Shown: positions 1 to 57,302 of the stretch, in pieces
Position numbering within the stretch: the first letter of the stretch is position 1
How the letters are laid out: the number at the start of each line of letters is the position of its first letter
Source of the DNA: an uncultured Blautia sp.
Lineage (GTDB): Bacteria; Bacillota; Clostridia; Lachnospirales; Lachnospiraceae
DNA: 57,302 bases
Assembly (NCBI GenBank): GCA_900542045.1
Contig: UQMI01000020.1
Span: 1-57,302, forward strand
Reading direction: 5' to 3'
Made by a program: the position numbers and the translations under genes
Notes under the pieces: model-generated
What the model saw: only the letters and a program-made list of their open reading frames with translations
The model's database searches: none
What the model was told of the DNA's origin: nothing

Positions 1-59
1 TCGCATGCCTCTGCATACATGGTATCGTTTCCGTTAAATACGATATCAAATAATAACAC
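1..59 (-). CDS. 5' end of an unidentified gene downstream of cooS (partial)
   Basis: A GTG codon at 57-59 follows a good ribosome binding site (GGGAGG, seven bases upstream) and opens a frame that stays open to the window edge. The visible start reads MLLFDIVFNGNDTMYAEAC. It lies about 95 bases downstream of the cooS stop on the same strand with no T-run terminator between them, so it may be co-transcribed with cooS. I do not recognise the protein. Nineteen residues are too few to assign it to a known CODH partner such as CooC or CooF, and it does not start like either of them. Confidence 0.45.
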   Translation of the reverse strand, partial: MLLFDIVFNGNDTMYAEAC

Positions 60-155
60 GATAATACCTCCCGCAAATTTTCTCTAAATGGATTGTAGTT
101 TCACTGGTGTATAGACACCCGGGATCCTTTTGTTCAGCCCCAAAGGGCGCCGATA

Positions 156-2048
156 TCAGATTCCCAGTGCTGCACGTTTTTCTTCAATACGGGCAATCAT
201 GGCGTCACCCAGTTTGTCAATGTCTTTTTCCACTGTATAAGCGGCTTCTACCCAGTCGCGGATACCGCCGTACAGCAGGTCTTCCATCTGGGAAGAACCG
301 GAAATCTGCGGTTCCACACCCAGGAAGGTATCGATACCGGTAGCCACTACATAGTTGCCGATGGAGATGGCTTTTTCAGACATCCACTCCGGCGCACAGC
401 CAACCAGCGGGATCTGTGAAATATTCCATCCGGAATCCTTGGCCAGATCAGAAGCCAGCACCACCATACGGCTGATATCCACACAGGAACCCATATGTAA
501 TACCGGAGGAATATCTGCCAGTTCGCAGACACGCTTCAGTCCGGCGCCGCAGATATTTCTCGCTTCTTTATCCATCAGACCGGCCCTCGCCGCTGCCTGG
601 GCGGAGCATCCGGAGAGTACCAGGATAATATCGTTGGCGATCAGTTTCTTCATCAGTTCAATATGTGCAGAATCCGGACGGACTCTTGGGTTGTTGCAGC
701 CTACCATTGCCACTGCTCCGCGGATAACACCGGACTTGATACAGTCGATCAGAGGCAGGGTAGTTCCGGTCTTGTCCACATGGGAATTGGTTACCCGATC
801 CAGTGTGGATTTGATGGATTCCACAGAATATCCCACGGTGGCTTTCTGTTTCATATCCGGAATATAAACCAACTCCGGCTTTCGGTTCACAAAGTTTTCC
901 ACAGCGGTACGCACGATCTTCTTGGCATTTTCCCCGGCTGTCTCTGCATTAAAGCGGATAAAGTCAGAATCCGGCATCTGCGCAATGGGAGAGGTTGTAA
1001 TAAATTTGGTATGGAAGCATTTGCTCAGTGGTCCCAACGCCGGGAAAATACACTGCACATCCACTACGATTGCTTCACAGGCACCGGTGAGCACCACATT
1101 TTCCTGCTGCAGGAAGTTTCCTGCCATGGGAATTCCGCGGCGCATGGCTACTTCGTTGGAAGTACAGCAGACACCGGCCACATTGATTCCCTTGGCCCCC
1201 ACGGATTTGGCCAGTTCAATCATTTCCGGATCTTCTGCATATTCGCAGATCATCTCTGAAAGGCTCGGATCATGACCATGGACGATAATATTTACTTCGT
1301 CCACTTTCATAACTCCCAGGTTGGCCTCTGTGTCCACCGGCTTGGGTGTGCCGAACATAACATCAGAGAATTCTGTTCCGCACATGGAGCCTCCCCATCC
1401 ATCGGACATACCGGAACGCAGGGACTGACGCACCAGAGCTTCCGGCTTGCTGGAGTTGCCCATATGGGTCATATGCATGGCTGTAGAAACTTCCCGGTCA
1501 ATGGCTCTCGGCTCAATCTCTTCTCTTTTCCAGATTTCCTGTGTATGCTCGGGAGCACGGGAAAGCCATCTCTGTACACCGTGAGGTTTGCCGTATTCCA
1601 GCAGGGCCAGTTCAGCCATTTCATGGGCCAGATCATAAATATCTCTGCCCTCTGTCTCCACGTTCCATTCCTTTGCGATACGGATCAGTTTATCCGGATC
1701 TTTTACCTTATAATTTCCATCGGGAGATACCGTACAGAGCGTGTGACAGATTTCACGTCCATGATCTGAATGGGTAGCAGCGCCGCCGGCGGTAAAACGA
1801 AGGAAGTTACGTCCTGCGATTCCATGAGCATCGCAGCCGCAGATTCCTCTCGGCGCTTTGGGCGTGATCCGGCAGGGCCCCATGGAACAGATACGGCAGC
1901 AGATTCCCTGCTCTCCAAATTTACAGTGAGGCGTCTGGTTCTTCACACGGAGCTGCCAGGAATCTGCCCCAACTTTCTTTCCTGTCTCCAGCAGCCGCTC
2001 AGTGGCTGCTTCAAATTCTTCAATTGATGTCAGTTTAAATTCACCCAT
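156..2048 (-). CDS. cooS: Anaerobic carbon monoxide dehydrogenase, catalytic subunit
   Basis: The 630-residue product matches the usual length of the Ni-Fe CODH catalytic subunit, which interconverts CO and CO2 with low-potential electrons in the cytoplasm. The N-terminal region (residues about 42-75) has the dense cysteine pattern that binds the D and B iron-sulfur clusters (FGEQGICCRICSMGPCRI, then GICGCDAHG). Further conserved cysteines occur in GVCCTSNE, VGCNNPR, LSGCSAQAA and MGSCVD, as expected for C-cluster ligation. ATG start with an AAGGAGG site. In acetogens this enzyme either works with acetyl-CoA synthase in the Wood-Ljungdahl pathway or acts as a stand-alone CO oxidiser. No acs genes are visible here, so the choice cannot be made from this window. 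A LysR-type gene is divergently transcribed next door. Confidence 0.95.
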   Translation of the reverse strand: MGEFKLTSIEEFEAATERLLETGKKVGADSWQLRVKNQTPHCKFGEQGICCRICSMGPCRITPKAPRGICGCDAHGIAGRNFLRFTAGGAATHSDHGREICHTLCTVSPDGNYKVKDPDKLIRIAKEWNVETEGRDIYDLAHEMAELALLEYGKPHGVQRWLSRAPEHTQEIWKREEIEPRAIDREVSTAMHMTHMGNSSKPEALVRQSLRSGMSDGWGGSMCGTEFSDVMFGTPKPVDTEANLGVMKVDEVNIIVHGHDPSLSEMICEYAEDPEMIELAKSVGAKGINVAGVCCTSNEVAMRRGIPMAGNFLQQENVVLTGACEAIVVDVQCIFPALGPLSKCFHTKFITTSPIAQMPDSDFIRFNAETAGENAKKIVRTAVENFVNRKPELVYIPDMKQKATVGYSVESIKSTLDRVTNSHVDKTGTTLPLIDCIKSGVIRGAVAMVGCNNPRVRPDSAHIELMKKLIANDIILVLSGCSAQAAARAGLMDKEARNICGAGLKRVCELADIPPVLHMGSCVDISRMVVLASDLAKDSGWNISQIPLVGCAPEWMSEKAISIGNYVVATGIDTFLGVEPQISGSSQMEDLLYGGIRDWVEAAYTVEKDIDKLGDAMIARIEEKRAALGI

Positions 2049-2128
2049 AAAAACCTCCTTAAGTTTTCCAGTGTTTTTTTCCGCTGTTTTTCAGCGATGG
2101 CACACTTGCTTACGTATTCCTCGTTACA

Positions 2129-2160
2129 ATTATAACAATGCCTGGGAGGTTACACTATAA
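2129..2160 (-). promoter_or_regulatory. Candidate cooS promoter with LysR-type operator
   Basis: On the minus strand a perfect -10 box (TATAAT, 2129-2134) lies about 80 bases upstream of the cooS start. There is no good -35 box. The region 2149-2162 instead carries the imperfect dyad GTTTATAGTGTAAC, of the T-N11-A type bound by LysR regulators. A weak -35 with an operator over it is typical of an activated promoter. The assignment to the adjacent LysR protein is inference. Confidence 0.4.
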
Positions 2161-2209
2161 ACAATACCTTGAGACCCTCCAACCGTTCATTGATACCTGC
2201 CGGACGCAG

Positions 2210-2245
2210 AAAAGAGACTGCCCGGGATGACAGGCAGTCTCTTTT
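2210..2245. terminator. Perfect hairpin in the cooS-lysR intergenic region
   Basis: A 13-bp perfect inverted repeat (AAAAGAGACTGCC at 2210-2222 and its complement at 2233-2245) has a 10-base loop. It carries A-runs on one side and T-runs on the other, so it would act as an intrinsic terminator on either strand. It lies between divergent genes, where no upstream transcript needs ending. It could insulate the two promoters or end a short transcript. Confidence 0.55.
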
Positions 2246-2358
2246 CTGATACTATAATATATAAGTGAATTCCTATACAGGATAGCACAGGATTTTTCCC
2301 GTGCCCATCAATAAAAAGATGAGAGGCTTCAACTAAATGGTGCCAGACGGAGGTTACG

Positions 2359-3267
2359 ATGAATATTAAAGACCTGGAATATTTTAAGGCCACCTGCCAG
2401 ACCCGGAGCATTACCAAAGCTGCCAGACAGCTTTATATCACGCCCCAGGGTCTGAGCAAGACCATAAAAAATCTGGAATTTGAACTGCATACCACACTCC
2501 TGAACCGGACTCCTTCCGGTATTACCCTGACGGAGACCGGGCAGTTTCTGTACGAACAGCTTCCTGATTTTCTGGACAATTACTATACGATCTACAATGA
2601 GATCCAGAAGATCACCCAATATCAGAACCATGAGATTGACCTGCTGTCTGCCTACGGCATCCTGCGCCTGGTCACTCCGGAATGCATCCAGGATTTCACC
2701 CGCAAACACCCGGAGATCTCCCTGCATTACCGGGAATACCCGGACCGTCAGGTGGAGCGGATGTTCGCTGCCCGTGAAGGAAATGTGGCATTTACCGTGG
2801 GGCCTTCGGACTTCTCCGCCTTCGAGGCAACTCTGATGGAAACCTTTGAGGTCAAGCTTCTGGTAAACCGCGCTCATCCATTGAGCAGCCGGTCTTCCGT
2901 CACCATTGAAGATCTGAAAGATCAGCCCCTCTTCATCGAGAGCAGTGAATTCAACATCCACCACATGATTCTGAACCGGTGCCGGGAAGCCGGTTTTACT
3001 CCCAATATCATTTTTGAGACCAGCGGCTTCAGTCTCTGCCATAAAATGGTGCAGAAAAATAAGGGAATCTCCGTCACGGTAGATTTTATTTTTGAAGACA
3101 TGTCCGGGGATCAGATGGTCATGCTTCCTTTCTCCGACGGGCCCTGTCAGTGGTCCACCTACATGCTGACCCGGAAGGACCAGGCCATCAGTGAAGATAT
3201 CCGGTTATTCCAGGAACATGTGCTGCAGTGGCAGCATGCCATTAAAACGGGAAAAATTCAGAGATAA
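2359..3267 (+). CDS. LysR-family transcriptional regulator
   Basis: The 302-residue protein has the standard LysR layout. An N-terminal winged helix-turn-helix (residues about 1-60: LEYFKATCQTRSITKAARQL, then TPQGLSKTIKNLE) is followed by a periplasmic-binding-protein-like effector domain (about 90-290). ATG start with a GGAGG site 8 bases upstream. It is divergent from cooS and separated from it by about 310 bases holding an operator-like dyad and a strong hairpin, so control of cooS is the obvious guess. A TATAAT box lies just downstream of the hairpin. Its 3' end overlaps the convergent sigF gene by 10 bases. The effector is unknown. Confidence 0.9.
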   Translation: MNIKDLEYFKATCQTRSITKAARQLYITPQGLSKTIKNLEFELHTTLLNRTPSGITLTETGQFLYEQLPDFLDNYYTIYNEIQKITQYQNHEIDLLSAYGILRLVTPECIQDFTRKHPEISLHYREYPDRQVERMFAAREGNVAFTVGPSDFSAFEATLMETFEVKLLVNRAHPLSSRSSVTIEDLKDQPLFIESSEFNIHHMILNRCREAGFTPNIIFETSGFSLCHKMVQKNKGISVTVDFIFEDMSGDQMVMLPFSDGPCQWSTYMLTRKDQAISEDIRLFQEHVLQWQHAIKTGKIQR

Positions 3268-3974
3268 CGTTTCCGGAGCCTGTCCAGGATCCGTTTCTCC
3301 ATCCGGGAAACCTGCACCTGCGAAACTCCCATGATCCGTGCGATCTCGCTTTGGGTCTTATCCTGAAAATAGCGCATGTAGATCAGTTTTCGTTCTCTGG
3401 CTTCCAGCTCTCCCAGCATTTCTTCCAGGAGGAGGCGGTTCAGCGCTTCCTCCTGGCCGTTTCTCTGCTCTTCCAGCTTGTCCAGCAGAGAAATATCATT
3501 TCCGTCGCCCTGATAAATGGTTTTCTGCAGGGATTCCACCTCCGCCGCGGATTCCAGTGCCATTACCAGTTCTTCCACAGTGACAGCCATCTCATCTGCA
3601 ATTTCCTCCAGTCCCGGTTCCCTGCCCTGTTCTTTCTCCATGGCTTCTCTGACCAGATGTGCCCTGTAACAGATTTCCTTCATGGAACGGCTGACTTTCA
3701 GCATCCCGTCATCCCGCAGGAACCGTTTGATCTCCCCGGTGATCATTGGCACTGCATACGTGGAAAACCGCACTCCATAGGCCGGATCAAATTTATCCAC
3801 GGCTTTGAGAAGTCCGATACTCCCGATCTGATACAGATCCTCCAGTTCAACTCCCCGGTTCTTAAACCGCTTTACAATGCTCCAGATCAGTCCGGTATTC
3901 TCCTGAAAAAGTATTTCTCTTGCTTCTTTATCCCCCTGGTGCGCACGCTGTATCAGAGCAAGAGTTCTTTCCAT
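3258..3974 (-). CDS. sigF: RNA polymerase sporulation sigma factor SigF
   Basis: The 238-residue sigma-70-family protein has region 2 (residues about 20-90: ENTGLIWSIVKRF, then LEDLYQIGSIGLLKAVDKFD), region 3, and region 4 with the C-terminal HTH (about 185-235: TQSEIARIMGVSQVQVSRME). It is the last gene of spoIIAA-spoIIAB-sigF, starting 2 bases after the spoIIAB stop. That order identifies it as SigF, the first forespore-specific sigma factor, rather than the similar SigG. SpoIIAB holds it inactive until SpoIIAA is dephosphorylated. Its end overlaps the convergent LysR gene by 10 bases, leaving no room for a separate terminator. Confidence 0.95.
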   Translation of the reverse strand: MERTLALIQRAHQGDKEAREILFQENTGLIWSIVKRFKNRGVELEDLYQIGSIGLLKAVDKFDPAYGVRFSTYAVPMITGEIKRFLRDDGMLKVSRSMKEICYRAHLVREAMEKEQGREPGLEEIADEMAVTVEELVMALESAAEVESLQKTIYQGDGNDISLLDKLEEQRNGQEEALNRLLLEEMLGELEARERKLIYMRYFQDKTQSEIARIMGVSQVQVSRMEKRILDRLRKRYL

Positions 3975-3976
3975 CC

Positions 3977-4402
3977 TTACCTCCTGATCCTTTTTTCCAT
4001 ATGCACGCAGGTTCCTTCCCCGGGCTTTGAACGGACTTCCAGTTCATCCATGAATGCTTCCATAAATGCAAATCCCATACCGGACCGGTCCAGTTCCGGC
4101 TTTGTAGTAAACATGGGCTCCATGGCCTTTTCCACATCCTCGATTCCTTTTCCTTTATCGATCACATCAATGGAAAGGCACTGGTCCTCTATCCTGCAGG
4201 CAATGGTTATCTTATGTACTTCCCCCTCATATCCATGGATAATGGCATTGGTGATTGCTTCTGACAGGGCCGTTTTCACATCTGTGACCTCCTCCAGCGT
4301 GGGATTCAGCTGTGTACAGAAAGCAGCCACCGACACTCTGGCAAAGCTTTCATTGCAGGAACGGCTGTCAAAGATCAATGTCATTTCATTGGTATTTCCC
4401 AT
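3977..4402 (-). CDS. spoIIAB: Anti-sigma F factor SpoIIAB
   Basis: The product is a GHKL-fold serine kinase of about 141 residues that binds SigF and phosphorylates SpoIIAA. The ATP-binding boxes are visible: the N box (ALSEAITNAIIHGY), the G1 box (VIDKGKGI) and the G2 box (DRSGMGFAFM). I chose the ATG at 4402 because a GGAGGG site sits 8 bases upstream. A GTG three codons earlier would place the ribosome site too close. It lies between spoIIAA (about 20 bases upstream) and sigF (2 bases downstream) and is clearly one operon with them. Confidence 0.95.
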   Translation of the reverse strand: MGNTNEMTLIFDSRSCNESFARVSVAAFCTQLNPTLEEVTDVKTALSEAITNAIIHGYEGEVHKITIACRIEDQCLSIDVIDKGKGIEDVEKAMEPMFTTKPELDRSGMGFAFMEAFMDELEVRSKPGEGTCVHMEKRIRR

Positions 4403-4422
4403 TCTACTCACCCTCCAACCTC

Positions 4423-4752
4423 TTAATGATTCGCCGGCTCATTCTCCCGGCTGACCGTAATAAACCGATACACCCCGGACAGCTTCAGCAGCCGCTTCAT
4501 TCTGTCATTGACATGTACCGCCAAAATGCTTCCTCCCCGCAGACCCAGGGCTTTGTACCTTCCCATGATCATTCCGATCCCGGAGCTGTCCATAAATACA
4601 GTATCCTGAAAATCAAATATGATTTTTTTAATATAATGGCGCTCCATCAGGCAGTCTGCCTCTTCCCGGATCCGGTCCGCCTGGGGATGGTCCAGCTCCC
4701 TGGGAAGAACAATCGTCAGACAGGTCCCCTGTATCTGAAACATTTCATTCAT
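4423..4752 (-). CDS. spoIIAA: Anti-sigma F factor antagonist SpoIIAA
   Basis: This is a STAS-domain protein of about 109 residues. Its phosphorylatable serine lies in the conserved segment FMDSSGIGMIMGRYK (residues about 52-66). In its unphosphorylated form it displaces SigF from SpoIIAB. The frame can be extended upstream to 4806, but the ATG at 4752 has an AAGGGG site and begins like the family (MNEMFQIQG). First gene of the three-gene spoIIA operon. Confidence 0.94.
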   Translation of the reverse strand: MNEMFQIQGTCLTIVLPRELDHPQADRIREEADCLMERHYIKKIIFDFQDTVFMDSSGIGMIMGRYKALGLRGGSILAVHVNDRMKRLLKLSGVYRFITVSRENEPANH

Positions 4753-4777
4753 ATCAGTTTTCCCCTTTTTTATGGTT

Positions 4778-4804
4778 TTTATACATAACTTCCCGTTTTC
4801 CTGC
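4778..4804 (-). promoter_or_regulatory. Candidate SigH-type promoter of the spoIIA operon
   Basis: On the minus strand, GCAGGAAAA at 4796-4804 fits the SigH -35 consensus (RNAGGAWWW) exactly. Eleven bases later GTATAAA (4778-4784) is a partial match to the RNNGAAT -10 element. The spoIIA operon of Bacillus and clostridia is known to be read by SigH. The weak -10 keeps this tentative. Confidence 0.4.
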
Positions 4805-4869
4805 ACAGATCAGGGTGTCAAAAGGCGCCAGACGGATCCGGTCCCTTTTGCCCCTGGTATCCCGGACAG

Positions 4870-4904
4870 AAAAAAGAGGCTCTGCACATTTCTGTACAGA
4901 TGCC
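4870..4904 (-). terminator. Intrinsic terminator of the folC-TPR operon
   Basis: Read on the minus strand, a stem of GGC plus TCTGTAC pairs with GTGCAGA plus GCC (one bulged A, one G-T pair, loop of six), followed by TCTTTTTT. It begins 20 bases past the stop of the TPR gene and separates that operon from spoIIA. Confidence 0.8.
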
Positions 4905-4923
4905 CCTTCTCCGAGGTTTTTCA

Positions 4924-6366
4924 TCAGTATTCGATGTAATTTCCATATTCATCATAGTATCCATACGGATCTTCTGAGTAATCCTCTTCATAGGAATCCT
5001 CTTCATAATAACCATCGGAATACCCGGTATCCTCATAACCGGTATCTTCGTAGCCGGTATCTTCATACCCGCTGTCCTCATAACTGCTGTCCTCATAGCC
5101 GCTGTCTGTTTCACCGGCTGCTGTGGTATCTGCTCCTGTATCCTGAACAGTGCCGGCATCTTCTGACGTCTGAGCAGTATCCGCCGCCGTTCCGGAAACG
5201 GCCCCGGCTGCTGCAAGCTCATCATCTGTGATCTCCATGCCGGTCTTTATGTTATCGTAGATCGTTTTGCCGCTGTCTGACAGCTGATCCCGGTTCACCT
5301 GGGCCAGAGCGCTCACGGCCTGGTCTCTCTGTCCGGCAGCCATGGCACTGTTGGCGCTCAGCAGATTGTCATAACTTGTCATCACATCCTGGGTCGTCTG
5401 CTGCTGAACCTGCTGCTCCTGGGATGCCTGCTCCGCACTGGCCACCTGGGCTTTCAGCGTTTCCAGCTCTGCTTCCCGGCTTGCAATGGCATCGCTGTAT
5501 TCCTGCATCTGTTCATTTGCCGTGCGGTTGATCTCCTGGGTTTTGGCCGGCACCACCAGAAACCACAGCGCAGCCGCTCCCAGCAGGATCCCCAGCACAA
5601 AGGTGAGTACACCGGCGGCCGCTGACTTTTCCCGAAAAGCCGGCGGCTGGATCACCGTATCATTCCCGGACTGGAAGATGGTCCGTTTTGTCCTTCTTCC
5701 TTCCCCATCGGAATCTGCATTTCTCTGTTTCTTTTCCAGATTCGTCGTTACTCCGGTCTGCTCATCAATCTCCCGCAGAAAACGCAGTGTGGTCGTATTG
5801 GTCTTATCGATCCGCGCCGCCTTTTTCAGTATACGTCTGGCTTTGTTGTAGGAATGCTCCCGGATATACAGCAGGGCCAGCAGATGATAGCCCTTGATCA
5901 GCTGCGGATTCTGTGTCAGCACCTTCTTCAGCTGGATCATAGCCATATCTTCATGTCCCTCCCGGCAATAGGCCAGAGCATGATTATATTTACGGATACT
6001 CTCGCTTATGGTATTCAGTTTATTAGTATTTGACTGTACTTTTTCAATGTATTCGCCTGCCAGATTGCCTACCGGATTCAGATTCTTGCTGATCACCCAT
6101 TCACTGAGTGCCGAAACCACTTCCCCGGTTTCGAAATAAACCAGACCAAGCAGGTTACGCGCCTGCATGTGGTACTTGTTAAAAGTCAGACTCCGCCGCA
6201 GACAGCTGATGGCCCCGGACAGATCACGGATACTGGCTTTTTCCAGGCCCTGATTATAGTAGAGATTGGCCAGATAAAACGCCTTCTTCTGCACCATTAC
6301 ATCACAGCCGCAATGGGGACAGTAATCTGTATCCGTCAGGAGTGCGCCGCAATTCATACAATTCAT
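4924..6366 (-). CDS. Zinc-ribbon, TPR, single-pass membrane protein with acidic Tyr-Glu-Asp tail
   Basis: The 480-residue product begins with a zinc ribbon (CMNC at residues 3-6 and CPHC at 16-19). TPR-like helical repeats follow (about 30-200: YYNQGLEKASIRDLSGAISC and later similar helices). One transmembrane helix lies at about 247-270. A coiled coil follows (about 275-325). The C-terminal tail is very acidic and tyrosine-rich, with five-residue GYEDT-like repeats. Zinc ribbon plus TPR plus membrane anchor suggests a scaffold. The topology would put the zinc ribbon and TPR inside and the coiled coil and tail outside. ATG start with AAGGAG. It is the last gene of a folC - small ORF - TPR operon. 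No specific function can be claimed. Confidence 0.85.
   Translation of the reverse strand: MNCMNCGALLTDTDYCPHCGCDVMVQKKAFYLANLYYNQGLEKASIRDLSGAISCLRRSLTFNKYHMQARNLLGLVYFETGEVVSALSEWVISKNLNPVGNLAGEYIEKVQSNTNKLNTISESIRKYNHALAYCREGHEDMAMIQLKKVLTQNPQLIKGYHLLALLYIREHSYNKARRILKKAARIDKTNTTTLRFLREIDEQTGVTTNLEKKQRNADSDGEGRRTKRTIFQSGNDTVIQPPAFREKSAAAGVLTFVLGILLGAAALWFLVVPAKTQEINRTANEQMQEYSDAIASREAELETLKAQVASAEQASQEQQVQQQTTQDVMTSYDNLLSANSAMAAGQRDQAVSALAQVNRDQLSDSGKTIYDNIKTGMEITDDELAAAGAVSGTAADTAQTSEDAGTVQDTGADTTAAGETDSGYEDSSYEDSGYEDTGYEDTGYEDTGYSDGYYEEDSYEEDYSEDPYGYYDEYGNYIEY
5026..5100 (-). repeat. Five 15-bp in-frame tandem repeats in the TPR gene
   Basis: Units begin at 5026, 5041, 5056, 5071 and 5086 and each encodes a GYEDT/SYEDS-like pentapeptide. 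The units are not identical, so the array is diverged rather than a recent expansion. Copy number could still vary between strains. Confidence 0.85.
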
Positions 6367-6376
6367 GGATGTCTCC

Positions 6377-6526
6377 TTATTTTCTCCGTATGTTTTTTGT
6401 TTCTTTCATCATCTCTTTCAGGATGTCCAGAACATCTGTGAGTTCCCTGTTATAAATGGCTCCTTCCGCATCTGTCACATCCTGTATCGGTTCAAATTTC
6501 TTCAGTTCTTCTTCGTAATTGATCAT
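6377..6526 (-). CDS. 49-residue small protein between folC and the TPR gene
   Basis: The reading frame starts at an ATG (6524-6526) 16 bases after the folC stop and ends with TAA at 6377-6379. It begins MINYEEELKKFEPIQDV and ends with a basic tail. A ribosome site (AAAAGGA) overlaps the end of folC, and the downstream TPR gene starts 10 bases after its stop, so translational coupling is likely. The composition is helical and charged (acidic first half, KETKNIRRK end) with no membrane segment. I do not recognise a family. The operon position and clean ribosome site make it a credible gene. Confidence 0.7.
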   Translation of the reverse strand: MINYEEELKKFEPIQDVTDAEGAIYNRELTDVLDILKEMMKETKNIRRK

Positions 6527-6542
6527 ATCTGCGTATCCTTTT

Positions 6543-7862
6543 CTAATCTGCTTTCACAGTTTCTCCCTCAATGGTCCGAAGGTATTCCTTGATCGCGCCC
6601 ACCAGATACAGGGACCCTACACAAAACAGCATTCCATTTCCTTGCCTGCTTCTGGCGGCCTCAAATGCCTGAGAGACACTGTCATAGGCCTCCGCACCGC
6701 CGCAGCCCAGCTCACGGAAAATCTCTGCCAGTTCTTCTGCCGGAACCGCACGATAGCCTCCTACACTGGTAGTGATCACATGGGCAAACGATATTTTTTC
6801 GCACATCTCCCGGATCATATCCCGGTAATCCTTGTCATCCACTGCGGAAAACAGCAGTGTAATGGAATAATCCTGCTGAAAATGGCAGGCGGTTTCTACG
6901 AAACGGGCCACACCGTCTTCATTATGAGCTCCATCTACCACCACCCGGGGCAGTACCATCTCCATCCGCCCCTGCCATCTGGTACGGGCCAGCCCTCTGT
7001 GCACCGCATCCATTGTAAATGTCAGTCTGACAGACAGGATTTCCAGGGCCTTTAACGCCAGTGCACTGTTCATCATCTGGTATCTGGCAATAAACGGTAT
7101 GGAAAAGACCTGCCCCCTGTAATACGGAATATCCACCGAAAAAGTCAGTCCCTGTGTGCCGCTCGTATGCAGGCTGCAGAACTCTTCGGTCACAGCAAAA
7201 GCCGGACTGTGCAGCTGCTGTGCATGGCGCGCGATCACCTCTGCCGCCTCCTTCGAATTCCCATCATATACTACAGGAATCCCGGGCTTGATGATCCCGG
7301 CTTTCTCTCCCGCGATCTGGGAAACCGTATCGCCCAGATACTGCTGGTGGTCCAGACTGATGGAAGTAATCACACATAACAGGGGATCTTCAATGGAATT
7401 GGTGGCATCCAGTCTTCCGCCAAGTCCGGTCTCCAGGGTGACAAATTCCACCCCTGCCTCTGCAAAGATCACCATCCCCATAAGGAAAAGAAATTCAAAA
7501 TAAGTGGGATGATAGCTTCCTTCTTCCACCAGTTCATCCGATAGCTGCTTTACCTTCTGAAAAGCCGAAACAAACGCCTGGTTCCCAATAACTTCTTCAT
7601 TGATCTGAAACCGCTCATTGATGGTCACCAGATGAGGCGATGTGAACAGCCCGCAGCTGTATCCCGCCTCCCGCAGAACGGAAGTCAGAAAAGCACAGAC
7701 GCTTCCCTTTCCATTGGTTCCCGCCACATGGATGACACGGAAATTTTTCTGAGGGTCTCCCAGACGCCGCAGGCATTCTCTGGTATGCTCCAGCTTGTTC
7801 TTTGATGTAAATTTCGGAATCTCCTCAATATAATCTACTGCTTCTTTATACGTAAAATTCAA
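6543..7862 (-). CDS. folC: Bifunctional folylpolyglutamate synthase / dihydrofolate synthase
   Basis: This Mur-ligase-family enzyme adds glutamate to dihydropteroate or to tetrahydrofolates, retaining one-carbon carriers in the cell. The ATP-binding loop HVAGTNGKGSVCAFL (residues about 45-59), the FTSPHL motif, the second glycine-rich site (TLETGLGGRLDATN) and the C-terminal VVDGAHNEDG are all present. Length is about 439 residues, usual for FolC. The frame extends to a GTG at 7874, but the TTG at 7862 has a GGTGAT site and gives the family-like start MNFTYKEAVDYI. It heads a three-gene operon. A folate enzyme is relevant in an acetogen because the methyl branch of the Wood-Ljungdahl pathway runs on tetrahydrofolate. 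Confidence 0.93.
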   Translation of the reverse strand: MNFTYKEAVDYIEEIPKFTSKNKLEHTRECLRRLGDPQKNFRVIHVAGTNGKGSVCAFLTSVLREAGYSCGLFTSPHLVTINERFQINEEVIGNQAFVSAFQKVKQLSDELVEEGSYHPTYFEFLFLMGMVIFAEAGVEFVTLETGLGGRLDATNSIEDPLLCVITSISLDHQQYLGDTVSQIAGEKAGIIKPGIPVVYDGNSKEAAEVIARHAQQLHSPAFAVTEEFCSLHTSGTQGLTFSVDIPYYRGQVFSIPFIARYQMMNSALALKALEILSVRLTFTMDAVHRGLARTRWQGRMEMVLPRVVVDGAHNEDGVARFVETACHFQQDYSITLLFSAVDDKDYRDMIREMCEKISFAHVITTSVGGYRAVPAEELAEIFRELGCGGAEAYDSVSQAFEAARSRQGNGMLFCVGSLYLVGAIKEYLRTIEGETVKAD

Positions 7863-7891
7863 AAATATCACCACTTTATCTAATGTACGTA

Positions 7892-7914
7892 AGGCTTTTT
7901 CCCGGAAAAAGCCT
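7892..7914 (-). other. Hairpin in the folC leader
   Basis: An inverted repeat (AGGCTTTTTCC with its near-perfect complement) lies between the promoter and the folC start. Read on the minus strand it is followed by TACGTACATT rather than a T-run, so it is not a standard terminator. It may stabilise the mRNA or affect translation. Confidence 0.4.
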
Positions 7915-7922
7915 CCGATACC

Positions 7923-7950
7923 ATTATAATATAGTGGTGATAGATGTCCA
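7923..7950 (-). promoter_or_regulatory. SigA-type promoter of the folC operon
   Basis: On the minus strand, TGGACA (7945-7950) and TATAAT (7923-7928) are spaced 16 bases apart, about 60 bases upstream of folC. Confidence 0.6.
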
Positions 7951-8033
7951 GTACCAATCGTAAGTTTTTATCTGACAAGATGCAACATTCCCGCCGGCTC
8001 TGACAAGATACCGGCGGAAATATTCACTTTTTC

Positions 8034-10076
8034 TCAGCGTTTTACTGCATAATATGCCCGGTCATGGGTCTTGCTGAGAGCTTTGCGGGTAGAACTGTTG
8101 CTTCGCTGTACCACGCTGACCGTGTCCATGTCGCTCAGATCCACACCGCTTAACAGCAAGGTAGTGGAATTCACAAAGGTAGTTTCCTGCCACTCTCCAT
8201 TGACCTGTACTTCACTGGACGGCGTGAAGTATTTCCCCACAACATAATAGGTCTGTTCCATTTCCTCTGCTTTTTCGATATAATCCAGCTCTGTATCATA
8301 GATACCCATACGCATGTCCGTTTTCTCATAGGGATTTTCTCCATCATAAACATACTGCTCCCCATAGAGAATATCATACTGCAGCGTCTGCAGATCCAGC
8401 TGATAATTCTTTGTATTTTTGCGTGCCTGATGATAGCGGAACACATTGCCTTCGTGAATATCCAGGCGGTCAAGGACTTCTGCTGCAATCTGATAAGATG
8501 CCAGATTTTCATCTTCCTTTTCCAGCCCAATATTATCCCAGATCACATATTTTGTCTGGAACAGATACCGGTTTTTCATATCTTCCGCCTTCAGTCCCAT
8601 AGTCGGCAGATGATCTCCGTACATAACCAGGACCACTTCTTCCCCTGTATCCTCCAGAGCCTGGATCAGCTCTCCCACAAACTGGTCCATTTCATAAAGC
8701 TGATTGACATAATACTCCCACTGGTTATTCTCTGCCTCGGTATCCGCACCGGATACTTCAATGACAGGATCCTCCAGAACCTCTTCTTCGGGATAAGCCC
8801 CGTGTCCCTGCACCGAAATCGTGTAGATGTAATCGGATCCGTCCGTGGATTCCATGCAGTCCAGAATGCTGTCTGTCAGGATCCGGTCTTCTACCCAGCC
8901 GATCTCATTTTTCTCATCTTCCCGTTCCATATACTCTTCCGATGTAAACGTATCGAATCCCAGATTGGGGAATATGGTCCGCCGGCCGTAAAAATTCGCT
9001 TCATTATTGTGAATGGCATGGGTGGTATATCCCAGCTCTTTCAGCACGTAGGGAGCACTTTCACAGGTCCTCTCCTTCAGGATGCTCTTATAGGGATATT
9101 CTCCCGGTCCAAAATACCGCAGGCTCATGCCGGTGATGCATTCAAATTCCGTATTGGCAGTCCCGGCGCCCACGGAAGGCACCCGGAAATATCCGGAGGA
9201 ATACTCCTGCATCATCTTCCGGAAATTGGGGATCGGATCTTCGGAAAACTCCAGAAATGTCACTTCCGTTGGATCGATAAATGTCTCCAGCTGCAGGAAT
9301 AAAATATTGGGGCGGCTGTCCGGATCCGTCTCCTTCAGCCCTGTTTCACTGTCTTCGATCCGCTGCATTTCTCCCGCCGAATAGTCCTGGGGGCAGGAAA
9401 TTCCCGTATTGAAAATAGTGGTGGCCAGACAGTACGGATATCCATAATCCTCATAAGCAAAAGCAATATTGCCGAAATAATTGGATAATACCCGCTTCTC
9501 CAGGGCCAGCTGCGTGCTTCCTGCAAACAGGATCACGCCCAGGATTACCAGGGGAATATTGATCTTGTAAGACATTTTCCCCTTGTATTTGGGCGCCCGG
9601 ATAAACAGAACGATTACTCCGACTACTATGCAGACAGCAAAAATCCCTGCCAGCACAAGGCCCAGCACACCCAGATATTTTTCCGCGATCTTAAACGCAT
9701 CCGAGATCAGATGCAGATCCGGTCCGGTAAACGGCGTCACCCGCTGTGCCAGTATAACACCGTTAATGATGCCCAGTGTCAGCCAGAAAATTGCCAGCAG
9801 ACACCGCATAAAAAAACGTCTGCGCACCAGAAAAACCACCAGTGTTGTGGTGAAAATCAATGCTGCATTATAAAGAAATACCAACGGTGATCCCGTCATA
9901 TATGCCCATGCTTCCCGAAAGGAATGCCTGGATATCCATTCGATGATAAAATACAAAACACATACCGCCAGCCATTGCAGCAGCAGTGTGACAAAGCCCC
10001 TGGCAGCCCAGGGCAGCTTTGCCACTCCTCTCTTTATTCCCCCGTGCAACTGTTCGAGTTTCACGTGCACTTTCAT
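8034..10076 (-). CDS. LTA synthase family protein (membrane phosphoglycerol transferase / sulfatase fold)
   Basis: The 680-residue protein has five hydrophobic helices in residues about 25-200, followed by an extracellular sulfatase-fold domain. Recognisable catalytic segments are NILFLQLETFIDP (metal-binding Glu), VGAGTANTEFE (the Thr nucleophile of the LtaS family), ISVQGHGAYP and VLVMYGDHLPTMG (metal-binding Asp and His). Family members transfer glycerol-phosphate from phosphatidylglycerol to build lipoteichoic acid or to decorate glycans. The true acceptor here is not known. It starts 13 bases after valS with no terminator, so it is probably transcribed from the valS T-box promoter. A GC-rich imperfect hairpin without a T-run lies just downstream. 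Confidence 0.9.
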   Translation of the reverse strand: MKVHVKLEQLHGGIKRGVAKLPWAARGFVTLLLQWLAVCVLYFIIEWISRHSFREAWAYMTGSPLVFLYNAALIFTTTLVVFLVRRRFFMRCLLAIFWLTLGIINGVILAQRVTPFTGPDLHLISDAFKIAEKYLGVLGLVLAGIFAVCIVVGVIVLFIRAPKYKGKMSYKINIPLVILGVILFAGSTQLALEKRVLSNYFGNIAFAYEDYGYPYCLATTIFNTGISCPQDYSAGEMQRIEDSETGLKETDPDSRPNILFLQLETFIDPTEVTFLEFSEDPIPNFRKMMQEYSSGYFRVPSVGAGTANTEFECITGMSLRYFGPGEYPYKSILKERTCESAPYVLKELGYTTHAIHNNEANFYGRRTIFPNLGFDTFTSEEYMEREDEKNEIGWVEDRILTDSILDCMESTDGSDYIYTISVQGHGAYPEEEVLEDPVIEVSGADTEAENNQWEYYVNQLYEMDQFVGELIQALEDTGEEVVLVMYGDHLPTMGLKAEDMKNRYLFQTKYVIWDNIGLEKEDENLASYQIAAEVLDRLDIHEGNVFRYHQARKNTKNYQLDLQTLQYDILYGEQYVYDGENPYEKTDMRMGIYDTELDYIEKAEEMEQTYYVVGKYFTPSSEVQVNGEWQETTFVNSTTLLLSGVDLSDMDTVSVVQRSNSSTRKALSKTHDRAYYAVKR

Positions 10077-10089
10077 TGATCAGACTCCT

Positions 10090-12738
10090 TTACAGCAGCT
10101 TGGAAAGCTGTTCTTTCACCTTTTCCATCATATCCTGATACTTCTGTAATTTTGCCTTTTCTTCTTCAATTTTTTTGGCCGGCGCCTTGTTTACAAAGTT
10201 GGGATTTCCCAGCATTCCCTGGCAGCGGGCAATCTCTTTCTCCAGTCTCTTCTGCTCTTTCTCCAGACGTTCCAGTTCCTTTTCCCTGTCAACCAGCTCA
10301 TCCAGAGGCAGGTAGGCCACCGCATTGGATACCACGATAGACACTGCATCTTCGCCGATTCCTTCTTTTGTTTCCTGCACAAAAATTTCCTTTGCCAGGG
10401 CCAGATTGGTGTAGGAACGCTTCATTTCTTCATACATACGGCAAACATCTGCGTCTGCGCCTACGATATATACATTCGTCTTTCTGCCGGCCGGCACATT
10501 CATCTGAGTCCTTGCATTACGGATTCCTTTTACCACTTCCTTGATGCATTCCACTGCCTTCTGGGCTTCCTCAAAATGCCATTCTTCCCGGTACAGCGGC
10601 CAGGATGCGATCATGATCGACTCTTCTTCCGGCAGCAGCGTGCAGTAGATTTCTTCTGTGATAAACGGCATATACGGATGCAGCAGCTTCAGGGCCTCTG
10701 TCAGCACTGTACGCAGGGTCCAGAGGGCTGTGTTGGCGCCTTCCGGATCTTCCTGGGCGTTCCACAGACGTACTTTGGAGATCTCGATATACCAGTCGCA
10801 GAACTCATCCCACAGGAAATCATATACCTTCTGTACTGCAATTCCCAGCTCATATTTATCCAGGTTTTCTGTCACATCCCGGATCACATCATTCAAATGG
10901 GAAAGGATCCATTTGTCCTCGGTTGCCAGGCTGGACAGCCCCGGATCCGTTACGGTCTTTCCTTCCAGATTCATCAGGATAAACCGGGAGGCATTCCATA
11001 TTTTGTTGGCAAAATTACGGCTGGCTTCCACTCTCTCCCAATAGAAACGCATGTCATTTCCTGGTGCATTTCCAGTCATCAGGGTCAGACGCAGAGCATC
11101 GGCGCCGTATTTGTCGATCACTTCCAGCGGATCGATGCCGTTGCCAAGGGATTTGCTCATCTTTCTTCCCTGGGAATCCCTTACCAGACCATGAATCAGT
11201 ACGTGATGGAACGGCGATTTTCCAGTCTGCTCCAGGCCGGAAAATACCATACGGATTACCCAGAAGAAAATAATATCATAGCCGGTCACCAGCACATCTG
11301 TCGGATAGAAATAATCCAGCTCCGGTGTCTTCCCGGGCCATCCCAGTGTGGAGAACGGCCACAGTGCAGAGGAGAACCAGGTATCCAGCGTGTCCTCATC
11401 CTGAGTCAGATGGGTGCAGCCGCACTTGGGGCAGCGTTCCGGCATTTCTTTTGCCACAACCACTTCTCCGCACTCGTCACAGTAATAGGCGGGAATCCGG
11501 TGTCCCCACCAGAGTTGACGGGAAATACACCAGTCACGGATGTTTTCCAGCCAATGCAGATAGATCTTATCAAAACGCTCCGGAACAAAGGTCAGATCTC
11601 CGTTCTCCAAAGCGGCAATGGCAGCTTTGGCCATCTCGTCCATCTTTACAAACCACTGGGGTTTGATCATGGGCTCTACGGTTGTCTTGCAGCGGTCATG
11701 GGTTCCCACGCTGTGACAGTGAGGCACTACCTTCACCAGAAGTCCCTGTTCCTCCAGATCTGCCACCATGGCTTTTCTGGCCTCGTAACGGTCCATGCCC
11801 GCATACTTTCCGCCCAGCTCATTGATGGTGGCATCATCATTCATGATATTGATCTCCGGCAGGTTATGACGCTTGCCCACCTCAAAGTCATTGGGGTCAT
11901 GGGCCGGCGTGATCTTCACGCAGCCGGTTCCGAATTCCATATCCACATATTCATCGGCGATCACCGGGATCTGCCGTCCGGTCAGAGGCAGCTCCAGCAT
12001 TTTGCCAACCAGATCTTTGTATCTCTCATCTTCCGGATTCACAGCAACTGCTGTATCTCCCAGCAGCGTCTCCGGACGGGTGGTGGCGATCTCCACAAAT
12101 TTTCCTTCTTCTCCCACCACCGGATAATTGATGTGCCAGAAAAAGCCGTCCTGGTCCACATGCTCTACCTCCGCATCGGAAATGGAAGTCTGGCATACCG
12201 GACACCAGTTGATGATGCGGCTGCCTTTGTAGATGTAGCCTTTCTCATACAGCTTGATGAACACTTCCGTTACCGCTTCCGAGCATCCATCGTCCATGGT
12301 GAACCGCTCTCTCTCCCAGTCTGCAGAAGCTCCCAGCTTTTTCAGCTGATTGATGATACGGCTGCCGTACTCCTCTTTCCAGGCCCAGGCATGCCTGAGA
12401 AATTCCTCACGGCCGATTTCCTCTTTGTCAATTCCCTGCTCTTTTAATTTCTCAATAACCTTCACTTCTGTGGCAATGGCCGCATGGTCAGTACCAGGCT
12501 GCCAAAGCGCTTCGTATCCCTGCATCCGCTTAAACCGGATCAGAATATCCTGCATGGTATTATCCAGCGCATGTCCCATATGAAGCTGCCCGGTTACATT
12601 TGGCGGCGGCATCACAATGGTGAAGGGTTTTTTATCCGGGTTCACTTTGGCATGAAAATAGCCGTTATCCATCCATTTCTGGTAAATCCGTTCTTCGATC
12701 CCCTTTGGATCGTAAGTTTTTGCCAGTTCTTTGCTCAT
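10090..12738 (-). CDS. valS: Valyl-tRNA synthetase
   Basis: The 882-residue class I synthetase charges tRNA-Val. It shows the HIGH-type motif ([16 protein letters not shown], residues about 44-59), the CP1 editing region (about 190-370), a zinc-binding cysteine set (CDECGE and CPKCGC), the KMSKS motif ([14 protein letters not shown], about 527) and the C-terminal coiled-coil arm typical of ValRS ([20 protein letters not shown]). ATG start with an AGGAGG site. A T-box leader and terminator lie immediately upstream, giving control by uncharged tRNA-Val. The LTA-synthase-like gene follows after 13 bases. Confidence 0.98.
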
Positions 12739-12764
12739 GATATCCTCCTGTACTTAAATGAATT

Positions 12765-12797
12765 AAAAAAGCCCCTCACACAATGTGTGAAGGGCGA
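12765..12797 (-). terminator. T-box-controlled terminator
   Basis: On the minus strand CCCTTCACAC pairs with GTGTGAGGGG across a three-base loop and is followed by CTTTTTT. It ends about 27 bases before valS. The T-box core just upstream would form the competing antiterminator. Confidence 0.9.
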
Positions 12798-13035
12798 ATC
12801 AGCGCGGTACCACCTTCGTTATGCAGCCTGCTGCATATCTCTAGCCGTCCGGTAACGGGGACGAAGCGTGAGAACCTACTTACAGATCAACCCTCTTTTT
12901 CAGTTCTCCGGTTCGAAAGCCACCTTCCATCAATTTTGTTCCGAAGCGCCTTCCAGCCAATGAGCGCTCCTCTCTGGGGTCTCCATCGATGTACTCCTCT
13001 TTCTCTTTACCTTTTCTTTTGCCAGGAATTCTCCT
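12765..13035 (-). promoter_or_regulatory. T-box leader upstream of valS
   Basis: On the minus strand the canonical T-box core GAAGGTGGTACCGCG lies at 12803-12817. Upstream (to about 13035) are stem I-like elements, including an AGAGAGGAGCGC segment. Downstream is a rho-independent terminator. T-box leaders sense the charging of a cognate tRNA. The neighbouring valS gene makes tRNA-Val the expected ligand. I could not place the specifier codon with certainty, and the 5' boundary is approximate. Confidence 0.92.
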
Positions 13036-13120
13036 GGTTATTCATTTGTCCTTTATCATAATTGGGTTTTCTTTTTTTGTCAAGGCTGTTTTCCCTGTTT
13101 CAGCAAATATTACAATTCCC

Positions 13121-13357
13121 TTACTGCCAGCTTTCCATAATGGAAATGGCCATCTCTTCATAATCACCGGTCAGATCTTCGGATCTGCCGCCGTCACGGA
13201 TGTTAGTCTCAATTCCGGGAAAATCTTCTTCAAACTCCCAGATATGATAAGGCACCCCCCGATAATCAAAGTCCAGGCTTCCCAGCCCGTCCTCTTCCGT
13301 ATACTGATATTCCCATCCTTTTTTCTGAAAATACTCCTGTATTTTTTCCAGACGCAT
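13121..13357 (-). CDS. Small conserved-looking hypothetical protein, 78 residues
   Basis: I chose the ATG at 13357 because a GGGAG site precedes it by 9 bases. Longer upstream starts run through the hairpin that ends the neighbouring operon. The product begins MRLEKIQEYFQKKGWEYQYT and is rich in aromatic and acidic residues, with no signal peptide or membrane helix. The pattern (GSLDFDYRGVPYHIWEFE, then a late DYEEMAISIMESW) looks like a compact alpha/beta domain. I do not know its function. It is transcribed alone, between the valS leader and the terminator of the YibE/F gene. Confidence 0.7.
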   Translation of the reverse strand: MRLEKIQEYFQKKGWEYQYTEEDGLGSLDFDYRGVPYHIWEFEEDFPGIETNIRDGGRSEDLTGDYEEMAISIMESWQ

Positions 13358-13420
13358 TGCCGCCACACTCCCTTTTCTTTCTGACTGAAAGCAGTTGCTC
13401 TGCTTTTCCGCACTGCACAG

Positions 13421-13447
13421 GAAAAACAGGCAGACTCTCTGCCTGTT
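13421..13447 (-). terminator. Terminator of the phoA-yibE operon
   Basis: On the minus strand AACAGGCAGA pairs perfectly with TCTGCCTGTT over a three-base loop and runs into TTTCC. It lies about 57 bases past the stop of the YibE/F gene. Confidence 0.8.
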
Positions 13448-13503
13448 CAAATCCAATACTGCGTTCTTTATGAAATATAACAGACTTTCCTGTATTTGGC
13501 AAG

Positions 13504-14721
13504 TTATTCCGCGGAAGATGGAAGTTCTGCCTGGGGCTGGATGCCGGATGCTGTCTCCTTTGCCTTTTCTTTTGCCAGACTCTTCTGTTTTCCTCTGGTC
13601 AGCAGGAATCCGGCCACCAGAGCGGTAAAAGGCGCAACGGTCACCAGACCGAAGCTTCCCACCACTGTATCCAGTACTTCGGCGGCCACATATTTATAGT
13701 TCAGGATATGATCCACAGGGGTTCCCTGGGCCATAAAGGTCATCAGCAAAGTAATGTATCCGCCGGAATAGGCGATCAGCAAAGTGGTGGTCATGGTCCC
13801 CATGGCTGCTCTTCCCACGTTCATGCCGGATCTGGTGGCTTCCCGCCAGGAAATATCCGGCTTTTTCTCCACCACCTCATGAATGGCCGAAGTAATATCC
13901 ACTGACAGGTCGATCATGGCTCCTGTGGCGCCGATGAAAATACTGCTCATGTAGATCGCTGTCAGATCCAGATTCTGATAACCGCTGTAAAGAAGGGATT
14001 CTGAATCCGGCATGACCGCGCCGTGTATTTTGAACAGATCGGTGAAGACCATTCCCAGCACACAGGTGGCCGCGATCCCCAGCAGCGCCCCGGTTGCGGC
14101 TGCCGCCGTTTTCCTGTCAAATCCATATACAAAGAAAATAATGATCAGCGTCAGTATGACGGTAATGCCGATTCCCATCCAGATGGGCGGATACCCGTTC
14201 AGATAAGAAGGAACCAGGATTTTCCATATGCTCAGTATCGTGATCACAAAAGAAAACACTGCCAGAAAGCCATTTTTTCCGGCTACCAGTATCAGCAGCA
14301 GAACAAATGCGCCAAACAGCAGAATTTCTTTATCCAACCGGTAATGATCTGACATGACAACAGAAGTGATCGTATCTCCATCGTAACTGATCGTTACCAG
14401 AGCCCTGTCACCTACTTCAAAAATCTTGTCTTTCTCCAGGGAGCCGCTGAGAAAATTCACGCCTGTCACTTCCTGCCCCTTGAACATGCCGTCCTGGATC
14501 TCCATGGTACAGGACTGTTCCCCGGACTGAATCAGACCGGAAGACTTTACTGCCGAATTGTTTACCTCTGTCACTTCTCCCACTGCCCGTTCCATGTCCT
14601 GATAAATCAACGCATCCTCATAGCCTGTGGGAATGGCTATGAGGATGCCGATTAGGATCAATCCGATGACGATCATCAGGAATATGGAATTCTTTTTGGG
14701 AAATACCATATTCTTCATCAC
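13504..14721 (-). CDS. YibE/F family integral membrane protein
   Basis: The 405-residue protein has an N-terminal anchor helix (residues about 10-30), a roughly 90-residue extracytoplasmic domain, and then a bundle of about seven hydrophobic helices (about 125-385) with the FIGATGAMIDLSVDITSAIHE segment characteristic of YibE/F proteins. The family is found widely in Firmicutes and its transport role has not been defined. The start is either the GTG at 14721 (8 bases after GGAG) or the ATG one codon later. The frame opens directly after the alkaline phosphatase stop codon, so the two are one operon. Phosphate or phosphate-ester handling is a reasonable but unproven guess. Confidence 0.88.
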   Translation of the reverse strand: MMKNMVFPKKNSIFLMIVIGLILIGILIAIPTGYEDALIYQDMERAVGEVTEVNNSAVKSSGLIQSGEQSCTMEIQDGMFKGQEVTGVNFLSGSLEKDKIFEVGDRALVTISYDGDTITSVVMSDHYRLDKEILLFGAFVLLLILVAGKNGFLAVFSFVITILSIWKILVPSYLNGYPPIWMGIGITVILTLIIIFFVYGFDRKTAAAATGALLGIAATCVLGMVFTDLFKIHGAVMPDSESLLYSGYQNLDLTAIYMSSIFIGATGAMIDLSVDITSAIHEVVEKKPDISWREATRSGMNVGRAAMGTMTTTLLIAYSGGYITLLMTFMAQGTPVDHILNYKYVAAEVLDTVVGSFGLVTVAPFTALVAGFLLTRGKQKSLAKEKAKETASGIQPQAELPSSAE

Positions 14722-16290
14722 TTAATTTACTCCTGTCAACTCTGCAAGCTTGTTGTAGATTTCTGTATTGTCATAATAACCTTCGAAGTTTTCCTGGCCT
14801 GCGCCCTGTACCAGCACTTCCACTGGCAGACCGGTATGTGCATAAGAGCCAAAGTTGATACCGCTCTTGTTGTTCAGGATATGTGTGATGGTAACGGTCA
14901 GAGGTTCGTAGCTGCCGTATTTGATATATTCTTCCTGAGAGAATTCTTCCTCGTCTCCCGTTCTGGACATGGTGGTTTCGTAGGCTTCCTTCAGATTATC
15001 ATACTCATACTGGGTCATCTCCAGGGTACCGTCATCTGTGGATTCCGGATGCTTGTCCGCACTGTCCTTCTGCTCTGTAACCGCAGCGCCTTCTGTGGAC
15101 GGAGCAGTCAGCCCGAACAGTTCTGTCACATCTTTCATCACGGTGTCAAAATCTGTCTTTTCTTCTTTATATTTTGTTACGTAATCTGAATCAAATTTTG
15201 CATAAGAAATTTTCTGGTTGTTAAAGTTCGTCAGGAAGGTATCGTAGTCGGTTCCCGCATAGCCGATGGTCAGACCGCCGGTCTCATGGTCGCCGGTAAC
15301 AATGATCAGAGTTTCATCCGGATGCTCGTTATAGAATTCCAGAGCTTCTCCGATCGCATTATCCAGAGCAATGGTATCGGTGATGGTTGCTGCCGCATCG
15401 TTTGCATGACAGGCCCAGTCGATCTTTCCGCCTTCTACCATCATAAAGAATCCGTTATCATTGTCCAGCATCTCGATGCCTTTATTCACATAATCTGCCA
15501 GAGCCCACTGTCCTTCTTCCAGGTCCATATCATAAGCCATGGCATCGCTGTCTGCCAGATGCTCATCCACTACAACTACTTTTCCGTCTTCAGGTGTCAG
15601 AGCTTCTGCCTCTTTCTGGGTCTTTACTACTTTATAGCCGTTCTGTTCAGCCAGTGTGTACAGATCGGTCTGTTTTTCATCCTCACCGGTTGGCTCCAGA
15701 AGGGCGCCGCCTGCAAAGTAATCAAAATTACTCTCTACCATTTCCTGTCCGATCTCATAGTAATCGTTACGGGAAGCCTGGTGTGCATAAAATGCTGCCG
15801 GTGTGGCGTGGTTCATATTTACACTTGTTATGACACCAATCTTATAATCTTTCTGTTTTTTCAGTTTTTCTGCAATGGTTTCATATTCCTGAGTAAAATC
15901 CTCACTGACATTGATGCTTCCGCTCCATGTCTTATGTCCTGTGGCAATGGATGTGGCTGTTGAAGCAGAATCCGGTGCAAAAGAAGTGCTGTCATAGGTC
16001 TGTGCAGAACCGGATACCGGGAAATTCATCATATTCAGGTTATTCTGGCTGGACAGAACTGTCTGTTCCTCCCCATCCACGTTCACTGTCTGCGCAGATT
16101 CTGCTCCCTGGTTCGCGCTGACAAAATAATTGGTCAGCTGGATCTGGGGATAACTCATACCGTCACCGATAAATAAAAATACGTATTTGGGTGCGGTTGT
16201 CGCTGCCTGTACTTCTGTTGTTCCCATTCCTGCTGCTGTACTGCAGATCACTGTTACTGCCATCAGCAGGCTTAAGATTTTTCTCTTCAT
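14722..16290 (-). CDS. Secreted alkaline phosphatase
   Basis: The 522-residue PhoA-superfamily phosphomonoesterase has a Sec signal peptide at its start (MKRKILSLLMAVTVICSTAAG, cleavage probably near residue 29). Active-site elements are FLFIGDGMSYPQI (metal Asp), PDSASTATSIATGHK (Ser nucleophile), EGGKIDWACHANDAA (metal Asp/His) and IVTGDHETGGLTI (metal Asp/His). It would release phosphate from organic esters outside the cell. ATG start with a TTAGGAGG site. Upstream are three helically phased TTTTGTAAAA-like repeats consistent with PhoP control. A YibE/F membrane protein follows without a gap. Confidence 0.95.
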   Translation of the reverse strand: MKRKILSLLMAVTVICSTAAGMGTTEVQAATTAPKYVFLFIGDGMSYPQIQLTNYFVSANQGAESAQTVNVDGEEQTVLSSQNNLNMMNFPVSGSAQTYDSTSFAPDSASTATSIATGHKTWSGSINVSEDFTQEYETIAEKLKKQKDYKIGVITSVNMNHATPAAFYAHQASRNDYYEIGQEMVESNFDYFAGGALLEPTGEDEKQTDLYTLAEQNGYKVVKTQKEAEALTPEDGKVVVVDEHLADSDAMAYDMDLEEGQWALADYVNKGIEMLDNDNGFFMMVEGGKIDWACHANDAAATITDTIALDNAIGEALEFYNEHPDETLIIVTGDHETGGLTIGYAGTDYDTFLTNFNNQKISYAKFDSDYVTKYKEEKTDFDTVMKDVTELFGLTAPSTEGAAVTEQKDSADKHPESTDDGTLEMTQYEYDNLKEAYETTMSRTGDEEEFSQEEYIKYGSYEPLTVTITHILNNKSGINFGSYAHTGLPVEVLVQGAGQENFEGYYDNTEIYNKLAELTGVN

Positions 16291-16324
16291 ATTGACCTCC
16301 TAATTTCTCAATTAATACAATGCC

Positions 16325-16410
16325 AGTATAAAGATTTCCAGGCAGGTCCTCCACCCGGTTTTCGTAAAGGATTTGGAATTTTTTGTAAAAATCCCCCGCA
16401 TTTTGTAAAA
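16325..16410 (-). promoter_or_regulatory. Candidate Pho-type promoter of the alkaline phosphatase operon
   Basis: Three copies of a TTT(T/C)GTAAA(A/G) element on the plus strand (GTAAA cores at 16364, 16385 and 16405) are spaced 21 and 20 bases apart, about two helical turns. Downstream on the minus strand is TATACT (16325-16330) with no recognisable -35. PhoP-type regulators bind TT(A/T)ACA-like direct repeats in the place of the -35 box, which fits this layout and the gene it serves. Regulator identity is inference. Confidence 0.5.
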
Positions 16411-16433
16411 TATTTTTTTTAATCCATGATTCA

Positions 16434-16465
16434 GGGGCCGGACGGCAGATCTGCCGCCCGGCCCC
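16434..16465. repeat. GC-rich inverted repeat between ABC permease and phosphatase genes
   Basis: GGGGCCGG, one unpaired base, CGGCAGA, then the complementary TCTGCCG, one base, CCGGCCCC. It lies 41 bases downstream of the end of the permease gene and probably ends or protects its mRNA. No T-run follows on either strand, so it is not a typical intrinsic terminator. Confidence 0.6.
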
Positions 16466-16505
16466 CAAGCCGTCTGTATTTCTGAAATCTCTGCTTCGGC
16501 CAATA

Positions 16506-19500
16506 TTATTCCACACTCTTCAGAGATTCCACCATATCGATCTTTTTCAGTTTAAAATACATGATAAAGTTTACAAACAGAGAGAATCCTACCGTATACA
16601 AAATACTGCGGACAAAACTGGGGAAATAAATATTCCGTCCGAACATCACCGCATCTACTTCCACCGTGACGATCACATAACGATGCAGTAAAATTCCCAT
16701 AAACGCTCCGGCAGCAGCTCCCAGTATGGTCAGGAGCATGTTTTCACGGAATACATACTCACAGACCTCCATATCGTAAAAGCCCAGTACTTTCAGAGTA
16801 GCAAGCTCCCGTTTTCGCTCTGTAATATTAATGTTATTCAGGTTATACAGCACTACGAAAGCCAGCATACCGGCAGAAACAATCAATACAATCATCACTG
16901 TATCCAGACTTTCCAGCATCCGGTCCAGCTGTCCGCGCAGATTGCTGGTGTAACTGATGCTCAGAGCCGCCGGATATTCCAGAAGCGCCACACCCAGTTC
17001 TTCCAGCTGCTCATCGGTGGTTTCCGGTTTCATGCACAGAAGAATATCCTGATATACCGGATCCTCCTGAAAAACTTCCCGGTACACAGATTCCGTCAAA
17101 TATATGTAATGCCCCATATAGTTTTCCGTAATGCCTGCCACCGGTATCTCATATACACTGCCCTCTTCTTCAACCTTCAGCGTATCTCCTACACCAATAT
17201 CCAGCAACGTTGCAGTCTTCTCAGATATCACAGCGCCTTCCTCTGTCAGATCAAATGTCTCCTGGGTCTTCCGGTCCCGGAGCACCACATTTCCCTGCAG
17301 AGCTTCCGGATTCTCAAATGCGTACAGATATACACTGATGTTCACCTTTTCCTCTTTCACCGAAAAAGTCCGGAAGGAAATGGGCGTATAACTTTCCAGA
17401 TCATTCTCTGTCTCATGATCCAGATACGTCAGCAGCTCGCTCCTGTCCTCCTCGGAAGCATCCTCATCCCCCACGATCATGGCGTCATAGGTCTGCAGCT
17501 CCTGGTACTGCAGATTTGCAATATCCATGATGGAATCCCTGAGTCCGTATCCAACCAGGAGCAGCGCCATACAGCCGCCAATTCCAAAGATTGTCATAAA
17601 GAAACGCTTTTTATAACGGAACAGATTCCGGACCGTCGATTTCCAGGTAAAGCTCAAATGCTTCCAGATAAAAGCCGCGCGCTCCAGCAGCACACGCTTG
17701 CCTTCCTTGGGAGCCGGAGGCCGCATCAGGGCGGCAGGCGTTTCGTGAAGAGCCTTTATACAGGCTGCCACTGTAGCTCCAATGGTACAGAATATTGCCG
17801 CTCCGGAAGCAATCAGCGCAAACTTCCATTCGTAATCCAGCTGCATATAGTCACTCAGGTTGTGATACATAATTCCATAAGCCCGTATGATCACAAAAGG
17901 AAGTACTTTTTCTCCAAACAGGATTCCCAGAATACTTCCTCCCACTGTTGCCAGGAATGCGTAGTTCAGATATTTGGAGATGATCGCAAATTTACTGTAG
18001 CCAAGGGCTTTCATCGTACCGATCTGGGTGCGCTGCTCTTCTACCATTCGAGTCATGGTAGTCAGGCTGATCAGAGCGGCCACCAGGAAAAACATCACCG
18101 GAAAAACTTCTCCGATATTCCGGATACGATCCGCATTGCTCCCATAATCGGCATATTCCGGCAGATCATCTCTGTCTGAAATAATCCATTCCGGCTGTTC
18201 AATCTCATCCACTGTCTGCTGTGCATCGTCCAGGGCTTCTTCCGCATCAGCGATCTCCACCTCTGCTTCCGCCTTTCCATCCTCATATTCCTGAATCCCG
18301 TCGGCCAGCTCCTGTTCTCCATCTTCCAGCTCCTGACGGGCTTCTTCCAGCTGCGCTTCATTGGAAGTGATTTCCGCCTGGGCAGAACTCAGCTGCTGCT
18401 CTGTTGCAGCGATCTGCTGCCGGCCGGATTCCATCTCTGCCTCCCCGGATGCGATTTCCTGGGCGGCTGCCTGCAGCTGGCTTTCCTGTGTGTGATATTC
18501 TTCCCAGGCTGCTGCCAGCTGGGCTGCCCCCTGCTCATACTCCTGCTGAGAAGCTTCCAGCTGCTGTCTCTGCTCATCCAGCTGACTCTGGGCTGCATCC
18601 AGCTGAGGCTTGCCTGCCTCCAGCTGGGCCCTGGCAGCTGCCACCGCTTCCTGTCCGGCCGTAAGCTGTGCCTCGCTTTCCTGAATCCGGACCAGCATGG
18701 CTGCCAGTTCTTCCTCTGTGTACTCCCCGGAAGCCGCCGCCTGTTCATACTGTGCTTTGGCTGCCTCCAGTGTCTCTGCCGCTGACGACAGCTCCGCCTC
18801 CTGGGCTTCAATCTGTGCAAGACCGTTCTGGTATTCCTGCCACTGTTCATCCAGCTGGCTCTTGGCCGCATCCAGCTGCGCTTTACCCTCATCCAGCTGG
18901 GCCTTGCCCTCGTCTGCCTCTGTCTGTCTGGCACTCAGGGTCTCATAGGCCGCATCCAGCTGGGCCTTACCCGACTGGTACTGTTCCCTGGCATCGGCCA
19001 GCTGAGCTTCTCCATCGGCCAGTTCCTGACGGGCAGATGCCAGCTGAGACTGGCCGGAAGCCACCTGATCCCTGGCATCCTGCAGCTGAGCTTCTCCATC
19101 GGCCAGCTCCTGGCGTCCATCCTCCAGTTCTTTCTGCGCGTCTTCAATATCCTGCCAGGCAGAGGCCAGTTCTTCTTCCATCTCCTGCCTGCCGTCTTCC
19201 AGTTCCTGGCGGGCGTCATCGACTTTCTCCTGGGCCTCGTCTCTGACCTGATCGTAGCGCACCTGGCACTGCTCCTGTTCAATACCTTCCACCTGGGAAG
19301 TCACTTTCTCGATCAGATTGTCGTAGGCATCCGTATAACTGGTCAGCCCCAGAGAACCTCTGGCCTGAAGATACACCTGTGTATCATAGGTGTCTGTAAA
19401 ATTCTCTCTGGTCACATAGGCAAACCCGTTCACTTCTCCGCTGCCCAGCGTGGTGTTCCCCCGGCTGAAAGATATGTAAAGCGGTGAGTGCCCGGCACCC

Positions 19501-20147
19501 ACGATGGTATACCGGGTTACCTGCATAAGCTCCTCTTCTTCGCTCCCGGTTTCGGAAGATTCATCCGCTTCGGAGGTCTGTGTAGCTTCTGATCCATCGG
19601 CTCCCGTGCTCTGCTCATTTTCTGATTCATCGGATTCCACGGTATCTCCACCCCCGGATGTATCAGATTCCCCGTCCTCTGTTCCTTCCTCCATGGAAAA
19701 TACCAGCTGATCCCCGATCTCATAGCCGTTCTCTTTCATAAATGTTTCATCCAGCAGACACTCGCCTGTGGTCTCCGGAAGCCTGCCTTCTGTCACCGTA
19801 ATCTGATTCAGAGTCTCGGTCAGTGTCTCCACATGAAGCACCTGGTCCTGATTCTCTCCTGTAAGCACATCCACACCGACGCCGCTCTCTGCCTTCAGCA
19901 CACCGGGAAGCTCCTCCAGTGCTTTTCGATTTTCTTCATTCAGTCCCAGGGTGCTGACAATCTTGATATCCATGAGTTCCTGAGAATCGTAATAGGCATC
20001 TCCCGTGTAGCGCATGTCCGGCGATGACGCCTGAATTCCCGAAAAAAAGGCAACGCCCAGCGCCACTATGAAGAAAATGGAAATAAAACGGGTCAGGCTT
20101 TTCCGGATTTCCATAAAAAAATCTTTCCATAAGGCTTTTTTCTTCAT
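16506..20147 (-). CDS. FtsX/MacB-type ABC transporter permease with long extracellular coiled coil
   Basis: The product is about 1213 residues, starting at the ATG at 20147 (AGGAGAG site, 14 bases after the ATPase stop). A frame extended to 20198 would overlap the ATPase gene without a ribosome site. The first membrane helix is at about residues 18-40. A MacB-like extracellular domain follows. A heptad-rich coiled coil with many QLxDGxAQLxxA repeats spans about residues 297-650. Two FtsX-type membrane domains follow (three helices near 690-810, four helices across the C-terminal third, ending KLKKIDMVESLKSVE). Family members use ATP for mechanical work or export across the envelope rather than import. 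It pairs with the ATPase just upstream and trails a LicD-flippase cluster. Confidence 0.92.
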   Translation of the reverse strand: MKKKALWKDFFMEIRKSLTRFISIFFIVALGVAFFSGIQASSPDMRYTGDAYYDSQELMDIKIVSTLGLNEENRKALEELPGVLKAESGVGVDVLTGENQDQVLHVETLTETLNQITVTEGRLPETTGECLLDETFMKENGYEIGDQLVFSMEEGTEDGESDTSGGGDTVESDESENEQSTGADGSEATQTSEADESSETGSEEEELMQVTRYTIVGAGHSPLYISFSRGNTTLGSGEVNGFAYVTRENFTDTYDTQVYLQARGSLGLTSYTDAYDNLIEKVTSQVEGIEQEQCQVRYDQVRDEAQEKVDDARQELEDGRQEMEEELASAWQDIEDAQKELEDGRQELADGEAQLQDARDQVASGQSQLASARQELADGEAQLADAREQYQSGKAQLDAAYETLSARQTEADEGKAQLDEGKAQLDAAKSQLDEQWQEYQNGLAQIEAQEAELSSAAETLEAAKAQYEQAAASGEYTEEELAAMLVRIQESEAQLTAGQEAVAAARAQLEAGKPQLDAAQSQLDEQRQQLEASQQEYEQGAAQLAAAWEEYHTQESQLQAAAQEIASGEAEMESGRQQIAATEQQLSSAQAEITSNEAQLEEARQELEDGEQELADGIQEYEDGKAEAEVEIADAEEALDDAQQTVDEIEQPEWIISDRDDLPEYADYGSNADRIRNIGEVFPVMFFLVAALISLTTMTRMVEEQRTQIGTMKALGYSKFAIISKYLNYAFLATVGGSILGILFGEKVLPFVIIRAYGIMYHNLSDYMQLDYEWKFALIASGAAIFCTIGATVAACIKALHETPAALMRPPAPKEGKRVLLERAAFIWKHLSFTWKSTVRNLFRYKKRFFMTIFGIGGCMALLLVGYGLRDSIMDIANLQYQELQTYDAMIVGDEDASEEDRSELLTYLDHETENDLESYTPISFRTFSVKEEKVNISVYLYAFENPEALQGNVVLRDRKTQETFDLTEEGAVISEKTATLLDIGVGDTLKVEEEGSVYEIPVAGITENYMGHYIYLTESVYREVFQEDPVYQDILLCMKPETTDEQLEELGVALLEYPAALSISYTSNLRGQLDRMLESLDTVMIVLIVSAGMLAFVVLYNLNNINITERKRELATLKVLGFYDMEVCEYVFRENMLLTILGAAAGAFMGILLHRYVIVTVEVDAVMFGRNIYFPSFVRSILYTVGFSLFVNFIMYFKLKKIDMVESLKSVE

Positions 20148-20160
20148 ATGTATCGCTCTC

Positions 20161-20877
20161 CTACCATTCAATTTCTTCCACCGGTGTCGGATGCTCACAT
20201 AAAACTACTGAAGACACTTTGCCGTTTTTGATCTTAATCACCCGGTCTGCCATGGGCGTAAGAGCGGTATTGTGCGTGATCACGATCACTGTCATACCTT
20301 TTTCCCGGCACATATCCTGCAAAAGCTTCAGGATAGCCTTGCCAGTCTGGTAGTCCAGCGCTCCTGTGGGTTCGTCACACAGCAGCAGCTTGGGGTTTTT
20401 GGCCAGCGCCCTGGCAATGGATACCCTCTGCTGCTCACCGCCGGAAAGCTGTGCGGGAAAATTCTTCATCCGGTCGCCCAGTCCCACTTCCTCCAGAACC
20501 TGCCTGGCATCCAGCGGATTCTTACAGATCTGCATGGCCAGTTCCACATTCTCCAGAGCAGTCAGGTTGGGAACCAGATTGTAAAACTGAAAAACAAACC
20601 CGATGTCTTCCCGTCGGTATCCTGTCAGCTGCCGCTGCGTATACCGTGCGATATCCTCTCCATCTACAAAAACCTCTCCGGAAGTCACCGTATCCATTCC
20701 GCCCAGGATATTCAGCACCGTGGTTTTCCCGGCACCGCTGGGCCCTACCACGATCACAAATTCTCCCTTTTTTACAGAAAAACTGATCTCATCCGCGGCT
20801 CTGATCTGTACATCGCCTTTTCCATAGATCTTTGATACTTTCTCTAATTTTACAAAACTATCGTCACTTGCTGCCAT
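20161..20877 (-). CDS. ABC transporter ATP-binding protein (LolD/MacB-type)
   Basis: The nucleotide-binding subunit of about 238 residues has Walker A ([13 protein letters not shown], near 42), Q-loop ([18 protein letters not shown]), signature ([15 protein letters not shown]), Walker B ([12 protein letters not shown]) and switch histidine ([10 protein letters not shown]). The sequence type is that of ATPases paired with FtsX/MacB permeases, and its partner starts 13 bases downstream. The start is the ATG at 20877 or a GTG one codon earlier. It begins about 20 bases after the flippase stop, so it probably belongs to the LicD-flippase transcript. Confidence 0.93.
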
Positions 20878-20897
20878 CACTTCACCTGTATCCTTCT

Positions 20898-22196
20898 CTA
20901 ATCCTTGTCTGTTTCTCTGTCTGTTCCTCTGATCCGTGTATCAGACTTTTCTGATACCACTCTCTTTTCTTTTTCATAGGTAAATAATGTAATACCCAAA
21001 AATACCAGTACGATTACCGCCATGGGAATCACATAAGCGGCGGCCGCTCCCCGGATCTCCAGTCGTTTTACCAGAACAGGAGAAATCACCAGTGAACAGA
21101 GAAATCCCACGGTGTATCCTCCCATAACCAGATACTGCCGGCGCATCACCGCCAAGACATTGTAAAACAACATGATCAGGGCATTCATTCCGCCGCCTAC
21201 CATGATCAGCACCAGATCCATCCGGTACGCGTCCAGATGCAGTCCGGAAAACAGATTCAAAAACCAGATTCCCAGCAGATATGCGCCTGCTACAGCACCT
21301 GCTGTAAGTATCAGCACCCACAGCACACATTTTCCCACGATACTGCGAAATCCCTTAAATTTTCTTTCATTCCAGTTAATAGCCAGAGTGGTCAGCAGCG
21401 GCCGAAATACAAACAGGCTGAACAGATTGATCACAAAGGCAGGCATCACCAGAAAACCGTAATAGTTCTGGATCTCGTCACCCCAGTAAGCATCAATGGC
21501 ATATTTGGGTGCATTAACCACATAGTTGATCATAAAGCTTCCGATACAAAGGGGCAGGCATTCTGCAAACAGTCCCTTCATGGCCGGCAGATCCCAGGCA
21601 AGCCCCGGTTTCTCAAAGCAGGGGCAGATCCGCACATCGTGGAACCAGAACCAGAAGATACAGGCCGCCACCATCAGCAGGCTGGCCAGGGTCAGATTCC
21701 GGGTCAGGAAAATAACAATTCCGAACACAATGGTACAGAACACTACCCGGGTGGCCAGCGCCCTTCCGGACAGATCGATCCTCAGGCGCTGCTGAAACAG
21801 GCCCTGAAAGGAATCGGACACCGAATCCACTGCCTTGTAAAAACAGATCAGAAGGATCACAAAGGCCTTCTCTCCCTGAAACCCTTCAAACCATACATAC
21901 CCCACTGCCCCGGCCATCATGGCCAGGCAGGTCAGGAGCCGGAAGGTCAGATATACGGGAAATTTGTATTTCTGCCTTACATCTGTGGCCTGTATTACCC
22001 TGGTCTCAAAGCATCCAATGGTGGAAAGCAGCTGGGCCGTGGAAAATGCCAGAGAAAAGATACCTCCCTTGGCGCTGCCTGCCGCACGGGTCACAAAGGT
22101 CAGAAGCACCATGGACGACAGAGCATTACACATGCTGCCTGCCATATTCCACAAAAACTTCTGCCGGTCTGTGGCCTGCTCCTTTACTCTCCACAT
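20898..22196 (-). CDS. Polysaccharide flippase-like membrane protein (MATE/Wzx superfamily)
   Basis: The 432-residue protein is hydrophobic throughout, with about twelve predicted membrane helices and no soluble domain, ending in a charged tail (RVVSEKSDTRIRGTDRETDKD). The opening (FLWNMAGSMCNALSSMVLLTFVTRAAG) is typical of Wzx/RfbX-type flippases that move lipid-linked glycans across the membrane. ATG at 22196 with an AGAGGA site. It overlaps the upstream LicD gene by 13 bases. With two LicD proteins it suggests export of a phosphocholine- or phosphate-decorated glycan. Confidence 0.8.
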   Translation of the reverse strand: MWRVKEQATDRQKFLWNMAGSMCNALSSMVLLTFVTRAAGSAKGGIFSLAFSTAQLLSTIGCFETRVIQATDVRQKYKFPVYLTFRLLTCLAMMAGAVGYVWFEGFQGEKAFVILLICFYKAVDSVSDSFQGLFQQRLRIDLSGRALATRVVFCTIVFGIVIFLTRNLTLASLLMVAACIFWFWFHDVRICPCFEKPGLAWDLPAMKGLFAECLPLCIGSFMINYVVNAPKYAIDAYWGDEIQNYYGFLVMPAFVINLFSLFVFRPLLTTLAINWNERKFKGFRSIVGKCVLWVLILTAGAVAGAYLLGIWFLNLFSGLHLDAYRMDLVLIMVGGGMNALIMLFYNVLAVMRRQYLVMGGYTVGFLCSLVISPVLVKRLEIRGAAAAYVIPMAVIVLVFLGITLFTYEKEKRVVSEKSDTRIRGTDRETDKD

Positions 22197-23062
22197 ACTG
22201 TATGGTCCTCTTTTCCAAAGTCCAGCATATACGGACAGTGATTAACCCTCTTTTCCTGGGGCGGCAGAGTCATATAATCCCCAAACAGCCGCTTCAGATA
22301 GGTATCGTACTGATTGGGCATCAGCACCTCCACTCCTTCAAACTGCATCCGCTGCAGGGGATACATCTCCTGCTTGGAAATATAGGCGTGATCCGCCATG
22401 GTTACCTCCAGCGGGCACAGATACCGGCACCGCTCATGGTTGTACCTTGTTTCCTCCTTTTCCAGCCTTTCATAAATCCGCTTCGGCGATACCCGCAGAA
22501 GCTTCAGGCCGTAATGAGTCATCCGGCAGATCCAGGACGCAGCTGTTTTTTTGACTCCCTCCAGAGGAATCAGAGGCTCCGGCGTACCGCACAGATACAG
22601 CAGCTTACTCAGAAACCAGACGCGCTTCAGCTGACTTCTTCTTTTATTCCTGTCTTCCGGAACATGATCCAACGGAAAAATATCAATGGAAATTCCAAGT
22701 TCACATTTCAGATTCCGGGAATTCTCCGGCACAAACCGTGTTCCTTTCTTCTGCATATGGGTCACATTGCACGCATAGCGCTCATCTTTCAGCGGAGTCA
22801 GGATCTCATATCTGTCTCCCATTTCTTCCTCCACCGCTTTCAGCAGGACTTCATAGTGCCTCCTGGGCATTGCCACATCCACATCGTCATCCCAGGGAAT
22901 AAATCCCTGATGCCGGATCGTCCCGATACCAGATCCGCCAAGCATAAAGTAATCCAGATCATATTTTCTGCAAAGGGCGATAAAATCTTTCAGGATCTCC
23001 AGCTGCGTCATCTGCAGTTTCCTCAATGTAGCCGGATCATATTCCTTAAACATCTTTTTCAA
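22184..23062 (-). CDS. LicD-family phosphotransferase (second copy)
   Basis: The LicD nucleotidyltransferase-fold protein has about 292 residues. The family transfers phosphocholine or related phospho-groups onto cell-surface glycans. The core motif GGSGIGTIRHQGFIPWDDDVDVAM (residues about 40-62) carries the metal-binding aspartates. A conserved C-terminal segment follows (PNQYDTYLKRLFGDYMTLPP). The likely start is the TTG at 23062, 7 bases after AGGAGG at the end of the preceding licD gene. An ATG three codons on is also possible. It is similar in length and ending to the copy upstream, so the pair probably arose by duplication. Confidence 0.88.
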   Translation of the reverse strand: MKKMFKEYDPATLRKLQMTQLEILKDFIALCRKYDLDYFMLGGSGIGTIRHQGFIPWDDDVDVAMPRRHYEVLLKAVEEEMGDRYEILTPLKDERYACNVTHMQKKGTRFVPENSRNLKCELGISIDIFPLDHVPEDRNKRRSQLKRVWFLSKLLYLCGTPEPLIPLEGVKKTAASWICRMTHYGLKLLRVSPKRIYERLEKEETRYNHERCRYLCPLEVTMADHAYISKQEMYPLQRMQFEGVEVLMPNQYDTYLKRLFGDYMTLPPQEKRVNHCPYMLDFGKEDHTVCGE

Positions 23063-23064
23063 TT

Positions 23065-23934
23065 TCAATCCTCCTGACAAATTCTGTGTCCATCCCCGAA
23101 ATCCAGAAGATACGGATAATGGTTCTGCCTCTTCTCCTCCGGGGGAAGCTCCATATAATCCCCGTAAACCCTGGTCAGCAGTTTGTCATACTCGGCCGGC
23201 ACACAAATCTGTATATCCTCAAAGGGCAGTTCCCGCAGCGGCAGCAGTTCATCCCATGCAATGGCCGACTGCAGCGCCATGGTATCGCAGAACTGTGTCA
23301 CATAAGCAGTTTTCCTGCGGAAAGCCCTGGCATGAGAAAGGTACTGCCGGTAGAAGAACGCATCCGCCCGAGGGATCCTGCGAAGGATCCTGTGGGCTGC
23401 TCCGGCCGCCAGCCTGGGGAGGAGATTTCCTTCCTTGAACACACTATTCCTGAAAAAATCAACATGATACACCAGATACAGGCTGCGCCAGAACGAAGTG
23501 AGACGCACCTGTTTCTTCCTTTGTTTCTCATCATCCGCCAGATAGTCATAGACAAAAATATCCATGCCGATTCCCATATTGTAGCGTCCATGGTCATAAT
23601 TGGTCGCAAACCGTGTTCCTGTTTTGCAGAAATGAGGAACCAGATTGTAAAACTTCTCTTCGCAGTCCGGTCCCACAACCCGGTATCTTCCCTGACATTC
23701 TTCCGGCACGACTTTCAGCAGCTTCTCATAATCCTCCCGCAGCATTCCGATGTCGATATCGTCATCCCAGGGAATGAACCCCTGATGCCTGGCTGCCCCG
23801 ATATTGGTTCCAAACAGGGCAAAATAGCGGAGGTCGTACTTTTTGCAGACCCGGATAAATTCCTTCAGTACAGACAGCTCCTCTGCATGAAGCTTCTCCA
23901 GAACATCCGGATCATATTTTTTATATTGGTTCAC
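23065..23934 (-). CDS. LicD-family phosphotransferase (first copy)
   Basis: The product is about 289 residues. The signature GTNIGAARHQGFIPWDDDID (residues about 43-62) and the ending YDKLLTRVYGDYMELPPEEK match the neighbouring LicD. I place the start at the GTG at 23934 (GGTGAGG site, product MNQYKKYDPDVLEKLH), because the longer frame to 23976 would begin inside the promoter. It is the first gene of the run licD-licD-flippase-ATPase-permease. The two LicD proteins differ clearly in their middle thirds, so they may use different acceptors. Confidence 0.88.
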   Translation of the reverse strand: MNQYKKYDPDVLEKLHAEELSVLKEFIRVCKKYDLRYFALFGTNIGAARHQGFIPWDDDIDIGMLREDYEKLLKVVPEECQGRYRVVGPDCEEKFYNLVPHFCKTGTRFATNYDHGRYNMGIGMDIFVYDYLADDEKQRKKQVRLTSFWRSLYLVYHVDFFRNSVFKEGNLLPRLAAGAAHRILRRIPRADAFFYRQYLSHARAFRRKTAYVTQFCDTMALQSAIAWDELLPLRELPFEDIQICVPAEYDKLLTRVYGDYMELPPEEKRQNHYPYLLDFGDGHRICQED

Positions 23935-23966
23935 TGTATAATCCTCACCTTCTTCATACTGTTTTA

Positions 23967-23995
23967 AATATAACACAAACCCCCGGGGTTTACAA
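23967..23995 (-). promoter_or_regulatory. Promoter of the licD operon, built into a terminator hairpin
   Basis: On the minus strand TTGTAA (23990-23995) and TATATT (23967-23972) are exactly 17 bases apart. The -35 box sits in the loop of the hairpin at 23978-24009 and the spacer contains its second arm. The first LicD start codon lies about 33 bases downstream of the -10. Confidence 0.6.
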
Positions 23996-24009
23996 TTTCC
24001 CCGGGGGTT
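23978..24009 (-). terminator. Terminator-like hairpin after the SASP gene
   Basis: An 11-bp perfect stem (AACCCCCGGGG with its complement) and 10-base loop follow the spore protein gene by 13 bases. On the minus strand the tail is TTTGTGTTAT, only moderately T-rich. Readthrough into licD would be possible. Confidence 0.7.
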
Positions 24010-24021
24010 TTCACAAAAATT

Positions 24022-24222
24022 TCAGTCTTTTTTCATTTTTTCTTTTCTTCGCCGTGTCATCAGACCGCCTATGCGTCCGGTTTCCTTGGCAGACAGACTG
24101 CGCCAGCCATCTGTCAGAACCCGGTCAAGCAGGCCCATCTCCTCTGCAATCTCATATTTCAGCTTCTCCTGGGGAGTCAGCAGATTCTGTCTGTATGCCT
24201 CGATTTCTTTCTCTTTTCCCAT
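24022..24222 (-). CDS. Alpha/beta-type small acid-soluble spore protein (divergent)
   Basis: The 66-residue product keeps both SASP family segments: KLKYEIAEEMGLLDRV (residues about 20-35, containing the Glu-Ile-Ala site cut by the germination protease GPR) and GRIGGLMTRRRKEKM near the C-terminus. These proteins coat spore DNA and are degraded at germination. The sequence is more divergent than classical SspA/SspB proteins, resembling the minor SspF-like group. Good GGAG ribosome site. Transcription by SigG is expected from the family, but I did not find a clear SigG promoter. Confidence 0.85.
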   Translation of the reverse strand: MGKEKEIEAYRQNLLTPQEKLKYEIAEEMGLLDRVLTDGWRSLSAKETGRIGGLMTRRRKEKMKKD

Positions 24223-24282
24223 GGCTCACACTCCTTTGCTATTTGGAGTATGGGCCACTTTCCACTGATTTATACAAAAAAA

Positions 24283-24465
24283 TCAGTTGGGAATGATAAT
24301 AGCTGCCACAATGTAGGCCAGGATCCCGCTGCCTCCCATACAGGCAAGCAGTACCCATCCCAGACGCACCAATGTAGGGTCAATATTAAAATATTCCGCA
24401 ATGCCGCCGCATACACCGCAAAGCATATAATTGGCTGATGATTTGTAAAGACGCTTATCACTCAT
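24283..24465 (-). CDS. PspC domain protein
   Basis: The 60-residue protein is almost entirely one PspC domain. The basic start (MSDKRLYKSS) precedes the motif LCGVCGGIAEYFNIDPTLVR and one or two membrane-spanning helices (LGWVLLACMGGSGILAYIVAAIII). PspC proteins respond to membrane stress. It lies 38 bases after the DUF4097 gene and closes the padR operon. It has a GGAGG ribosome site. Confidence 0.9.
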   Translation of the reverse strand: MSDKRLYKSSANYMLCGVCGGIAEYFNIDPTLVRLGWVLLACMGGSGILAYIVAAIIIPN

Positions 24466-24503
24466 AACCGCTGCCTCCTTTATCTCTTCAAACTTGCTTT
24501 CCT

Positions 24504-25466
24504 CTACATCTCCGTAAATTCCACCGTCACAGCGCCCATACCGCAGGATACATCCAGGTTTCCCCGGCTTCCGCTGTTCTGGACCTTTTTCTCATCTGCA
24601 AGAGAACTGTAGGTATCTTCTCCGATCCGGATCTCACCCATGCCGCAGCTTACTTCATAGCTGTAATCCGCCTGGGAGCCGCTGATCCGGATATCCATAC
24701 TTCCCAGACCGCATTCCAGGTCGATCCTGTCGCTGACCAGATCTCCCACGCGCATTTCCCCGGTTCCCACTTCCACCTTGATCTCATCTGCAGTAATGAT
24801 GCCGTCCGTGTGAAACTGGCCGGCTCCCACCGACACATCCAGCTTATCTGCCTGGAAATCTTCCATGGTCAGCGCCGCCGCATCCAGCTCGATATCCGCT
24901 TCCCGCAGCGAATTCTCCACAGGGACCAGAATCCATATATCTGCATTCTTCAGCTGCCTGGAGGTTCCTTCCACTTTCAGCGTGTTCCCGTTCTGACGGC
25001 AGATAAGATAATCTCCGGTGTTCTCTCCTTCAACGCGGATCACGTTCTCATCGGTGGGCAGGATCGAAATATTGCCGTATTTCAGATCCACCTTCAGTTC
25101 CCGAATCTCTTCTGCATCATAAGTCAGCGTGTCGGACATACTGCCTCCGGACCCACTGCTGCTCAGGCCATTGACCCAGCCGTCCACATCATCCGAAAAA
25201 TCTTCCGCCCAGTCATTCACATCCTCTTCCCAGTCATCCACCACATTTTCAAATTCTTCTTCCTCATCATCCAGGTGGTGATCCAGATTATCGGCCAGAC
25301 GCTCCAGACGGTCCAGTACCCCGCCCAGGGCGCCGCTTCCGCTGCTTACCGTCCGGTAAAAGCCCGCCGGCGTAGCGCCTGTAACAATACCACCGGTAAG
25401 AAATCCAATACCAAGCACTGCAAATACCGCTGCCAGGATCAGGCAGATCTTCAAAAATCGTTTCAT
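24504..25466 (-). CDS. DUF4097-family beta-strand-repeat membrane protein
   Basis: The 320-residue product has an N-terminal anchor (residues about 5-30), a strongly acidic linker (DDEEEEFENVVDDWEEDVNDW), and a C-terminal region of regularly repeated beta strands with glycine turns (for example VSVGAGQFHTDGIITADEIKVEVGTGEMRV), the pattern of DUF4097 / adhesin-like proteins. Its start overlaps the DUF1700 stop by 4 bases. Together with PadR, DUF1700 and PspC this is a common Firmicutes cell-envelope cassette of poorly defined function. Confidence 0.88.
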   Translation of the reverse strand: MKRFLKICLILAAVFAVLGIGFLTGGIVTGATPAGFYRTVSSGSGALGGVLDRLERLADNLDHHLDDEEEEFENVVDDWEEDVNDWAEDFSDDVDGWVNGLSSSGSGGSMSDTLTYDAEEIRELKVDLKYGNISILPTDENVIRVEGENTGDYLICRQNGNTLKVEGTSRQLKNADIWILVPVENSLREADIELDAAALTMEDFQADKLDVSVGAGQFHTDGIITADEIKVEVGTGEMRVGDLVSDRIDLECGLGSMDIRISGSQADYSYEVSCGMGEIRIGEDTYSSLADEKKVQNSGSRGNLDVSCGMGAVTVEFTEM

Positions 25467-26179
25467 ATCTGTTCCCCTCCTTTATCCTGCCCTTTGGCTC
25501 TGTGTGCCGCCTTATGCACCAGATCTGATATTTTCCGGATCACCCATGGAAAAACCCGGATAAACAGCCAGCCAAACAGGACCAGCAGCAAAATTCCCAC
25601 TGCCAGCAGTAAAAATCCGATGCCGATTCCCACAAATCCAAGGGCAGGAGAAGAAAAGCATTCCACAATACCTGCGATCAGCACACCTACACCGCCGGCA
25701 AGAGCACCGACCATTCCGCCGGCCAGCCCCACAACAATCCCTGCAATCCCGCCCAGGATACCAACCAGAATCCCAAAGATTCCACCGCCTATACCCAGAA
25801 GGATCGGCGCCGCAAACACCGCCAGGATCACCAGCAAAATGATCGTGCCCTTATTATTGCGGCCGCCGGTGCGGTAACCTCTTCTGGCTCTCTCCGTCTG
25901 TCCATAGCGGTCTGGTACCTGAGATTCCTCTCTTGTACGCGGATCTTCATATCCATTTTCAGTATATTCCCCGTATTCCCGGCTGTTTTCTTCCAGATCC
26001 GCTTTGATAATGGCAGCCACCTTTCCCGGACTTCCCAGTTCCTGGATCACCCTGGACTCGTTCTCTTCTCCCGCATCATCAAAATAACTGTTGTAATATT
26101 CCAGCGCCTCCCTCCTCTCGCTTTCTGAGATATCCTGCAATAGGCGTTCCAGCTGCCTCATAAATTCCTCTCTGTTCAT
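25463..26179 (-). CDS. DUF1700-family membrane protein
   Basis: The 238-residue protein starts with the family-typical segment MNREEFMRQLERLLQDISE followed by EALEYYNSYFDDAGE. A hydrophilic linker follows (about 65-105). Then come several glycine-rich hydrophobic helices (about 108-215). Family members usually sit beside a PadR regulator and a DUF4097 protein, as here, and are thought to act in envelope-stress responses. It overlaps both neighbours by 4 bases (ATGA-type junctions), so translation is coupled. Confidence 0.9.
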   Translation of the reverse strand: MNREEFMRQLERLLQDISESERREALEYYNSYFDDAGEENESRVIQELGSPGKVAAIIKADLEENSREYGEYTENGYEDPRTREESQVPDRYGQTERARRGYRTGGRNNKGTIILLVILAVFAAPILLGIGGGIFGILVGILGGIAGIVVGLAGGMVGALAGGVGVLIAGIVECFSSPALGFVGIGIGFLLLAVGILLLVLFGWLFIRVFPWVIRKISDLVHKAAHRAKGQDKGGEQI

Positions 26180-26499
26180 ACCTCAATTCCTCCCTCAAAC
26201 ATCTTTGAAATCTTTGAAGAATAACTCTTCCATTCCGCCTTATACAGCTCCAACTGCGCTGCTCCCCGGTCTGTGATCCTGTAATATCTTCTGTTCCGGC
26301 CTCCATAATTCATATCATAGACCTCCAGACAGTCATCCTTCTGCAGTCTCCGCAGAACCGGATAAAGAGTGGATTCCGAAACCTCCAGAACCTGTCGCAC
26401 ATCCTGGGTGATCTTATAACCATAGGTTCCCTCTTTCTCCTTGGAAACTACAGCCAGAACAATCGCATCCAACAGGGCGGCACCTGTATTAAATACCAT
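26176..26499 (-). CDS. PadR-family transcriptional regulator
   Basis: The winged-helix repressor has about 107 residues, with the family segments LLDAIVLAVVSKEKEGTYGYKI and SESTLYPVLRRLQKDDCLEVYD, then the wing (GGRNRRYYRITDRG) and a short dimer helix. The start at 26499 was chosen because an AAGGTG site precedes it and the product then begins MVFNTGAALLDA like the family. Longer starts add an unrelated tail. It heads a tightly overlapping operon. The promoter contains two AT-rich palindromes suited to autorepression. Confidence 0.92.
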   Translation of the reverse strand: MVFNTGAALLDAIVLAVVSKEKEGTYGYKITQDVRQVLEVSESTLYPVLRRLQKDDCLEVYDMNYGGRNRRYYRITDRGAAQLELYKAEWKSYSSKISKMFEGGIEV

Positions 26500-26583
26500 C
26501 GTCTCACACCTTTCTTCTCCAAACTGTCCGTGCTTCGGATTCCCGGACAGCCATTCTCTGATTTCGAGCATCATTACATCGCA

Positions 26584-26652
26584 AATATTATTACTCTTTC
26601 AATAATATTATTTCTTGACTAATACTATATATCATATAATATTGTTTGTCAA
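26584..26652. promoter_or_regulatory. Interleaved divergent promoters and palindromes, padR / rsmF
   Basis: Minus strand: TTGACA (26647-26652), 17-base spacer, TATAGT (26624-26629), reading padR. Plus strand: TTGACT (26615-26620), 16-base spacer, TAATAT (26637-26642), reading toward rsmF. The two share DNA, so they must compete. A near-palindrome (26621-26643, AATACTATAT..ATATAATATT) covers both -10 regions. A perfect palindrome (AATATTATT, 26584-26592, with its complement at 26601-26609) lies just inside the padR transcript. PadR is the likely ligand. Confidence 0.65.
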
Positions 26653-26794
26653 CCTGTATGAAATATTTTCTGCAAAATTTACATTTCCTCTTTTTTCCCG
26701 CCCGGATTTTTTGTATACTGGTAGTCAGCTTAAGAAAGAATCCTGCACGGCTGGATTCTCTCTGTCAAACCATTTGAGAAAGGCTGGAATCCTC

Positions 26795-28174
26795 ATGAAC
26801 TCTCTGCCCCAGGAATTTTTAGACCGGATGAAAGATATGCTGAAAGATGAATACGGCGCGTTTCTGGAAAGCTATCAGCAGCCCAGGCAATATGGCCTGC
26901 GCGTGAATACCTTAAAGACCACCTGTGAAAAATTTCAGGAACAGGCGCCTTTTCCTGTTGTCCCTGTTCCCTGGATCACCAATGGATATTTCTATCCATC
27001 CCAGATCCGCCCCGCCAGACATGCCTTTTATCAGGCAGGACTTTATTATCTGCAGGAACCCAGCGCCATGACGCCTGCCGACCGTCTGGAGATCTGTCCC
27101 GGCGACTATGTGCTGGATCTGTGCGCCGCCCCCGGAGGAAAGGCCACTGAACTGGGCGCCCGTCTGAAGGGCGAAGGTCTTCTGGTGGCCAATGATATCA
27201 GCGCCTCCAGAGCCAGGGCCCTGCTGCGCAATCTGGAACTGTTCGGCATTTCCAATGCCTTTGTCACCAGCGAAGTACCTGCCAGACTGGCCCGCTCTTT
27301 TCCGGAATTTTTCCATAAGATCCTCCTGGATGCCCCCTGCTCCGGGGAAGGCATGTTCCGCAAAGAGCCGGAAGTAGCCGCAGCCTGGTATCCGGACAGG
27401 CCAAAGGAACTGGCCGCCATACAGCGGGACCTGGTACGTCAGGCCATTTCCATGCTGCGTCCGGGCGGACTGCTGCTCTATTCCACCTGTACTTTTTCTC
27501 CGGAGGAAAACGAGGGAACCATCTCCTGGCTGCTGGAGCAGTATCCGGAAATGGAAGTCCTGCCCATCGCCCCTTACTCCGGCTTTTCTCCCGGTGTTCC
27601 CCAATGGGGAAATGGAGATCCCAGACTTGCACAGGCTGTGCGCATCTGGCCCCATAAGATGGATGGCGAAGGCCATTTTCTCTGTCTTCTCCGCAAGCCG
27701 GGCGTCCTTACCTGGCCAGCCCCCACAGTCCGCACCAGACTGGACGCCGGCTCACGAAATATCTTACAGGAATTCTTCTCCGGACTGTCCTCCAAAATTC
27801 CGCTGGAGCGCACGGAAGTCCGGGGAGAAAAAGCCTATCTGCTGCCCCAGGCAGAATACCCGGTGAAAGGCATCCGCTTCCTGCGGAACGGCCTGTATCT
27901 GGGCGATGTGAAGAAAAACCGTTTTGAGCCCAGCCAGCAGCTGGCTCTGACCCTTCGGGATGACCAATGGCCATCGGTGCTGCATCTGGATCCGGAAGAA
28001 GAACGGATCTCCCGCTATCTGAAAGGAGAAACCCTCTCCCTTACTCCGGCAGAAGCCGAACACTGCCAGGGATGGACTCTGGTCTGCGCCGGCCGTTATC
28101 CTCTGGGATGGGGCAAGGCTGTGGGGCAGCTGCTGAAAAACAAATACCCGGCAGGCTGGCGGATACAGGGATAA
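26795..28174 (+). CDS. rsmF: RsmF-type rRNA cytosine-C5 methyltransferase (NOL1/NOP2/Sun family)
   Basis: The enzyme has about 459 residues, with an N-terminal RNA-binding region, a Rossmann methyltransferase domain (SAM-binding VLDLCAAPGGKATELGARLKG near residues 105-125; the PCSGEGMFRK catalytic cysteine motif; YSTCTFSPEENE with the second catalytic cysteine) and a C-terminal PUA-like domain (about 330-459). It would methylate cytosine in 16S rRNA. The frame stays open to 26615, but the ATG at 26795 begins MNSLPQEFLDRMKDML like the family. The leader between promoter and start contains a small hairpin (26737-26759). The last codons form the left arm of the terminator. Confidence 0.92.
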   Translation: MNSLPQEFLDRMKDMLKDEYGAFLESYQQPRQYGLRVNTLKTTCEKFQEQAPFPVVPVPWITNGYFYPSQIRPARHAFYQAGLYYLQEPSAMTPADRLEICPGDYVLDLCAAPGGKATELGARLKGEGLLVANDISASRARALLRNLELFGISNAFVTSEVPARLARSFPEFFHKILLDAPCSGEGMFRKEPEVAAAWYPDRPKELAAIQRDLVRQAISMLRPGGLLLYSTCTFSPEENEGTISWLLEQYPEMEVLPIAPYSGFSPGVPQWGNGDPRLAQAVRIWPHKMDGEGHFLCLLRKPGVLTWPAPTVRTRLDAGSRNILQEFFSGLSSKIPLERTEVRGEKAYLLPQAEYPVKGIRFLRNGLYLGDVKKNRFEPSQQLALTLRDDQWPSVLHLDPEEERISRYLKGETLSLTPAEAEHCQGWTLVCAGRYPLGWGKAVGQLLKNKYPAGWRIQG

Positions 28175-28203
28175 CCTGCATCCGCCCCTGCCGGGCTTTT
28201 TCT
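28147..28203 (+). terminator. rsmF terminator whose left arm is coding sequence
   Basis: CCCGGCAGG plus GGCGGAT (28147-28164, the last codons of rsmF) pairs with ATCCGCC plus CCTGCCGGG (28180-28195), followed by CTTTTTCTTT. The rsmF stop codon (28172-28174) is in the loop. Confidence 0.88.
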
Positions 28204-28205
28204 TT

Positions 28206-28320
28206 CTGCTGCTATTCCGGTATGGTTCTGCTCTACACTGCTGCCATTCCGGTATGGTTCTGCTCTGTACCGCTGCCGGTCCGGCCGATCTGCTCTGTAC
28301 CGTTTCTGCTCCGGTTCACA
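28206..28320 (-). repeat. Degenerate 30-32 bp tandem repeats between rsmF and addA
   Basis: Read on the minus strand, four units each open with GAGCAGA. Two (28206-28237 and 28238-28269) are nearly identical and contain CCATACCGGAAT. The next two (from 28270 and from 28300) are diverged. The array lies in the 3' region of addA, directly after its stop. No spacers or palindromes give it a known identity. Confidence 0.7.
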
Positions 28321-31300
28321 GCTGTTCCTCTGCCGGACCGTCTTCTACCGGCAGCACTTTTCCCAGTGTGAAAGAATAAATATAAATCTCTTTTACCTTT
28401 CTTCCGGTAAGCTTCCCCAGAGCCTGGGCATAGGAACGAAGCTGCACCTGATAGCGTTCTGTCAGTTCCCCTTCTCTTCCCGGAAAGACCTGATCTGTTT
28501 TATAATCCACCAGTACGATTTCTTCCCCTTCCAGAAAATAGGCATCAATGATTCCCTGGATCAGCACATCCTCTTCATCTGTCCACTGACGGTTCAGATC
28601 ACTGGCCGGACGAAGGAGCACAAAGGGCCGTTCCCGGAAAAGGCGTCCCTGCAGGGCGGCCTTTTTCATCCGCTGTCCCAGCGGAGAGGCAGCAAAATTC
28701 CAGATATCTCCGGTCTGTACACAGGCTGCCATAGTCTCGTCCAGTCTGCCGTCTTTTTCCATCTGCACCAGCTGTCTCCGGATGTCCTCCGGTTCTTCTA
28801 GCCTGCCATAATCCAAGCACTCCATGACCCGATGATAGACCGTTCCTCTGGCGGCTCCGGTGTATGCTTCCTGCTCCGCCTCCATGAACCGTGGAATCAG
28901 CGGCACCACATCCGGCTCAAAATAATACTCATAACTGTCCTCATCCTGTCTCTGGTGCTTCAGATCAGAGACACTGACCTTCACAGGGATCTCCCGCCGG
29001 TCTTCGTAGGGATACCGGTAGGAAAAACGCCGGGAAAGTTCCTGCAGCAGCGGCTCCTTGGGCTGTTCTCCGGCAATCTGCTGCAGCCGCTCTTTTGCCC
29101 TCGCGCCGGTCACCTGCCGTTCCACCTGCTGCACCACCAGATCTTCCCTGTGAAGAACAGTCATGTACATCCCGGGTCCGGACTGATACAGCGGATGGGA
29201 AGGATTGGAGACCCAGCCGTACGCGTCCAGTATTCCGGCAAAATCTCTGTGCCGCAGGACCGCAGGAAGAATCCAGTCCCAATAAGTCCTGACTTTGCTC
29301 AGCTTCATATAGGACAGCCGTTCCTCCGGGTCTGTCAGAAGATCCAGAGAGCCCTGTATTTTCTTATCCATGTTTTTCACGGTGCCTGTCAGAATCAGCT
29401 TCTCCTTTGCACGGGTCAGCGCCACATACAGCACCCGCAGCTCTTCTCCCAGATTTTCATCCCGTACCCGCAGCTTGATCACCTGCTTCAGCAGCGTAGG
29501 GATCCGGCTTCGGTATTCCGGATACACAGCATCGGCTCCGATCCCCAGTTCCGGATGGAGCACCAGAGCGCTGCGCTGCTCCTGGGTATTAAAATTTTTC
29601 CCCATTCCGGCCACGAACACCACCGGGAACTCCAGTCCCTTGCTCTTGTGGATACTCATAATCTCCACCATATTCGTTCCGTCTGTCACGCTGCCCTCAC
29701 CAAAATCCACCTGATAGGACTGCAGAGAATCAATGTACCGGATAAAATGAAACAGGCCCCGGTAGCTGGTCTTCACGTAGGCAGAGGCCTTTTCCACCAG
29801 CATATCCAGATTGGCAGCTCTTCCCTGACCCCCGGGCAGCGCACTGACATACTCCCGGTATCCGGTCTTTTCAAACACCTCCAGAATGAAAGCATGGATC
29901 GGCACATACGCGGCCTTCCGGCGCATTTCTTCCAGCAGTCCCAGAAAATCTTTCAGCTTATCCCGCAGAGCCGCATCACTGCCCTGTTCTGCATAAATCT
30001 CCACTGCCTGATAGACTGGTGTTTCCGGAATTTCCACCCGGATCTGGGCCAGCTCCTGGACGCTGCATCCCACCAGCGGCGAATGGAGCACTGCCGTATA
30101 GGGGATTTCCTGTCTGGGATTATCGCAGATCCGCAGAAAATTCAGGACCGTCACCACTTCCCGGGCAGAAAAATAGCCTGTCTTGGAAACGGCATATGCG
30201 GGGATTCCCTGGCTGACCAGCACTTCCGCAAAGGTATCGGCCCAGCCTTCCATGGTCCGCAGAAGAATCACGATATCGCCATACTCCACATTCCGGTAGG
30301 TTCCCGACGCCGGATCCAGGATCTGCTCCTTTCCCACGATCTGCCGGATCCGTCCGGCAATAGCCATGGCTTCCAGCTCCCGTTCACTCATGCCCGTCTG
30401 CAGACGCTCCTCATCTCCGGTCTCCACGAACATCAGCTCAGTCCGGGCAAATTCTTCCCGTTCTTTCGGCGGGAACACCGCCCCCGGGTTCAAGGCAGCA
30501 GCCTGGTCATATTCCACACCGCCCAGCTCTTCCCGCATGATCTGAAAGAACAGATAATTGACACTGTCCAGCACCTGGGCCCGGCTCCGGAAATTCCGGT
30601 GCAGGTCAATCCGCTGATCTCTGACGTCCGCATGCGCACCTGTTTTTCTGTCTTCTGCCGCAGACGCCAGGGCATACCGCTTCATCTTATCCATAAACAG
30701 TTCCGGCCTTGCCATACGGAAGCGATAGATACTCTGCTTCACGTCTCCCACCATGAACAGATTGTCCTGCTGTTTTGCCCATCCGGACACGGCATTCATC
30801 AGATATTCCTGCACCAGATTGCTGTCCTGGTACTCATCCACCATCACTTCCTCATAGCGCAGGGAAAGCTCCCGGGCAGCCTGGGTCAGCTTAATCTCCC
30901 CGCCTTCTTTTTTCAGGAGGATCTCCAGAGCAAAATGCTCCAGATCAGAGAAATCCAGTATGTTCTTCTCCCGTTTCCTGGCTGCATAGGTCTCCATAAA
31001 CTGCTTTGTCAGGGACACCAGCACATGGATGCATTCCCGGCAGTCGGCCATGGTGGCCCGGACCTCTTCCTCAGATACGGGAAAGAAATTTTCGCCCAAT
31101 TCAGCCAGAAGACTCTTCACCTGCTTCCGTCCTTCCTGGATCTGCTCCCTGCAGACTTCCGACACCAGCGGATCCTTTACCGGAGACAGCCGCAGAAAGG
31201 AGGGCTTCTCCAGAGCCTGCCACATATCGTCATACGCCCGCAGAGTCAGCAGTTCATCGATCAGTTCCAGATCCCCCAGCAGCGCCTTTTCATACATATA

Positions 31301-32032
31301 GGGGCCCGACGGTCCCAGCGCCAGAGCCAGATTTCTCTCTGTGATCTTCCGGGCTTCCAGCAGATATTTCTCCGCCTGATTCCATATCTCCCTCAGCCAG
31401 GGCGGGGTCTGCGCATTCTCCCCCTCCGGCAGGGTATAAGCGGCCTCCCATTCGTCCAGACTCTGTTCCGGCCAGGGATGGCTCATGGCAAAATCATACA
31501 GCTGCAGCAGCAGTTCTTCCAGACCTTCATCGGTCTTGCCGGCGCTGTAGCTTTCCACGAACCGGTCATAAGCCGGACTTTTTTCCTCGTAGCCGGCTTC
31601 GATCACTTCTCTGGCCACATCCCCCATCAGCAGACGGCATTCTCCCTGATCTGCCACCCGGTACCCCGGATCCAGATCCACCATATGAAAATAGTTCTGG
31701 ATCACATAGGCACAAAAGCCATGGATGGTGGTGATCTGCGCGTTATGGATCAGGGCTGCCTGCCGTGCCAGGCGCTCATCCTCCGGATGCTCTTCCAGCT
31801 TTGCCTCCAGAGCACCGGCCAGCCTGGTCCGCATCTCCCCTGCGGCTGCCCGGGTAAAGGTCATGATCAGAAGACGGTCAATGTCCACCGGATGCTCCGG
31901 GTCTGTCACCCGTTCCAGGATCCGCTCCACCAGCACCGCTGTCTTGCCGGATCCTGCCGCCGCGCTTACCAGAATGTTCCGGTCCCGCATTTCAATGACC
32001 TGCCGCTGCTCTTTTGTCCACTGTACTCCCAT
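28316..32032 (-). CDS. addA: ATP-dependent helicase/nuclease subunit A (AddA)
   Basis: The 1238-residue UvrD-like helicase with a C-terminal RecB-type nuclease works with AddB in double-strand-break resection and recombination. Walker A is AAAGSGKTAVLVERI (residues about 24-38). The DEYQDSN helicase motif II follows near 395. Motif V/VI segments include SIHKSKGLEFPVVFV and LYVALTRAKEKL. The nuclease active site is GIIDAYFLEGEEIVLVDYKTDQV near 1170. The ATG at 32032 overlaps the addB stop (TGATG) and is preceded by AGGAGG. A GTG just upstream is possible. Confidence 0.97.
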   Translation of the reverse strand: MGVQWTKEQRQVIEMRDRNILVSAAAGSGKTAVLVERILERVTDPEHPVDIDRLLIMTFTRAAAGEMRTRLAGALEAKLEEHPEDERLARQAALIHNAQITTIHGFCAYVIQNYFHMVDLDPGYRVADQGECRLLMGDVAREVIEAGYEEKSPAYDRFVESYSAGKTDEGLEELLLQLYDFAMSHPWPEQSLDEWEAAYTLPEGENAQTPPWLREIWNQAEKYLLEARKITERNLALALGPSGPYMYEKALLGDLELIDELLTLRAYDDMWQALEKPSFLRLSPVKDPLVSEVCREQIQEGRKQVKSLLAELGENFFPVSEEEVRATMADCRECIHVLVSLTKQFMETYAARKREKNILDFSDLEHFALEILLKKEGGEIKLTQAARELSLRYEEVMVDEYQDSNLVQEYLMNAVSGWAKQQDNLFMVGDVKQSIYRFRMARPELFMDKMKRYALASAAEDRKTGAHADVRDQRIDLHRNFRSRAQVLDSVNYLFFQIMREELGGVEYDQAAALNPGAVFPPKEREEFARTELMFVETGDEERLQTGMSERELEAMAIAGRIRQIVGKEQILDPASGTYRNVEYGDIVILLRTMEGWADTFAEVLVSQGIPAYAVSKTGYFSAREVVTVLNFLRICDNPRQEIPYTAVLHSPLVGCSVQELAQIRVEIPETPVYQAVEIYAEQGSDAALRDKLKDFLGLLEEMRRKAAYVPIHAFILEVFEKTGYREYVSALPGGQGRAANLDMLVEKASAYVKTSYRGLFHFIRYIDSLQSYQVDFGEGSVTDGTNMVEIMSIHKSKGLEFPVVFVAGMGKNFNTQEQRSALVLHPELGIGADAVYPEYRSRIPTLLKQVIKLRVRDENLGEELRVLYVALTRAKEKLILTGTVKNMDKKIQGSLDLLTDPEERLSYMKLSKVRTYWDWILPAVLRHRDFAGILDAYGWVSNPSHPLYQSGPGMYMTVLHREDLVVQQVERQVTGARAKERLQQIAGEQPKEPLLQELSRRFSYRYPYEDRREIPVKVSVSDLKHQRQDEDSYEYYFEPDVVPLIPRFMEAEQEAYTGAARGTVYHRVMECLDYGRLEEPEDIRRQLVQMEKDGRLDETMAACVQTGDIWNFAASPLGQRMKKAALQGRLFRERPFVLLRPASDLNRQWTDEEDVLIQGIIDAYFLEGEEIVLVDYKTDQVFPGREGELTERYQVQLRSYAQALGKLTGRKVKEIYIYSFTLGKVLPVEDGPAEEQL

Positions 32033-35000
32033 CACTCCACCTCCTTTTTCATGGCTTCCCAGATCTCCCGGTCTTCCAGCGGCCGCAGCCTGCGGTATTC
32101 ATAGCCGGGAATCTTCAGATCAAATCCGCACACAGAAGCGTACGGACAAAAGGTACATGCATTTTTGTCTTTCATCTGATAGGGCGCCGCTTCCGCCTCC
32201 CCGCGCAGGATCTGCTCCCGGAGCATCTCGATCTTCTGCCTGGTAAACTCTCCCAGCAGGGCAAACTGCTCCCTGGACGCCACAGAAGAGCCGGCGTAAA
32301 AAGTCCCGTCTTTTTTGAAGCGCACCGGAATGGTCTCACCGGTGGCATCCAGCAGTCGGGCCACCTCCGGCTGATCCAGCACCAGGCCGTTCATTTTCAG
32401 ATTTCCCAGCAGCTTCTTCTCCACTTCTTCCAGATCTTTCTGCTTCTTTGCCTGCAGCAGCGGATCTTTGGTATTGTAATAGAAAATCCCCGCCGGCCTG
32501 ACTTCCCGATCCTGGTACTTCTTCTGTTCCGCCTCCATGGCGCCGTTTAAATAAACCACCAGCTGCATCTGCAGCCCATAGTATAATTCCAGCAGATGGA
32601 AGGAGGTATTTCCTGTTTTGTAGTCAATGATCTTAACGTACACCGTGCCGTCTGTCTCACAGACGTCCACCCGGTCGATCCTTCCGCCTCCCACCGACAC
32701 TTCAAAGCCCTCAGGCACAAAATGGCCTCTGCAAAGCTGCTCCTGGAGCGCCCACAGGGTGCGCTTGAAGATCCGTTCGGTACGCTTCTTCATATACGCA
32801 TTTCTGGCAGAGCTCTCCAGGATCGTATTGCCGTAATCTTCCACAGCTGTTTCCAGGGCCTGCTCTGCAATACTCTCCCGCTGCTCTTCTGTCAGCTCTA
32901 CCCAGTTCAGGTTCCGTTTTTTCAGTTCTCTGGAAAACTGCTCCAGAGCACGGTGCATCAGATTTCCCATATCCATGGGACGGAACTCATATACAGCCCG
33001 CTCCCGCAGCCGCAGTCCGTACTGAATGAAATGGGCAAAGGCGCAGGCGGCAAATTTTTCCAGACGGGTGGCGCTGTAGGGCGAGATCTCACCGTAAAGC
33101 GCTTTCGCCACACTCTCCGTAATGGCGTCCCTGGGATTCTCATAAAAAGCTGCCTCGGTCAACTGTCTGGCGGCCTTTCCATAGACCGGATCTGTCTGGT
33201 ACCAGTGATACAGCGCCGTCCAGAGTGCATCCTCCGTCTCTCCTCCGGACTCTTTTACGGCTTCCAGTCCTTCCAGAAAATAGGAAAAGCTGCTCCTGGG
33301 ATGCTCCAGCCGTTCCAGAGTCTCCTGGCTTCCCGCCTCCTGTACAGAAAGGGACGGGAACAGTTTTTTCACCGCATTGATCAGATAGGCCGGAGAGAGC
33401 AGACCTCCTTCCGCATTTCCATGGCTGTAAGAAAGAATCAGCTGACGGGAAGGCCTGGTCAGATTCAGATACAGATAGAACCGCTGCATTCCGATCTGCT
33501 CCCGGGGACCGGGAGACAGTTCCATTCCCTTCTTCCCCAGCAGCTCCCGGTCTGTCTCTGAGAGAATGCCCCCGGATGACGTATCCTTGGGAATGCAGCC
33601 GTCATTCATTCCCACAAAAAACAGCACCTTCACATCTTTCAGACGGGTACGCTCCATATCTCCCACCAGGATCTGGTCTGCACTGGGCGGGATCAGCCCC
33701 ACAGTGGCCTGAGACAGCCCTGCTTCCAGCAGCTGCTGGTATTCCAGCAAAGTCATGGGCTCTTCCCCCAGAATGGCCACCATTTTATCCAGCAGTTCCA
33801 TGACAATCCCGTAAATCTGGGCGTACTCCTTTTCCATGGCCAGATTTCCCTCTCTGGCAAAAAGAAGCTCCTGCTGCTTTAACTTTTTCTGCATCTGGCC
33901 TTTCACCACAAACGCATACAGGGCTCTGGTCATGGACGCCACGGTTTTCTGCCTTCCCTGCCAGCCTTCCAGAAGCGGTTCAAATTCTTCCATGACCCGC
34001 CGGCGCATTTCATTGATCTCCAGGATCCGCTCCGATTCCATCCCCTGGTATACCCGTACCCAGGTCTCCTGCCACCGTTTTTTCCCCCGGATTCCCAGCG
34101 CAATCACATAATTTTCCAGTTCATCCACCTCTTCCCGGGTAAGGCTGCTCATCTGACAGCGCAGATAACGGAACACACTTTCATAGGAAAAATTGCGGAT
34201 ATACGCTTCTACTCCGGCACGGATATACTCCACAAAGGGGTTCATCAGCACCGAATGCTTTTCATCGATAAAACAGGGAATCCCCACTTTCTCAAAGGCC
34301 TGTCTGGCATAATTGCCGTATGAGGGCAGATCCCCGGTGATCACTGCGATCTCCCCGTAACGCAGCCCTTCGGTCCGCACCAGCTTCCGGATCCGTACTG
34401 CCACCTCTTCCATTTCCCGGAGAGGAGATCCTGCTGCAAACAGCTGAATTTCCTGCTGCTCCTGTGCAAACACCTGCTTTCTGCCGCGGAACAGATTCTT
34501 TTCCAGAAAATCCAGGGCCGGCGCCTGCTCAAACCGCCAGCGGCCCTCTGGTTTCAGCCAGATTGCATCCAGGATCGGCGTGCGGGTCTGCTCCGCCATC
34601 TGGCAGAGACTGTGTATGGTCTTCTTACTCAGGGCAAAAAGCCGGTAGCCCGGTTCTCTCCGGTAGGGATCTTCCCCGGCAGCCAGCGTCACGGTTACCT
34701 GCACCCGCTGGCACAGAGAGAGCATCCGCCGGATCACCTGATCCTGCACCGGCGTAAATCCGGTAAATCCATCCAGCACCGCCACACTGCCCCGCACCAG
34801 GGAAGATTCTTCCATGGTCTCACTGAGGACTTCCAGCACCTCTTCTCCGGTGAGATACCGGTCCCGAAGATAGGCCCGGTATCCCTGATACAGCTTTCTG
34901 ACATCTGCCAGCTTATAGGATAGCAGGCTGCTGTCCTCCTGCACCGTTTCCAATGTCTGCTCCAGCTGCTCCTCTTCCACCTGATACTGCATCAGCTCTG

Positions 35001-35379
35001 ACAGCAGAGATTTCATCTCCTGAATGTACCCCGGCTTTTTCATACGGCTGCCCAGATAAGGAAGCTGTCCGTCCAGCTCCTGGACCACTTTCTGCAGCAC
35101 CAGACTTTTTCCGGTCTCTTCCAGAAACTGTCTCCGGTCTCTTCCCACCTCTTCAAACACCCGATGGGCCAGGCGCTCAAAGCTCAGTACGTCCACATTC
35201 AAAAGCCCGCCTCCCGGATGCATCTGGGCCAGGGTTTTCTGGGTCTGCATGGTGAACTGTTCCGGCACCACCACCAGAAAATTTTTCTCCGGAAACTGCA
35301 AAGATTCCTGAATCAGTTGTTCAAATGCATAACGGGATTTTCCGGATCCGGAATTTCCCAGAATAAACTGCAATGCCAT
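32032..35379 (-). CDS. addB: ATP-dependent nuclease subunit B (AddB)
   Basis: The partner of AddA has about 1115 residues. I chose the ATG at 35379 (AAGGAAA site), which gives the family start MALQFILGNSGSGKSRYAFE containing a Walker A loop. The frame continues upstream but carries no family sequence. The C-terminal RecB-like nuclease motif is KIIDYKTG. Iron-sulfur ligands are an upstream cysteine (KFAACAFAHF) and the triad CTFCPYASVC near the end. The addB-addA order and stop/start overlap are standard for Firmicutes. Confidence 0.97.
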   Translation of the reverse strand: MALQFILGNSGSGKSRYAFEQLIQESLQFPEKNFLVVVPEQFTMQTQKTLAQMHPGGGLLNVDVLSFERLAHRVFEEVGRDRRQFLEETGKSLVLQKVVQELDGQLPYLGSRMKKPGYIQEMKSLLSELMQYQVEEEQLEQTLETVQEDSSLLSYKLADVRKLYQGYRAYLRDRYLTGEEVLEVLSETMEESSLVRGSVAVLDGFTGFTPVQDQVIRRMLSLCQRVQVTVTLAAGEDPYRREPGYRLFALSKKTIHSLCQMAEQTRTPILDAIWLKPEGRWRFEQAPALDFLEKNLFRGRKQVFAQEQQEIQLFAAGSPLREMEEVAVRIRKLVRTEGLRYGEIAVITGDLPSYGNYARQAFEKVGIPCFIDEKHSVLMNPFVEYIRAGVEAYIRNFSYESVFRYLRCQMSSLTREEVDELENYVIALGIRGKKRWQETWVRVYQGMESERILEINEMRRRVMEEFEPLLEGWQGRQKTVASMTRALYAFVVKGQMQKKLKQQELLFAREGNLAMEKEYAQIYGIVMELLDKMVAILGEEPMTLLEYQQLLEAGLSQATVGLIPPSADQILVGDMERTRLKDVKVLFFVGMNDGCIPKDTSSGGILSETDRELLGKKGMELSPGPREQIGMQRFYLYLNLTRPSRQLILSYSHGNAEGGLLSPAYLINAVKKLFPSLSVQEAGSQETLERLEHPRSSFSYFLEGLEAVKESGGETEDALWTALYHWYQTDPVYGKAARQLTEAAFYENPRDAITESVAKALYGEISPYSATRLEKFAACAFAHFIQYGLRLRERAVYEFRPMDMGNLMHRALEQFSRELKKRNLNWVELTEEQRESIAEQALETAVEDYGNTILESSARNAYMKKRTERIFKRTLWALQEQLCRGHFVPEGFEVSVGGGRIDRVDVCETDGTVYVKIIDYKTGNTSFHLLELYYGLQMQLVVYLNGAMEAEQKKYQDREVRPAGIFYYNTKDPLLQAKKQKDLEEVEKKLLGNLKMNGLVLDQPEVARLLDATGETIPVRFKKDGTFYAGSSVASREQFALLGEFTRQKIEMLREQILRGEAEAAPYQMKDKNACTFCPYASVCGFDLKIPGYEYRRLRPLEDREIWEAMKKEVE

Positions 35380-35555
35380 AGACTGTTTTCCTTTCTTTTC
35401 TGTGCGTCTGCTGTCTTTCCAGGCCCCCAGGGCGAGCCGCCTCTGTACAGGAGCTGGCCGCTCCCTCCCTTTCGGCCATGGATCTTCCCAATATTCTATC
35501 ATAAAAGCCGCCTGTCTGTAATATGATATAGAAAGTAATCCAGGAGGCGCATCCC

Positions 35556-35999
35556 ATGAGTTCAAAAACCAAAATTGTCGTGTTACATATGAAAGAACTG
35601 ATCTACACCATCGTATTTCTGGCACTGGCTCTGCTTCTGGGCGTTCTGATCTTTCTGATGTTCCAGGCCAGGAACCAGGACAGTCAAACCACCAATGCCG
35701 GATCCGGAACGTATCAGCCGGGAATTTACCGTTCCACCATCTCCCTTGGGGAAAATACCTTTGACGTGGAAGTAACTGTGGATTCCGATGAGATCCAGTC
35801 CATTGACCTTACCAACTTAAACGAAAGCACCACTGCCGCGTTTCCTCTGATGGAGCCTTCCCTGGATGCTCTCGCCCAGCAGATTTACGCCAGCCAGTCA
35901 CTGGAAAACGTCACGTATTCCGAAGAAAACAAATATACTTCCATGATGCTGCTGGACGCCATTGCCGCTGCCCTGGAAAAAGCCAGACCGGCCGACTGA
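35556..35999 (+). CDS. Single-pass membrane protein with FMN-binding-like extracellular domain
   Basis: The 147-residue protein has a short basic N-terminus, one membrane helix (residues about 12-37), and an extracellular domain that follows the FMN-binding domain layout: GTYQPGIYRSTISLGENTFDVEVTVDSDEIQSIDL, then an alanine-rich helix, then ENKYTSMMLLDAIAAALEKA at the end. The usual S-G-A-T flavin-attachment motif is replaced by SEENKYTS, so covalent FMN attachment is unlikely. ATG with an AGGAGG site. It is divergent from addB and appears to be a single-gene transcript. Function unknown. Confidence 0.8.
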   Translation: MSSKTKIVVLHMKELIYTIVFLALALLLGVLIFLMFQARNQDSQTTNAGSGTYQPGIYRSTISLGENTFDVEVTVDSDEIQSIDLTNLNESTTAAFPLMEPSLDALAQQIYASQSLENVTYSEENKYTSMMLLDAIAAALEKARPAD

Positions 36000-36059
36000 T
36001 CCTTCCGGCAGCGCCGCCCCATCTCTTCTCTGATCAGAAATTTCTTCCTTGACCGCAAA

Positions 36060-36089
36060 CAGGGAACCGGACTGCTATCCGATTCCCTG
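36060..36089 (-). terminator. Hairpin overlapping the end of the HEPN gene
   Basis: On the minus strand CAGGGAATCGGA pairs with TCCGGTTCCCTG (one G-T pair) and is followed by TTTGCGG. The HEPN stop codon (36075-36077) is in the loop. The T-run is short, so efficiency is uncertain. Confidence 0.55.
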
Positions 36090-36464
36090 CAGCTTTCTGA
36101 CTGTGTCATACATGACAGACAGACATTTATCAAATTCTTCTTTTGATACCGTATAAAAATCATCTCCCGGATAACGCGCGTCAAAATAAAAATCCGTCAG
36201 ATAGGCCAGTCCTATCGTATCCAGCTGCAGTCCCGGTACCCGTTCGTTCAGCTTTGCCGCCATTTTCTTCATATTGTGTTTTCGCAGCAGATCCGCATTA
36301 TCTTCTTCCACCAACAGTTTGTCCAGATAGCCCTTCAGATATTTTTCTGCTACCTGCTGACACTGCACGGAAAGCTGATTATAAAATGTACTGCCTGATC
36401 CGAGGACAGACTCCAGATAGGCCAGATCATTTTCTGCAATAGCAATATAGGAATTCTTTATCAT
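36075..36464 (-). CDS. HEPN domain protein
   Basis: The 129-residue all-helical protein has the HEPN family pattern: an N-terminal helix ending in the QVAEKYLKGYLDKL segment (residues about 36-50), a middle RKHNMKKMAAKLNERVPG helix, and the C-terminal YFDARYPGDDF signature. The R-x4-6-H motif of RNase-active HEPN toxins is not present, so it is more likely a nucleic-acid or nucleotide-binding partner than a toxic RNase. The ATG overlaps the stop of the nucleotidyltransferase gene by 4 bases, giving the classical paired organisation. Confidence 0.88.
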   Translation of the reverse strand: MIKNSYIAIAENDLAYLESVLGSGSTFYNQLSVQCQQVAEKYLKGYLDKLLVEEDNADLLRKHNMKKMAAKLNERVPGLQLDTIGLAYLTDFYFDARYPGDDFYTVSKEEFDKCLSVMYDTVRKLQGIG

Positions 36465-36853
36465 TTCACTGCCTCCATAACCAATTTCCGGTCGCGCTTC
36501 AGTTCTCTCTGAAAAGTAGTCCCCTCCTCTGCGGTACGCAGATTTCCATAAACAATATCTGTCCGCACTCCATCGATTTCTTCATCCAGAGTCCATCGAA
36601 TATCTGCTGCCAGCATCCGGTCCTGCAGCTTCTCCCGGGTGACCACCAGCAGATCCACATCACTGGTGCTCCGCACTTCCCCTCTGGCACAGCTTCCGAA
36701 AAGGTATACTTTCTGCAGTCCAGGAATCTCCCTGTCTGCCAGATACTCCAGATCGTGATCGATCTTCTTCACAAACCGCGCAGGCAGATCCGCATACTGT
36801 TCCCGGTATATGACCATTTTATCGCTCAAATCCGAATCTTCCCCTTTCTTCAT
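36461..36853 (-). CDS. Minimal nucleotidyltransferase (MNT) domain protein
   Basis: The protein has about 130 residues and the pol-beta-type catalytic motif VYLFGSCARGEVRSTSDVDLLVV (GS-x10-D-x-D) intact near the middle. The likely start is the ATG at 36853, which overlaps the SdpI-like stop (ATGA). An internal ATG at 36817 also has a weak ribosome site. It pairs with the HEPN gene. In known MntA-HepT systems the MNT protein AMPylates the HEPN toxin, but the HEPN partner here lacks the R-x4-H-x-Y target, so the relationship may differ. Confidence 0.87.
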   Translation of the reverse strand: MKKGEDSDLSDKMVIYREQYADLPARFVKKIDHDLEYLADREIPGLQKVYLFGSCARGEVRSTSDVDLLVVTREKLQDRMLAADIRWTLDEEIDGVRTDIVYGNLRTAEEGTTFQRELKRDRKLVMEAVK

Positions 36854-37314
36854 CGAATCCGGTACAGACGCACCAGCCAGAACACCAGGTCCCCCAGAAA
36901 GACCACCAGGAACACCGGCAGAAACCACCCGGGCAGCGCCTGTCCGAAGGTGGTCTGGACTATAAGAAATGCAAAAACGCCGTTCATCAGCACCTTCATG
37001 GTGCCCAGCATATATTTCAGAGTCCGGTAGACCCGTTCCCGGTTCTCCGGTGTCACCTGTACCCCGGTATTCCAGATCTGCGGAAAACGTTCCACCGCCA
37101 CAAGAAGGACATACAGCACCCAGGCAATGACCACGAGAAAAAGCAGCTCGCTTTTATCACCCCAGCGGTCGATCTCCCCGGCAAAATTATGATGCATGGG
37201 CAGCTTGTCCGGAAAAGAGTTCCATCCGATCAGCAGATACAGAGAGGCTCCTGCCAGCAGCAGGAAACTGATCACTTCCAGGATCCAGTCCGCAATTCCA
37301 TGTTTTATTTTCAT
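36850..37314 (-). CDS. SdpI-like / DUF1648 integral membrane protein
   Basis: The protein has about 154 residues and four hydrophobic helices (near residues 10-30, 54-75, 105-122, 128-150). The DUF1648 signature is FPDKLPMHHNFAGEIDRWGDKSEL (about 33-56). The ATG at 37314 has a GGAGGG site 7 bases upstream. The SdpI group includes immunity proteins against a membrane-active toxin and general permease-like proteins. No toxin gene is visible. The gene runs into the MNT gene with a 4-base overlap and starts about 41 bases after nadE. Confidence 0.85.
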   Translation of the reverse strand: MKIKHGIADWILEVISFLLLAGASLYLLIGWNSFPDKLPMHHNFAGEIDRWGDKSELLFLVVIAWVLYVLLVAVERFPQIWNTGVQVTPENRERVYRTLKYMLGTMKVLMNGVFAFLIVQTTFGQALPGWFLPVFLVVFLGDLVFWLVRLYRIR

Positions 37315-37355
37315 ACAATACCCTCCATCGGTTCCGGGTGCCTTCCAGGTTCCTG

Positions 37356-39266
37356 TTACAGTTCTTCCAGTTCCTTCATCCACACACTGACACAGGCATC
37401 ACTGGGCATCCGCAGATCTCCTCTTGGAGAAACTGCCACGCTTCCCACTTTTGGTCCATCCGGCAGACAGGAGCGCTTGAACTGCTGACTGAAAAATCTC
37501 CAGTAGAAATTCTTCAGCCATTTAAGGATCACTTCTTTATCATAGACTCCCGCAAAGGACCGCAGCGCCACCCGGTAGATCTTCTTCGGCGGAAAATCTG
37601 CCCGTAGCATATAATACAGGAAGAAATCGTGCAGCTCATAGGGGCCCACCAGATCCTCCGTCTTCTGGGAGATCTCTCCGTCCTTGGGCGGCAGCAGTTC
37701 CGGACTTACCGGTGTATCCAGAATATCCCGCAGTACAAGGGAAAGCGCCTCATCGCCGCAGGTATCCGCATAATACGCCACCAGATGCCGCACCAGAGTT
37801 TTGGGCACAGAGGCGTTGACTCCATACATGGACATATGGTCTCCGTTATAGGTTGCCCACCCAAGGGCCAGTTCAGACAGATCTCCGGTTCCCACCACCA
37901 GAGCGCCGTTCTGGTTGGCCAGATCCATCAGAACCTGGGTACGCTCCCGGGCCTGGGCATTTTCATAGGTTACGTCATGCCTGTCCAGAGGCTGGCCGAT
38001 ATCCCGCAGATGCACAGTCACAGCCTCTTTAATGTCCACTTCCTTCAGCGTTGCCCCAATACGCTCTGCCAGTGTGCAGGCATTGGTATACGTACGGTCT
38101 GTGGTTCCAAAGCAGGGCATGGTCACAGCCAGGATCTGCTCCCGGGGAAGCCCCAGCATATCAAAGGCCCGGGCGATCACCAGAAGGGCCAGCGTGGAAT
38201 CCAGGCCTCCGGAAAGTCCAACCACCGCATATTTTCCATGAACATGGGCCAGTCTTTTCTTCAGTCCCATGGCCTGTATATTCAAAATTTCATCGCATCG
38301 GAAATTCCTCTCACTGTCCCCATCCGGCACAAAGGGATTGGGTGCAAATTCACGTTCCAGCGCCGTTTCCTCCACATCCACCGTAAAGGGGATCCGCAGA
38401 TGGCAGCCGCCTTCAAAAGCCGGAAATGTGCTCATCCGACGTCTCTCGCTTCCCAGACGGTGCAGGTCGATGTCCGCGTAGATCACGCCGTTTTCAAAAC
38501 GCTTTCCTTCCTTCAGGATCACACCGTTCTCCGCAATGAGATTCTGTCCGCCGAACACCAGATCCTGGGTGGATTCCCCTTCTCCGGCAGTGGCGTAGAG
38601 ATAGGCGCAGACCAGACGGGCAGACTGTCCCACAATGAGATTTCTGCGGTATACATCTTTTCCCACCACTTCGTCGCTGGCAGACAGGTTCACCAGGATT
38701 CTGGCCCCTGCCAGAGCATGCCGCACGCTGGGGGGATCCGGTACCCACAAATCTTCACAGATTTCTGCCGCCACGGTAAATTCCGGCATGGAAGTACATT
38801 CAAAGATCACATCCCGCAGCACCGGCACCTGGAATTCTCCCAGGGTGATCCTGCCGCTTACCGACGCCCCGGAATAAAACTGACGGGCTTCATAAAACTC
38901 TCCGTAATTGGGAAGATAACTCTTGGGAATGATCCCCAGGATATTTCCCCGGTTCATGGCCACCGCCACATTCAGCAGCTTGTTCTCATATTCCAGCGGC
39001 ATGCCGATAAAGATCAGGCTGTCCACTTCCCTTGTCTTTTCCGCCAGATACAGTATCTTTTCTTTGGCTGCTTCCAGCAGAGTGGTCTGCCAGAACAGAT
39101 CCTGACAGGTATACCCGGTCAGGCAAAGCTCTGGAAATACCATGACTTTTGCCTTCTTCTCTGCCATTTCTCCGATCAGCCGTAAAATTTCTCCGGCATT
39201 ATAGTCGCAGTCTGCGACCTGTACCCGCGGTGTTGCCGCCGCCACTTTCACAAAACCGTCTCTCAT
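37356..39266 (-). CDS. nadE: Glutamine-dependent NAD+ synthetase
   Basis: The 636-residue enzyme has two domains. The N-terminal nitrilase-like amidase has the Glu-Lys-Cys triad visible in VMVFPELCLTGY (residue about 47), GIIPKSYLPNYGEFYE and AAEICEDLWVP (about 168). The C-terminal synthetase has the P-loop VVGLSGGLDSTLALL (about 350). It makes NAD+ from deamido-NAD using ammonia from glutamine, the last step of NAD synthesis. ATG at 39266, preceded by AGGAGG. That ribosome site is the last unit of an upstream array of 34-bp tandem repeats. Confidence 0.97.
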   Translation of the reverse strand: MRDGFVKVAAATPRVQVADCDYNAGEILRLIGEMAEKKAKVMVFPELCLTGYTCQDLFWQTTLLEAAKEKILYLAEKTREVDSLIFIGMPLEYENKLLNVAVAMNRGNILGIIPKSYLPNYGEFYEARQFYSGASVSGRITLGEFQVPVLRDVIFECTSMPEFTVAAEICEDLWVPDPPSVRHALAGARILVNLSASDEVVGKDVYRRNLIVGQSARLVCAYLYATAGEGESTQDLVFGGQNLIAENGVILKEGKRFENGVIYADIDLHRLGSERRRMSTFPAFEGGCHLRIPFTVDVEETALEREFAPNPFVPDGDSERNFRCDEILNIQAMGLKKRLAHVHGKYAVVGLSGGLDSTLALLVIARAFDMLGLPREQILAVTMPCFGTTDRTYTNACTLAERIGATLKEVDIKEAVTVHLRDIGQPLDRHDVTYENAQARERTQVLMDLANQNGALVVGTGDLSELALGWATYNGDHMSMYGVNASVPKTLVRHLVAYYADTCGDEALSLVLRDILDTPVSPELLPPKDGEISQKTEDLVGPYELHDFFLYYMLRADFPPKKIYRVALRSFAGVYDKEVILKWLKNFYWRFFSQQFKRSCLPDGPKVGSVAVSPRGDLRMPSDACVSVWMKELEEL

Positions 39267-39267
39267 A

Positions 39268-39400
39268 GTTCCTCCTGTTCCCAGATCTTTCTATTCCTGT
39301 TTCTCTCCAATCCGGCTCTTTCTGTTTCTGCCGCTTCTCTCCTGTCCGATCTTCTCTGTTTTCGCCGTTTCTCTTCTGTACGGCTCTTTCGTTTTCTGCC
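39268..39400 (-). repeat. 34-bp tandem repeats with RBS-like cores in the nadE leader
   Basis: Four units lie directly upstream of nadE: 39367-39400, 39333-39366, 39299-39332 (34 bp each) and a shorter last unit at 39268-39298. On the minus strand units resemble GGCAGAAACAGAAAGAGCC followed by a purine-rich AGGAGAGAA core. In the last unit this becomes CAGGAGGAAC, the actual nadE ribosome site. Confidence 0.8.
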
Positions 39401-39416
39401 GGACCTTAAAGCATAT

Positions 39417-40295
39417 CTATCTGCATCTGCGGTAGATTTCCTTTAATTCTTCCACGGTAAATGTATAATTCGTGTTGCAGAAATGGCAGTTCAGCTCCAC
39501 TTCCTTGCCGTCCTCGATCATTTCCTTCAGATCTTTTTTTCCAATACTGATCAATGCTTTTTCCACCCGTTCTTTGCTGCAGTTGCAGTAAAAAGACGCC
39601 GGCACTGTATCATTGATCTCCAGTCCCAGATCTCCCAGAAGCTGCTCCAGAATCCCTTCCGGGCTCAGCCCCTGATCCAGCAGTGCTGTCACAGAAGACA
39701 CCTGGGCGATTTTTTCTTCCAGCGCAGAGATTACTTTTTCCTCCGCGAAAGGCATCAGCTGTAGGATGAATCCGCCGGCCTGCTTCACTGTATTGTCCCG
39801 GTTCATCAGCACCCCAAGACCCACCGAAGAAGGCACCTGTTCACTGGTGGCAAAATAATACGTCAGATCTTCTGCGATCTCTCCGGTCTGTAATGCAGTC
39901 TGCCCCACATAGGGCTCCTTTAATCCCATATCCTTGATCACACTGAGAATGCCGTTTCCCACAGCACCGGCCACATCCAGCTTTCCTCTGGCATTGGCCG
40001 GGATACACACATCCGGATTGCCCACATAACCTTTCACCCGCCCTTGGGAATCTGCCGTAACCGTAACGCCCTGCAGGGGACCGTCCGCTTTGATCTGCAG
40101 AGTAAGGATATCCTTTTCTCCCTTCATCATCACACCCATCATGGCGCCTGCACTCAGCAGCCGTCCCAGTGCGGCTGTTGCCACAGGGCTGGTATTATGC
40201 GCTTTTCTTGCATATTCCACAAGTTCTCTGGCAGTCACTGCAAAAGCACGGATCTGATGATCCGCCGCCGTTGCCCGTACAATATAATCTGTCAT
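39417..40295 (-). CDS. hslO: Redox-regulated chaperone Hsp33
   Basis: The 292-residue cytoplasmic holdase is activated by oxidation. The N-terminal segment (MTDYIVRATAADHQIRAFAV) and the GYVGNPDVCIP region are family-typical. The C-terminal zinc site has the required four cysteines as CNC (FYCNCSKE, residues about 236-240) and CHFC (ELNCHFCNTNY, about 271). ATG with a GAGGG site. It precedes nadE, separated from it by the tandem-repeat array. Confidence 0.95.
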   Translation of the reverse strand: MTDYIVRATAADHQIRAFAVTARELVEYARKAHNTSPVATAALGRLLSAGAMMGVMMKGEKDILTLQIKADGPLQGVTVTADSQGRVKGYVGNPDVCIPANARGKLDVAGAVGNGILSVIKDMGLKEPYVGQTALQTGEIAEDLTYYFATSEQVPSSVGLGVLMNRDNTVKQAGGFILQLMPFAEEKVISALEEKIAQVSSVTALLDQGLSPEGILEQLLGDLGLEINDTVPASFYCNCSKERVEKALISIGKKDLKEMIEDGKEVELNCHFCNTNYTFTVEELKEIYRRCR

Positions 40296-40393
40296 TTCTA
40301 TCCCTCTTTCCTGGCCGCTTTTTTCCGCCGTTCTTTCTGAACCGCCCCTGTGCAGCCATCTGTCTATTTCCCCGCAGTCTGGCCCTTTGCCGT

Positions 40394-41170
40394 TCAGACT
40401 GCCCGTTCTTTTCCTTTTTCTCTTGCCACAAGATACATCCGTTCGCTGTCCTCCCGCACCGGCTCTCTGCTAAACACATCATAAGCCGCCAGAAATTCCA
40501 GTCCGCTTTTCTCCAGAAGCGTACGGACCTCTTCCAGTGTATACGCTCTCTGGTAATGCTCTTCCAGATGCTTTTCATAGAGCCCGTCCTCCCTTCGAAG
40601 GAACAGCGCCAGAGAATACTCGTTGATCCGGCTTTCCCGGTCATAATAATTATCCCAGATAAAGCTGCCCTCTTCCCGGTCCTCGGCAATGGTCTCTTCT
40701 CCCATGAGTTCCTCATACTTATAGACCGTATTCAGATCAAAAATAAAAATACCGCCGGGATCTAGATAATTATTCACCAGCCGGAATACCTCGCATAACT
40801 CTTCCGGCTCTGTCAGGTAATTCATGGAATCACAGATGCTGACCACTGCCCGCACCGTTCCATACAGCTCAAACTCCCGCATATCCTGCAGCAGATACAG
40901 AATATCCAGTCCCGACTGTGCCTTCTTCTCCATGGCTTTCTGCAGCATTTCCGGAGAATTGTCCACGCCGATCATATCATACCCCAGAGCAGCCAGCCGC
41001 TCCGTCAGACTTCCTGTCCCGCAGCCCAGCTCCAGCACCAGTCCGTCATCCACGCCGTATTCCTGCAAAAGCCCATGGATATAACCGCACCAGCTGTCAT
41101 AATCAATGTCACTCATGAAAATATCGTACAGCCGGGCAAATGCCTCATAGCTGTTTTCATATTCCGTCAT
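40394..41170 (-). CDS. Class I SAM-dependent methyltransferase
   Basis: The 258-residue single-domain enzyme has motif I LVLELGCGTGSLTERLAALGYDMIGVDNS (residues about 44-72), motif II MREFELYGTVRAVVSICDSMNYL, and a conserved acidic C-terminal half typical of the small-molecule methyltransferases next to HslO in clostridia. The substrate is not known. ATG start, product MTEYENSYEAFARLYD. It is followed after about 100 bases by hslO and is probably co-transcribed with it. Confidence 0.88.
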   Translation of the reverse strand: MTEYENSYEAFARLYDIFMSDIDYDSWCGYIHGLLQEYGVDDGLVLELGCGTGSLTERLAALGYDMIGVDNSPEMLQKAMEKKAQSGLDILYLLQDMREFELYGTVRAVVSICDSMNYLTEPEELCEVFRLVNNYLDPGGIFIFDLNTVYKYEELMGEETIAEDREEGSFIWDNYYDRESRINEYSLALFLRREDGLYEKHLEEHYQRAYTLEEVRTLLEKSGLEFLAAYDVFSREPVREDSERMYLVAREKGKERAV

Positions 41171-41331
41171 CGTCCAACCTCCCGAAATTTCTACTGGTTA
41201 TCATACCATAGTGCAGTGGAAGTTGCAATGCTTGCGGGATTCTGGACAGTTCAGAAATCCTTCCTTCTTCACAATTCCCGACTCTCCTCTTTTTTTGAAC
41301 AACTCATGAACAGACGGGGAAAACAAAGAAG

Positions 41332-41652
41332 ATGAGAAGAAAGAAACGGATTTTAAGCCTGGCACACTGCTTATACCTGCTGTCCTCTATCTTCCCTCAG
41401 GTGGCGGCCGCCGGGGGATTACCGGACATGGGCTTTACTGTACAGGGAACGGGCTTATGCGAACACCACCCACAGCACACAGAGGAATGCGGTTACACCG
41501 ATGGCAGCAAAAAGAACGCCAGCGCCGACAGACGCTGGCTGATTACAGAGGCTTACCGCCTCAGAGCACTCCACCCTTCAATGGTGTACTGCTGTTTTGA
41601 TTTTTGCGCTATGCAAATGCTGCTGCGAAATTCTGTTATCCCACGGTTATGA
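41332..41652 (+). pseudogene. Truncated surface-protein remnant
   Basis: A 106-codon frame starts with a Sec signal peptide (MRRKKRILSLAHCLYLL, ending AAA near residue 27) and then GLCEHHPQHTEECGY, the pattern found at the start of long clostridial cell-surface proteins. After about residue 48 the sequence loses that character and becomes basic and Cys-rich in a way unlike any domain I know, and it runs into two hairpins and the end of the Rpn gene. It lies in an otherwise gene-poor patch. I read it as the 5' stump of a surface protein. It could instead encode a short secreted peptide. Confidence 0.5.
41518..41562. repeat. Two adjacent small hairpins in the accessory patch
   Basis: GCCAGCG (41518-41524) pairs with CGCTGGC (41533-41539). 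GAGGC (41548-41552) pairs with GCCTC (41558-41562). Close tandem hairpins of this kind occur at insertion-sequence ends and in small RNAs. Neither identity can be shown here. Confidence 0.45.
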
Positions 41653-42597
41653 GAGGATGTCCTTCACCTCCTCTACAGAAATACCACAGGTTTCAGCGAT
41701 TTCCTTCTCTGACTTCCCGGCCATAAAGAGTTGAAAAACCTGTTTCGTCAACTGTCTTCCGATAGAAATTCCCTCTTCTTTTCCAATAGAGATGTATTCT
41801 TCTCTCATATCTAAAAGCGCCTGACACATATCGATCTCTCCTTCCTCGTTCTCATATGCTTCCCGCTCCTTTAACAATTCGCTGGAGTGGGACATCACCT
41901 GGATCATCTGGTATGCCACTCCATCCAGATGCGAAAAAATGTCCCGGTTCTCCGTCACATACTGATACAGTTCCTCTTTCTTTTGGTCCCGCTGCAGGAA
42001 TCCGAACACATACCGCAGATCACTGTGGAGTCGCTCAAGCCGGGGATATTCCCGCACTTCGATCAGGTGCAGCGGGTAATCCGCGATCTGCCGGGCCACC
42101 TCCGAAGGACAGCGCCGCAGATCCAGCATCTCCTTCAGAGTCCGGGGACCATCCCAGGGCTCCTGACCAAAATACACCACCAATGTCAATATCGGCGTCA
42201 GACGGTCGCTCTTCCTGAAGCCTGACAGGTATTCCGTTCCCTTCAGCGCTTTGCTCCTCTTATGGGTGATCCGAGCCCGCCTCCACTGAGACTCATAGCC
42301 GGCACTGTCATAATTCAGTACACGCAGGGGCATGGCATAATGCACATCCTTTTGTACTTCCAAAGCCAGCAGTACCACCTGCAGGCCGATTTGTATTTCT
42401 CCACTGTAGTCCCGTGTGACCAGGGACGCACAGATGGCAGTATCTTCTGTAAGGTTTCGGATTTCCGTAGGATCCCTCTGCTGGATGTCTTCCTGGCGGA
42501 TGCGGCATTCTCCCTGGAACAGCTCTGCATTCAGCAGATCAGCCAGACGGCCCGGATCCCGGAAATACTCTCTGGAAACAATATCCGGTATTCCCAA
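41647..42597 (-). CDS. Rpn-family PD-(D/E)XK recombination-promoting nuclease / putative transposase
   Basis: The product is about 316 residues when read from the TTG at 42597, which has an AGGAGGA site 5 bases upstream and gives the family-typical start MGIPDIVSREYFRDPGRLADLLN. The ATG at 42654 has no ribosome site. The nuclease core includes the Glu-x-Gln motif in ALEVQKDVHYAMPLRVLNYD. The middle part (FRKSDRLTPILTLVVYFGQEPWDGP) is characteristic of Rpn-like proteins of Lachnospiraceae. A C-terminal helix-turn segment (KSEKEIAETCGISVEEVKDIL) ends it. Family members promote RecA-independent recombination. It sits alone next to the surface-protein remnant. Confidence 0.85.
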   Translation of the reverse strand: MGIPDIVSREYFRDPGRLADLLNAELFQGECRIRQEDIQQRDPTEIRNLTEDTAICASLVTRDYSGEIQIGLQVVLLALEVQKDVHYAMPLRVLNYDSAGYESQWRRARITHKRSKALKGTEYLSGFRKSDRLTPILTLVVYFGQEPWDGPRTLKEMLDLRRCPSEVARQIADYPLHLIEVREYPRLERLHSDLRYVFGFLQRDQKKEELYQYVTENRDIFSHLDGVAYQMIQVMSHSSELLKEREAYENEEGEIDMCQALLDMREEYISIGKEEGISIGRQLTKQVFQLFMAGKSEKEIAETCGISVEEVKDILS

Positions 42598-42930
42598 ATG
42601 TCCTCCTCTCTGCAGAGGGGCCTGTGTCTCTTCAAACCTCTCTGCCAATATCATTGTTCAATAGGGATTAAGCATAAAGGTCTAAGAAATGAAAGTAGAC
42701 CATGCAGTAAGAAGTGTAAAAAGCTACAATTTTCAGCTTTGAGATATTTTAGCACAATTTGTTCTATGAGTCAATACAAAAATGAATGCTAGCCAGATTT
42801 GTTTCATGAAAACCTCATAGACTATTTTTTAATCATAAGTTAAAATATCGTCTACATCATAACTGCCAGCAGCCGCTATTCATCTATCATATCAATTACT
42901 AATTTTCTGCCTCTGCTGAAATAGTGCTTA
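42598..42930. other. AT-rich intergenic stretch upstream of the Rpn gene
   Basis: About 330 bases are clearly more AT-rich than the genes on either side, with no reading frame I would accept. It holds the Rpn promoter (42746-42774) and leader. I saw no insertion-sequence ends, target duplication or tRNA fragment in it. Confidence 0.6.
42746..42774 (-). promoter_or_regulatory. SigA-type promoter of the Rpn gene
   Basis: On the minus strand TTGACT (42769-42774), a 17-base spacer and TAAAAT (42746-42751) form a near-consensus promoter. The Rpn start at 42597 lies about 140 bases downstream. Confidence 0.65.
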
Positions 42931-42980
42931 CAAAAAGCCTGCAAAAAACAACACCTCTTCAGCATTGTTTCTTACAGGCT
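42931..42980 (-). terminator. Terminator of the PTS-HAD operon
   Basis: On the minus strand AGCCTGTAAGAAACAA (42965-42980) pairs with TTGTTTTTTGCAGGCT (42936-42951) using two G-T pairs, followed by TTTTTG. It begins 20 bases after the HAD gene stop. Confidence 0.85.
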
Positions 42981-42999
42981 GTTCGTTATTTTCCGGAAG

Positions 43000-43830
43000 T
43001 TACAGTAACTCCATCCTCTTCAATTGATAATAAATTCCGTCTGCACAGACATCCTCGCAGACCGCATCCGCCCGCTGTTTTAACTCTTCACAGGCATTTC
43101 CCATGGCTACGCCGATCCCGGCGGTTTCTATCATTTCGTAATCGTTCATACTGTCTCCGAAGGCGATCGTATCCTGGATCCCTACTCCATAATACGCACA
43201 TACCAGCTCCATTCCCCTTCCTTTGTCAATGCCCCTGGGGATGATCTCTCCGTTGAAACAGACGGTGCTGTCCTTATAGGGAAATACCGCATATCGGAAC
43301 CGGTCCTCCAGATATTTCTTTGTCTGTTCAATGGCCTCCAGGTTTGTACTGGTAAAACAGATCTTGTATGCCCCTTTTCCTGGATACTTCTCGTAGGGCT
43401 GGATGGAAATTCCCGCTTCAATTTCTCTCTGCATGCGGATCAGCTCGAAGTTTGTCTCATCGGGCTCGGCCATTTTCAGCAGCGCTTCCATCTGCGGATC
43501 TGTATAAATCCCATCCGGCGTTTCTATTCTGCAGTACATGCCCTGCGCATGGAACACAGACAGGCACTCCTGAATCACAGGTTCTGGAAGAAGGCTGTCA
43601 AACAGCACCTCACCGTGTACCTCCACATGCGCTCCTGCACTTGCTATTACGCCATCCACCCCCAGGTCCATAATCTCCTGGCCGATGATCGGCATATTCC
43701 TTCCCGTACACAAGCAAACGCCATGTCCGTTTTCTCTTGCTTTCCGCAGCGCCTCTTTTACCCGTCTGGACGGCGCCGCCATAGCGGAAACCAGTGTTCC
43801 GTCAATATCAAAAAAAATCAATTTCTTCAT
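43000..43830 (-). CDS. Cof-type HAD-superfamily hydrolase
   Basis: The 276-residue haloacid-dehalogenase phosphatase has motif I DIDGTLVSAM (nucleophile Asp at residue 9), motif II CLCTGRNMP, a class IIB cap (about 85-190), motif III lysine (GIDKGRGMELV) and motif IV IAFGDSMNDYEMI. Such enzymes dephosphorylate sugar phosphates or riboflavin-type substrates. It starts 22 bases after the PTS gene (GAGGAA site) and shares its terminator, so it probably acts on the sugar phosphate made by that transporter or relieves its accumulation. Confidence 0.93.
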   Translation of the reverse strand: MKKLIFFDIDGTLVSAMAAPSRRVKEALRKARENGHGVCLCTGRNMPIIGQEIMDLGVDGVIASAGAHVEVHGEVLFDSLLPEPVIQECLSVFHAQGMYCRIETPDGIYTDPQMEALLKMAEPDETNFELIRMQREIEAGISIQPYEKYPGKGAYKICFTSTNLEAIEQTKKYLEDRFRYAVFPYKDSTVCFNGEIIPRGIDKGRGMELVCAYYGVGIQDTIAFGDSMNDYEMIETAGIGVAMGNACEELKQRADAVCEDVCADGIYYQLKRMELL

Positions 43831-43852
43831 GTCAATTCCTCAAACTGTAGTT

Positions 43853-45835
43853 TTATGCTTTGCGAAGTACTGCCGCCTTGGTATCCGGACTCATTGCACC
43901 GGGCGAAGCCACCTCCAGCTTCCTGTCCTCGGGTAGATCCGTAAATATCATGGGGATCACTGTGTCATAACCTGCTTTTTCGATCTGCTCTTTGTCGAAT
44001 TCGATCAGCAGCTGTCCCCGTTTCACGGCATCACCGTCTTTTACATGGGCGGTAAAATATTTTCCCTGAAGATTTACTGTATCCACTCCGATATGGATCA
44101 GGATCTCCGTTCCCTGGCTGCTGGCAAAACAGATTGCATGCTTCGTATCAAATATGCTTGTAATGACTCCGTCGGCAGGAGCGTAGACCTTTCCTTCTTC
44201 AGGCAGCACTGCAGCTCCGTCTCCCAGCACTTTATTGGCAAAGGTATCATCATTTACTTCTTCCATGGGAATCTGCTGCCCACGGGCATATCCGAAGAAG
44301 ATTTCTTCGTCCGGCTGCTCCATGATCTCAGGTACCTCTGCGGGTTCCAGCGTACTTTCGACAGGTGCCGGCGTACTTTCAGCAGGTGCCGGGGCATTTC
44401 TGTCAGCTGCCGCCGTTTCTTCCTCCGGGGCCCGGTCCATAAATCTTCCCAGGATCAGCGTCATGACAAAGCCTCCGGCAATGGCAACTCCATGGGCTAT
44501 TATGTAATTCACATATCCATTTCCGGCAGGATCTGCCAGAGCAATTCCGGGCAACACCGTTGTGCCGAATCCGATGGCCGCAAGATTTGTCACATATACC
44601 ACGATTCCGCCCAGGGCGCCTCCGATACAGCCGCCGATGATCGGAAAGCGGTACCGCAGATTCACACCAAATAAAGCCGGTTCCGTAATTCCAAATAATA
44701 CGGAAATGAAACTGGGAATGCAAAGCTCACGGATCTTAACATTTTTTCTGTGCAGTGCCAGATATCCCAGCACGGCGCCGCCCTGAGCAATAATAGCTAC
44801 TGACATCAGGGGATTCAGGAAGTTCCTTCCCGTATCCGCCAGCAGCTGTGCCTCAATGGCACCGAAAATATGATGCAGACCGGTGATCACCACCAGCTGC
44901 TGCAGGCCGGAAAAGGCCGCATAACCCAGCACTCCCAGATTCTGCGTCATCCATACCAGACCATTGGTAATACCGGAAGAAAGTCCGCGTCCCACGGGAC
45001 CGATGACTGTAAACAGCAGCAGCGCGCCCACCAGGGTGGTAAGCAGCGGAGATACCAGAAGACGGATCACTTCCGGCACTTTCTTTTCAAAGAAGATATC
45101 CAGCTTGGCTGTTACAAATCCCATCAGCAGAGCTACAATAATACCTCCCTGAAATCCCACCAGATCCACGCCCAGTCCGAAAATATGCAGCGTTGTCACT
45201 TCCACTGTTCCCTGTGCGGCTGCGTAGGCATCTGCCAGACTGTTGCTGAGCATGATACAGCCGATCACAATTCCCAGGATGGGCCTTCCTCCAAACCGTT
45301 TGCAGGCACTGTAGGCCACAGCCAGCGGCAGAAATCCGAAAATGGCGCCCGAGGAAATATTGATCAGCGTATTGATCCCGTAGAGCGTTTCATTTGCCCG
45401 CACAAAATCCAGATTTCCCAGTACCCCGGAAAGTCCTGTGAGCAGAGCGGCAGCCAGGATTCCCGGCATAATGTCCACAAACACATCCGACAAAGCCTTG
45501 ATGACCCGCTGAAGCGGATTCATTTTCTTATTTGCCACCGTCTTCAGATCACTGAGACTCATGTTTTTCATATTGTTGTATTCCGCAAATACTTCATATA
45601 CATCATTTACCAGACCGGCGCCGAAAATAATCTGCACCTGGTCTCCAGCCACAAACACGCCTTTTGCAAGATCCACATCTTCGATGGCCTTCAAATCTGC
45701 CAGATCGTTATCCTTTAAAACGATCCGCAGACGCGTTGCACAATGGGCAACTCCCTGAATGTTTTCTTTTCCTCCAACCAGCTTTGTCAGTTCTATGGAG
45801 ATTTTTTCATACCGCTGGCGCTTATTCGCATCCAT
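43853..45835 (-). CDS. PTS transporter, fused IIBCA, sucrose/beta-glucoside family
   Basis: The 660-residue fusion imports a sugar while phosphorylating it with PEP-derived phosphate. Order: IIB (phosphorylated Cys in GVAHCATRLRIVLKDND, residue about 32), IIC membrane domain (about 100-480, with GLHHIFGAIEAQLL and FGITEPALFGVNLRY), an Ala/Pro/Glu-rich linker (about 490-515), IIA (phosphorylated His in EILIHIGVDTVNLQG, near 580). The IIC type is that of sucrose, trehalose and beta-glucoside carriers. The exact sugar is not evident. ATG with AAGGAGG. A HAD phosphatase follows and an AraC regulator is divergent upstream. No glycosidase gene is in the operon. Confidence 0.94.
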   Translation of the reverse strand: MDANKRQRYEKISIELTKLVGGKENIQGVAHCATRLRIVLKDNDLADLKAIEDVDLAKGVFVAGDQVQIIFGAGLVNDVYEVFAEYNNMKNMSLSDLKTVANKKMNPLQRVIKALSDVFVDIMPGILAAALLTGLSGVLGNLDFVRANETLYGINTLINISSGAIFGFLPLAVAYSACKRFGGRPILGIVIGCIMLSNSLADAYAAAQGTVEVTTLHIFGLGVDLVGFQGGIIVALLMGFVTAKLDIFFEKKVPEVIRLLVSPLLTTLVGALLLFTVIGPVGRGLSSGITNGLVWMTQNLGVLGYAAFSGLQQLVVITGLHHIFGAIEAQLLADTGRNFLNPLMSVAIIAQGGAVLGYLALHRKNVKIRELCIPSFISVLFGITEPALFGVNLRYRFPIIGGCIGGALGGIVVYVTNLAAIGFGTTVLPGIALADPAGNGYVNYIIAHGVAIAGGFVMTLILGRFMDRAPEEETAAADRNAPAPAESTPAPVESTLEPAEVPEIMEQPDEEIFFGYARGQQIPMEEVNDDTFANKVLGDGAAVLPEEGKVYAPADGVITSIFDTKHAICFASSQGTEILIHIGVDTVNLQGKYFTAHVKDGDAVKRGQLLIEFDKEQIEKAGYDTVIPMIFTDLPEDRKLEVASPGAMSPDTKAAVLRKA

Positions 45836-45996
45836 TTAATATTCCTCCTTTTTCCCTCCGTCACAAAAGCATTTGCCCTCTGATCTTGCTGTGGCCACAG
45901 CTGAGCACGGTTTTTCCGCGTTTGTATCCGTTCCTTGTATTTCTTATTATATCTGTGTATAATGGAAAATATATGGAGATATGTGACTTTTATATT

Positions 45997-46067
45997 GAAT
46001 ATTATGACTACCTGCAGTCCTTTGACTTTCACACGAATATTATGTCTGACTGCAGTCCTTTGACTTT
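45997..46067. repeat. Two 33-bp direct repeats between PTS and AraC genes
   Basis: Copies at 45997-46029 and 46035-46067 differ at only three or four positions (period 38). Both contain CTGCAGTCCTTTGACTTT preceded by GAATATTATG. A third, degenerate tail (GTGACTTT, 45983-45990) lies 39 bases further upstream. Direct repeats upstream of an AraC-family gene and its divergent target suggest regulator binding sites. Confidence 0.8.
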
Positions 46068-46101
46068 TTCATGCAGTATGAAGTAAGGAGGCGAAGATCC
46101 T

Positions 46102-46926
46102 TTGCAGGACTATATTTTTTCCAATGATTTTTCCCGGAATATTGATGCCATGATCTACACCTGCGGCTTTGAAAACTGTGCCCCCGGACACAGCTACGGC
46201 CCCATCATGCGGAATGGCTATCTGATCCATTATATTTTAGACGGCTCCGGCATCTACAAAGCCCGGGGCAAACTGTTCCGTCTGCACAAGGGCGACGCTT
46301 TTCTGATCTGCCCCGGAGAACTGATCTATTACGAAGCAGACCGGCATGATCCCTGGAGTTATACCTGGATCGGCATGCAGGGCATCAAGATCAAAGGCTA
46401 TCTGGAACGCACTTCTCTTCTTACGGATCTGGTGGTCCATTACGGCCAGGATGATCAGATGCGTCTCTGTCATGAAAAAATGTTCGAAGCAGACAAACAG
46501 CCCCAGAACCGCGATCTGCTCATGAACAGCATCATGTATGAATATCTTTTCTTTCTGGCCAGAAAATTTCCAGGCAGCCAGTCTCCTGCCAGTGAAAAGA
46601 AATCCAGTTACGCAGAAGAGGCATTAAAATACATCGAAGCCCATTACTGTGATCCCATCGGCATTCAGGACATTGCCGACCATCTGAATATTAACCGGTC
46701 CTACCTTCACCGCCTGTTTAAATCGGTCACCGGCTTTTCCATTCAGAAGTATTTGCTGGATTACAGAATCAGACAGGCCTGTATCCTTCTGAAGAATACA
46801 GACCTGTCTGTCCGTGTGATCGCTCATTCTGTCAGTTATGCGGATCCCCTGTATTTCTCGAGACTCTTCCATCAGAAGATGGGGATGAGTCCCTCTCAAT
46901 ACAGGATATACACCCAAAAATTATGA
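46102..46926 (+). CDS. AraC-family transcriptional regulator
   Basis: The 274-residue regulator has an N-terminal cupin sugar-sensing domain (about 15-130: HYILDGSGIYKARGKLFRLHKGDAFLICPGE) and a C-terminal double helix-turn-helix (IGIQDIADHLNINRSYLHRLFKSVTGFS, then the conserved QACILLKNTDLSVRVIAHSVSYADPLYFSRLFHQKMGMSPSQYR). The start is a TTG at 46102 with a strong AAGGAGG site, and the frame matches the family from there. It is divergent from the PTS operon, which it probably controls through the direct repeats just upstream. Its end lies 11 bases from the convergent VOC gene. Confidence 0.93.
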   Translation: MQDYIFSNDFSRNIDAMIYTCGFENCAPGHSYGPIMRNGYLIHYILDGSGIYKARGKLFRLHKGDAFLICPGELIYYEADRHDPWSYTWIGMQGIKIKGYLERTSLLTDLVVHYGQDDQMRLCHEKMFEADKQPQNRDLLMNSIMYEYLFFLARKFPGSQSPASEKKSSYAEEALKYIEAHYCDPIGIQDIADHLNINRSYLHRLFKSVTGFSIQKYLLDYRIRQACILLKNTDLSVRVIAHSVSYADPLYFSRLFHQKMGMSPSQYRIYTQKL

Positions 46927-46937
46927 TATTTTTCTGC

Positions 46938-47324
46938 CTATTCCTCATAAAACTCAATTTTCGTTCCGTCCGGATCATAACAAAAACCATATGGCTTCCC
47001 TGTAGCAGCGTCTTCCCTGACCTCTGTTACAGAGACGCCCTGCCCCTTGAGCATCTGCAGCTTTTTCTGCACATTTTCCGTAAGAAAAGAAAGATGCTCC
47101 AGACCTGGCCTGAAACTGCACTTCCGGCATCCGTCCTGTTCCGCAAGATCTTCTTTCACAAACAGTTCAATGATATATTCTCCATTGCAATACAGTTCGA
47201 TTTTCTTCGCATCTTTTTTTCTGGAATAGGATTCCCGAAACACCTGAAGCCCTAACTTGTTTACATAGAAATCCATACTTTTTTTGTAATCTGATCCAAA
47301 GATACATACATGATGAAATTTCAT
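46938..47324 (-). CDS. VOC (glyoxalase/YaeR-like) family protein
   Basis: The 128-residue protein has the vicinal-oxygen-chelate fold pattern: MKFHHVCIFGSDYKKSMDFYVNKLGLQV at the start (metal-binding His), a central Glu (YIIELF), a second His (GLEHLSFLTEN) and a terminal Glu (YDPDGTKIEFYEE). This full metal set suggests an active lyase or isomerase rather than a resistance protein. ATG at 47324 with GGAGAG. It starts 32 bases after the aldolase stop and looks like the last gene of the cyclitol/sugar locus. Confidence 0.85.
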   Translation of the reverse strand: MKFHHVCIFGSDYKKSMDFYVNKLGLQVFRESYSRKKDAKKIELYCNGEYIIELFVKEDLAEQDGCRKCSFRPGLEHLSFLTENVQKKLQMLKGQGVSVTEVREDAATGKPYGFCYDPDGTKIEFYEE

Positions 47325-47356
47325 AGTTTTATCTCTCCGCAACATTCTGTCTGTTC

Positions 47357-48292
47357 TCAGGCTTTTCCGGCAGATCCCAGTACATTGACTATCTTATGTT
47401 CCACAAGTTCCTGTACCATATCCCTTGCAGGACGCAGATACTGTCTGGGGTCAAAATGTTCCGGATGCTCTACAAGTTCCTGACGTACAGCTGCTGTCAT
47501 TGCCAGACGTACATCCGAATCAATATTAATCTTACATACAGCAGACTTCGCCGCCTGACGGAGCATTTCTTCAGGAATTCCAATAGCTGCCTCCAATTCT
47601 CCCTGGTATTTCTGGATCATATCCACGTATTTCTGATTTACAGAGGAAGAACCATGAAGAACAATTGGATAATCCGGTAGCCTCTTTTCAATTTCAGCCA
47701 AAATATCGAAACGCAGTTGTGGAGTCTGCCCGGGTTTAAATTTAAATGCTCCATGACTGGTTCCTATGGCAATTGCCAGTGAATCCACACCTGTTCGTTC
47801 CACAAATTCCTGAACTTCATCGGGATTTGTATAAGAAGCATCTTCTGCTTTCACATTCACGTCATCTTCAATTCCAGCTAATTTTCCCAGTTCACCTTCT
47901 ACCACCACGCCTTTGCTGTGTGCATACTCTACTACCTGTTTTGTCAGTGCAATATTTTCCTCAAAACCATATCTGGATCCATCAATCATAACAGAAGTAA
48001 ATCCACCATCAATACAAGACTTGCAGATTTCAAAATCTTCGCCATGATCCAAATGAAGAGCCATGGGAATTTCCACCTCCAATGCAGCTGCTTCAACCAG
48101 CTTCATCAGATAATTATGACCGGCATATTTCCGGGCCCCCGCAGAAACCTGCAGGATTACCGGTGACTGCAGTTTCTGGGCAGCCCTTGTGATACCCTGA
48201 ATAATTTCCATATTATTCACATTAAACGCACCAATGGCATACCCACCTTCATAGGCCTTCCGAAACATTTCTGTTGTTGTTACCAATGGCAT
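47357..48292 (-). CDS. Class II ketose-bisphosphate aldolase
   Basis: The 311-residue zinc-dependent aldolase belongs to the fructose/tagatose-bisphosphate family. Signatures are ALHLDHGEDFEICKSCIDGGFTSVMIDGS (zinc His and catalytic Asp), VVVEGELGKLAG, IAIGTSHGAFKF (zinc His) and IVLHGSSSVNQKYVD (zinc His). The expected products are two triose units from a ketose 1,6-bisphosphate, but the substrate in this locus is not fixed by sequence. The ATG at 48292 with AGGAGGAA was chosen over a longer frame to 48316. It lies between RpiB (10 bases upstream) and the VOC gene. Confidence 0.9.
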   Translation of the reverse strand: MPLVTTTEMFRKAYEGGYAIGAFNVNNMEIIQGITRAAQKLQSPVILQVSAGARKYAGHNYLMKLVEAAALEVEIPMALHLDHGEDFEICKSCIDGGFTSVMIDGSRYGFEENIALTKQVVEYAHSKGVVVEGELGKLAGIEDDVNVKAEDASYTNPDEVQEFVERTGVDSLAIAIGTSHGAFKFKPGQTPQLRFDILAEIEKRLPDYPIVLHGSSSVNQKYVDMIQKYQGELEAAIGIPEEMLRQAAKSAVCKINIDSDVRLAMTAAVRQELVEHPEHFDPRQYLRPARDMVQELVEHKIVNVLGSAGKA

Positions 48293-48302
48293 AAAATTCC
48301 TC

Positions 48303-48749
48303 CTATCTTTTCTCAATGGCGGCTATTTTGTTGATTCTCATCTGGTGGCGACCTCCCTCAAATTCTGTATTCAAAAATAATTCCACCATCATCAGCGCCA
48401 GACCCTGTCCTACCACACGACCACCCATACAGAGAATATTCGCATCATTATGTTTTCTCGTCATCTTCACACTGAAGCAATCAGAACAGCACGCTGCCCG
48501 AATCCCCTTTACTTTGTTTGCCGCAATGGAAATTCCGATTCCCGTGCCACAGCAGAGGATTCCTTTTTCCGCTTTCTTCTGCGTTACCGCTTCTGCTACT
48601 GGCAGGGCAATATCCGGATAATCCACTGCTTCCGGCGTAAATGCCCCATAATCTTTGTAAGGGATATTCTGTGCATCAAGATATTTCTTAATTGCTTCTT
48701 TTAATTCATAACCACCATGGTCGCTTCCTATTGCTATCAATTTTCCCAT
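48303..48749 (-). CDS. RpiB/LacAB-family sugar-phosphate isomerase
   Basis: The 148-residue isomerase starts with MGKLIAIGSDHGGYELKEAI. The catalytic cysteine is in GILCCGTGIGISIAANK (residue about 65). The conserved HNDANILCMGGRVVG segment follows. RpiB homologues interconvert ribose/ribulose 5-phosphate or allose/allulose 6-phosphate. LacA and LacB act on galactose 6-phosphate. It begins 4 bases after the phosphohexomutase stop and ends 10 bases before the aldolase start, a tight isomerase-aldolase pair. Confidence 0.93.
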   Translation of the reverse strand: MGKLIAIGSDHGGYELKEAIKKYLDAQNIPYKDYGAFTPEAVDYPDIALPVAEAVTQKKAEKGILCCGTGIGISIAANKVKGIRAACCSDCFSVKMTRKHNDANILCMGGRVVGQGLALMMVELFLNTEFEGGRHQMRINKIAAIEKR

Positions 48750-48753
48750 CCTT

Positions 48754-50298
48754 TCAAATCGTCCCTAACTGACTGAACTGTGCAAAAAACGGCCGAATTT
48801 TCTTCAATATCTTTTCCGTACCGCCTTTCTGTTCTGTCTCAATATTCAACGGCATCAGAGGATCGTGCAAAGACATACGCAACAGCATCCAGCCTTTCAC
48901 ATCTTCATTACAGAAACGAACTCGCACTCCTTCATAATTTTCTTTTACAACCTGAAACCCTTTCAGCTTTCCGACAAATCTTTCAAATTCCTTCAGAACT
49001 TGAATGCCGTATGACTGATAATCTTCATCTATAATCTTAATCCTGTATTCTCGGCTTTCTTCTGATTTTTTCAATCCTGTTGTCATTTCCTGCAGCTTTC
49101 GCCCCTGCCTTTTATACAAAGCCAGACGACAAATAATTTTTACCGCCATATAAGCACCGTCATCCAGGAAATAATTCTCCTTCAGCGCCCCATGACCGGA
49201 TGTCTCTATGGCAAGATGAGATTCTATTCCTTCGCGATTCAGTCGCATTGCTTCGTTGATCACATTTTTGTAGCCTCTTTTAAAACGATGGTGATGCATT
49301 TGCAATTTCTGTTCAAGAAACTCTGTCAGATGATCAGAAGTCACAGAATCTGTCACTACGGTAGTATGGGGATAACTGTCCGCCAGAATTGCCGCCATCA
49401 GAGCAATAATCGTATTTTTATTAACTTCCTCTCCATCAGAAAAAACCACCGCCGCACGATCCCCGTCTGTATCAAAAATAATACCCAAATCAGCTCCTGA
49501 CTCCAGAACCGCAGTACGGATTGCATCCATAGCTTCTTTATTCTCCGGATTCGGCACATGATTAGGAAAATTCCCATCTGGCTCCAGAAAGATACTGCCT
49601 TCAGTAGACACTCCCATTTCCTCCAACAATCTGGCAAAATATCCGCTTACACCATTGGACGCATCTATCACAATATGTAGACCTTGCAGAGGATATGGGG
49701 AATCTTTCTCGCCCGTTTCTCTCCGAATAATAGTTTTCAGATATGCCGAATAAACATCCATCAGAGGAACCTGACGAACACTGAAACATTCTACACGCCG
49801 TTCCATTCTTGATAGAAGAATCGCCCGTCTCAGAATTTCTGAGATTTCTTCTTTATCTAAACCTCCATTTTCTGTAAAAAATTTCAGACCATTCCTATTA
49901 TATGGTAAATGGCTTGCCGTAATCATAATCGCTCCATCAAGTTTAAATTCTTCCAGCACTGTGGACATAAACATGGCCGGAGTGGAAGCCAGACCACAGT
50001 CAAAAACCTCAGCTCCTCTGTGGATCACTCCGCTGATCACACCCTGCTTCAACGATTTTGCAGAAAGCCGGGAATCATTTCCTACACCAATGCGGATATT
50101 TTCCCGTATAATATCTTTCTTTTCGCTAATGTAATCTACGAAAGCAGAAGCAATATTCTGCACCACCGCCGGCGTCAAAGTAACCCTTTCATCCGGTCCT
50201 GCAATAGCCACACCTCTGATATCGCTTCCATTCTGCAGTTTAAAATACTGTTCTTCCCACAGCTCTGTGCGCTTTTGTTTTTCTCTCTTATCCGACAT
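48754..50298 (-). CDS. Phosphomannomutase/phosphoglucomutase-family enzyme
   Basis: The 514-residue alpha-D-phosphohexomutase has the active-site serine loop MITASHLPYNRNGLKFF (near residue 132), the metal-binding loop IFDTDGDRAAVV (about 277), the sugar-recognition loop ETSGHGALKENYFLDDGAY (about 365-385) and a C-terminal phosphate-binding domain. It moves phosphate between C1 and C6 of a hexose. The N-terminus (MSDKREKQKRTELWEEQYFKL) is longer than usual. It lies between the SIS isomerase and RpiB genes. Confidence 0.92.
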   Translation of the reverse strand: MSDKREKQKRTELWEEQYFKLQNGSDIRGVAIAGPDERVTLTPAVVQNIASAFVDYISEKKDIIRENIRIGVGNDSRLSAKSLKQGVISGVIHRGAEVFDCGLASTPAMFMSTVLEEFKLDGAIMITASHLPYNRNGLKFFTENGGLDKEEISEILRRAILLSRMERRVECFSVRQVPLMDVYSAYLKTIIRRETGEKDSPYPLQGLHIVIDASNGVSGYFARLLEEMGVSTEGSIFLEPDGNFPNHVPNPENKEAMDAIRTAVLESGADLGIIFDTDGDRAAVVFSDGEEVNKNTIIALMAAILADSYPHTTVVTDSVTSDHLTEFLEQKLQMHHHRFKRGYKNVINEAMRLNREGIESHLAIETSGHGALKENYFLDDGAYMAVKIICRLALYKRQGRKLQEMTTGLKKSEESREYRIKIIDEDYQSYGIQVLKEFERFVGKLKGFQVVKENYEGVRVRFCNEDVKGWMLLRMSLHDPLMPLNIETEQKGGTEKILKKIRPFFAQFSQLGTI

Positions 50299-50358
50299 AC
50301 CTTATCTCTCCTCTTACAGGACTATCGCAGCTTATCCCGCTGTTCCATTCTTTATCTT

Positions 50359-50985
50359 CTAGTTGGCCACTTTGTTTTCATATTCTTTCAGAAGCTGCTG
50401 TCCTAAAGCTCCTCCCGGATGACTCAGGGCAAAATCCTCTTTTTTGAAATTATTCAACTCTGATACCACTGTAGCCAATGCATCTCCTGCTGCCAAAGCT
50501 GCCGTAGAACTGGCAGTGGGAGCCAGACCAAGATGATCAATTTCACCTTCCGTATTTACTAGAATAGCCACATCTGTTCCTTGCGCCAGAGGAGATGTCC
50601 GATCTTTTGTTATGGAAATTGTTTTCGCCCCAATAATTCGAAGAGACGGAAGCATATTTAATATTTCCTGGGATTTGCCGCTGTTGGAAATCATAATCAC
50701 CACGTCATCTTTTGTCACCATTCCCATATCTCCATGCAGAGATTCACAGCTATGTACAAAAAAGGCCGGTGTTCCAAGACTGGCAAAAGAGGCTGCAATC
50801 TTCTTACCGATATGGCCGGTCTTTCCCAGTCCTGTGATGATCAGTCTCCCTTTGCAGTTCAGAATCATTTCCACAGCCTGCGCATATGTATCATCCACCT
50901 GACCGGAAACTTTCACCAGCGCATCTGCTTCTCCCAGTATTTTTTCTCTGCATTTTTCAATAATTTCTTCTCTTTTTACAGTCAT
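50359..50985 (-). CDS. SIS-domain sugar-phosphate isomerase (KpsF/GutQ-type, no CBS domains)
   Basis: The 208-residue protein consists of one SIS domain. Visible are GRLIITGLGKTGHIGKKIAASFASLG (residues about 49-75), SLHGDMGMVTKDDVVIMISNSGKSQEI and the C-terminal FALSHPGGALGQ typical of arabinose-5-phosphate isomerases. The CBS pair found in KdsD/GutQ/KpsF proteins (usual total about 320 residues) is absent and the gene ends cleanly at a TAG, so it is a natural SIS-only form, as in catabolic clusters. No KDO pathway genes are nearby, so arabinose-5-phosphate isomerase for LPS is unlikely. Confidence 0.88.
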   Translation of the reverse strand: MTVKREEIIEKCREKILGEADALVKVSGQVDDTYAQAVEMILNCKGRLIITGLGKTGHIGKKIAASFASLGTPAFFVHSCESLHGDMGMVTKDDVVIMISNSGKSQEILNMLPSLRIIGAKTISITKDRTSPLAQGTDVAILVNTEGEIDHLGLAPTASSTAALAAGDALATVVSELNNFKKEDFALSHPGGALGQQLLKEYENKVAN

Positions 50986-51000
50986 CTTATAATCTCCTTC

Positions 51001-51960
51001 CTATTTATTCACCATATTCGGTTTTCTCTCAATCGATACCGCAACTGCCAGCACCAGCACAACGCCTTTGATAAACAACTGTACTTCTGACGGCATTCCC
51101 CAGAGCACCAGTCCATTGGACAATACCTGGAGCGTTAAAGTACCGATCAGTGTTCCCCTCACACCGCCAATACCGCCTCGCTGAGAAGTACCGCCCAGCA
51201 CAACAGCGGAAATCACATCCAGTTCATATCCTTCTCCCACGGAGGGTGATCCAGAACCGATCCGGGCTGCCATGACAAGGCCTCCAAGAGCCGTCAGTAC
51301 ACCTGCAAACAAAAAGACCAGTATTTTCTGTTTTGTCACATTAATACCGCTCAGCCTAGCCACGGTCTCATCCCCACCGATTAGACGGGTATAACGTCCA
51401 AACAGGGTATAGCGTTCAATCAACCATACAATAATAAATGCTACTACACCAATAATCAGAAGCCAGGGCCGCTGGCCAAAAAACTTTTTAAAAGGGCTGT
51501 CAAACGCAATCATTGTAATCGTTCCTTCACTGATCATAGTCACTGTTGCCCTGGCAATGGACAACATACCCAAGGTTACAATGAAAGTCGGTACCATCAG
51601 CTTCGTATGAGTTACACCCATGATCAGATATGCCAGCAGCGATACTGCAACTGCCCCCAATATAGTAAGCAGCATATTCTCCGTAGATAAGAAAATCTTT
51701 GCAGCAATCACCCCACAGAGACTGATCATTGAGCCTACAGACAAGTCAATGCTTCCAAGCATGATAATAAAAGTAGCTCCCAGAGCACAGATCAGCAGGT
51801 CAATAGATGAGCCACTGATGCTTAAAATATTACTAACCGTCAAAAACCTGCCTCCAGTAGTCAGTGAAAACATGACCAGCAAGATAATCAGCGCTAAAAA
51901 TGAAATGTTCTTTCTTATGAATTCTTTATAAGATTTGTTCTGAGTTTGCATTTTTCCCAT
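51001..51960 (-). CDS. ABC transporter permease, ribose/inositol family (RbsC-like)
   Basis: The 319-residue protein has about 8-10 membrane helices. It shows the family segments LGATFIIMLGSIDLSVGSMISLCGV (residues about 60-84) and SAVVLGGTSQRGGIGGVRGTLIGTL (about 250-275), the EAA-like cytoplasmic loop that docks on the ATPase. It would form the channel for the neighbouring ATPase and binding protein. ATG at 51960. About 80 bases separate it from the ATPase gene and 15 bases from the SIS gene. Confidence 0.93.
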   Translation of the reverse strand: MGKMQTQNKSYKEFIRKNISFLALIILLVMFSLTTGGRFLTVSNILSISGSSIDLLICALGATFIIMLGSIDLSVGSMISLCGVIAAKIFLSTENMLLTILGAVAVSLLAYLIMGVTHTKLMVPTFIVTLGMLSIARATVTMISEGTITMIAFDSPFKKFFGQRPWLLIIGVVAFIIVWLIERYTLFGRYTRLIGGDETVARLSGINVTKQKILVFLFAGVLTALGGLVMAARIGSGSPSVGEGYELDVISAVVLGGTSQRGGIGGVRGTLIGTLTLQVLSNGLVLWGMPSEVQLFIKGVVLVLAVAVSIERKPNMVNK

Positions 51961-52039
51961 ATCCTTGCATTCCTTTCCTTCCGGACAGTTCCGGAATCTT
52001 CATGAGCCTTTTTCGCTCCATTATGTTCGTTTGTAAGTC

Positions 52040-53551
52040 TCAGACCATTTTGGTTGCCACAGCTTCTTCTGTAAATAACTCATTCCGATTAAATTCCCCG
52101 GATACTACACCTTTTTTAAAACAATAGATACGATCACTCATTCCCAGAAGTTCCGGAAGCTCGTCGGAGATTAAAAGAATCCCTTTTCCTTCATTTTTCA
52201 GATTCTCTAGGATTTTATATATTTCATACTTTGCTCCCACATCCACACCTCTTGTGGGAGAATTCACGATCAGAAATTCCGTATCATTGGCAATCCACTT
52301 TGCAATTGCTACTTTCTGTCGATTTCCTCCACTCAGATCAGAAACCGGCGTCAACTCAGACGGAGTTTTTATCAGAAACTGCTGAATCGCATCTTTTGCC
52401 ACTTTTTGTTCCAGCTTATGATCAATCACCGAATGATGGCTCATTTTCTTCATATTCGCAGCTGAAATATTCAGAACTGCATCGTAAATCAAAAACAGTC
52501 CTTCCTTATCACGGTCTTTGGGAATATATCCAATCCCATTCCGAATGGCCTGCAGCGGAGATTTTATCTGGATTTCTTTACCTTTATAAATAATTTTTCC
52601 ACCAGTAGATTTTTCGTAGCCAAATAGTGCCTTTCCGAATATATCCGAGCCACAGCCTCCAATTCCGGCAATCCCCACAATCTCACCGGAACGAACTGTA
52701 AGATTAATGTTCTGAAAATCTTCTCCCTTTGAGAAATTTACCGTTTCCAGCATCACTTCCCCAATTGAACTGTTATCTTCATCCCTGTATACGGCATCTG
52801 ATACATCCCGGCCCACCATATTTTGTATGATCAGCTCCGGAGTTGTATCACTGACATCCATTTTCGTGATCAGCTTACCGTCCCGAAGAATACTGACTCT
52901 GTCACAGAGACTGTAAACTTCATCAATGAAATGGGAAATATAAATAACCGCTGTTCCTTTCTCCTTTTGCTCTTTTAACAACTGGAACAGATTATCCACC
53001 GACTCCTTGGATATTGCGGCGGATGTTTCATCTACCAACAAGACTCTTGGATTATTGGAAAGCGCCCTTGCAATTTCCACTTGTTTTCTTTCTTCAAAGC
53101 CCAGATCCGAAAGTACATCTGTTGGCTTGATATGATCATATTTGAAACGATGCAGAATTTCAGCTGCTGCATCATTCTGCTTTTTCCAGTCAATCAGTCC
53201 TATTCTATTTGTAAACTCTTTATCACGACCCATAAATATATTTTCTGCCACTGTCATATTAAAGGCAAAATTCGGCTGCTGCATAATGATAGAAACGCCC
53301 GCTTTTTCTGCTTCGCGAACCCCTTTGGGATCATAAGGTTCTCCAAATACCTCCATACTTCCGGCTGTTCTGTCATAAATCCCCATAATGATCTGAAATA
53401 ATGTAGACTTACCGGCACCGTTTTCTCCCACCAGACCATGGATTTCTCCTGCTCGAATATCAATAGTGTCTTCCGGCTCCCAGTCCAGTGCTTTCGTACC
53501 CGGAAAATATTTTTTTATACCTTTTAATACCACTGCACTCTGCAATATCAA
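52040..53551 (-). CDS. ABC transporter ATPase, two-domain, ribose type (RbsA/MglA-like)
   Basis: This 503-residue double ATPase belongs to a CUT2-type importer. First half: Walker A GENGAGKSTLFQ (near residue 45), signature region DLGFEERKQVEIARAL, Walker B RVLLVDETSAAIS. Second half: degenerate Walker A (GIGGCGSDIFGKAL), intact signature LSGGNRQKVAIAKW, and Walker B LIVNSPTRGVDVG. In E. coli RbsA the last motif reads LDEPTRGVD; here the Asp and catalytic Glu are replaced by Asn and Ser (codons at 52262-52264 and 52259-52261). A degenerate second Walker A plus altered second Walker B suggests that only one ATP site is fully active. The partner permease is downstream and the binding protein upstream. 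Confidence 0.93.
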   Translation of the reverse strand: MILQSAVVLKGIKKYFPGTKALDWEPEDTIDIRAGEIHGLVGENGAGKSTLFQIIMGIYDRTAGSMEVFGEPYDPKGVREAEKAGVSIIMQQPNFAFNMTVAENIFMGRDKEFTNRIGLIDWKKQNDAAAEILHRFKYDHIKPTDVLSDLGFEERKQVEIARALSNNPRVLLVDETSAAISKESVDNLFQLLKEQKEKGTAVIYISHFIDEVYSLCDRVSILRDGKLITKMDVSDTTPELIIQNMVGRDVSDAVYRDEDNSSIGEVMLETVNFSKGEDFQNINLTVRSGEIVGIAGIGGCGSDIFGKALFGYEKSTGGKIIYKGKEIQIKSPLQAIRNGIGYIPKDRDKEGLFLIYDAVLNISAANMKKMSHHSVIDHKLEQKVAKDAIQQFLIKTPSELTPVSDLSGGNRQKVAIAKWIANDTEFLIVNSPTRGVDVGAKYEIYKILENLKNEGKGILLISDELPELLGMSDRIYCFKKGVVSGEFNRNELFTEEAVATKMV

Positions 53552-53578
53552 TTTCCTCCTTATCTGTCTGTTTCAGGC

Positions 53579-53624
53579 AAAAAACCCTGCCGGAACAGAT
53601 TTCCTGTAACAGCAGGGTTTTTTT
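53579..53624 (-). terminator. Hairpin between binding-protein and ATPase genes
   Basis: On the minus strand ACCCTGC and GCAGGGT form the stem, with an inner ACAG/CTGT pairing, and TTTTTT follows. It lies in the 183-base gap between the binding protein and the ATPase. Such hairpins often let the binding protein be made in excess over the membrane parts. Confidence 0.8.
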
Positions 53625-53734
53625 CTGAAACAGCATTGCATCTGCCAGCTATTCTTTATACCATTTCTGTTAATCTAATTCCGGCTATACTGCCGTATCG
53701 ATCATCCTTCACTGTATATCCATTCTCCTGTTTC

Positions 53735-54874
53735 TTATTCCAGAGAAAGTGCGAAGTCATAAGTTGCATCTGGATTAGTTACTTTAGAGAGGGACGTCCA
53801 GTCAATCGGTGAGCTATCAGACATAAATTTCTCTTCATATTGATCAAGATTTTCCTGAGAAACGGTGAGCAAATCCAACTGGATATTCAGTTCCCCGTCA
53901 TATTCTATGCCGCTGGCTACATCATAAGCAACAATTGCAGCAAATGCCGTCTGCAAATAATGACCGCCGGTAGAGAACCACAATTCTCCTGCCTGCATAG
54001 ATTCAACTGCCGGTCCAAGCAAGTCCATTCCGCCTGTTTTTACATCTGATATACGATTTTCTTCCTTCAGAACATTCACTGTTGCCAGTGCAAGCGAATC
54101 ATTGTAGCACCACACTCCATCCAGCTCTGGATGTGCCTGATACAGATTTCGAAAAGCTTCATCTCCGTCATCCCAGTTTTCACCGGCATACTCAAACTGA
54201 AGTAATTCTACATCCGGATTTTCTGCCAGCGCCTTGTCCAGACCAGCTTTTCGGTTTTCTGCCACAGAAGTTCCCTGGTATCCACCAATTCCTACCAGTT
54301 TTGTACAGCCAGCATTAATCAGTGACATAGCAATTTGATAACCAGCTTCCTCATCATTTGGTCCAATAAAGCATACATAATCTTCCCCGGCTGTCAAATC
54401 ATCTCCCGGCCATCTGTCGATGATGACCACCGGAATATTCTGTTCCTTACAAGCTGCAGTGATTCCTGCACACACAGAGGCATCCTGCGGTCCCAGCACC
54501 AGTGCATCAATCCCAGATGAAAGCATACTCTCCACATCTGTTACCTGTTCTGCCTGATCATTGTTGCAGTCATTCGCCAGAATATCAAATCCAATCGCAT
54601 CTGCCGCCTGCTGTAGATATTCAAGTGCGTTACTCCAGAATTCATTGTTCGCTGTCGGATAAGAATAACCAATGGTCAAAGTCTCTCCTGATGAAGCAGT
54701 TTCTCCGCTGTCAGTCTCTTCTGTCCCTGCAGCACTGTCTTCTTCTGATGCTGCTTCGGTTACTTCTGCTGCCGCATCCCCTGTATCTTCAGAACTGCTG
54801 CCGGAACCACCACAAGCAGTAAAACTCAACGCCATTATTCCCGTCAATACTATTGCCAACCATCTTTTTCCCAT
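53735..54874 (-). CDS. Substrate-binding lipoprotein of the CUT2-type ABC importer
   Basis: The 379-residue protein starts at the ATG at 54874 (AAGGAGG site). A lipoprotein signal peptide (MGKRWLAIVLTGIMALSFTACGG, lipobox cysteine at residue 21) is followed by a low-complexity Glu/Ala/Ser linker and a two-lobed sugar-binding domain of the ribose/galactose/inositol class (IGYSYPTANNEFWSNALEYLQQAAD; VLGPQDASVCAGITAA; GGMDLLGPAVESMQAGELWFS). It is anchored outside the cell and delivers substrate to the permease. It is encoded after the dehydrogenase (68-base gap) and before the ATPase, with a hairpin between. The ligand is unknown. Confidence 0.92.
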   Translation of the reverse strand: MGKRWLAIVLTGIMALSFTACGGSGSSSEDTGDAAAEVTEAASEEDSAAGTEETDSGETASSGETLTIGYSYPTANNEFWSNALEYLQQAADAIGFDILANDCNNDQAEQVTDVESMLSSGIDALVLGPQDASVCAGITAACKEQNIPVVIIDRWPGDDLTAGEDYVCFIGPNDEEAGYQIAMSLINAGCTKLVGIGGYQGTSVAENRKAGLDKALAENPDVELLQFEYAGENWDDGDEAFRNLYQAHPELDGVWCYNDSLALATVNVLKEENRISDVKTGGMDLLGPAVESMQAGELWFSTGGHYLQTAFAAIVAYDVASGIEYDGELNIQLDLLTVSQENLDQYEEKFMSDSSPIDWTSLSKVTNPDATYDFALSLE

Positions 54875-54941
54875 TTTATATACCTCCTTCTTCGGCCCGG
54901 TCTCTGCATTCCAGAAGACCGAGTATATTCTACTTAAATTC

Positions 54942-56117
54942 TTATTTGATTTCCGGTGCATCATAATGAGGAACTATGTACTCTTCCTGAAGAGGAAGCT
55001 CCACCCAAGAATTAGTTTCCATAGATTTGTACGCACCTACCAGCACATCGGTTACAATCGCACTGTCCTCTGGCGTCAAAGACGGCTGTATATCCTTTTC
55101 AATACAGTTTAAGAAGTGTTCCAGCATGGATTTATATGCCCAGCCGCGTTTCGGATAAATAGGCACCCAACGCTTCGGTACCATTCCGTCCGGCTGCATG
55201 ATATCCTCTGACCAGAATAGCTGCGGATACCGGTATTCTCTTACAATTTCAGGAAGCTCACTCTGTTTGAAATCTTTACTTGTGTAAACTGCTAATGGTG
55301 CGGTCTGATAAGGATTGGTAGCTTCGGATCCTGTAAAAATCATACCTTCTGTTCCATAGATTTCGGAAATGTTAGATACTACTGGAGAGTATCTATCACC
55401 GCTGATCATCCCAGTGGCTCCGTTTTCAAATTCAATAGTAATCCAAAAAGAATCATCCAGCACCGTGTACTCTTCCGGTGTACCCAATCGTTTGATAATA
55501 CCCATAACCCGTTTTGGGCGGCTTCCCATAAGAAACATCAAAAGATCCGCTCGATGTGCTCCCAGATCAAACAGCGCTCCTGCACCTGCCAGACTTGGCT
55601 CTGAACGGAAAGGAGTAAAAGAAAGCTGTTCATGATACAGGCCCCAACCTTCATGTAGTGACGAACGCCCCATCATAGGAGCACCAATATACCCTTTATC
55701 CATCAGATCTCTGGCAATTTGATTTTGCTCCCAAAATCTCTGATTTGTTCCTGCCATCAAAAACACGCCCTCTTTTTTGGATACATCTACCATCTTCCAT
55801 GCTTCATTATGTGTGCATGCAAAAGGCTTTTCCACGATCACATGTTTTTTTGCTCTCATAGCATCAATTGCCTGCTGCGCATGAAAACGATTGGGCGTTG
55901 CTACGATCACAACTTCTACATTTTTATCTTCCAACATGGCTTCATAGGAAGTATAAGATTTCTCCGGATTCCATTTCTTTGTCATTTTATCCAGGATTTC
56001 TTTGTTGCTGTCACAAAGTGCAGCCAGTTTGGCATTTGGCAGTTCCACGATGGAAGGACAATGTCCAATTTCAGCAATAGAACCTGCACCCACAATACCT
56101 ACTCCGATTTGTCTCAT
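54942..56117 (-). CDS. Gfo/Idh/MocA-family NAD(P)-dependent oxidoreductase
   Basis: The 391-residue protein has an N-terminal Rossmann fold (IGVGIVGAGSIAEIGHCPSI, residues 4-23, and VIVATPNRFHAQQAIDAMRAKKHVIVEKPFACT with the conserved EKP lysine near 98). A C-terminal alpha/beta domain carries the substrate-pocket DLGAHRADLLMFL motif (His near 188). The family includes inositol 2-dehydrogenase and many sugar dehydrogenases. With a PfkB kinase and an inositol-phosphate synthase upstream and a ribose/inositol-type importer downstream, oxidation or epimerisation of a cyclitol is plausible. ATG with GGAGG. It starts 31 bases after the kinase stop. Confidence 0.9.
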   Translation of the reverse strand: MRQIGVGIVGAGSIAEIGHCPSIVELPNAKLAALCDSNKEILDKMTKKWNPEKSYTSYEAMLEDKNVEVVIVATPNRFHAQQAIDAMRAKKHVIVEKPFACTHNEAWKMVDVSKKEGVFLMAGTNQRFWEQNQIARDLMDKGYIGAPMMGRSSLHEGWGLYHEQLSFTPFRSEPSLAGAGALFDLGAHRADLLMFLMGSRPKRVMGIIKRLGTPEEYTVLDDSFWITIEFENGATGMISGDRYSPVVSNISEIYGTEGMIFTGSEATNPYQTAPLAVYTSKDFKQSELPEIVREYRYPQLFWSEDIMQPDGMVPKRWVPIYPKRGWAYKSMLEHFLNCIEKDIQPSLTPEDSAIVTDVLVGAYKSMETNSWVELPLQEEYIVPHYDAPEIK

Positions 56118-56148
56118 TTCTTTTTCCTCCCACTATACGACAAATTTT

Positions 56149-57072
56149 CTATTCACCTGTGGCAATCCTTTTTTCTACTCTTTCCCTGGATGGCATTCTG
56201 CCCAAAGTACACCCGCCGGATTTCTGAATAACCAAAGATGCTGTAGCATTGCCATTTACAGCTGCTTTCCTCATATCACGTTCTTTCACATAAGAAGCCA
56301 TAAAACCTGCGCCAAAAGAATCGCCTGCACCGGTAAAATCCAGACTTCCATCAGGATTTTCACTCACTGCATGAAAAGAATCGATATACTGTACTTCCTT
56401 TTCATTTTCTTTGAACAATGCACCTTTTCCACCAAGCGTTACCACCACATTGGGTGCTCCCGCTTTCACAAGATAATCCACAGCCTCTTCCACGGTTTTT
56501 CCAGGAAAGATTGATGCCAGATCTTCCTCACTGGCTTTAATGATCGTAGCATTCTGACAAAGAGTCTCAATTACCATCTTTCCATACGCTTCGTTAACCG
56601 AATGCCTCACATCACTGGTAGCACCACCATATCCCCCCAAATCCACAAATATGGTCTTTCCTCTTTCATAAAGTTCTTTCACCAGATCTAGTTCCACTTC
56701 GTAATTCATTGGGCATATTTTAAAATAATCTGCTTTTAGATAATCCGGATGAATATCCTGAAAACAGATATTCGGTGCCGCCTTCTGATAAACCACATAT
56801 TTTGTACCATCTTCCCGATAAACCAACTGATTGGTTGTTGAATATTCATATGGCATAACACCCCGTCTATCCAGTACATCCAATTCTGATATAATATTGT
56901 CCATATCATTGCCATAATATGTAACCAGCCCAACTTTTCTGCCCTGGGCAGCCATAACCAGACTGGAATAGGCTGCCGGACTCCCAATCACAGGGCCAAT
57001 TGTTCTGGTAGGGAACTCAATGGTCTCTTTGATAATCGTTCCAATTGCAATAATTTCTAACTCTTTTTCCAT
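56149..57072 (-). CDS. PfkB-family carbohydrate/cyclitol kinase
   Basis: The 307-residue ribokinase-fold kinase has an N-terminal strand and substrate loop (GPVIGSPAAYSSLVMAAQGRKVGLVTYYGND, residues about 26-55) and the C-terminal anion hole LDFTGAGDSFGAGFMASYV (catalytic Asp near 254). The N-terminal loop G-S-P-A-A-Y-S-S resembles the GGAYYSA-type loop I recall from archaeal myo-inositol 3-kinases more than ribokinase itself. The inositol-phosphate synthase gene immediately upstream strengthens that reading, but substrate identity is inference. ATG at 57072 preceded by a weak GGCGGG site. Confidence 0.88.
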   Translation of the reverse strand: MEKELEIIAIGTIIKETIEFPTRTIGPVIGSPAAYSSLVMAAQGRKVGLVTYYGNDMDNIISELDVLDRRGVMPYEYSTTNQLVYREDGTKYVVYQKAAPNICFQDIHPDYLKADYFKICPMNYEVELDLVKELYERGKTIFVDLGGYGGATSDVRHSVNEAYGKMVIETLCQNATIIKASEEDLASIFPGKTVEEAVDYLVKAGAPNVVVTLGGKGALFKENEKEVQYIDSFHAVSENPDGSLDFTGAGDSFGAGFMASYVKERDMRKAAVNGNATASLVIQKSGGCTLGRMPSRERVEKRIATGE

Positions 57073-57096
57073 AATTTTACCCGCCTGTTGAATTTT

Positions 57097-57302
57097 CTAT
57101 TTTCCTGCAATGAAGTCTTCCAACATGGCACGGCACTCGTCATCGGGATGCTGCACCGGCGGATGTTTCATAAAGTAGGATGCCGGTGCTTCAATAGGGC
57201 CTGCCATCCCCCGGTCTTTTGCCAGCATACAGCATCTTACCGCGTCCACGCTGATCCCGCCGGAGTTGGGACTGTCGATTACATCCAGCTTCAGGCTCAG
57301 AC
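57097..57302 (-). CDS. Myo-inositol-1-phosphate synthase, C-terminal end (partial)
   Basis: The open frame enters from beyond the window and stops with TAG at 57097-57099. The 67 visible residues begin LSLKLDVIDSPNSGGISVDA and continue AVRCCMLAKDRGMAGPIEAP, then YFMKHPPVQ. This is the conserved C-terminal block of inositol-3-phosphate (myo-inositol-1-phosphate) synthases, which convert glucose 6-phosphate to inositol phosphate with NAD. The kinase begins 24 bases downstream, so the two are probably co-transcribed. The catalytic lysines lie outside the window and cannot be checked. Confidence 0.85.
   Translation of the reverse strand, partial: LSLKLDVIDSPNSGGISVDAVRCCMLAKDRGMAGPIEAPASYFMKHPPVQHPDDECRAMLEDFIAGK

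Follow-up and report, generated by a model that had tools for sequence, protein, structure and literature searches.

Among the described systems closest to the locus reported here, the sulfoquinovose transketolase pathway combines a sugar-specific isomerase and a split transketolase within a catabolic cluster, the classical iol pathway (IolG-IolE-IolD-IolB-IolC-IolJ) breaks down inositol, and inositol-phosphate synthase forms inositol 3-phosphate, Ins(3)P, from glucose 6-phosphate, a reaction which releases roughly 50-60 kJ/mol. Ins(3)P is also the product of the Thermococcus kodakarensis myo-inositol 3-kinase (MI3K), according to PMC5931981; in the same paper, inositol-contacting Asp, Gln and Arg residues characterise the inositol kinases MI3K and TM0415, and an Arg at the R232 position of TM0415 is the signature of a pyrophosphate (PPi)-dependent kinase of the ribokinase family. 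In a literature search of titles and abstracts with limited terms, no description of the present cluster was found, and the phrase "inosose kinase" was unmatched.

The cluster lies at one end of a stretch of 57,302 bases from an uncultured Blautia sp. (the window, by which the whole stretch analysed is meant). Eleven reading frames run on the minus strand from 57300 down to 46938 in the order given by the first-pass annotation, whose description of eleven closely spaced minus-strand genes of these families was confirmed by the reading frames and by Pfam/NCBIfam matches. They are listed together with the convergent gene of an AraC-type regulator:

57097..57302, minus strand: myo-inositol-phosphate synthase (Ino1 type), C-terminal 67 aa (TIGR03450, 1gr0, L001 synthase)
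56149..57072, minus strand: PfkB/ribokinase-family kinase of a distinct subfamily, putative cyclitol/inosose kinase (PF00294)
54942..56117, minus strand: Gfo/Idh/MocA dehydrogenase, IolG-like (PF01408/PF22725)
53735..54964, minus strand: CUT2-type sugar/cyclitol substrate-binding protein (PF13407)
52040..53551, minus strand: CUT2 ABC ATPase, RbsA-like (PF00005 twice; RbsA model best, below cut-off)
51001..51960, minus strand: CUT2 permease, RbsC-like (PF02653; NF007067 best, below cut-off)
50359..50985, minus strand: SIS sugar-phosphate isomerase of KdsD/GutQ type without CBS domains (PF01380)
48754..50298, minus strand: alpha-D-phosphohexomutase family protein (PF02878/PF02879/PF02880)
48303..48749, minus strand: RpiB ribose-5-phosphate isomerase (TIGR01120)
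47357..48316, minus strand: class II ketose-bisphosphate aldolase (TIGR01859)
46938..47345, minus strand: VOC/glyoxalase-superfamily protein (PF00903)
46102..46926, plus strand: AraC-type regulator, possible regulator of the cluster (PF02311, HTH_AraC)

A Pfam match was obtained for 10 of the 11 frames, the synthase fragment being matched in NCBIfam and not in Pfam, and none of the eleven genes encodes IolB, IolD or IolE. The genes are separated by 24 bases (synthase-kinase), 31 (kinase-dehydrogenase), 183 (binding protein-ATPase), 79 (ATPase-permease), 15 (permease-SIS), 60 (SIS-mutase), 4 (mutase-RpiB) and 11 (aldolase-VOC), with overlaps of 23 bases between dehydrogenase and binding protein, the start codon of the latter possibly lying further downstream, and of 14 bases between RpiB and aldolase. 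Within the 183-base gap, a consensus scan detected no terminator-like site on the minus strand, and the five sites which it did list on that strand all fell within genes. It is plausible that the eleven genes form one transcription unit.

The synthase gene is truncated by the end of the window, the remainder lying outside it. Its 67 residues gave C-terminal matches to TIGR03450 (E 7.1e-22) and to Ino1 of M. tuberculosis, 1gr0 (E 3.7e-18), and shared 90% identity with the C-terminus of the full-length synthase of a related locus, L001; the identity of the enzyme is confirmed through such full-length relatives. In the PDB search, the L001 synthase matched 1gr0 with 326 bits (E 1.9e-96), the second-best match, with 195 bits, being 6k96, a five-membered-cyclitol-phosphate synthase which we take to be Ari2. 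Since PF07994 proved a poor detector of this clade (it exceeded its cut-off in one genome of 12, each with a synthase read in a locus), our own synthase alignments were used. Residues K195, K242, K246, K274 and K336, which presumably have a catalytic role, were invariant in 14 of 14 synthases, as was the GDDxKSQxG motif, and all of these lysines except K195 aligned with lysines of A. fulgidus Ino1. A synthase subfamily with a changed reaction, acting like the aristeromycin enzyme Ari2 on another phosphorylated sugar, is the least probable of the explanations weighed. Although it would fit the rank of 6k96, a kinase acceptor site unlike that of inositol kinases, and the scores of the ten full-length relatives tested, all of which missed the TIGR03450 cut-off (284-381 against 638 bits), the synthase is clearly nearer to Ino1, and the invariance of lysines and motif argues for the standard chemistry.

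A scan by the kinase alone returned 30 loci. In 29 of them the synthase lay at most 2.6 kb away, the remaining locus beginning at a contig end, and the linked loci span Bacillota, Actinomycetota, Chloroflexota, Acidobacteriota and Thermotogota, a linkage of synthase and kinase which is far beyond chance. A dehydrogenase relative of 47-91% identity was present in 20 loci, and the distances between pairs of relatives were correlated among synthase, kinase and dehydrogenase (0.88-0.95). As for the ten loci with no dehydrogenase of at least 47% identity, six (L011, L012, L018, L019, L022 and L025) held a distant Gfo-family match only (22-29%), two (L004, L024) gave no dehydrogenase match, L030 stops shortly after the kinase start, and the dehydrogenase of L001 lies just beyond the locus. 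Importer genes were recurrent, as were regulators of LacI or AraC type; the SIS isomerase was found in 12 of the 30 loci and the N part of transketolase in 6, several Bacillota loci carried RPE and aldolase, several clusters an MFS transporter, and those of L001, L002, L003, L007 and L008 a VOC relative; open reading frames matching the C-terminal part of the AraC regulator (32-33%) were held by the clusters of L001, L002 and L003. Judged from the Bacillota relatives, where the unit also takes in RPE, a split transketolase, a second kinase and LacI, the gene set is larger than the window displays. In relatives, dehydrogenase, importer and isomerase genes accompany the synthase and kinase, a conserved association for which the first-pass annotation had suggested looking.

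The unit is rare and patchy: the only one of 391 class-level genomes with the kinase was the seed, three of the 397 family-level genomes had it (G001, which is the seed, G004 and, as a distant kinase, G415), and the synthase occurred in 4 genomes of each set. In none of the 12 relatives' genomes searched did IolE exceed its cut-off (best 214 against 290 bits); inositol monophosphatase gave no match in 6 of the 12 and was present in the other 6, with a match in 14 of 14 controls. Among sampled relatives, 3 of 4 synthases with no neighbouring kinase adjoin a fusion of NTP-transferase and CDP-alcohol-phosphatidyltransferase, presumably the biosynthetic cytidylyltransferase/DIPP synthase, which argues that the kinase marks a different use. 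These kinase-less synthases share 44-47% identity with that of L001, and no kinase, dehydrogenase, SIS or importer match was found beside them (over 8-9 kb in G033 and G034, and 4 kb in G169). Inositol-lipid supply as the main role was rejected for this reason, and the lipid-synthesis alternative that had been raised for this cluster is disfavoured, the fusion adjoining kinase-less synthases and not kinase-linked ones.

By its sequence, with a GSPAAYSS loop and a DLGGYGG motif, the kinase is a distinct subfamily of the PfkB family; its score against the IolC model, 59.6 bits, is far under the 300-bit cut-off. The predicted model has a pLDDT of 93, and a second look at the fold searches gave a tie of ribokinases and TM0415, from which the substrate cannot be named. 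The nearest PDB match of the acceptor half was the archaeal myo-inositol 3-kinase (3w4s/4xf7, E 2.2e-6), whose Asp 12 aligns with Glu 16 of the kinase. In 37 of 37 kinases the position of the inositol-contacting Gln is Gly or Ser, and that of the Arg is Gly once two further residues are added to the alignment. Since this Gln contact of the known inositol kinases is missing, the enzyme could have another acceptor, an inosose or modified cyclitol being as likely as inositol. The R232 position of TM0415 falls in GAGD, GGGD or GVGD in all 37, so that a PPi-dependent kinase was rejected. A distant kinase relative is clustered with Gfo-family, IolE-like and zinc alcohol dehydrogenase genes.

The triad K97, D184 and H188 was present in 19 of 19 dehydrogenases. 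Such a Lys-Asp-His triad also occurs in other Gfo/Idh sugar dehydrogenases. It is described as a feature of inositol dehydrogenases in PMC9603128. TIGR04380 (IolG) was the best NCBIfam model for the three dehydrogenases tested, all under its cut-off of 355 bits (window 139.3, L017 153.6, L023 152.6). The best named models of the importer were of ribose type, every one below cut-off; its binding protein matched ribose, galactofuranose and rhizopine-type models, likewise under their cut-offs, and in the PDB search mixed ribose-type and other sugar binders, with no clear specificity. The SIS protein scored 208.7 bits with the KdsD model (5uqi, E 1.6e-51) and 192.9 bits with TIGR00393 against a cut-off of 203.7, which L014 exceeded with 213.6 bits, and its LHGD and HPGG motifs, whose histidines we take to be catalytic, were kept in 9 of 9 rows. 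RpiB (TIGR01120, 188 bits against 138.65), the aldolase (TIGR01859, 369 against 343) and, in relatives, RPE exceeded their cut-offs.

These last results bear on a second explanation, namely two adjacent but separate functions: a pentose pathway, e.g. for D-arabinose, would consist of importer, kinase, SIS arabinose-5-phosphate isomerase, RPE, RpiB, transketolase and aldolase, and the synthase and dehydrogenase would serve an unrelated inositol need. It would suit the KdsD/GutQ-like SIS with both histidine motifs, the curated-level RPE and RpiB, the ribose-type importer models and a fusion of kinase with SIS (P0068). Nevertheless, the pairing of synthase and kinase persists in loci that yielded no SIS, transketolase or importer, or that have an SDR gene in their place, from which it follows that the kinase belongs with the synthase, and this explanation is very unlikely.

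The reading that we favour, though tentatively and at a little under even chance, is an inducible cyclitol-utilisation module with the synthase in the ring-opening sense, and it is its substrate, step order and direction that we infer. The CUT2 importer would take up an inositol-type cyclitol, the Gfo/Idh enzyme would oxidise it to an inosose, the kinase would add phosphate to the ring beside the ketone, the synthase homologue would open the ring (retro-aldol plus hydride return) to an aldose 6-phosphate, and the SIS isomerase would convert this to a ketose phosphate to be handled by RPE, RpiB, transketolase and class II aldolase. Counted in its favour are the linkage with its correlated distances, the recurrent importer and regulators, the fusion of kinase with SIS, the kinship of the acceptor half with an inositol kinase, the IolG model of the dehydrogenases, the invariant lysines, the neighbours of the kinase-less synthases and the 6 of 12 genomes with no inositol monophosphatase match. 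Counted against it are the missing Gln contact of the kinase, the ribose-type importer models, the inositol monophosphatase of the other 6 genomes and the rarity of the unit; the mutase, VOC, HAD, MFS and second-kinase proteins stand outside the proposed steps, and SIS, RpiB and RPE fit a D-arabinose or other pentose pathway equally well. As the forward synthase reaction is strongly downhill, ring opening would be strained unless an inosose is the entry, which lowers the energetic barrier without removing it; plain reversal from inositol 3-phosphate was rejected on energetic grounds. The initially proposed route of uptake, phosphorylation and conversion by the synthase retains the linkage and the kinship of the acceptor half with inositol kinases, and is weakened by the missing Gln and by its strained step from inositol phosphate to glucose 6-phosphate.

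A wider form of the favoured reading, a new phosphorylative inosose pathway with the ketone as entry node, a distinct kinase subfamily, the synthase as catabolic ring-opener and SIS or SDR as the next step, is somewhat unlikely. The ketone would come from cyclitols through the dehydrogenase, and perhaps from aminocyclitols through an aminotransferase in some loci; the aldose phosphate would pass to a SIS isomerase in Bacillota, Actinomycetota and Thermotogota, and to an SDR oxidoreductase in Chloroflexota, Acidobacteriota and one genome of the family of G001. Aminotransferases in L011, L015, L022 and L025 are compatible with such a node. All four loci also carry a Gfo-family gene (47% identity in L015, 22-29% in the others), so that there is no clear replacement of one by the other.

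The same aminotransferases, the MFS transporters, the energetics and the standard synthase chemistry suggested by the five lysines would suit flux in the easy direction. Imported sugars would then pass through SIS, RpiB, RPE, transketolase and mutase to glucose 6-phosphate, from which the synthase would make inositol phosphate or inosose phosphate, with kinase and dehydrogenase interconverting the ring products, and the resulting cyclitol or aminocyclitol would be exported or built into the surface. This is unlikely, since the recurrent ABC importer with its binding protein and the recurrent regulators of LacI/AraC type are typical of catabolic operons, and no cytidylyltransferase or phosphatidyltransferase was found among the subset of cluster genes tested for family, unlike the neighbours of kinase-less synthases.

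If confirmed, the favoured module would add a further route of cyclitol degradation to the iol and Thermotoga pathways and assign a catabolic role to inositol-phosphate synthase, and would suggest how phytate- or plant-derived cyclitols could be used by anaerobes and gut bacteria that lack iol genes; if the flux is reversed, gut bacteria would have in it a new cluster for making cyclitols. The question is directly testable, since Anaerotruncus colihominis DSM 17241 (L007), whose genome is complete, carries the cluster. In L007 the synthase occupies 8877-9956, the kinase 9995-10924 and the dehydrogenase 10994-12166, with a SIS match at 16022-16630. With the classical iol pathway the cluster shares a likely first-step Gfo/Idh dehydrogenase, a PfkB-family kinase, a class II aldolase and the link to an importer, but synthase, SIS and pentose-phosphate enzymes replace IolB, IolD and IolE. 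Compared with TM0411-TM0416 of Thermotoga maritima, as described in PMC5931981, the synthase belongs to the core here, and Arg 232 of the pyrophosphate user TM0415 is Ala, Gly or Val. The T. kodakarensis kinase (3w4s, 4xf6, 4xf7), to which the acceptor half came closest in the PDB, differs in Asp 12 (Glu here), Gln 136 (Gly) and, on a two-residue extension of the alignment, Arg 140 (Gly). The synthase is of the same family as that which works with cytidylyltransferase/DIPP synthase in biosynthesis, and the core is of cyclitol type, unlike that of the sulfoquinovose transketolase pathway.

The eleven closely ordered minus-strand genes described in the first-pass annotation are borne out by reading frames running from 57300 down to 46938 with short gaps. 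Family searches assign to the cluster a PfkB kinase, a Gfo/Idh/MocA dehydrogenase, a three-gene CUT2 importer, a SIS isomerase, a phosphohexomutase, RpiB, a class II aldolase and a VOC protein, with RpiB (TIGR01120, 188 vs 138.65) and the aldolase (TIGR01859, 369 vs 343) over the curated cut-offs. The inositol-phosphate synthase had been placed in the right family, as it matches the ends of TIGR03450 and of M. tuberculosis Ino1, but the window holds only a C-terminal piece of 67 residues. P0001, from a protein collection, is a kinase 99% identical to that of the window. A plus-strand gene of AraC type is convergent with the cluster, and the first two genes of the following list, located beyond it, are a sugar-uptake unit apart from the cluster:

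43853-45835, minus strand, PTS EIICBA sugar transporter, just beyond the AraC gene
43000-43830, minus strand, Hydrolase_3 (HAD) protein, after the PTS EIICBA gene
28316-35625, minus strand, UvrD-type helicase (AddA-like) and AddB pair
156-2048, minus strand, Prismane/CO dehydrogenase family protein
8034-10076, minus strand, sulfatase-domain protein
10090-12738, minus strand, valyl-tRNA synthetase-like protein
14722-16290, minus strand, alkaline phosphatase

The proposed linkage of synthase and kinase is kept in relatives. A genome scan with kinase patterns alone gave 30 confirmed loci, with hosts including Lachnospiraceae and Anaerotruncus (Bacillota), Actinomycetota, Chloroflexota, Acidobacteriota and Kosmotogaceae, and in 29 of them tblastn located a synthase at most 2.6 kb from the kinase; the remaining locus, L022, begins at a contig end, its kinase matching from base 102. 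The dehydrogenase (47-91% identity) is present in 20 of the 30, lying some 8-9 kb downstream in L002 and L003, while in the genome of L001 it is found just past the first locus, in L037. SIS occurs in 12 loci, one a partial match at the locus end, and the N part of transketolase in six. Pairwise distances, which partly reflect common descent of the hosts, correlate at 0.88 for synthase and kinase (276 pairs, 24 loci), 0.95 for synthase and dehydrogenase and 0.90 for kinase and dehydrogenase (both 153 pairs, 18 loci). The linkage is real and of long standing.

As a control, 391 genomes of the class of G007 and 397 of the family of G001 were sampled, eight of which in total held a synthase at E 1e-40 or better, accompanied by the kinase in four (G001, G004, G007 and G415). 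In G033, G034 and G169 the kinase-less synthase adjoins a protein like that of L044, a fusion of NTP transferase and CDP-alcohol phosphatidyltransferase (Pfam, run on L044 alone), which we take to be of the inositol-phosphate cytidylyltransferase/DIPP-synthase type. In G566 the synthase, likewise kinase-less (L058, 4117-5169), has as neighbours an S-adenosylmethionine synthetase and two proteins of ABC and phosphopantetheine-binding type, which may make up a natural-product cluster. In a tree rooted at midpoint only, with G566 and G415 left out, the three other kinase-less rows formed one group against 26 kinase-linked rows (support 100/100). Given this separate group and the distinct neighbours, the kinase marks a separate synthase lineage and use within the rows examined.

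The full Bacillota unit, pieced together from L006 with L032 and L005 with L031, whose halves lie on different contigs, comprises synthase, kinase, dehydrogenase, importer, SIS, MFS, mutase, aldolase, HAD and VOC genes, followed by RPE (TIGR01163, 279.6 vs a cut-off of 212.6), transketolase N and C parts, each matching one half of the transketolase models, a second kinase and LacI; L007 with L033 carries a shorter version. The second kinase was found in seven of nine Bacillota genomes searched (G001, G003-G008); direct comparison of four of these kinases with that of the window gave 41-49% identity. Pfam confirmed LacI in L003, L009, L017, L028 and L051, and it was confirmed in L023 as well. 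In one database protein, P0068, kinase and SIS enzyme are joined in a fusion. On a separate contig of G001, a second synthase copy (L035, 8045-9121), 97% identical to the first, neighbours RPE, split transketolase, a second kinase and LacI.

In other groups the set varies. Actinomycetota loci (L009, L014, L017) combine the synthase and kinase with dehydrogenase and SIS; L009 and L014 add importer genes, and LacI adjoins L009 and L017. In Kosmotogaceae, L023 includes importer, SIS, transketolase and LacI. The loci of Chloroflexota and Acidobacteriota gave no SIS match and have an SDR gene, assigned by family test in L016, L020 and L028 and from the start of the sequence in L021, L027 and L029; L028 also has LacI and CUT2-type importer genes. 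In Caldilineaceae (L012, L018, L019) the pair adjoins a distant gene of the Gfo family and a permease of the other sugar-importer type, the latter family-tested in L012. G415, a genome from the family of G001, has the order SDR, more distant kinase, synthase and dehydrogenase (43% identical), with LacI near. Aminotransferases, DegT-type in L011 and L015 and class III in L022 and L025, are each accompanied by a Gfo-family gene; L015 and L025 belong to one genome and both contain URO-D-family proteins, and in L022 only the kinase of the synthase-kinase pair was seen. These four loci possibly serve aminocyclitol or methylated-cyclitol metabolism.

The synthase keeps lysines that have a catalytic role in this enzyme family. 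Five lysines are invariant in all 14 rows, and four of the five align with lysines of A. fulgidus Ino1, 3qvx (an A. fulgidus Ino1 sequence) having Ala in place of the last of them; the best PDB matches of the L001 synthase included Ino1 (1gr0, 1.9e-96) and a five-membered-cyclitol-phosphate synthase (6k96, 1.4e-56). The acceptor half of the kinase family matched best the archaeal myo-inositol 3-kinase 3w4s (MI3K; E 2.2e-6, runner-up 1.6e-4). Of the MI3K residues named in PMC5931981, Asp 12 aligns with an invariant Glu 16, Gln 136 with Gly 146 and, after a two-residue extension of the alignment, Arg 140 with Gly 150; across 37 of 37 kinases the Gln 136 position is taken by Gly or Ser and the Arg 140 position by Gly, and the PPi-signature Arg 232 is absent. 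The kinase structure model is confident (pLDDT 93.2), and in a fold search the predicted fold appeared equally near ribokinases and the Thermotoga inositol kinase TM0415. Dehydrogenase K97, D184 and H188, kept in 19 of 19, correspond to the Lys-Asp-His triad given for B. subtilis IolG in PMC9603128. The SIS enzyme has its closest matches in 5uqi and the arabinose-5-phosphate isomerase 2xhz, and both histidine motifs are kept in 9 of 9.

The gene content fits one line from import through to aldolase, in which the importer would take up a substrate to be oxidized to a ketone and phosphorylated, the synthase would open the ring to an aldose phosphate, SIS would isomerise it, and pentose-phosphate enzymes and aldolase would complete the route. 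Entry as a ketone would explain the loss of an inositol contact in the kinase, and is compatible with aminotransferases occurring at four of the loci. It is compatible, too, with six of 12 genomes, several of them drafts, giving no match for inositol monophosphatase, the enzyme being present in the other six. The weak point of this utilisation route is energy. From heats of combustion, inositol is an estimated 50-60 kJ/mol more stable than glucose, and on that estimate converting inositol phosphate into glucose 6-phosphate would be all but impossible for a cell; ring opening of inosose phosphate with NADH is hard, less so, at an estimated 30 kJ/mol or thereabouts with the ATP used left out of the sum. 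Because of this difficulty, cyclitol utilisation is put at slightly under an even chance, and flux in reverse, from sugar phosphates towards a cyclitol, is given weight as an unlikely alternative, at about half that probability.

Apart from these loci, G009 holds at L036 (3146-10073) a distant kinase of the same DLGGxGG type, accompanied by two genes of the Gfo family, a protein resembling IolE (66.9 of 290 bits), an SDR, a PHP protein and a zinc alcohol dehydrogenase matched by the IolM model and outscored by other models; no synthase was found in this stretch, and the cluster resembles the Thermotoga inositol set. In the literature searched, no publication describing the present cluster, nor any using the phrase "inosose kinase", was found. 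The individual parts are already known; what would be novel is the way they are combined, the subfamily of the kinase and a synthase working catabolically.
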